Source of the DNA: Alteromonadaceae bacterium
Lineage (GTDB): Bacteria; Pseudomonadota; Gammaproteobacteria; Pseudomonadales; Oleiphilaceae
Assembly: GCA_013393545.1 (NCBI GenBank)
Contig: JABXHG010000588.1
Coordinates: forward strand, 1-22,105
Length of the DNA: 22,105 bases
Reading direction: 5' to 3'
A model generated the notes under the pieces. That model was not told where the DNA came from and did not search any database. It was given only the letters and a program-made list of their open reading frames with translations. A program made the position numbers and the translations under genes. This document shows positions 1-22,105 of the stretch, piece after piece. The first letter of the stretch is position 1. Each line of letters starts with the position of its first letter.

Positions 1-4
1 GGGC

Positions 5-55
5 AGTGGGTTTAAGTTCAAAGGGGGTACCACCCACTAGTGAGGGGATTCCCCT
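5..55. repeat. Two inverted repeats upstream of broken higA
   Basis: AGTGGGT at 5-11 is the reverse complement of ACCCACT at 32-38. AGGGGA at 43-48 pairs with TCCCCT at 50-55 around a single T. Both lie just upstream of the ATG at 78. In an intact HigBA cassette the end of higB would normally be here, and I see no trace of it. The repeats could be an operator, part of an older recombination site, or chance. Confidence 0.3.
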
Positions 56-77
56 GGACATTCCTAATACTGCTTGG

Positions 78-368
78 ATGCAGCGAAAACCGCATCATAC
101 TGGCGAAATGGTGAAGGAAGACCTTCTTCCGGACTATGGGCTGTAGGTTTCGGGGTTTGGCCAATCTTTGGGTGACTATCGTCAGGAAGGGAATGAACTA
201 TTGCGGGAACGCCGTGCTGTCAGCCCTGAAATGGCGCTCAGGCTTGCGCGTTTGTTTGGTAACTCGCCAGAGTTCTGGTTGAACGCACAGCGGTCTGTTG
301 ATCTTTGGACTGCTGCGCAGTCGGTCAAGGATGAAGTGGATCGAATCAAGCCGCTACATGCTGCATAA
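78..368 (+). pseudogene. higA: Broken HigA-family antitoxin
   Basis: This is a remnant of a HigA-type helix-turn-helix antitoxin (XRE family), which normally binds its HigB toxin and represses its own promoter. From the ATG at 78 the frame gives a typical HigA start (MQRKPHHTGEMVKED, then LLPDYGL). It then meets an in-frame TAG at 144-146. The same frame continues without shift to the TAA at 366-368, with the well-conserved family C-terminus (LLRERRAVSPEMALRLARLF, GNSPEFWLNAQ). The TAG sits where related proteins have Ser in an LSV motif. The next residues (GFGQSLGDYRQEGNE) have also drifted from the usual recognition-helix sequence, so the DNA-binding part is decayed while the C-terminus is intact. 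No toxin gene precedes it. Its TAA stop is supplied by the following attC-like site. A TTG at 168 could start a 66-residue fragment, but I see no support for it. Confidence 0.8.
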
Positions 369-439
369 CCAAGCCGTGCACCGGATGCCAAAACCTCCGC
401 TTCGCTCTGGTTTTGTCACCGGTGACGTCAGGCGTTATG
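364..439 (+). repeat. attC-like recombination site 1
   Basis: A 76-bp imperfect palindrome. The outer ends are CATAAC (364-369) and GTTATG (434-439), exact reverse complements. Inner arms are CACCGG (379-384) with CCGGTG (419-424), and CAAAACC (389-395) with GGTTTTG (409-415). The layout matches an integron attC: an inverse core at the left, a G-TT core at the right, and a long stem with unpaired bases. The right core GTTATGT differs from the GTTRRRY consensus at one position. The TAA stop of the upstream gene lies inside the left end. Two near-identical copies follow at 1063 and 1768. Confidence 0.75.
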
Positions 440-443
440 TGCT

Positions 444-472
444 TTGACACCTGATACGTTACAGGGTACATT
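444..472 (+). promoter_or_regulatory. Strong promoter directly upstream of higB
   Basis: A consensus -35 TTGACA (444-449) is followed after exactly 17 bp by TACATT (467-472), 4 of 6 with the -10 consensus. The -35 starts 4 nt after the attC-like site ends, so the promoter travels with the cassette. A start 6-7 nt downstream would fall on or next to the ATG at 479, giving a leaderless or nearly leaderless toxin transcript. Confidence 0.55.
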
Positions 473-478
473 CAAGGA

Positions 479-757
479 ATGATTCGAAGCTTCAAACACA
501 AGGGCTTGGCAAAATTCTTCAAGTCCGGCAGCACTGCAGGGATTCAGGCCGCTCATGAAAAGAGGCTTCGGCTAATTCTCGGTAGATTGAATGCAGCATC
601 GAATGCCAAAGATATGGACTTACCCGGTCTTCGCTTGCACGAGCTCTCTGGCAATCGTGCCGGAATCTGGTCAGTGACCGTCAGCGGTAACTGGCGAGTG
701 ACCTTCCGGTTCGAAGACGGAGATGCCGAGATTGTGAACTACGAAGATTATCACTGA
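479..757 (+). CDS. higB: HigB-family mRNA interferase toxin
   Basis: HigB toxin of the RelE superfamily. Family members cleave mRNA on the ribosome and are held inactive by HigA. The 92-residue length is normal for the family. Visible hallmarks are the start [14 protein letters not shown], the central [20 protein letters not shown] and the C-terminal [20 protein letters not shown]. The MI-x-SF start is standard, so the ATG at 479 is chosen although the AAGGA at 474-478 touches it and cannot serve as a normal ribosome-binding site. The toxin comes first and higA follows 10 nt downstream, the usual HigBA order. The pair fills one integron-type cassette of about 700 bp. Confidence 0.92.
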
Positions 758-767
758 GGTACCGCCA

Positions 768-1055
768 ATGTTAATGCACAACCCTCCGCACCCGGGTGAA
801 GTGCTGCGAGAGCTTTGTCTTGAGCCCCTTGGCCTTTCTGTCACAGCAGCAGCAGAGGCATTGGGCGTTAGCCGCAAAACGCTGAGTGCCGTGTTGAATG
901 GCAAGGCCGGCATCAGTCCGGAAATGGCGATCCGGCTCTCTATCGCTTTCGATACCTCGGCAGAAAGCTGGCTGAATCAGCAGTCCCAATATGAACTCTG
1001 GCATGCTGAACAGCATCGCAAAGAGCTCAACGTGAAGAAGCTTGTTGCGGCCTGA
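768..1055 (+). CDS. higA: HigA-family antitoxin
   Basis: Helix-turn-helix antitoxin of the XRE/HigA family, 95 residues, partner of the upstream HigB. It should neutralise the toxin and autorepress the cassette promoter. The family signature is clear: [20 protein letters not shown], then the HTH ([20 protein letters not shown]), then [20 protein letters not shown]. The ATG at 768 has GAGGT about 7 nt upstream, overlapping the end of higB. The ATG at 774 (MHNPPHPGE) is a possible alternative. The C-terminus resembles that of the broken higA at 78-368 only in general family features, so the two are not recent duplicates. Confidence 0.92.
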
Positions 1056-1062
1056 GGCAGCT

Positions 1063-1138
1063 CATAACCAGGCCATGCACCGGATGCCAAAACCTCCGCT
1101 TCGCTCTGGTTTTGTCACCGGTGACGGCAGGCGTCATG
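1063..1138 (+). repeat. attC-like recombination site 2
   Basis: Same 76-bp structure as the copy at 364, with left end CATAAC (1063-1068) and the same internal CAAAACC / GGTTTTG stem. The right end reads GTCATG (1133-1138), so the second T of the core has changed. The higA stop lies a few bases upstream here rather than inside the site. Confidence 0.72.
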
Positions 1139-1142
1139 TTTC

Positions 1143-1172
1143 TTGACCGCACCTGTTAACTGGTGCTATTAC
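1143..1172 (+). promoter_or_regulatory. Candidate cassette promoter for the Phd/ParE pair
   Basis: TTGACC (1143-1148) and TATTAC (1167-1172) are 18 bp apart. The -35 again begins 4 nt after the attC-like site ends, the same placement as in the preceding cassette. TGGTGC (1161-1166) and GCACTA flank the -10 as an imperfect inverted repeat, a plausible site for antitoxin binding. Confidence 0.4.
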
Positions 1173-1202
1173 TGGCACTAAGTTGTTGGTTGGGTGATCA
1201 CT

Positions 1203-1472
1203 ATGCACGTGAAATTTTCCGAGGATGTCATTCCTCTATCAGACCTGAAGATCAATCCCGGAAAGGTGGTTGGTCGAGCGCAAGATACGCATCGCCCCAT
1301 CCTGCTCACCAGCCGTGGCCGCGGCATAGCTGTTGTTCAGGGGCTCGAGGATTATGAGAGAACCGCAGAGGAATTGCGGTTTGTAAAGGCGGTGGCGCAG
1401 GGGCTTATGGATGTTCGCGAGGGCAACACCGTATCGTTGGAGGACGCCAGGAAAACGTTGGGTATCAAGTAA
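1203..1472 (+). CDS. Phd/YefM-family antitoxin
   Basis: Antitoxin of the Phd/YefM family, 89 residues from the ATG at 1203. The N-terminus (MHVKFSEDVIPLSDLKINPG, then KVV) is the family's DNA-binding start, followed by the RPILLTSRGRGIAVVQGLEDYE strand-turn motif. The C-terminal helix (VREGNTVSLEDARKTLG) is the part that usually wraps the toxin. It should bind and inhibit the ParE-like toxin encoded immediately downstream and repress the shared promoter. A GTG at 1194 would add three residues but fits the family start less well. No strong Shine-Dalgarno is visible. Confidence 0.88.
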   Translation: MHVKFSEDVIPLSDLKINPGKVVGRAQDTHRPILLTSRGRGIAVVQGLEDYERTAEELRFVKAVAQGLMDVREGNTVSLEDARKTLGIK

Positions 1473-1772
1473 ATGGAATTACGCATCGCACAGTCCGCTC
1501 TTGAGGACTTACAGGCTATTCGGGAGTATTACAAAGAGCAGGATGTGCCACATATCGGTGATGATTTCGTGGCTGCTATTCTGGAGCACTGTGAAATGCT
1601 TCAAATCCGCCCTGATGCTGGCCGAGTTGTTCCTGAATTCAACATGGATCATATTCGCGAATTGATTCACGCGCCGTTTCGGGTTGTCTACCTCAGGCAG
1701 GCTCAAGAGGTTGTGCTCATACGAGTCTGGCGGAGTGAGAGGCGGCTCGAATTACCAGAAAACGAAACATAA
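1473..1772 (+). CDS. ParE-like toxin of the RelE/ParE superfamily
   Basis: A 99-residue RelE/ParE-superfamily toxin. Visible marks are MELRIAQSALEDLQAIREYY, the HIGDDFVAAILEHCEML helix, RPDAGRVVPEF, the IHAPFRVVYLR strand and the C-terminal VLIRVWRSERRLE. ParE-type members poison DNA gyrase and RelE-type members cleave mRNA. The ParE-style layout is my preference, not proven. Its ATG follows the antitoxin TAA with no gap (TAA-ATG), so translation is coupled. Its own TAA (1770-1772) is formed by the CATAAC start of the next attC-like site. This suggests gene and recombination site have moved as one unit. Confidence 0.87.
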   Translation: MELRIAQSALEDLQAIREYYKEQDVPHIGDDFVAAILEHCEMLQIRPDAGRVVPEFNMDHIRELIHAPFRVVYLRQAQEVVLIRVWRSERRLELPENET

Positions 1773-1843
1773 CCAGGCCATGCATCAGATGCCAAAACCT
1801 CCGCTTCGCTGCGGTTTTGTCGCCGGTGATGCCGGGCGTGATG
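1768..1843 (+). repeat. attC-like recombination site 3
   Basis: Third 76-bp copy. The left end CATAAC (1768-1773) is unchanged and contains the ParE stop. The right end is GTGATG (1838-1843), the most changed of the three. The central stem is longer here because the loop reads TCCGCTTCGCTGC, which allows extra pairing between CAAAACC and GGTTTTG. The downstream toxin pair is not followed by a recognisable fourth copy. Confidence 0.7.
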
Positions 1844-1856
1844 GCCTCACCCGAAA

Positions 1857-1876
1857 AGTGATACTATAGTGTCACT
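1857..1876. promoter_or_regulatory. Palindromic operator overlapping a -10 box
   Basis: AGTGATACTATAGTGTCACT is a 20-bp palindrome with a single mismatched pair (position 6). It overlaps TATAGT (1865-1870), a likely -10 box, and lies 24 bp before the antitoxin ATG at 1901. This is the expected place for an autorepression site bound by the Phd-toxin complex. No good -35 is visible, as expected for a tightly regulated promoter, or the -10 call may be wrong. Confidence 0.55.
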
Positions 1877-1900
1877 ATCAGTCTGATTCAGGGTGAGCCC

Positions 1901-2158
1901 ATGAAAGTTGAGCTTGTTACGAACCTCAAGCGCCAGGCCACAAAGATTCTGGCAGATCTGCACTTGTCTAAAGAGCCGGTACTGATCACGGAGCATGGTC
2001 AGCCATCCGCATACCTTGTTGATGTGCAGGATTACGAGTTTATGCAGCGTCGGCTTGAGCTGCTTGAGGGGCTCTCACGGGGAGAGCGTGCTGTACTTGA
2101 GGGAAGAACGTACAGTCAAAGTGAGGCCAGGGAGAAAATGAGTAAATGGCTGAAGTAA
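1901..2158 (+). CDS. Phd/YefM-family antitoxin
   Basis: Second Phd/YefM-type antitoxin, 85 residues. The N-terminal half has the family pattern: VTNLKRQATKILADLHLSKE, then PVLITEHGQPSAYLVDVQDYE. The C-terminal half (RRLELLEGLSRGERAVLEGR, then SEAREKMSKWLK) is the toxin-binding helix. The ATG at 1901 has GGTGAG just upstream. The gene overlaps the toxin gene by 13 bp, the classic arrangement for translational coupling. A palindromic operator lies just upstream. This sequence differs clearly from the Phd protein at 1203, so cross-inhibition of the other toxin is not expected. Confidence 0.9.
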   Translation: MKVELVTNLKRQATKILADLHLSKEPVLITEHGQPSAYLVDVQDYEFMQRRLELLEGLSRGERAVLEGRTYSQSEAREKMSKWLK

Positions 2159-2448
2159 TCTGGACGGAGCCCGCCCTTCAGGAATTGGATGCCATCGCTG
2201 AGTACATTGCTCTGGATAATCCTTCTGCAGCAAGTCACCTGGTCCAGGAAGCTTTCGATAAGACCGACCGCTTGGAGGATTTTCCCCAATCAGGACGGAT
2301 TCCACCAGAACTTCCTAATTCGGTATACCGGGAGGTAGTGGTTCCACCGTGTCGCATTTTTTATCGTGAGGATGAGCAGCGGGTTCTCGTTCTTTATGTT
2401 ATGCGAGAGGAGCGGCAGCTTCGTGCGTACATGCTTGGAAACAGCTAA
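2146..2448 (+). CDS. RelE/ParE-superfamily toxin
   Basis: A 100-residue RelE/ParE-family toxin. Hallmarks are VIWTEPALQELDAIAEYIAL, the helix NPSAASHLVQEAFDKTDRLE, FPQSGRIPPELPNSVYREVV, PPCRIFYR and the C-terminal VLYVMREERQLR. The ATG at 2146 lies inside the end of the antitoxin gene. The family includes both gyrase poisons and ribosome-dependent RNases, and sequence alone does not settle which. It is the last toxin gene of the array. Downstream the base composition and gene type change to ordinary chromosome-like genes. Confidence 0.88.
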   Translation: MAEVIWTEPALQELDAIAEYIALDNPSAASHLVQEAFDKTDRLEDFPQSGRIPPELPNSVYREVVVPPCRIFYREDEQRVLVLYVMREERQLRAYMLGNS

Positions 2449-2672
2449 TCACTCATCCAGACTCCGGAGGGTTTATGGCAGGTGGTTGGTCACGTGATGG
2501 CGCGGTTCGGCAAGGTTAGGCGCTGCCGCCGTCGAACAGTTTTACACTCTGACTCCTTTGTTTCCCTTCCTCTCTAAAATCTGCTTTAAAAACAGTCCCT
2601 TATAATCAGGGCTTGAGATTTGCATATTCTCGCTCGGTTCCATTAAGTCGTTGGATATGGGCGTGAGCAGGG
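2449..2672 (+). other. Intergenic region between toxin array and SGNH gene
   Basis: 224 bp without a gene. It holds a TATAAT at 2601-2606, a perfect -10 hexamer about 67 bp before the next gene, but with no good -35 at the right distance. It also holds GTTAGGC (2515-2521), which matches the integron core consensus GTTRRRY, flanked by CGGCA and TGCCG. I cannot fold the preceding 78 bp into an attC. It may be a remnant or chance. Confidence 0.4.
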
Positions 2673-3326
2673 ATGATGAAACTCAAGACTACACTGATGC
2701 TGGCCGGGCTTTTGCTGTTTGTGCTGGGGCTACTGGCGTATGCCGTTGCCCGCGATCCGGTTTCCTCCCGGACCGTTAAGTACGCTTATCAGGACCTCTT
2801 CCTGGCACATGAGCCCGTCGATCTCATGTTGGGCAGCTCATCCATCGAGATGCTGGATACCCCTGTTTATCTGAACTGCGGCGACTGGCTAAACCGGGGT
2901 ATCGGTAATTCCCGCGTATCTGACATCAACAATTATCTGGCTCTGACCTTTCTTCCCATAAAACCGCCACGAATTCTTTTATACGCCGGAGAAAACGATC
3001 TCAGCGGCGGCATGTCGCTGGATGACACCTTCGCGGCTTACCAGAGGCTCGTGGAAAGGCTTCTGCAGCGCTACCCGGATAGTGAAATTCATGTCCTTGC
3101 TTTAAAGCGTTCTCCGGCCAGGCGTGGCTATTGGAGGCAGTTCGAGGAATTGAATCGTGTGCTGCAGGCTTTTTCCGGTGAGTCGGAAAGGGTGCACTTT
3201 CACTCCCACAATCTGGAGAGCAAAGGCGGTGGAGCGCCGGACTTTCTGAAGGATGGCATACACCTGACCGATGCCGGCTATCGCAGCTTCACCCAGGAGT
3301 TTAATCGCACATGCCGGCCAGGTTAG
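2673..3326 (+). CDS. Membrane-anchored SGNH/GDSL-type hydrolase
   Basis: A 217-residue SGNH hydrolase, predicted to sit on the periplasmic face behind an N-terminal membrane segment (about residues 7-25). All four SGNH blocks are visible: LMLGSSSIE (nucleophile Ser56, with the usual GDS changed to GSS), RGIGNS (Gly78), YAGENDL (Asn108) and DGIHLTDAGY (Asp194, His197). Members act as esterases or acetyl-transfer enzymes on lipids or glycans. The gene overlaps the following acyltransferase by 16 bp, so the two are co-translated. The pair may put acyl groups on, or take them off, an envelope glycan; that role is inference. The start is at the first of two adjacent ATGs (2673, 2676), and the AGGG before them is very close. 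Confidence 0.82.
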   Translation: MMKLKTTLMLAGLLLFVLGLLAYAVARDPVSSRTVKYAYQDLFLAHEPVDLMLGSSSIEMLDTPVYLNCGDWLNRGIGNSRVSDINNYLALTFLPIKPPRILLYAGENDLSGGMSLDDTFAAYQRLVERLLQRYPDSEIHVLALKRSPARRGYWRQFEELNRVLQAFSGESERVHFHSHNLESKGGGAPDFLKDGIHLTDAGYRSFTQEFNRTCRPG

Positions 3327-4408
3327 AACGTCTTCACTTTATGGATTCGATGCGGGCCGTGCTCATGATGCTGGGTGTGGTACTCCACTCTGCCCAGGTA
3401 TTTAATCCGGAACAGACCTGGCTGATTTATAGTCAAAATGGTGAAGGCCTGATGGCACAGGTTGTCAGTGTCATCTCGACGTTTCGGATGCCGGCTTTTT
3501 TTGTGGTGTCGGGTTATTTTTGTTACCGAATGATCGCCCGGTACGATGCTTTGAGGTTTCTCGGCACTCGCCTGAAAAGGCTGGTTATCCCGTTTGTGTG
3601 TGTAGCGCTCATAGTGAATTCGTTTCAGGCCACATTTTTGAGCCTGGCAGGCTGGCAGCAGATAGAAATCCGGGAGTATGCGGTTCAGGGCGGGTACATC
3701 TCACATCTCTGGTTTCTGGTTAATTTAAGCGTGTATATAGCGCTTTTTGCGCTTTTGGGTGGTATTTTCAAACCCTGGTCCAGGCAAGTGGCTGTCTTGA
3801 CAGGTAATGCGTTGAGCAACGTGAATATGTTGCTGGTTTTGTTCCTGCTGCCGTTATGTTCGGTAGGTATTCTGGGGCTGAATAAAGTCGGGTTTCCTCT
3901 GTACTCGAATTTTTTCGGCGTGTTTAGCGCCTATTCACTGCTGGTTTATCTGCCTTTTTTTGTGTTTGGTGCGGTCATAGCGATCAAGCGGGACTTTATT
4001 GACCGGTTCTGTAAGAGCAGCCCGGCATTCTGTGTGTTGGTGATTGCCTCTGCCACCTTACTTGTCAGCCAGCTGCCGGATTCCGGCGGGCTGCTGTTTA
4101 CGGTTGCGCACAGTTATCTGTCGGCCTTGGCGCAATGGTTTTCTGTGTTGCTTTGTTTTGTTGTTTTTTACCGGTTTTTTGACAAGCCTTCCGCTGCCAT
4201 GCAGTTGGCTTCGGAGTCCTCCTATACGGTTTACCTGTTTCACCAGCTTCTGGTTGTGCTGCTGGGTGCGCTGTTGATTTATCTGGAGGTTTCAGCCGTC
4301 GTGGGCTGGCTGATTCTGGTGGTTTCGGTCACCGGGATCGCCTTGCTGATTCACAAGCGGGTGATTGCCAGGCACCGGGTGTTGTGTCTCATGTTTAACG
4401 GCAAATGA
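3311..4408 (+). CDS. Acyltransferase family 3, OafA/MdoC-like
   Basis: A 365-residue integral membrane acyltransferase of family 3, with about ten hydrophobic segments. Family marks are the first-helix motif RLHFMDSMRAVLMMLGVVLH with its key His26, RMPAFFVVSGYF near residue 60, GGYISHLWFL near 127, and SYTVYLFHQ near the end. Relatives O-acetylate or O-succinylate lipopolysaccharide, glucans or peptidoglycan at the inner membrane. The HLWFL and YTVYLFHQ motifs are closest in style to the MdoC/OpgC branch. The start overlaps the SGNH hydrolase gene. The coding DNA is visibly richer in T than its neighbours (many ttt and gtt runs), which may reflect membrane helices or recent acquisition. Substrate unknown. 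Confidence 0.88.
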   Translation: MPARLERLHFMDSMRAVLMMLGVVLHSAQVFNPEQTWLIYSQNGEGLMAQVVSVISTFRMPAFFVVSGYFCYRMIARYDALRFLGTRLKRLVIPFVCVALIVNSFQATFLSLAGWQQIEIREYAVQGGYISHLWFLVNLSVYIALFALLGGIFKPWSRQVAVLTGNALSNVNMLLVLFLLPLCSVGILGLNKVGFPLYSNFFGVFSAYSLLVYLPFFVFGAVIAIKRDFIDRFCKSSPAFCVLVIASATLLVSQLPDSGGLLFTVAHSYLSALAQWFSVLLCFVVFYRFFDKPSAAMQLASESSYTVYLFHQLLVVLLGALLIYLEVSAVVGWLILVVSVTGIALLIHKRVIARHRVLCLMFNGK

Positions 4409-4527
4409 GTAACTCTGGCGGGCGCCAGGTTGCCGATTGCTTCACTGTGTAACATCGTCACAGACCCGGACCTATTCCAGGGCTAGGATTAACGGCGGTG
4501 TACTAAACTCAAGAAAGGAGTCATGTG

Positions 4528-5091
4528 ATGAAAAAACAGATCTGCGCTTCACTTATTGGTCTTGCGGCCGCTACGGCATCTCACACGGTTGCGGCGGAAG
4601 ACTGGTCGTTCCCGGGCTTCAACGCCGACGGTTATCAGGTTCAACCCACCGTTGCCTTGGTCGGCGGCGTGATGGATCCCGACATTGGTTCGGCGGATGC
4701 CGGCGGTGTCTATGGGTTGGAGCTGTCCATGGATTGTCCGTTGCTTCAACCGCCTACCAACAGCATTCGCCAACAGGTTAGTCTGACTCAATATGATGAA
4801 GACGGGGTTGAGATCAACAGCCTGGAAATCAATCCGCACTACGTGATGCCCATGGGGGAGAACCTGGAGTTTGGCTTTGGCCCGGGGATTGGCATTCTGG
4901 ATGTGGATGCCGGCTCGCACGATGATACGTTGCTGGGCATTCAGGCCGGCGCCAGCCTGCATTATCGCGAGGGCGCTTTCTTTGCCGGTGCCGAAGCACG
5001 CTACCAGGTGACGACGGAAGAGCGGTTCGGTAACCGGGACCGGGATGCAAATAACGCCCGGGTGCTGCTGAAGGTGGGTGTGAATCTGTAG
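4528..5091 (+). CDS. Secreted outer-membrane beta-barrel-like protein
   Basis: A 187-residue exported protein of unknown exact role. The ATG at 4528 is chosen because AAGGAG (4515-4520) lies 7 nt upstream; a GTG one codon earlier is too close. A signal peptide is clear (MKKQICASLIGLAAATASHT, then VAA before EDW). The mature part has alternating strands: YQVQPTVALVGGVM, GGVYGLELSMD, IRQQVSLTQYDEDGVEINSL, NLEFGFGPGIGIL, LLGIQAGASLHYR, AFFAGAEARYQVT and the end ARVLLKVGVNL. That pattern suits a small OmpA-type eight-strand barrel. The last residue is Leu, not the usual Phe. It stands alone, with its own ribosome-binding site and a hairpin after the stop. Confidence 0.7.
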   Translation: MKKQICASLIGLAAATASHTVAAEDWSFPGFNADGYQVQPTVALVGGVMDPDIGSADAGGVYGLELSMDCPLLQPPTNSIRQQVSLTQYDEDGVEINSLEINPHYVMPMGENLEFGFGPGIGILDVDAGSHDDTLLGIQAGASLHYREGAFFAGAEARYQVTTEERFGNRDRDANNARVLLKVGVNL

Positions 5092-5112
5092 TGAATTTTC
5101 TCTAGAATTCAC
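5091..5112. terminator. Stem-loop between beta-barrel gene and MFS gene
   Basis: GTGAATT (5091-5097) and AATTCAC (5106-5112) pair perfectly. The stem extends to 9 bp with one mismatch around a CTCT loop. It begins at the last base of the upstream stop codon. No T-run follows, so it could be a weak terminator, an mRNA-stabilising hairpin or an operator for the next gene. Confidence 0.35.
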
Positions 5113-5138
5113 TGACCGTTAGGTCCAGAGTCCCCTAC

Positions 5139-6458
5139 ATGCAATGCAGCCAAAATAACCCGCCATCCACTTCAGGCGCACGCCCCAGGGCCCTCTGGTC
5201 CTGGGCATTGTATGACTGGGCCAACAGCGCCTTCTTCACCATCATTCTCACCTTTGTGTTTGCCCGTTACTTCAGCCAGGCCGTCGTTGGTGATGATGTG
5301 GCGGGCACCGAATATTGGGGCAATATAGTCGGTATTACCGGCATCGTGATCGCCCTGGCGGCGCCCATTCTGGGTGCCATTGCCGACCGCTCCGGCCGCC
5401 GAAAGCCCTGGCTGATTGGCTTTACGTTGCTGTGTGTGGTGGCCTGCGCCATGCTCTGGTTTGTGCGCCCCACGGTGGACGATTTCTGGTGGGCGGTGAT
5501 CTGGGTCAGCCTGGGCATTCTGGGTGCTGAGTTCGCGTTTATTTTCTACAACACCATGCTGCCGGATCTGGCCACGCCGGAGAAGCTGGGCCGCTGGTCC
5601 GGTTGGGGCTGGGGCCTCGGCTATGTTGGCGGGGTGGTGTGCCTGGTGGTGGCGCTGTTCGGGCTGGTAGAGGCAGACCCTGGCTTTCTGGGTCTGAACC
5701 GCGAGGAGGCCGAGCATGTGCGGGCGACGTTCCTGCTTGTAGCCATCTGGTATCTGGTGTTTGCGTTGCCTCTGTTTTTCTTTACGCCAGATCAGCCCGC
5801 TTCGGGGTTGTCGGCCGGTCAGGCATTGAAGGCCGGGCTGGGCCAACTTCGTCAGTCCTTGGCTCACGCCCGCGAATACAGCCATATCCTGCGTTTTCTG
5901 ATCGCACGAATGCTCTACACGGACGGCCTGGCCACGGTGTTTACCTTTGGTGGTGTGTATGCCGCCGGCACGTTTGGCATGAGCCAGACCGAAGTGCTGC
6001 AGTTCGGTATTGCCCTGAATGTGACCGCCGGCATCGGCGCCCTGGGTTTTGCCTGGGTGGATGATGCCATTGGCGGGCGCAATACCATTTTCCTGTCGCT
6101 GGCGGGGCTGGCGGCCACGGCCACCGCCATTCTTTTGGTGGAAACCGTGTTCTGGTTCTGGGTCTTTGGCATGGCCCTGGGCATTTTTGTCGGCCCGTTG
6201 CAGGCAGCCAGTCGCTCCCACCTGGCGCGAGCCGCGCCGGAGCACCTGCGTAATCAGATGTTTGGCTTGTTCACCTTCTCGGGCAAGGCCACGGCCTTCG
6301 CAGGGCCATTACTGGTGGGGGTCGTTACCGCAGCCACTGGCAGTCAGCGCTGGGGCATGAGCACGGTGCTGGTGTTTTTCGCCGTTGGTTTCCTGCTGAT
6401 GCTGACGGTGCCGGTACCGGGAAGGGAAAAAACGAGGGCTGATGGGCGGCTAGCTTGA
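5139..6458 (+). CDS. MFS transporter, UMF1/Atg22-like family
   Basis: A 439-residue inner-membrane transporter of the major facilitator superfamily, UMF1 branch (related to yeast Atg22). The family signature LWSWALYDWANSAF spans about residues 19-32. The loop ADRSGRRKPW, about residues 81-90, is the MFS motif between helices 2 and 3. WGWGLGYVGG lies near residue 160. Twelve hydrophobic segments fit the sequence. Atg22 relatives export amino acids; bacterial substrates are mostly unknown. The gene starts 47 bp after the beta-barrel gene stop and is followed by 86 bp before the next gene, so operon membership is uncertain. I saw no defect in key motifs. Confidence 0.88.
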   Translation: MQCSQNNPPSTSGARPRALWSWALYDWANSAFFTIILTFVFARYFSQAVVGDDVAGTEYWGNIVGITGIVIALAAPILGAIADRSGRRKPWLIGFTLLCVVACAMLWFVRPTVDDFWWAVIWVSLGILGAEFAFIFYNTMLPDLATPEKLGRWSGWGWGLGYVGGVVCLVVALFGLVEADPGFLGLNREEAEHVRATFLLVAIWYLVFALPLFFFTPDQPASGLSAGQALKAGLGQLRQSLAHAREYSHILRFLIARMLYTDGLATVFTFGGVYAAGTFGMSQTEVLQFGIALNVTAGIGALGFAWVDDAIGGRNTIFLSLAGLAATATAILLVETVFWFWVFGMALGIFVGPLQAASRSHLARAAPEHLRNQMFGLFTFSGKATAFAGPLLVGVVTAATGSQRWGMSTVLVFFAVGFLLMLTVPVPGREKTRADGRLA

Positions 6459-6544
6459 GGGATCTTATCCGCTGATTATGGCGCGATGTGTCATGCCATG
6501 TCAGAATTGCTAGCCAACTCACCGTTTGGTCAGGAAATTTTTGA

Positions 6545-7453
6545 GTGATTGTCCGTAACCGCCCCGGTGCCCTGAGGCTGATGCTGGCCTGGAAGGGCTC
6601 CGTCGTACCGCAGATTCTGCCGCATATCATTTTGGCCGGGTTGTTTGCCACGGCAGTAACCTGGGTCTCCCGCCATCAATACCTGGATGGCATCGTTGAT
6701 TACACGTTGCTGCCTTTCACCTTGATTGGTATTGCCCTGTCGATCCTGCTGAGTGTTCGCAATACCGCCACCTATGACCGCTGGTGGGAGGCCCGCAAAC
6801 AGTGGGGGCAGATGGTGTATGAAATCCGAAGCCTCGCCCGTACCGCGAGTATCTATCTGGACGATGCATCCCGGCGGGATCTGATGATGAAAGCTCTGGC
6901 TCATACCCATTTGCTGCGTGGGCAGCTGCGTGGCGAAGATGTTCGCTCGGAACTGCCGGAAACCTTATCCCAGGCGCTGGTGGACGAGGCCATGAATAAG
7001 CGCAACCCGGCCGCCTTCATGCTGCAGCAGGCCGGGCTGGTTGTGGCAACGGCTCACAAGAGTGGGGCGGTGGATTCCGTGGCTGCTGCGGCGCTGGATA
7101 AACATCTGCACGGACTGGCGGGCATTCAGGCGGCATCTGAGCGGATCTCACAGACACCCTTGCCGTTCGCCTACACATTGCTGGCGCATCGCACCGCCTA
7201 TGTTTATTGTTACCTGCTGCCGTTCGGGCTGGTGGGTGTGGCGGGTTGGTTTACCCCGGTATTCACTACCATTGTGGCCTATACCTTTTTTGGCCTGGAC
7301 CGGTTGTCGGAACACCTGGAATTCCCGTTCGGCCGGCGGGCCAACGATTTGCCTCTGGATGCGATTTGCCGGGTGCACGAAATCAGTGTGGCGGAAGCCC
7401 TGGGTGAGCCGGCGCCGGAACCGCTGAAGCCGGTGGCTTTCCAGCTTCAGTAG
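6545..7453 (+). CDS. Bestrophin-like membrane protein (YneE/UPF0187 family)
   Basis: A 302-residue membrane protein of the bestrophin/UPF0187 family, in which bacterial members form pentameric ion channels. The conserved core is visible: PFTLIGIALSILLSVRNTAT (about residues 57-76), then YDRWWEARKQWG, and later AYTLLAHRTAYVYCYLLPFG and GLDRLSEHLEFPFG. The start is a GTG at 6545 with AGGA (6532-6535) 9 nt upstream. The family N-terminus (MIVRNRP-x-xLRLMLAWKGS) supports it. The 302-residue length is typical. Ion selectivity cannot be read from the sequence. Confidence 0.87.
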   Translation: MIVRNRPGALRLMLAWKGSVVPQILPHIILAGLFATAVTWVSRHQYLDGIVDYTLLPFTLIGIALSILLSVRNTATYDRWWEARKQWGQMVYEIRSLARTASIYLDDASRRDLMMKALAHTHLLRGQLRGEDVRSELPETLSQALVDEAMNKRNPAAFMLQQAGLVVATAHKSGAVDSVAAAALDKHLHGLAGIQAASERISQTPLPFAYTLLAHRTAYVYCYLLPFGLVGVAGWFTPVFTTIVAYTFFGLDRLSEHLEFPFGRRANDLPLDAICRVHEISVAEALGEPAPEPLKPVAFQLQ

Positions 7454-7513
7454 TGCGCGGGCCAAAATCCGGCCGGGCGCTGTTTATTCACAAGATTCTG
7501 AGAGGACATGACA

Positions 7514-7834
7514 ATGGAGCAGGTGATCACCAAAAAGGTAGCGCCGGAACAGGTGCACGAGCGCGTGGCGGCGGGTGCGGCTTTGCTGGACGTGCGCGAG
7601 CACGATTATTACAGCCGCTTCCACTTGCCCGAGGCCATCAACATCAGCGCAAGGGCCATCAATCTGCAGGCGCCGGACGTGCTTACCGACAGGGATCAGG
7701 AAATCATCTGTTACTGCAACGGCGGCACCCGTGGCCCCCGCGCGGCCAAGGCATTGATGGAGCTGGGGTACCGCAACGTGGCGGTTCTGGATGGTGGCTT
7801 GCGCCGTTACATGAGTATGTTTGAGGGGCAATGA
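7514..7834 (+). CDS. Single-domain rhodanese-like sulfurtransferase
   Basis: A 106-residue rhodanese domain protein, probably cytoplasmic since no signal peptide is seen. The active-site loop is C-N-G-G-T-R with the persulfide cysteine at Cys68, and the LLDVRE motif is at about 24-29. Such proteins move sulfane sulfur from donors to acceptors. The ATG at 7514 is chosen because AGAGGA (7501-7506) lies 7 nt upstream; the ATG at 7508 would be only 1 nt from it. The next gene, ybaK, starts 4 nt after its stop, so the two form a transcription unit. Confidence 0.88.
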   Translation: MEQVITKKVAPEQVHERVAAGAALLDVREHDYYSRFHLPEAINISARAINLQAPDVLTDRDQEIICYCNGGTRGPRAAKALMELGYRNVAVLDGGLRRYMSMFEGQ

Positions 7835-7838
7835 TCGG

Positions 7839-8306
7839 ATGACCCCCGGAATCAATCTCGCCAGGAAACAGAAAATCGCTCATACGGTGCACGAGTACAC
7901 TCACGACCCGGACAGCGAGTCCTACGGCCAGGAAGCGGCGGACAAGCTGGACGTGCCGGCTTCGCGGGTGTTCAAGACGCTGGTGGTGGCCCTGGATAAC
8001 AAAACGTTGGCGGTGGCGGTGCTACCGGTTTCCGGCATGCTGAGCATGAAGCAGGTTGCCAAGGCCGCTGGTGCGAAAAAAGCTACGATGGCACCGCCGG
8101 CGGATGTAGAGCGGGCTACTGGCTATGTGCTGGGCGGTGTGAGTCCGTTGGGACAGAAAAAACGTTTAAAGACCATTATTGATGTGTCCGCTGCGGATTA
8201 CGACACTGTGTATATCAGTGCCGGGCGCCGTGGGCTGGAAATCGAGCTCAGCCCGGACGATTTGAAAAGCCTCACCAACGCCACGTTCGCCGGTATTTGC
8301 CAGTAA
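7839..8306 (+). CDS. ybaK: YbaK-type Cys-tRNA(Pro)/Cys-tRNA(Cys) deacylase
   Basis: A 155-residue YbaK/EbsC-family editing enzyme. YbaK hydrolyses cysteine wrongly attached to tRNA(Pro), working with prolyl-tRNA synthetase. Family marks are RVFKTLVV, LAVAVLPVSGMLSMKQVAKA, AGAKKATMA, ATGYVLGGVSPLGQKKRLKT and ISAGRRGLEIELSPDDL. Lys and Gly residues of the pocket are present. The ATG at 7839 gives the normal MTPGINLARK start. GAGGGG lies about 10 nt upstream inside the rhodanese gene. It ends only 6 bp from the convergent HlyD gene, with no terminator visible between them. Confidence 0.92.
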   Translation: MTPGINLARKQKIAHTVHEYTHDPDSESYGQEAADKLDVPASRVFKTLVVALDNKTLAVAVLPVSGMLSMKQVAKAAGAKKATMAPPADVERATGYVLGGVSPLGQKKRLKTIIDVSAADYDTVYISAGRRGLEIELSPDDLKSLTNATFAGICQ

Positions 8307-8312
8307 ACGGGC

Positions 8313-9533
8313 TTAACGCTCCCGGACCCGGTCGCCGTCTTCCAGTTCCCGGCCCGGGTGGCGGACCACCTGGTCGCCCGGGGAGAGGCCTTCGGTAATG
8401 GCGGTGATCAAACCGTTACTCTGGCCAATGGTGACCGGCTGGAGGCTGGCTACCCCGTCCTGTACCCGAAACACGGCGTGCTCACCGTTGTGCTGGAAAA
8501 TAGCGGAGGCCGGCACTTGCAGCGTGTCGTCGCTTTGCCAAAGGACAAAGGCTGCATCCACTCGGTAACCATCGCCCAACTGCGCCCATTGTTTGCGGGG
8601 GCTGATCATGTCTGCAATAACCTGCACCCGCTGTTCTTCCACGCCCAATGCGGAGATGTCTTCAAAGCCAACCGGCTCGATACGCCGAACCGATGCTTCC
8701 AGAGCAGGGCCGCCCCAGCCGTGCAGGCGCACGGCCGTGCCGGGGGCGAGCTTGACGGCATCAAAACTCAGCACCTCCACCACCACTTCCAAAGCGCCCG
8801 GGTCGCCCACTTCCAGGATGGGTTCGCCGGCCTGGATCACGCCTTCGCTTTCGCGGATAAGGCTCAGCACCGCGCCGTTCACAGGCGAACGCACTGCGAC
8901 ACGCTCGGCGGGCTTTTCGCCAGCTTCACTGGCGGCGGAAACCTGCAGGCGGGTGCGGGCGGCGGCCAGTTGGTGTTCGGCCACTTCCTGATCAAACCGC
9001 GCCGAGCGCATGATCGCTTGGGCCCGGGCGGCGGTGGTGCGGGCCTGTTGCAGTTGTTCCGCTGAAACAAATCGAGAATCCGCCAGCCGCTGCAGGCGCT
9101 GATATTCTGAGGCTGCAAACTCCGCTTCGGCCTCGGCCGCCGTCACTTTCTGGCGGATGGATTCCAATGAAGCCCGGGCAGCCTGGATTCGGGCCTGGGC
9201 CTCGGCCCGGCTGCGGGCGTCCAGCATGGTGGCGGGCATTGGGTCTACCCAGGTGAGCAGTTCACCGGGAATGACGGGATCGCCAACTTCAAGCTGTGGG
9301 CGGTGCAGGTAACCGGTGACCGGCGCGGAAATCTGGTAACGGTCTTTGACCCGGCTCTTGCCCTCTTCAACCAGCGTCACTTCCATGGGGCCGCGCTCAA
9401 CGGTGGCCAGGTCCACCCAGACCGGTTCCGGGCGCAGTACGAAGGCAAAGGCCGCCAGGGCGATTACCGCCAGCAGGGCCCAGAAGATCCGTTTTCCTGT
9501 GATTCGCTGTTTGTTTGCCATTGCCAATTCCAT
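8313..9533 (-). CDS. HlyD/MacA-type periplasmic adaptor of ABC exporter
   Basis: A 406-residue membrane-fusion protein. An N-terminal anchor (about residues 16-32, IFWALLAVIALAAFAFVL) is followed by the first half of the barrel-sandwich (YQISAPVTGYLHRPQLEVGD). A long Ala/Arg/Glu-rich coiled-coil hairpin follows, about residues 105-195. The second lipoyl half is VAVRSPVNGAVLSLI, then beta-barrel and membrane-proximal domains. It should link the inner-membrane ABC permease encoded just upstream to an outer-membrane channel not in this window. It starts 9 nt after the permease stop. An internal ATG at residue 5 (9521) has GGAATT upstream and may be the real start. Confidence 0.88.
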   Translation of the reverse strand: MELAMANKQRITGKRIFWALLAVIALAAFAFVLRPEPVWVDLATVERGPMEVTLVEEGKSRVKDRYQISAPVTGYLHRPQLEVGDPVIPGELLTWVDPMPATMLDARSRAEAQARIQAARASLESIRQKVTAAEAEAEFAASEYQRLQRLADSRFVSAEQLQQARTTAARAQAIMRSARFDQEVAEHQLAAARTRLQVSAASEAGEKPAERVAVRSPVNGAVLSLIRESEGVIQAGEPILEVGDPGALEVVVEVLSFDAVKLAPGTAVRLHGWGGPALEASVRRIEPVGFEDISALGVEEQRVQVIADMISPRKQWAQLGDGYRVDAAFVLWQSDDTLQVPASAIFQHNGEHAVFRVQDGVASLQPVTIGQSNGLITAITEGLSPGDQVVRHPGRELEDGDRVRER

Positions 9534-9542
9534 TGTCAGGGG

Positions 9543-11921
9543 CTATTCCCGGGTTTTCAGGACCGCCACCAGGTCCAGTTTACGCAGCCGCCGCCAGGTT
9601 ATGAAGCCGGACACCAGCGCCGAGGCAATCACCACGCAGGCGGCCAGCGCCAGTGTCTGGCTGGTGATGATCAGTGGCACACGGTACAGCTCGGTCTGCA
9701 TGGCCGTGACCACCAGATGGCCCAGGCCCGCGCCAAACATCCAGCCCATCGGAATACCCAGTACCAGCAGCAGGGCCAGTTCTCCAAGCAGGATGTGGGC
9801 GATTTCCGGCTGGTTGTAGCCCAGCACCCGCAGGCTGGCCAGGTCCCGCGCGCGTTCGGCCAGCGAGATCCGGGCGGTGTTGTAGATCACTCCGAAGGCG
9901 ATGATGCCGCCCAGCAGGCTGATGATGAAAGTGTAGGTCAGGAAGGTTCTGGCCAGGGTGTCGAAAAAACTGTCGAGCATGGCCTGGCGCTGGTTAGTAG
10001 CCATTACTCTGGGGGTGTCTCGCAGGCGCTGGTAGACGTTGTTCGCCCGTTCTGGTTGCAGGTTCATCAGCATCTGATTGATGACCGGGCCCTCCCGCAA
10101 TGCCTGGTTCATGGCGCGGAGGTCCATGTAGGCGCCCACCCCGAGAAATTCACTGGTGACTCCTGCCACCGGCAGGATCAGGGTGGGGCGGTGTTGTTCG
10201 AGCACCCGTACCTGCAGGAAATCGCCCGGGCGTACATTGAGCCGTTGGGCCAGAAAATCCGTGAGCAGCAGTCCGCTGGGCGGTATGGCTACGTTGTTAA
10301 GGTCACTGTCCACCACGAATTGTAGCCGGGCGTTTTCCGGCAGGCCGGTCAGGGCGGTGCGCCAGGTACGATGACCGCTGACCAGTTCCACTGCCACAGA
10401 GCGGCGGCCCTCGGCGTAACGCACCCCAGGCTGGCGGACCATGCTGTACAGCGCCGTCTGGTTCACCGGATCGGTCAGGGTGACGGTCACATCCTGTTTC
10501 TGAACCCGGGCAAACTGGGTGTGGACCATCAGTTCCACTGAACTGAACTGGAAATTGCCCACCACGACGATGGCGGTTGCCATGGCGATGCCGGTAATGG
10601 ACAGCGCGGTACGCCCCGGCCGCCGGGCCAGTTGCCGGACAATCATCCGGGAGGGCTGGCGGAAACGCACGCGGGACAGCAGGCGTTCGATATGGGAAAC
10701 CTGATAACGGGCAGGACCCTCCGGTTGCATGGCCTCGGCCGGGGGCAGGGAGGCGGCCCGGCGAATGGCGCGCCAGCCACCGAGCCAGGCGATAAAAAGG
10801 CTTAGTACCGCCAACAGCAGCAACCACAATGGGTTGATGCGGAACAGCAAGGCCGGGAACCGGTAGTACTCCATGTACAGTTCGCCCAGTGCGCGCCCAA
10901 GCCAAAGACCGATGCCGGTGCCGATCGCCAGGCCAATGGTGGCTATGGTGAGCACCAGTTGGCTGTAATGCCAGGCGATCTCCCGGTTGCTGTAGCCGAA
11001 AGCCTTGAGTACCGCAACGATATCGCGCTGGGTGCTGATCAGCCGGCCAATCACCACGTTCAGCAGGAACATGGCCACGCCCATGAAGATGGCTGGGAAG
11101 ATCACGGCCATGGCTTTCAGCTGTTCCAGTTCGTCACTCAGGAAGCGGTGGGAGAACTGATCTTTGCGGGCGTAGGCACCGGTGCTGCCATAGCGCTCGA
11201 GCAGCCGGTCCAGGCGGTCGATGACATCCGCTACCGGATAATCGGGGGCGGTCTGTAGCACCAGGCTGTTGAAGGCACCGCGCAGATCCATGGCCGAGGC
11301 CAGGGCCTCCCGAGGCAGCCACAGCACGCCATAGCGCTGGTAATCCGGCAGCATGCCGCCGGGCGGGATCACGTAGATGAATTCCGGGGATGCAGCGATG
11401 CCCACCACCGTGAGGGTCTGTTTCCGACCGTTAATCACGGCACTGAGAGTGTCGCCCGGTTGCAGGTGGTGGGCGTCGGCGAAGCTGCCGATGATCACGG
11501 TTTCCTGGTTCCGCCCTGGTTCCGGTAGCCGGCCCTGACGCAGATACAGCTGGTTGACGGCGGGTTGTCCGGTAGTTGGCAAGGAAACCAGGCGGGCGGA
11601 AACCGGATCGTTGAAGCCGGCCACCTCCAGTTTGGCGGCCCCCTCAACCCGGGCGCTTAGTCTGCGAACACCGGGGATCCGCTCAATCTGTTGCTCAAGA
11701 TGCCGGGGGGCGCGTTTGAGGGATACGAACACATCGGCAAACTGCTGTGCCTGGTAATACTGCTGGCGGGTAGCGTCCAGTGAGGTGTAGTTCACGATCG
11801 ACAGCAGGCACACCGCGATGCCGCCGGCTATTACCAGGGCGATGGCCAGTACCTGGCCGCGAATCTGCCAGAGTTCTCGCTTCAGTTTGGTGTGCAGAAC
11901 GCTGCCGCGGGGCCCGAACAT
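9543..11921 (-). CDS. FtsX/MacB-type ABC transporter permease
   Basis: A 792-residue permease built from two FtsX-type halves. One transmembrane helix lies at about residues 22-44. A large periplasmic region (about 50-270) follows, then three helices between about 275 and 390. The second half repeats the pattern, with a helix near 440-460, a second periplasmic domain and three helices between about 665 and 785. The halves share the cytoplasmic-loop style STQRDIVAVLKAFGYSNREI and RARDLASLRVLGYNQPEI, characteristic of FtsX domains that touch the ATPase. Its ATG comes 2 nt after the ATPase stop. Substrate unknown; family members handle lipoproteins, peptides or drugs. Confidence 0.9.
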   Translation of the reverse strand: MFGPRGSVLHTKLKRELWQIRGQVLAIALVIAGGIAVCLLSIVNYTSLDATRQQYYQAQQFADVFVSLKRAPRHLEQQIERIPGVRRLSARVEGAAKLEVAGFNDPVSARLVSLPTTGQPAVNQLYLRQGRLPEPGRNQETVIIGSFADAHHLQPGDTLSAVINGRKQTLTVVGIAASPEFIYVIPPGGMLPDYQRYGVLWLPREALASAMDLRGAFNSLVLQTAPDYPVADVIDRLDRLLERYGSTGAYARKDQFSHRFLSDELEQLKAMAVIFPAIFMGVAMFLLNVVIGRLISTQRDIVAVLKAFGYSNREIAWHYSQLVLTIATIGLAIGTGIGLWLGRALGELYMEYYRFPALLFRINPLWLLLLAVLSLFIAWLGGWRAIRRAASLPPAEAMQPEGPARYQVSHIERLLSRVRFRQPSRMIVRQLARRPGRTALSITGIAMATAIVVVGNFQFSSVELMVHTQFARVQKQDVTVTLTDPVNQTALYSMVRQPGVRYAEGRRSVAVELVSGHRTWRTALTGLPENARLQFVVDSDLNNVAIPPSGLLLTDFLAQRLNVRPGDFLQVRVLEQHRPTLILPVAGVTSEFLGVGAYMDLRAMNQALREGPVINQMLMNLQPERANNVYQRLRDTPRVMATNQRQAMLDSFFDTLARTFLTYTFIISLLGGIIAFGVIYNTARISLAERARDLASLRVLGYNQPEIAHILLGELALLLVLGIPMGWMFGAGLGHLVVTAMQTELYRVPLIITSQTLALAACVVIASALVSGFITWRRLRKLDLVAVLKTRE

Positions 11922-11923
11922 GA

Positions 11924-12643
11924 TTACCAGCTCAAAGTGTTTGGGGCCTGGCGGATGGCGTTGCGCTGCTCGCCACTGATCAAGCCGTCGGAGAGAGTGA
12001 TTACCCGGTCCGCCATGTTGGCGATGGAGGCGTTATGGGTAATGATGACTGTGGTGGTGCCGGTTTCCCGGTTGGCCTTTTCAAGCGCTTCCAGCACCCG
12101 TATGCCAGTGGCCGAATCCAGAGCCCCTGTGGGCTCATCACACAACAATACATTGGGCTGTTTGGCAATGGCCCGGGCGATGGCCACTCGCTGTTGCTCG
12201 CCGCCGGAAAGCTGAGCGGGGAAGTGATCGGCCCGGTTCGCCAGCCCCACCAGGTCAAGCGCGGCCTCCGGGGTCATGGGGTTGCGGGCGATTTCGGTGA
12301 CTGCCACGATGTTTTCCCGCGCGGTCAGGCTGGGGATCAGGTTGTAGAACTGGAACACGAATCCCACGTAGTCGCGACGATAGAGGGTAAGCTCTTTGTC
12401 GCTGGCGCGTGCCAGGTCGGTGTCCAGATAACAGACTTCGCCGCTGGTGGGCACATCCAGCCCGCCCAGTATGTTCAGCAATGTGGATTTGCCGGAGCCG
12501 GAGGCCCCGAGCATGACCACCAGTTCACCGCTGTACAGGTCCAGATCAATACCACGCAGGGCATGGACTTCCACTTCACCCTGCAGGTAGGTTTTGGTCA
12601 GGCCCGAGGTGTGGAAGACGGGCGGGGAAAACGGCTCGGTCAT
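11924..12643 (-). CDS. ABC transporter ATP-binding protein, LolD/MacB type
   Basis: A 239-residue ATPase subunit and first gene of a three-gene minus-strand operon with the permease and HlyD-type adaptor. All motifs are intact: Walker A GASGSGKS (46-53), Q-loop Gln98, signature LSGGEQQ (145-151), Walker B VLLCDE (165-170) and H-loop His203. It belongs with the LolD/MacB/FtsE group that powers extrusion without carrying substrate through a classical channel. GAGG lies about 12 nt before the ATG. The C-terminus ends a few residues past the usual family end. Confidence 0.93.
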
Positions 12644-12732
12644 GTTCGGGGTGGCCTCGTTTCATCCGTGTGGGTTCGGGGATCGTAATAGCTCGGGAAT
12701 TCGGGAATACAGTAGCTCAAAAACAACTTTGC

Positions 12733-12762
12733 TCTGGCCCGGTTTAGCCAGACGACCGGAGG
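12733..12762 (+). promoter_or_regulatory. 5' leader hairpin and ribosome-binding site of MAPEG gene
   Basis: TCTGGC (12733-12738) pairs with GCCAGA (12747-12752) around an 8-nt loop. The GGAGG ribosome-binding site follows at 12758-12762, 4 nt before the ATG. The divergent region (12644-12766) must also hold the promoter for the ABC operon, but I found no convincing -35/-10 pair there. Confidence 0.35.
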
Positions 12763-12766
12763 ACGC

Positions 12767-13192
12767 ATGAATAACCTGATAGAAGTATATACCACGGCAT
12801 TTCAGGGCATGGCGGCACTGATCGCTCTGTGGCAGCTGCAATGGTTTGTGGCGAGCTTCACCAAGGCGTCCCGGCCTGATGCCGTGCCGGGAAAAATTGA
12901 CGACTCCCTCAGCCACGAATCGTTTGTGTTCCGGGCGCACAGGACGTTCATGAACTCGCTGGAGAACCTGCCGGCGATGTTCGCCACCGCCTTTCTGGCG
13001 CTGCTGGTGGGTGCCGACCCGTTCTGGACCGGGCTGCTGATCTGGCTGTTTGTGGCGGCAAGGGTGGTGCACATGGCGCTGTATTACGCCATTGCCACCG
13101 AGCGTAACCCCAGCCCCCGCTCTTACTTTTTCATGATGGGTCTGGCCGCCAACCTGGGGCTGTTGGCGGTGGCCGCGGCTACTCTGATTTGA
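12767..13192 (+). CDS. MAPEG family membrane protein
   Basis: A 141-residue membrane protein of the MAPEG family (membrane-associated proteins in eicosanoid and glutathione metabolism). Four hydrophobic segments fit. The conserved loop FRAHRTFMNSLENLPAMF at about residues 61-78 is the family's glutathione-contact region, with Arg, Asn and Glu in the usual order. Bacterial members are often glutathione transferases or peroxidases, though for many no activity is known. A glutathione-dependent oxidoreductase gene follows 96 bp downstream, which fits a thiol-related role. The strong GGAGG supports the start. Confidence 0.87.
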   Translation: MNNLIEVYTTAFQGMAALIALWQLQWFVASFTKASRPDAVPGKIDDSLSHESFVFRAHRTFMNSLENLPAMFATAFLALLVGADPFWTGLLIWLFVAARVVHMALYYAIATERNPSPRSYFFMMGLAANLGLLAVAAATLI

Positions 13193-13229
13193 AGAGACAA
13201 GCCTGTTTTTCGGTGGTGGGTGCAGGTCA

Positions 13230-13258
13230 TGCCAAAGTTCCGTTAGAGTGGTTATGAT
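13230..13258 (+). promoter_or_regulatory. Candidate promoter of yghU
   Basis: TATGAT (13253-13258) is a 5-of-6 match to the -10 consensus, about 30 bp before the gene start. The hexamer 17 bp upstream (TGCCAA, 13230-13235) is a poor -35, so an activator would be needed if this is the promoter. Confidence 0.25.
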
Positions 13259-13288
13259 AAGAACCCCAACCGATGCAGAGGTGTGCAA

Positions 13289-14161
13289 ATGAGTGACCCG
13301 ACCTATACCCCGCCGAAAGTATGGAAATGGGAGCCCAACAACGGCGGTGAATTTGCCAGCATCAATCGCCCGATTGCCGGCCCGACTCATGACAAGGAAC
13401 TGCCGGTGGGCGACCATCCGTTTCAGTTGTATTCACTGGCCACGCCCAACGGGGTGAAAGCCTCCATCATGTTCGAAGAGCTGCTGGAAAAGGGCATCAA
13501 GGAAGCGGAATACGATGCCTGGCTGATCCGCATCGGTGATGGCGACCAGTTCAGTAGTGGCTTTGTGGAGGTGAACCCCAACTCCAAGATTCCCGCCATG
13601 CTGGACCGTTCCGTGGAGCCTGCCATCCGGGTATTTGAATCCGGCTCTATCCTGTTCTATCTGGCGGAAAAGTTCGGTGAGTTTCTGCCCACAGACCCGG
13701 CCAAACGCACCGAAACCATGAACTGGCTGTTCTGGCAGATGGGCAGCGCGCCGTTCCTGGGTGGCGGCTTCGGGCATTTTTATGTGTACGCGCCTGAAAA
13801 GTACGAATACCCGATCAACCGCTACACTATGGAAGTGAAGCGCCAGTTGGATGTACTGGACCGTCACCTGGCGGAAAACCGCTACATGGTGGGGGATGAA
13901 TACACCATTGCCGATATGGCCATCTGGCCGTGGTACGGTGCGGTGGTGAAGAACATTGTGTATGACGCGGCTGAATTTCTGGAAGCGCATAGTTACACCA
14001 ATGTGATTCGCTGGGCCGACGAGATAGCACAGCGCCCGGCGGTGAAGCGTGGGCGCATGGTCAACAAAACCTGGGGCGAGCCGGCCACCCAGCTGCACGA
14101 GCGGCACGACGCCAGTGATTTTGAGTTCCGTACCCAGGACAAGCTCGAAAAAGAGAAGTAA
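13289..14161 (+). CDS. yghU: YghU-type glutathione-dependent disulfide-bond oxidoreductase
   Basis: A 290-residue nu-class glutathione transferase closely like E. coli YghU, which binds two glutathiones and reduces disulfides and organic peroxides. The near-identity of family blocks is easy to see: INRPIAGPTHDKELPVGDHP, LYSLATPNGVK (catalytic Thr/Asn region), YDAWLIRIGDGDQFSSGFVE, VNPNSKIPAM, RVFESGSILFYLAEKFG, RTETMNWLFWQMG, APFLGGGFGHFY, DEYTIADMAIWPWYG and LHERHDASDFE. The ATG at 13289 has GAGG 8 nt upstream and gives the YghU-like start MSDPTYTPPKVWKWE. It probably belongs to the same locus as the MAPEG gene. Confidence 0.96.
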   Translation: MSDPTYTPPKVWKWEPNNGGEFASINRPIAGPTHDKELPVGDHPFQLYSLATPNGVKASIMFEELLEKGIKEAEYDAWLIRIGDGDQFSSGFVEVNPNSKIPAMLDRSVEPAIRVFESGSILFYLAEKFGEFLPTDPAKRTETMNWLFWQMGSAPFLGGGFGHFYVYAPEKYEYPINRYTMEVKRQLDVLDRHLAENRYMVGDEYTIADMAIWPWYGAVVKNIVYDAAEFLEAHSYTNVIRWADEIAQRPAVKRGRMVNKTWGEPATQLHERHDASDFEFRTQDKLEKEK

Positions 14162-14183
14162 CCAGCAAGAGAAAGGAGGCGTC

Positions 14184-15792
14184 ATGGCGGTACCCGCAGC
14201 GTTGACCGAGGATCAGGTTTATCACCGTTGCCCGATCGAGAAGCTGGATTTCGATTCAACCGATACGCTTGACGATCTTGAGCAGCCAGTCGGCCAGGAA
14301 CGCATGCTACGGGCGCTGGAGTTTGGTGCCAGCATGCAGGCCGGCGGTTTCAACCTGTTTGTGCTGGGTCCCTCCGGCGCGGGTAAACATGAGTTGGTGA
14401 AAAGCTTTTTGTCTCGGCACGCGGCCGGGCTGCCGGCGCCGCCTGACTGGTGCCACCTGTTCAACTTCAAAGCCTCTGACAAGCCCCGGGTGGTCAAGCT
14501 GGCGCCTGGGGAAGGCCATCAGTTCAGGGATGACATGAACGATCTGGTTGCGGAGCTTAAAACCGCCATTCCCGCCACCTTTGAAAGCGAAGAGTACCAG
14601 GCGCGGATTCAGGAGTTGCAGGAAGAAGTGGCCAAACGCCAGCGCCAGGGCATGTTCGAAATCCAGGAAGAGGCCAAGCGCAGTAATATCGCGATGCTGG
14701 CCACGCAATCCGGGTTCACGTTTGCCCCGATGCGAAACGGCGAGGTGATTGATCCCGAGGAATACGAAAACTTTTCAGACGACGAAAAGTCGGCTGGCCA
14801 GTGATCAGAAAAAACTCACCGCCCATGACCGTGTGCTGAAAGATCTGCTGGCGGAAGCCGATCACTGGGCTGGTCGCGGCGGTAGTGAGGTCATTGACGC
14901 AGTTCATGTGCAGCAAGCCATTGATGAGCGTGAATATCGGGCCAGCCGCATTCGCGAACGCAGTCTGGAGCAGATCCAGCGTGGCGTGGTGATGATTGCC
15001 ACCACCGGTGAGCAGGTGGGGCAGGTTAACGGCTTGTCGGTGCTGCAGCTGGGCGCTACCCGTTTTGGCCAGCCCACCCGAATCACCGCCACGGCGCACC
15101 CAGGTAAAGGGCAGGTGGTGGATATCGAGCGTGAAGCCAAACTAGGCGGGCCGATTCACAGCAAGGCGGTGATGATCCTCTCCCGCTTTCTGGCCAACCG
15201 TTACGCGCCTCTGGGGCAGTTGTCGTTGTCCGCCAGTCTGGCTTTCGAGCAGTCCTACGGGGGTGTGGAAGGCGATTCCGCGTCGGTGGCGGAAACCTGT
15301 GTGTTGCTGTCGGCGATCACCGGTGTGCCTTTGAAGCAGTCCCTGGCGGTCACCGGTTCCATGAACCAGCACGGTGAAGTTCAGGCCGTGGGTGGCGTGA
15401 ACGAAAAAATAGAGGGCTTTTTCCGGGTGTGCCGGCAATCCGGGCAGGTGAAAGGGCAGGGGGCGCTGTTGCCCGCCAGCAACGTTGAGCATTTGATGCT
15501 TGAAGAGGCTGTACGCGCGGCAATCAGGGCCGGGGATTTCAGTATTTATCCGATCCGCCACATTGATGAGGCGATTGAACTGATGACCGGCCTGCCCGCC
15601 GGCCAGCCGGATGCCGATGGCCAATACCCGGAAGGCAGCTTCAACCGCCGGGTGGCGGACCGGCTGGCGGCATTCGCCGAGGCCACGGAGGCGAAAGACG
15701 AAAACGGCACCGTTCACGGAGCCTGCGGCGATGAGAATCCTGCAACCGGTGGCCGCGAATTTGCTGGTCACCGTCATGCTCTGAGCGTTTGA
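14184..15792 (+). pseudogene. Lon-like ATP-dependent protease with internal deletion and frameshift
   Basis: Two parts of one Lon-like protease (LonB-type with AAA_32 domain, usually about 800 residues). Part one starts at the ATG 14184 behind AAGGAGG. It runs about 200 residues, with Walker A LGPSGAGKHE near residue 60 and an alpha-helical segment ending at NGEVIDPEEYENFSDDEK. Family similarity then jumps, at about 14,785-14,792 and in the +1 frame, to SRLASDQKKLTAHDRVLKD. The frame continues through the protease domain to 15792, including catalytic Ser (GDSASVAE) and Lys (NEKIEGFF). The middle, which should hold Walker B and the sensors, is absent: by my recollection of family length about 250-300 residues (roughly 0.8 kb). 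Frame one reaches a stop at 14802-14804. A TTG at 14749 could start the second frame but would give no working ATPase. A mis-joined assembly is also possible. Confidence 0.85.
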
Positions 15793-15814
15793 CGAATATC
15801 AGAAAGAGAGAGTC

Positions 15815-16540
15815 ATGATTTTCGATATTGTTGTCATTGTCGGCCTGACCACGCTGGCCGGCGCCTTCATCCCTCTCGGTGGTTTACTGGCCAGTGTTGA
15901 AACCCTTCGCCCGCACTGGCTTGAAAAGGAGTTCCGGCATTTTTTGATCGCGTTGGGTGGCGGTATTTTGCTGGGCGCCGTGTCGGTAGTGCTGATTCCC
16001 GAGGGTCAGGCCAGCATGGGGGATTCGCTGTGGGCGATACCGGCCATTGTGAGCGGCGGTGTGCTGTTCTTTCTGATAGAGCGAATGCTTGGCCTCAAAC
16101 GGCGTGAGTCTCCGCAGCTAATGGGGCTGATGCTGGATTTTATCCCCGAGGCCATTGCCCTCGGCGGGTTGGCGGTGGCCAGCCCGAAAACGGCGGTGCT
16201 GATGGCGGTGTTGATTGCCATCCAGAACCTGCCGGAGGGCTTTAACGCCTATCGGGAGCTGATCAACCTGCCTCGCCACACCTCTCGCAAAACCCTGACG
16301 TTTATGACGTCGCTGGTCATGACCGGGCCCATTGCCGGGCTGCTGGGGTACTTTTTTCTGTCAGACCGGCCGGTGATTCTGGGGGCGGTTATGCTGGCAG
16401 CCTCGGGGGGTGTGCTGTACCTGATTTTTCAGGACATTGCGCCCCAATCACGCCTTGAGCGCCACTGGGGCCCACCGCTGGGTGCGGTGGTCGGGTTCTG
16501 CGTGGCGCTGTTCAGTCATGATCTGGTCACGCATTTCTGA
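15815..16540 (+). CDS. ZIP-like metal transporter family protein
   Basis: A 241-residue membrane protein with about eight hydrophobic segments and ZIP-family layout. The transport helices carry FIPEAIALGG (around Pro111-Glu112) and AIQNLPEGFNAYRE (around Gln137-Glu141). In ZIP proteins such as ZupT these read HNxPEG, with His and Asp/Glu as metal ligands. Here the histidines are replaced by Asp108-Phe and Gln137. Glu residues remain, and a third PEG occurs at 62-64. Zinc-type transport is therefore uncertain, and a divergent ZIP subgroup is the best call. The ATG at 15815 has GAGAGAG just upstream. It ends 6 bp from the convergent ftsH stop. Confidence 0.75.
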   Translation: MIFDIVVIVGLTTLAGAFIPLGGLLASVETLRPHWLEKEFRHFLIALGGGILLGAVSVVLIPEGQASMGDSLWAIPAIVSGGVLFFLIERMLGLKRRESPQLMGLMLDFIPEAIALGGLAVASPKTAVLMAVLIAIQNLPEGFNAYRELINLPRHTSRKTLTFMTSLVMTGPIAGLLGYFFLSDRPVILGAVMLAASGGVLYLIFQDIAPQSRLERHWGPPLGAVVGFCVALFSHDLVTHF

Positions 16541-16546
16541 CCGGCT

Positions 16547-18445
16547 TCAGGCATTGGCCGCATCTTGTTCGAGGGTGTCCCGCACTTCTTCGGCGGACAG
16601 TGTTTCCTGTTTCAGGACGGCCTGGGCCAGCGCTTCCAGCTGGGTGCGGTGGTCGGTCAGAAACTCCAGGGTCGCTTTTTCCAGGGCCAGTAACTGAGCC
16701 TGAATTTCACTGTCGATCTGCTCGGCCATTTTCTCACTGAATTCCCGGGGATGGCCCATTTCCCGGCCCAGAAACACGTGTTCTTCGCCGATGTTCAGGC
16801 CAAGCGGGCCGATCTTGTCGCTCATGCCCCACTGGCCGATCATCCGGCGTATCAGGGTGGTGGCTTCTTTCAAATCGTTCTGGGCGCCGGTGCTGACTTC
16901 GCCATAAATCAGCTTTTCCGCGCAGCGGCCACCAAGCATGACCTTGATCCGGTCTTTCAGATAGCTTTCGGTGTAGGTGTAGTGGTCGTCCCTTGGCGTT
17001 TGTTCGGTGACGCCCATGGCCATGCCGTGGGGAATGATGGTGAGTTTGGTGAGCGGGTCTGCATTCGGCATGAAGTAGGCCATCAGGGCATGACCGCACT
17101 CGTGATAGGCCACGGCTTCACGCTCCTGGGGCGGCAGCCTGGCATCGCGTTCCTCGCCCAGGGTAATACGGTCCCGGGCCAGCTCAAAGCAGTGTTCGTT
17201 GACCTCATTCAGCCCCACCCGGGCGGCGGTCAGCGCTGCTTCGTTCACCAGGTTGTGCAGATCGGCGCCGGAGAAGCCGATGGTGCGGGCGGCAATGGCC
17301 TCCAGTTTAACGTCGTCGGCCAGTGGCACCTTGCGCACATGCACTTTCAGAATGGCCTCGCGGGCTTCTTTATGGGGTCGGTCCAGGGTGATCTTCCGGT
17401 CGAACCGGCCGGGGCGCAACAGGGCGGTGTCCAGCACATCCGGGCGGTTGGTGGCGGCCAGTACCAGTACGTTTTCGTGGTCTTCAAAGCCATCCATTTC
17501 GGTCAGGATCTGGTTCAGGGTCTGTTCCCGCTCATCGTGGCCACCGCCAAGGCCTGCGCCCCGAGAGCGGCCGATGGCGTCCAGTTCGTCGATGAAGATC
17601 AGCGCTGGCGCTTCCTTGCGGGCTTCCTTGAACATGTCCCGCACCCGGGCTGCGCCCACGCCCACGAACATTTCGATAAATTCCGAGGCGCTGATGCTGT
17701 AAAACGGCACTTCCGCCTCGCCGGCAATCGCTTTTGCCAGCAGGGTTTTGCCGGTGCCGGGCGGGCCGACCAGCAGGATGCCCTTGGGCATGATGGCGCC
17801 CAGGCGCCGGTACTTTTCGGGAGTTTTCAGGAAGTCGATCACTTCGCCGATTTCCCGCTTGGCGGATTCAATGCCGGCGACATCGTCGAGGGTGGTGGTG
17901 GAGGTTTCCCTGCGAGCGCGCCTGGCTTTCGAGCGGCTGAAGTCCAGCACGCCGCCGCCCTGGGCCATGCGCTTCTGGGCGTTGCCCCAGAACCAGAACA
18001 ACAGCGCCAACAGCAAAATCCAGGGTACTACGCTCAGAATCAGTTCCTGCCACCAGGGGCGACCGGAGCGGGCGCCACGAATGGTCACCTGTTGCTCTTC
18101 CAGCATCGGTAACAGTTGAGCGTCTTCGGTTTGTGGGCGCAGGGTGACAAACCGGTTGCTGGCGGTTTGCCCGTCCGAGCTAAACCGGCTGGCTCCGGCG
18201 TCGCTGAACTGGCCAAGGATTTCTTCCTGGCGCAGGGTGACTTCTTCCACCTGGCCGGCCATCACCGCTTCCTTGAATTCGGAGTAGGCCACTTCCTGCT
18301 GCTGGGGCTGATTGGCGCCTTGCATCCACAGCACCATCAAAAAGATGGCAGCACTCAACCAAATGAAAGAGTACTGGTTGGGTATGGCCGGTTGTGGGTT
18401 GTTGTCCGGCTGTTGTGGCTGGTCGGGCCGCCTTGGCTCGGTCAT
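16547..18445 (-). CDS. ftsH: FtsH ATP-dependent zinc metalloprotease
   Basis: A 632-residue membrane-anchored AAA+ protease that degrades membrane and short-lived cytoplasmic proteins as a hexamer. Two membrane helices (about residues 25-41 and 134-153) flank a small periplasmic domain. Walker A is GPPGTGKT (227-234), Walker B IFIDELDA (283-290), the second region of homology ends LLRPGRFDR (342-350), the zinc site is HECGH (448-452) and the third ligand is Asp524. The usual HEAGH has Cys for Ala, which keeps both His and Glu. The ATG at 18445 is chosen because GGGAG lies about 6 nt upstream; a TTG at 18478 overlapping the ggt stop is less likely. The FtsH folding/cell-division context genes (rrmJ, folP) are missing, so this may be a second copy in the genome. 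Confidence 0.93.
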   Translation of the reverse strand: MTEPRRPDQPQQPDNNPQPAIPNQYSFIWLSAAIFLMVLWMQGANQPQQQEVAYSEFKEAVMAGQVEEVTLRQEEILGQFSDAGASRFSSDGQTASNRFVTLRPQTEDAQLLPMLEEQQVTIRGARSGRPWWQELILSVVPWILLLALLFWFWGNAQKRMAQGGGVLDFSRSKARRARRETSTTTLDDVAGIESAKREIGEVIDFLKTPEKYRRLGAIMPKGILLVGPPGTGKTLLAKAIAGEAEVPFYSISASEFIEMFVGVGAARVRDMFKEARKEAPALIFIDELDAIGRSRGAGLGGGHDEREQTLNQILTEMDGFEDHENVLVLAATNRPDVLDTALLRPGRFDRKITLDRPHKEAREAILKVHVRKVPLADDVKLEAIAARTIGFSGADLHNLVNEAALTAARVGLNEVNEHCFELARDRITLGEERDARLPPQEREAVAYHECGHALMAYFMPNADPLTKLTIIPHGMAMGVTEQTPRDDHYTYTESYLKDRIKVMLGGRCAEKLIYGEVSTGAQNDLKEATTLIRRMIGQWGMSDKIGPLGLNIGEEHVFLGREMGHPREFSEKMAEQIDSEIQAQLLALEKATLEFLTDHRTQLEALAQAVLKQETLSAEEVRDTLEQDAANA

Positions 18446-18474
18446 TTCTGTCTCCCGTCGGGTAACAATTCGAC

Positions 18475-20235
18475 TCAATAGCCCATGGCTGATGAGGTGC
18501 TTCGTCTTGGGTCGGCGCCACCGTACAGGGTACCGTCATCGTCGATCAGGATGCTCTGGATGGCCCCCATGGCACGGCTTGTGGTGATGCTATGGCCTCG
18601 AGCCCGCAAAAGTTCAACCGTGTCAGGGCTAAAACCCTGTTCTATGCGGATTTCATTCGGCAGCCACTGGTGATGCATGCGCGGGGCGCTCACGGCGCTC
18701 TGTATGTTCATATTATGGTCGATGACGTTCATCAGTACTTGCAGTGTGGTGGTAATAATGCGGGAACCGCCGGGGCTGCCGGTGACCAGAAGGTTGCGGC
18801 CGTCCTTGCGCACGATGGTGGGCGACATGGAACTGAGCATACGTTTGCCCGGCTCAATCTTGTTTGCCTCGCCGCCGATCAGTCCGTAAGCGTTGGGTAC
18901 GCCGGGTTTGGCGCTGAAATCGTCCATTTCATTGTTGAGCAGGAAGCCTGCACCGGCTACGGTGATGCCCGAGCCGTAGCTGAAATTGATGGTGTAGGTG
19001 TTCGAGACGGCATTGCCCCAGCGATCCACGATGGAGAAGTGAGTAGTTTCATTGCTTTCCCAGGGCGCCGGGTTGCCGGCGCTGATCTCGCTGGAAGGTC
19101 GGGACTGGTCGGAATCGATAGTGGCCTGCAGGGCGGCGGCGTAGCCCTTGCTGGTCAGGCCGGTGAGCGGTACCTCCACAAAATCGGTATCGCCCAGGTA
19201 TTTCGCCCGGTCCGCGTAGGCCAGTTTCATGGCTTCGGCCATGTGGTGAACGGTGTCTGCGGAGTTGTGGCCCATCTCGCCGATGGGGTAGTGCTCCAGG
19301 ATATTCAGGATCTGCACGATGTGAGTGCCACCGGAGGAGGGCGGTGACATGGAATAGATATCATGGCCTCGGTAGGTGCCGTGCACCGGTTCACGAATGG
19401 CCGGCTGGTAGGCTTTCAGATCGTCCAGTGTGATCAGGCCATCGTGGCGCTGCATTTCCTCGACAATCAGGCGGGCGGTTTCGCCTTCGTAAAAGCCCTT
19501 GGGGCCTTGGTTCGCTATGCGCTGCAGGGTGTCGGCCAGCTCCGGTTGTTTGAAAACCGTACCGGGCCGGGGGGCTGAGCCATCGGCATTATAAAAAGTG
19601 GCTTTGGTGGCCGGCCAGCGCTCGAGGCGATCCCGGGCCTGTTCCAGGCCCTCAGTGAAGCGCCGGGGCACTTCAAAGCCGTCCCTGGCCAGCTTGATGG
19701 CCGGTGCCAGGGCCTGCCTCAGGGAAATCGTGCCATGGCGCTCCAGGGCGAGTGCAAGCCCGGCCACGGTGCCGGGTACACCGGCGGCCTGGTGGCTGAA
19801 GCGGCTGCGCTGCTGCACGACTTCGCCATCGGCGTTCTGGAACAGGGTTTCGGTGGCGGCCGCCGGGGCGGTTTCCCGGTAGTCGATGGCCTCCGGGGCA
19901 TCGCCATCGCCGGGGGCGTAGAGCATGAAACCACCGCCCCCAATGTTACCGGAACGGGGCTGGGTTACGGCCAGGGCGAAGCCGGCGGTGACCGCCGCAT
20001 CCACGGCATTACCGCCGTTCTTGAGTACTTTCAGGGCGATTTCCGTGGCCAGGGTGTGGCTGGTGGCTACCATGCCCTGCGAGCCCTGAACCGGGTGGAA
20101 GCGTTCGCCTTCCAGAATGGCCTGGGCCCTTGCCTGCGGAATGCTGGCAAAAAAGAGCATCAGTAGCGTGGCCAGCAGGCTCTTGGCGCGTTTTGCGGTG
20201 ATTTCCGGCGGTCGGTTATCCATCACTGTGTCCAT
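18475..20235 (-). CDS. ggt: Gamma-glutamyltranspeptidase precursor
   Basis: A 586-residue periplasmic enzyme that cleaves or transfers the gamma-glutamyl group of glutathione. The N-terminal signal (KSLLATLLMLFFASIPQARA) is followed by the large subunit. Autocleavage before the Thr in SNETTHFSIVD (Thr397 counted from this start) makes the small subunit. Other signatures are PRSGNIGGGGFML, DYRETAP, SPPSSGGTH, RMLSSMSPTIV and TGSPGGSRII. The ATG at 20235 has GAGGAG 8 nt upstream; an upstream frame start at 20286 has no such site. ftsH follows 29 nt after its stop, so the two may be co-transcribed. It is divergent from purU. Confidence 0.95.
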   Translation of the reverse strand: MDTVMDNRPPEITAKRAKSLLATLLMLFFASIPQARAQAILEGERFHPVQGSQGMVATSHTLATEIALKVLKNGGNAVDAAVTAGFALAVTQPRSGNIGGGGFMLYAPGDGDAPEAIDYRETAPAAATETLFQNADGEVVQQRSRFSHQAAGVPGTVAGLALALERHGTISLRQALAPAIKLARDGFEVPRRFTEGLEQARDRLERWPATKATFYNADGSAPRPGTVFKQPELADTLQRIANQGPKGFYEGETARLIVEEMQRHDGLITLDDLKAYQPAIREPVHGTYRGHDIYSMSPPSSGGTHIVQILNILEHYPIGEMGHNSADTVHHMAEAMKLAYADRAKYLGDTDFVEVPLTGLTSKGYAAALQATIDSDQSRPSSEISAGNPAPWESNETTHFSIVDRWGNAVSNTYTINFSYGSGITVAGAGFLLNNEMDDFSAKPGVPNAYGLIGGEANKIEPGKRMLSSMSPTIVRKDGRNLLVTGSPGGSRIITTTLQVLMNVIDHNMNIQSAVSAPRMHHQWLPNEIRIEQGFSPDTVELLRARGHSITTSRAMGAIQSILIDDDGTLYGGADPRRSTSSAMGY

Positions 20236-20263
20236 GGCGTGCACTCCTCGTTTCTGGCTCTCA

Positions 20264-20280
20264 GATAGGCTATCATAGCC
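20264..20280. promoter_or_regulatory. Overlapping inverted repeats between ggt and purU
   Basis: GGCTA TCA TAGCC (20268-20280) and GATAG G CTATC (20264-20274) are two overlapping palindromes, about 30 bp upstream of the ggt start. On the minus strand they contain TATGAT, a possible -10, but no good -35 is seen. They could be an operator for ggt. Confidence 0.3.
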
Positions 20281-20312
20281 GGTCATTTTTACCGGTGCGT
20301 GCCGATCGTCAT

Positions 20313-20330
20313 CGCAGGTAGTCGCCTGCG
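20313..20330. repeat. Stem-loop in the purU leader
   Basis: CGCAGG (20313-20318) pairs perfectly with CCTGCG (20325-20330) around TAGTCG. It lies 49 bp before the purU start. No T-run follows on either strand. Its role is unknown; it could separate the divergent ggt and purU promoters. Confidence 0.3.
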
Positions 20331-20378
20331 GTTCCCCGTCGCACCCGCTTTCCCGGATTCAAGTTAAGGAAAGGCTTC

Positions 20379-21230
20379 ATGGAGCATACCTATCGTCTTG
20401 TTATTTCCTGCCCCGATCGGGTGGGAATTGTTGCCAAGGTGAGTAATTTCCTGTCCACCTACAATGGCTGGATTACCGAGGCGAGCCACCATTCAGATAC
20501 CCAGTCCGGCTGGTTCTTCATGCGGCATGAGATCAAGGCCGAGTCGATCCCGTTCGGGTTGGAGCAGTTCCGCACGGCCTTTGAGCCCATTGCCCGTGAA
20601 TTCAACATGAGCTGGCACATCGCCGATTCGGCCCGCCCCAAGCGGGTGATCCTGATGTGCAGCAAGGAGTCCCACTGTCTGGCAGACCTGCTGTACCGCT
20701 GGCACAGCAAGGACCTGAACGCGGAAATCGTGGCGGTGATCTCCAATCACGATGACCTGCGCCGGATGGTGGAATGGCACGACATTCCCTACCACCACAT
20801 TCCGGTGAGCAAGGAAAACAAGGCCGAGGCGTTCCGTCATATCGAAGAGCTTTTCGAGCACTACGAAACCGACGTGGTGGTGCTGGCCCGCTACATGCAG
20901 ATCCTGCCGGAAGCGCTGTGCGAGAAGTACGCCGGCAAGGTGATTAATATTCACCACAGCTTCCTGCCGTCGTTTGCTGGTGCACGCCCGTACCACCAGG
21001 CCTATAGCCGGGGCGTGAAGCTGATCGGCGCCACCTGTCACTACGTGACCCAGGACCTGGACGAGGGGCCCATCATCGAGCAGGACGTGGTGCGTGTCAC
21101 CCACCGGGACCACGTCCACGACCTGAAGCGCCTGGGCGCGGAGGTCGAGCGGTCCGTCCTGTCCCGCGCCGTGCTCTGGCACGCCCAGGACAAGGTGATC
21201 CGCACCGGGAACACCACGATCGTGTTCTAG
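20379..21230 (+). CDS. purU: Formyltetrahydrofolate deformylase, chimeric 3' end
   Basis: A 283-residue PurU: an N-terminal ACT domain (about residues 5-75), then a formyl-transferase-like catalytic domain. PurU hydrolyses 10-formyl-THF to formate and THF, feeding purine synthesis and balancing one-carbon pools. Active-site residues are present: Asn190 and His192 in NIHHSFLPSF and Asp228 in DLDEG. AAGGA (20366-20370) lies 8 nt before the ATG. The frame is intact and full length, but codon use changes inside it. Of codons 161-220, 49 of 60 end in G or C; of codons 221-283, 62 of 63 do. The C-terminus (VERSVLSRAVLWHAQDKVI) also looks actinobacterial, as do the following genes. The gene therefore reads as a head from one genome and a tail from another, joined in a conserved stretch. 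Confidence 0.93.
   Translation: MEHTYRLVISCPDRVGIVAKVSNFLSTYNGWITEASHHSDTQSGWFFMRHEIKAESIPFGLEQFRTAFEPIAREFNMSWHIADSARPKRVILMCSKESHCLADLLYRWHSKDLNAEIVAVISNHDDLRRMVEWHDIPYHHIPVSKENKAEAFRHIEELFEHYETDVVVLARYMQILPEALCEKYAGKVINIHHSFLPSFAGARPYHQAYSRGVKLIGATCHYVTQDLDEGPIIEQDVVRVTHRDHVHDLKRLGAEVERSVLSRAVLWHAQDKVIRTGNTTIVF
21038..21100. other. Composition switch: gammaproteobacterial to actinobacterial DNA
   Basis: Up to the TGT at 21036-21038 purU uses many A/T-ending codons (ATT, AAT, TTT, GCT, GCA, TAT). After it, only CGT at 21093-21095 and the TAG stop do not end in G or C. The DNA to the window end stays very GC-rich and encodes actinobacterial-style genes. The join should lie in the conserved DLDEGPIIEQD region, where two purU genes could share sequence. 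Confidence 0.75.
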
Positions 21231-21234
21231 ACGT

Positions 21235-21256
21235 CCCGTCCCCCGAGGGTGACGGG
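21235..21256. terminator. GC-rich hairpin between convergent purU and scoB
   Basis: CCCGTC (21235-21240) pairs with GACGGG (21251-21256), with further C-G pairing inside. It fills most of the 29 bp between the purU stop and the scoB stop. A strong hairpin without a T-run is common for actinobacterial terminators and could serve both strands. Confidence 0.45.
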
Positions 21257-21259
21257 GTG

Positions 21260-21907
21260 TCAGCGCACCTCGAACGGTGCGCCCGTGATCTCCTTCAGGT
21301 CCTCGACGGTGACACCGTCGGCGCACTCGACCAGGGTCAGCCCGTTCTCGGGGTCCACCTCGAAGACGTCGTGCGAGGACACGATCAGGTCGCCGCACTT
21401 CGCGCCGGTCAGCGGCAGGGAGCACTGCTCGACGATCTTCGGGTCACCCTTGCGGGTCACGTGGTCGGTCATCACGATGATCTTCTGGGCACCGTGCACC
21501 AGGTCCATCGCCCCGCCCATGCCCCGGACGAGCTTGCCCGGCACCATCCAGTTGGCCAGGTCGCCGTAGCGGGAGCTCTCCATGGCACCCAGCACGGCGA
21601 CGTCCACCGACTTCGAGCGGATCATGCCGAAGGACTCCGAGGAGCCGAAGAAGCTGGCGCCGTCGTTGACGGTGATCGTCTCCTTGCCGGCGTTGATCAG
21701 CTCCGGGTCGACCTCGTCCTCGGTGGGGTACGGCCCCACGCCGAGCACACCGTTCTCCGAGTGCAGGATGACGTCGATGTCGTCCGGGACGAACCCCGGC
21801 ACCAGGGTGGGCATGCCGATGCCCAGGTTCACGTACTGGCCGTCCTCGAGTTCGGCGGCGACGCGCGCCGCCATCTGCTCACGGTTCCATCCGGTGTTGT
21901 CTGCCAT
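21260..21907 (-). CDS. scoB: 3-oxoacid CoA-transferase subunit B
   Basis: A 215-residue beta subunit of succinyl-CoA:3-oxoacid (or 3-oxoadipate) CoA-transferase, which moves CoA from succinyl-CoA to acetoacetate or 3-oxoadipate. The catalytic Glu is in [13 protein letters not shown]; other family blocks are [61 protein letters not shown] and [17 protein letters not shown]. The ATG at 21907 is chosen because AAGGAGG lies about 9 nt upstream. It follows the subunit A stop by 4 nt. Nearly all codons end in G or C, and the start [17 protein letters not shown] is actinobacterial in style, unlike genes left of 21,000. Confidence 0.93.
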
Positions 21908-21911
21908 GGTC

Positions 21912-22105
21912 TCAGGCCTCCTTGTTCTGGGCGGGCCGGGTCGTCCTGTTCTCGATGCCGGTCTCCTGGGGTCCGACGTGCACCACACGGTCGACGTAGA
22001 TGCCGGGCAGGTGGACCTCGTCGGGGTCCAGACGGTCGACGAGGTGCTCGACCTGCGCGATCGCCACGGTGGCGCACTTGGCGGCCTCCGGGTTGAAGTT
22101 CTGTG
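21912..22105 (-). CDS. scoA: 3-oxoacid CoA-transferase subunit A, C-terminal part
   Basis: The last ~64 codons of the alpha subunit, cut by the window edge. The visible protein begins [20 protein letters not shown] and ends with [20 protein letters not shown], then [14 protein letters not shown] before a TGA at 21912-21914. The NFNP and HLPGIYV-x-RVV blocks are standard for this subunit. It pairs with scoB 4 nt downstream to form the working enzyme. Composition is the same very GC-rich type. Confidence 0.88.

Follow-up and report, generated by a model that had tools for sequence, protein, structure and literature searches.

Does the contig analysed here (22,105 nucleotides, hereafter the window) come from one genome, or from two that meet inside the gene purU, and if from two, what joined them? 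The gene is a single open frame of 283 codons (Table 1), and the initial annotation had drawn attention to a flip of codon use in the middle of this full-length frame. Its counts proved exact, with 49 of the 60 codons from 161 to 220 ending in G or C, against 62 of the 63 codons from 221 to 283. In a two-segment fit to the purU codons, the optimal split came behind codon 220; a fit as good was reached by 1 of 5,000 codon shuffles. We compared codon use across a set consisting of 11 genes to the left of purU, the purU head and scoB. The richest 63-codon run held at most 57 G/C-ending codons in the other scored genes except scoB (62), and GC3 was 0.95 in scoB versus 0.62–0.79 in the left-hand genes, the purU head included. 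Judged by the family model alone, the translated frame is a PurU: it resembles the family in scoring above the curated TIGR00655 cut-off over residues 6–283 (354.6 bits versus 285.95), but it differs in its make-up, with the first 226 residues of Marinobacter type, the last 46 of Corynebacterium type and the 11 between them common to both.

Table 1 Features of the window, with positions counted from its first letter.
Feature	Position	Strand	Details
Marinobacter part of the contig	1–21,056		right end is purU codons 1–226; before purU, divergent ggt, ftsH and others
Hybrid purU (formyltetrahydrofolate deformylase)	20,379–21,230	+	283 aa; TIGR00655, 354.6 bits; two sources
Likeliest join, LDEGPIIEQDV	21,057–21,089	+	33 nt; protein identical between the M. 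persicus-type PurU and P0002/P0003; conservative limits 21,039–21,091
Corynebacterium-type 3' end of purU	21,090–21,230	+	residues 225–283 93% identical to P0002 and 90% to P0003; residues 226–283 53–59% identical to 80 Marinobacter
scoB, 3-oxoacid CoA-transferase subunit B, Corynebacterium-type	21,260–21,907	−	98% identical to C. kalidii P0121; TIGR02428, 309.9 bits
scoA 3' end, cut by the contig end	21,912–22,103	−	from translation; TIGR02429, 35.9 bits

Searching the two parts of PurU separately, a check that the initial annotation had put forward, led to different phyla: residues 1–215 matched Marinobacter (Gammaproteobacteria), and residues 225–283 matched Corynebacterium and other actinobacteria. 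The two sides of the contig come from different organisms, as in a chimeric contig.

For residues 1–215 (7,999 candidates scored, best 120 listed), the best matches besides the window itself were three proteins of 284 residues each (P0241–P0243) at 100% identity, followed by M. persicus at 99%. Named organisms among the matches listed were Marinobacter or close gammaproteobacteria, the exceptions being one 'Pseudomonadota bacterium' and one Streptosporangium jomthongense. The protein labelled with the latter name, that of an actinobacterium (P0263), matches residues 1–215, within the Marinobacter part of PurU, at 89% identity and probably reflects a mislabelled or contaminated genome. P0241 and P0243 agree with the window through the motif LDEGPIIEQDV and then continue into Marinobacter tails, representing the intact counterpart of the hybrid; P0242 likewise has a Marinobacter tail, but carries E instead of Q at residue 225. 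A scan of genome contigs with the whole PurU recovered 429 relatives, of which 80 were kept, all 80 titled Marinobacter. Against these, purU codons 1–220 were 77.9–93.2% identical in DNA and 84.1–99.1% identical in protein, with the M. persicus locus (L001) giving 93.2% and 99.1%, respectively. Beyond purU, positions 5,167–21,149 are collinear with one M. persicus contig in seven blocks of 79–87% DNA identity; bases 1–5,166 were compared in part only, with positions 1,838–2,451 showing 91.7–93.5% identity to three further genomes from the genus. Gene names were assigned by reading translations, except for purU, the Lon-like gene and the toxin–antitoxin pairs.

The Marinobacter part holds two other features. 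A Lon-like protease gene (14,184–15,792), with a LonC_helical domain followed by LonB_AAA-LID and Lon_C, is interrupted at 14,788, where about 839 bases (838–840 by alignment) are missing and the frame is broken. The missing bases are present in all seven genus genomes compared, and by eye the two ends of the break have no more than one or two bases in common. Either a real deletion or another artefact may lie behind the break, which is not explained by homology-driven joining. Nearer the left end, within 364–2,451, three 85-nt repeats lie about 700 bases apart (at 364, 1,063 and 1,768), the second and third showing 92% and 80% identity to the first copy. Each is followed by a toxin–antitoxin-like pair (one HigB/HTH and two Phd-YefM/ParE), and together the repeats and pairs look like an integron cassette array; parts of this region also occur elsewhere in the genus.

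On the right-hand side, the search with residues 225–283 returned 2,373 matches (best 120 listed), the best besides the window being P0002 and then P0003, which belongs to a Corynebacterium sp. MAG. All 29 of the named organisms among the matches listed were actinobacteria (counted by eye), and P0002 would itself be a Corynebacterium protein, judging by its likeness to P0003. The scoB product, for which 8,000 candidates were scored and the best 120 listed, is closely similar to a protein of Corynebacterium kalidii (Table 1), a name on which a literature search found nothing. Named organisms among its listed matches were Corynebacterium or Corynebacteriaceae, with one Mycobacteriaceae bacterium as the sole exception. 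Another scoB protein, P0123, is 95% identical. The longest contig recorded for it, at 513,141 bases, has the same length as that recorded for P0002, a hint, short of proof, that purU and scoB share a contig in that relative. Family models agree with the gene names: scoB scores above the TIGR02428 cut-off, and the 63-residue scoA stub falls below the full-length TIGR02429 cut-off of 128.5 bits. The initial annotation had described all DNA to the right as actinobacterial-style scoA–scoB with very high GC; the gene identities and the high GC of scoB were borne out, but 'all DNA' amounts to only about 1.0 kb. No Corynebacterium appeared among the plasmid-collection matches listed, whether for DNA (best 20 of 830 records, identities 65–73%) or for protein (best 15 of 654, with Rhodococcus opacus on top at 61.5%), and scans of viral contigs found no relative. 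Between the convergent ends of purU and scoB, a hairpin lies within 21,230–21,261; the 51 nt at 21,225–21,275 fold with −22 kcal/mol (z −2.0), a stability reached by 8 of 200 shuffles, and in the Corynebacterium parent the hairpin perhaps served both genes as a terminator.

Comparison with the 80 Marinobacter loci displays the same division within purU and beyond it. Protein identity to these loci was 53.4–58.6% over residues 226–283. The difference in DNA identity between head and tail averaged 17.0 points for the window versus the 80 loci (7.6–24.9), against a mean of −1.8 (SD 2.7, maximum 7.7) among 3,160 pairs of Marinobacter. When the genus was searched with a 1,727-base query, the main purU match started at base 1 and ended at 710–822 in 122 of 124 genomes; the remaining pair comprised one genome that matched bases 1–35 only and one that gave no match. 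The scoB part had weaker matches elsewhere in some genus genomes (65–72% identity among the matches listed). In the 362–5,000 bases covered downstream of purU, all 80 Marinobacter loci carry gyrA and none carries scoB.

By codon use alone, the switch falls at codon 220/221. Residue comparison adds that the window has the Marinobacter pair Q225-D226, where P0002 and P0003 have E-N, and that from V238 onward it agrees with P0002 and P0003. On these alignments, the switch most likely lies within 21,057–21,089. The initial annotation had located it in a conserved stretch (DLDEGPIIEQD), and this fits, with LDEGPIIEQD identical in all eight aligned Marinobacter and actinobacterial PurU and V237 present in seven of them (T in C. 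terpenotabidum P0066). Position 21,057 is a likely left boundary of the join, though not a strict one, because P0242 has E at residue 225 and D at residue 226 also occurs in the actinobacterial proteins P0004, P0066 and P0022. More conservatively, the left limit is 21,039, residue 220 being C in 80 of 80 Marinobacter and A in P0002 and P0003, and the right limit is 21,091, because the window base at 21,092 occurs in none of the 80 Marinobacter.

The protein motif encoded by the join stretch is identical in the likely parents, which may also share its DNA; the DNA was compared on the Marinobacter side only, where the exact 33 nt occurred in 1 of 80 loci (L062), inside a 51-nt exact run. The other 79 had 1 to 8 mismatches in the stretch, so the true overlap may be shorter than 33 nt. 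Exact runs of at least 21 nt partly overlapping the stretch were found in 10 of the 80 Marinobacter, and none of the longest overlapping exact runs extended past 21,091. In the Corynebacterium parent, the 33 nt are presumably identical to the window.

The hybrid protein has one member in the database, on one contig of 22,105 bases; this sole listed contig matches the window in length, and the window we therefore take to be a whole contig. Its end lies 1,016–1,049 bases past the join. No second contig with the hybrid was seen among the database proteins, which are clustered at 90% identity, so that absence is not absolute: a further hybrid could hide inside a cluster, this one having about 91% identity to P0241. 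Within that limit, the arrangement was absent from independent assemblies, scoB following purU at 0 of 80 loci. A literature search found nothing on an interspecies chimera of Marinobacter and Corynebacterium, and searches on chimeric contigs led to broad papers about assembly.

Two sources, a located breakpoint and no other contig seen with the hybrid are direct results of these comparisons; from them we infer what made the join. Very probably the contig is an artefact in which an assembler or an amplification step joined two genomes present in one sample, and the hybrid purU–scoAB arrangement is then no biological feature. Bases 1 to about 21,057–21,089 would derive from a Marinobacter close to M. 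persicus and the source of the last 1.0 kb would be a high-GC Corynebacterium near C. kalidii. The pieces would have been joined through the short purU stretch encoding the conserved LDEGPIIEQDV, and because the join fell there the reading frame remained open. Common assemblers start at k of about 21–33, and a short-read assembler crossing between the genomes via shared k-mers would be the likeliest route, with template switching during amplification next. The expected picture of a k-mer join is an intact frame, a switch in codon use, a change of neighbour from gyrA to scoB and a contig end soon after. The initial annotation had regarded assembly as the simpler explanation, and gyrA at 80 of 80 loci, together with the single hybrid contig seen, favours an artefact over recombination, the ranking being by inference. 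According to a review of metagenome assembly (PMC7299287), shared sets of k-mers link the graphs of closely related species and so give rise to chimeric contigs, and inter-genome chimeric contigs may falsely imply a new species. The present contig is like those in carrying sequence of more than one genome, but whereas the review concerns closely related species, different phyla are linked here by one short conserved coding stretch.

A share of the probability given to an artefact, although a small one, belongs to an in vitro chimera. An unfinished Marinobacter strand ending in the motif could have primed on Corynebacterium purU during PCR or whole-genome amplification, and the resulting hybrid molecules would then have been assembled correctly. 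Such an origin likewise predicts a breakpoint at this place, within a short conserved stretch. It could also accommodate the break at 14,788 on the same contig, as a further join or deletion lacking shared ends, since some amplification methods could produce changes of this kind; however, that change may be a true deletion. Moreover, the contig could follow hybrid molecules only if these were locally more abundant than correct ones. The picture would not differ between an amplification chimera and an assembler join, and reads alone would tell them apart.

True recombination, with Corynebacterium DNA entering a Marinobacter cell and crossing over at the conserved stretch to give a hybrid PurU and imported scoAB, appears highly improbable. 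Exchange can in principle start from short stretches in common, and both the intact frame and the score above the PurU cut-off are as this origin would have them. Against it, gyrA, which lies downstream in all 80 Marinobacter loci, would have been lost or displaced; the high-GC codon use and the near identity of scoB to that of C. kalidii would make the event very recent; the clustered database showed the hybrid on no further contig; and the 1.0 kb between the join and the contig end includes no return junction. We give correspondingly little credence to a living Marinobacter with a functional PurU whose last 46 residues, along with scoAB, would have come from Corynebacterium, that is, to an inter-phylum in-frame fusion by an 11-residue crossover. 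Codon bias varies along genes, but a single genome with a local bias in purU is practically inconceivable when residues 226–283 are 53–59% identical to the 80 Marinobacter versus 84–99% for residues 1–220, and a Corynebacterium-type scoB follows.

Read as an artefactual join, the chimeric purU contig is relevant to quality control only. Because its frame is open and its PurU score exceeds the cut-off, gene callers and family models would accept the hybrid as one normal protein. Joins of this kind could find their way into protein databases, where they might be taken for inter-phylum gene transfer; a step in codon use, combined with a separate search for each half of the protein, offers a means of detecting them.
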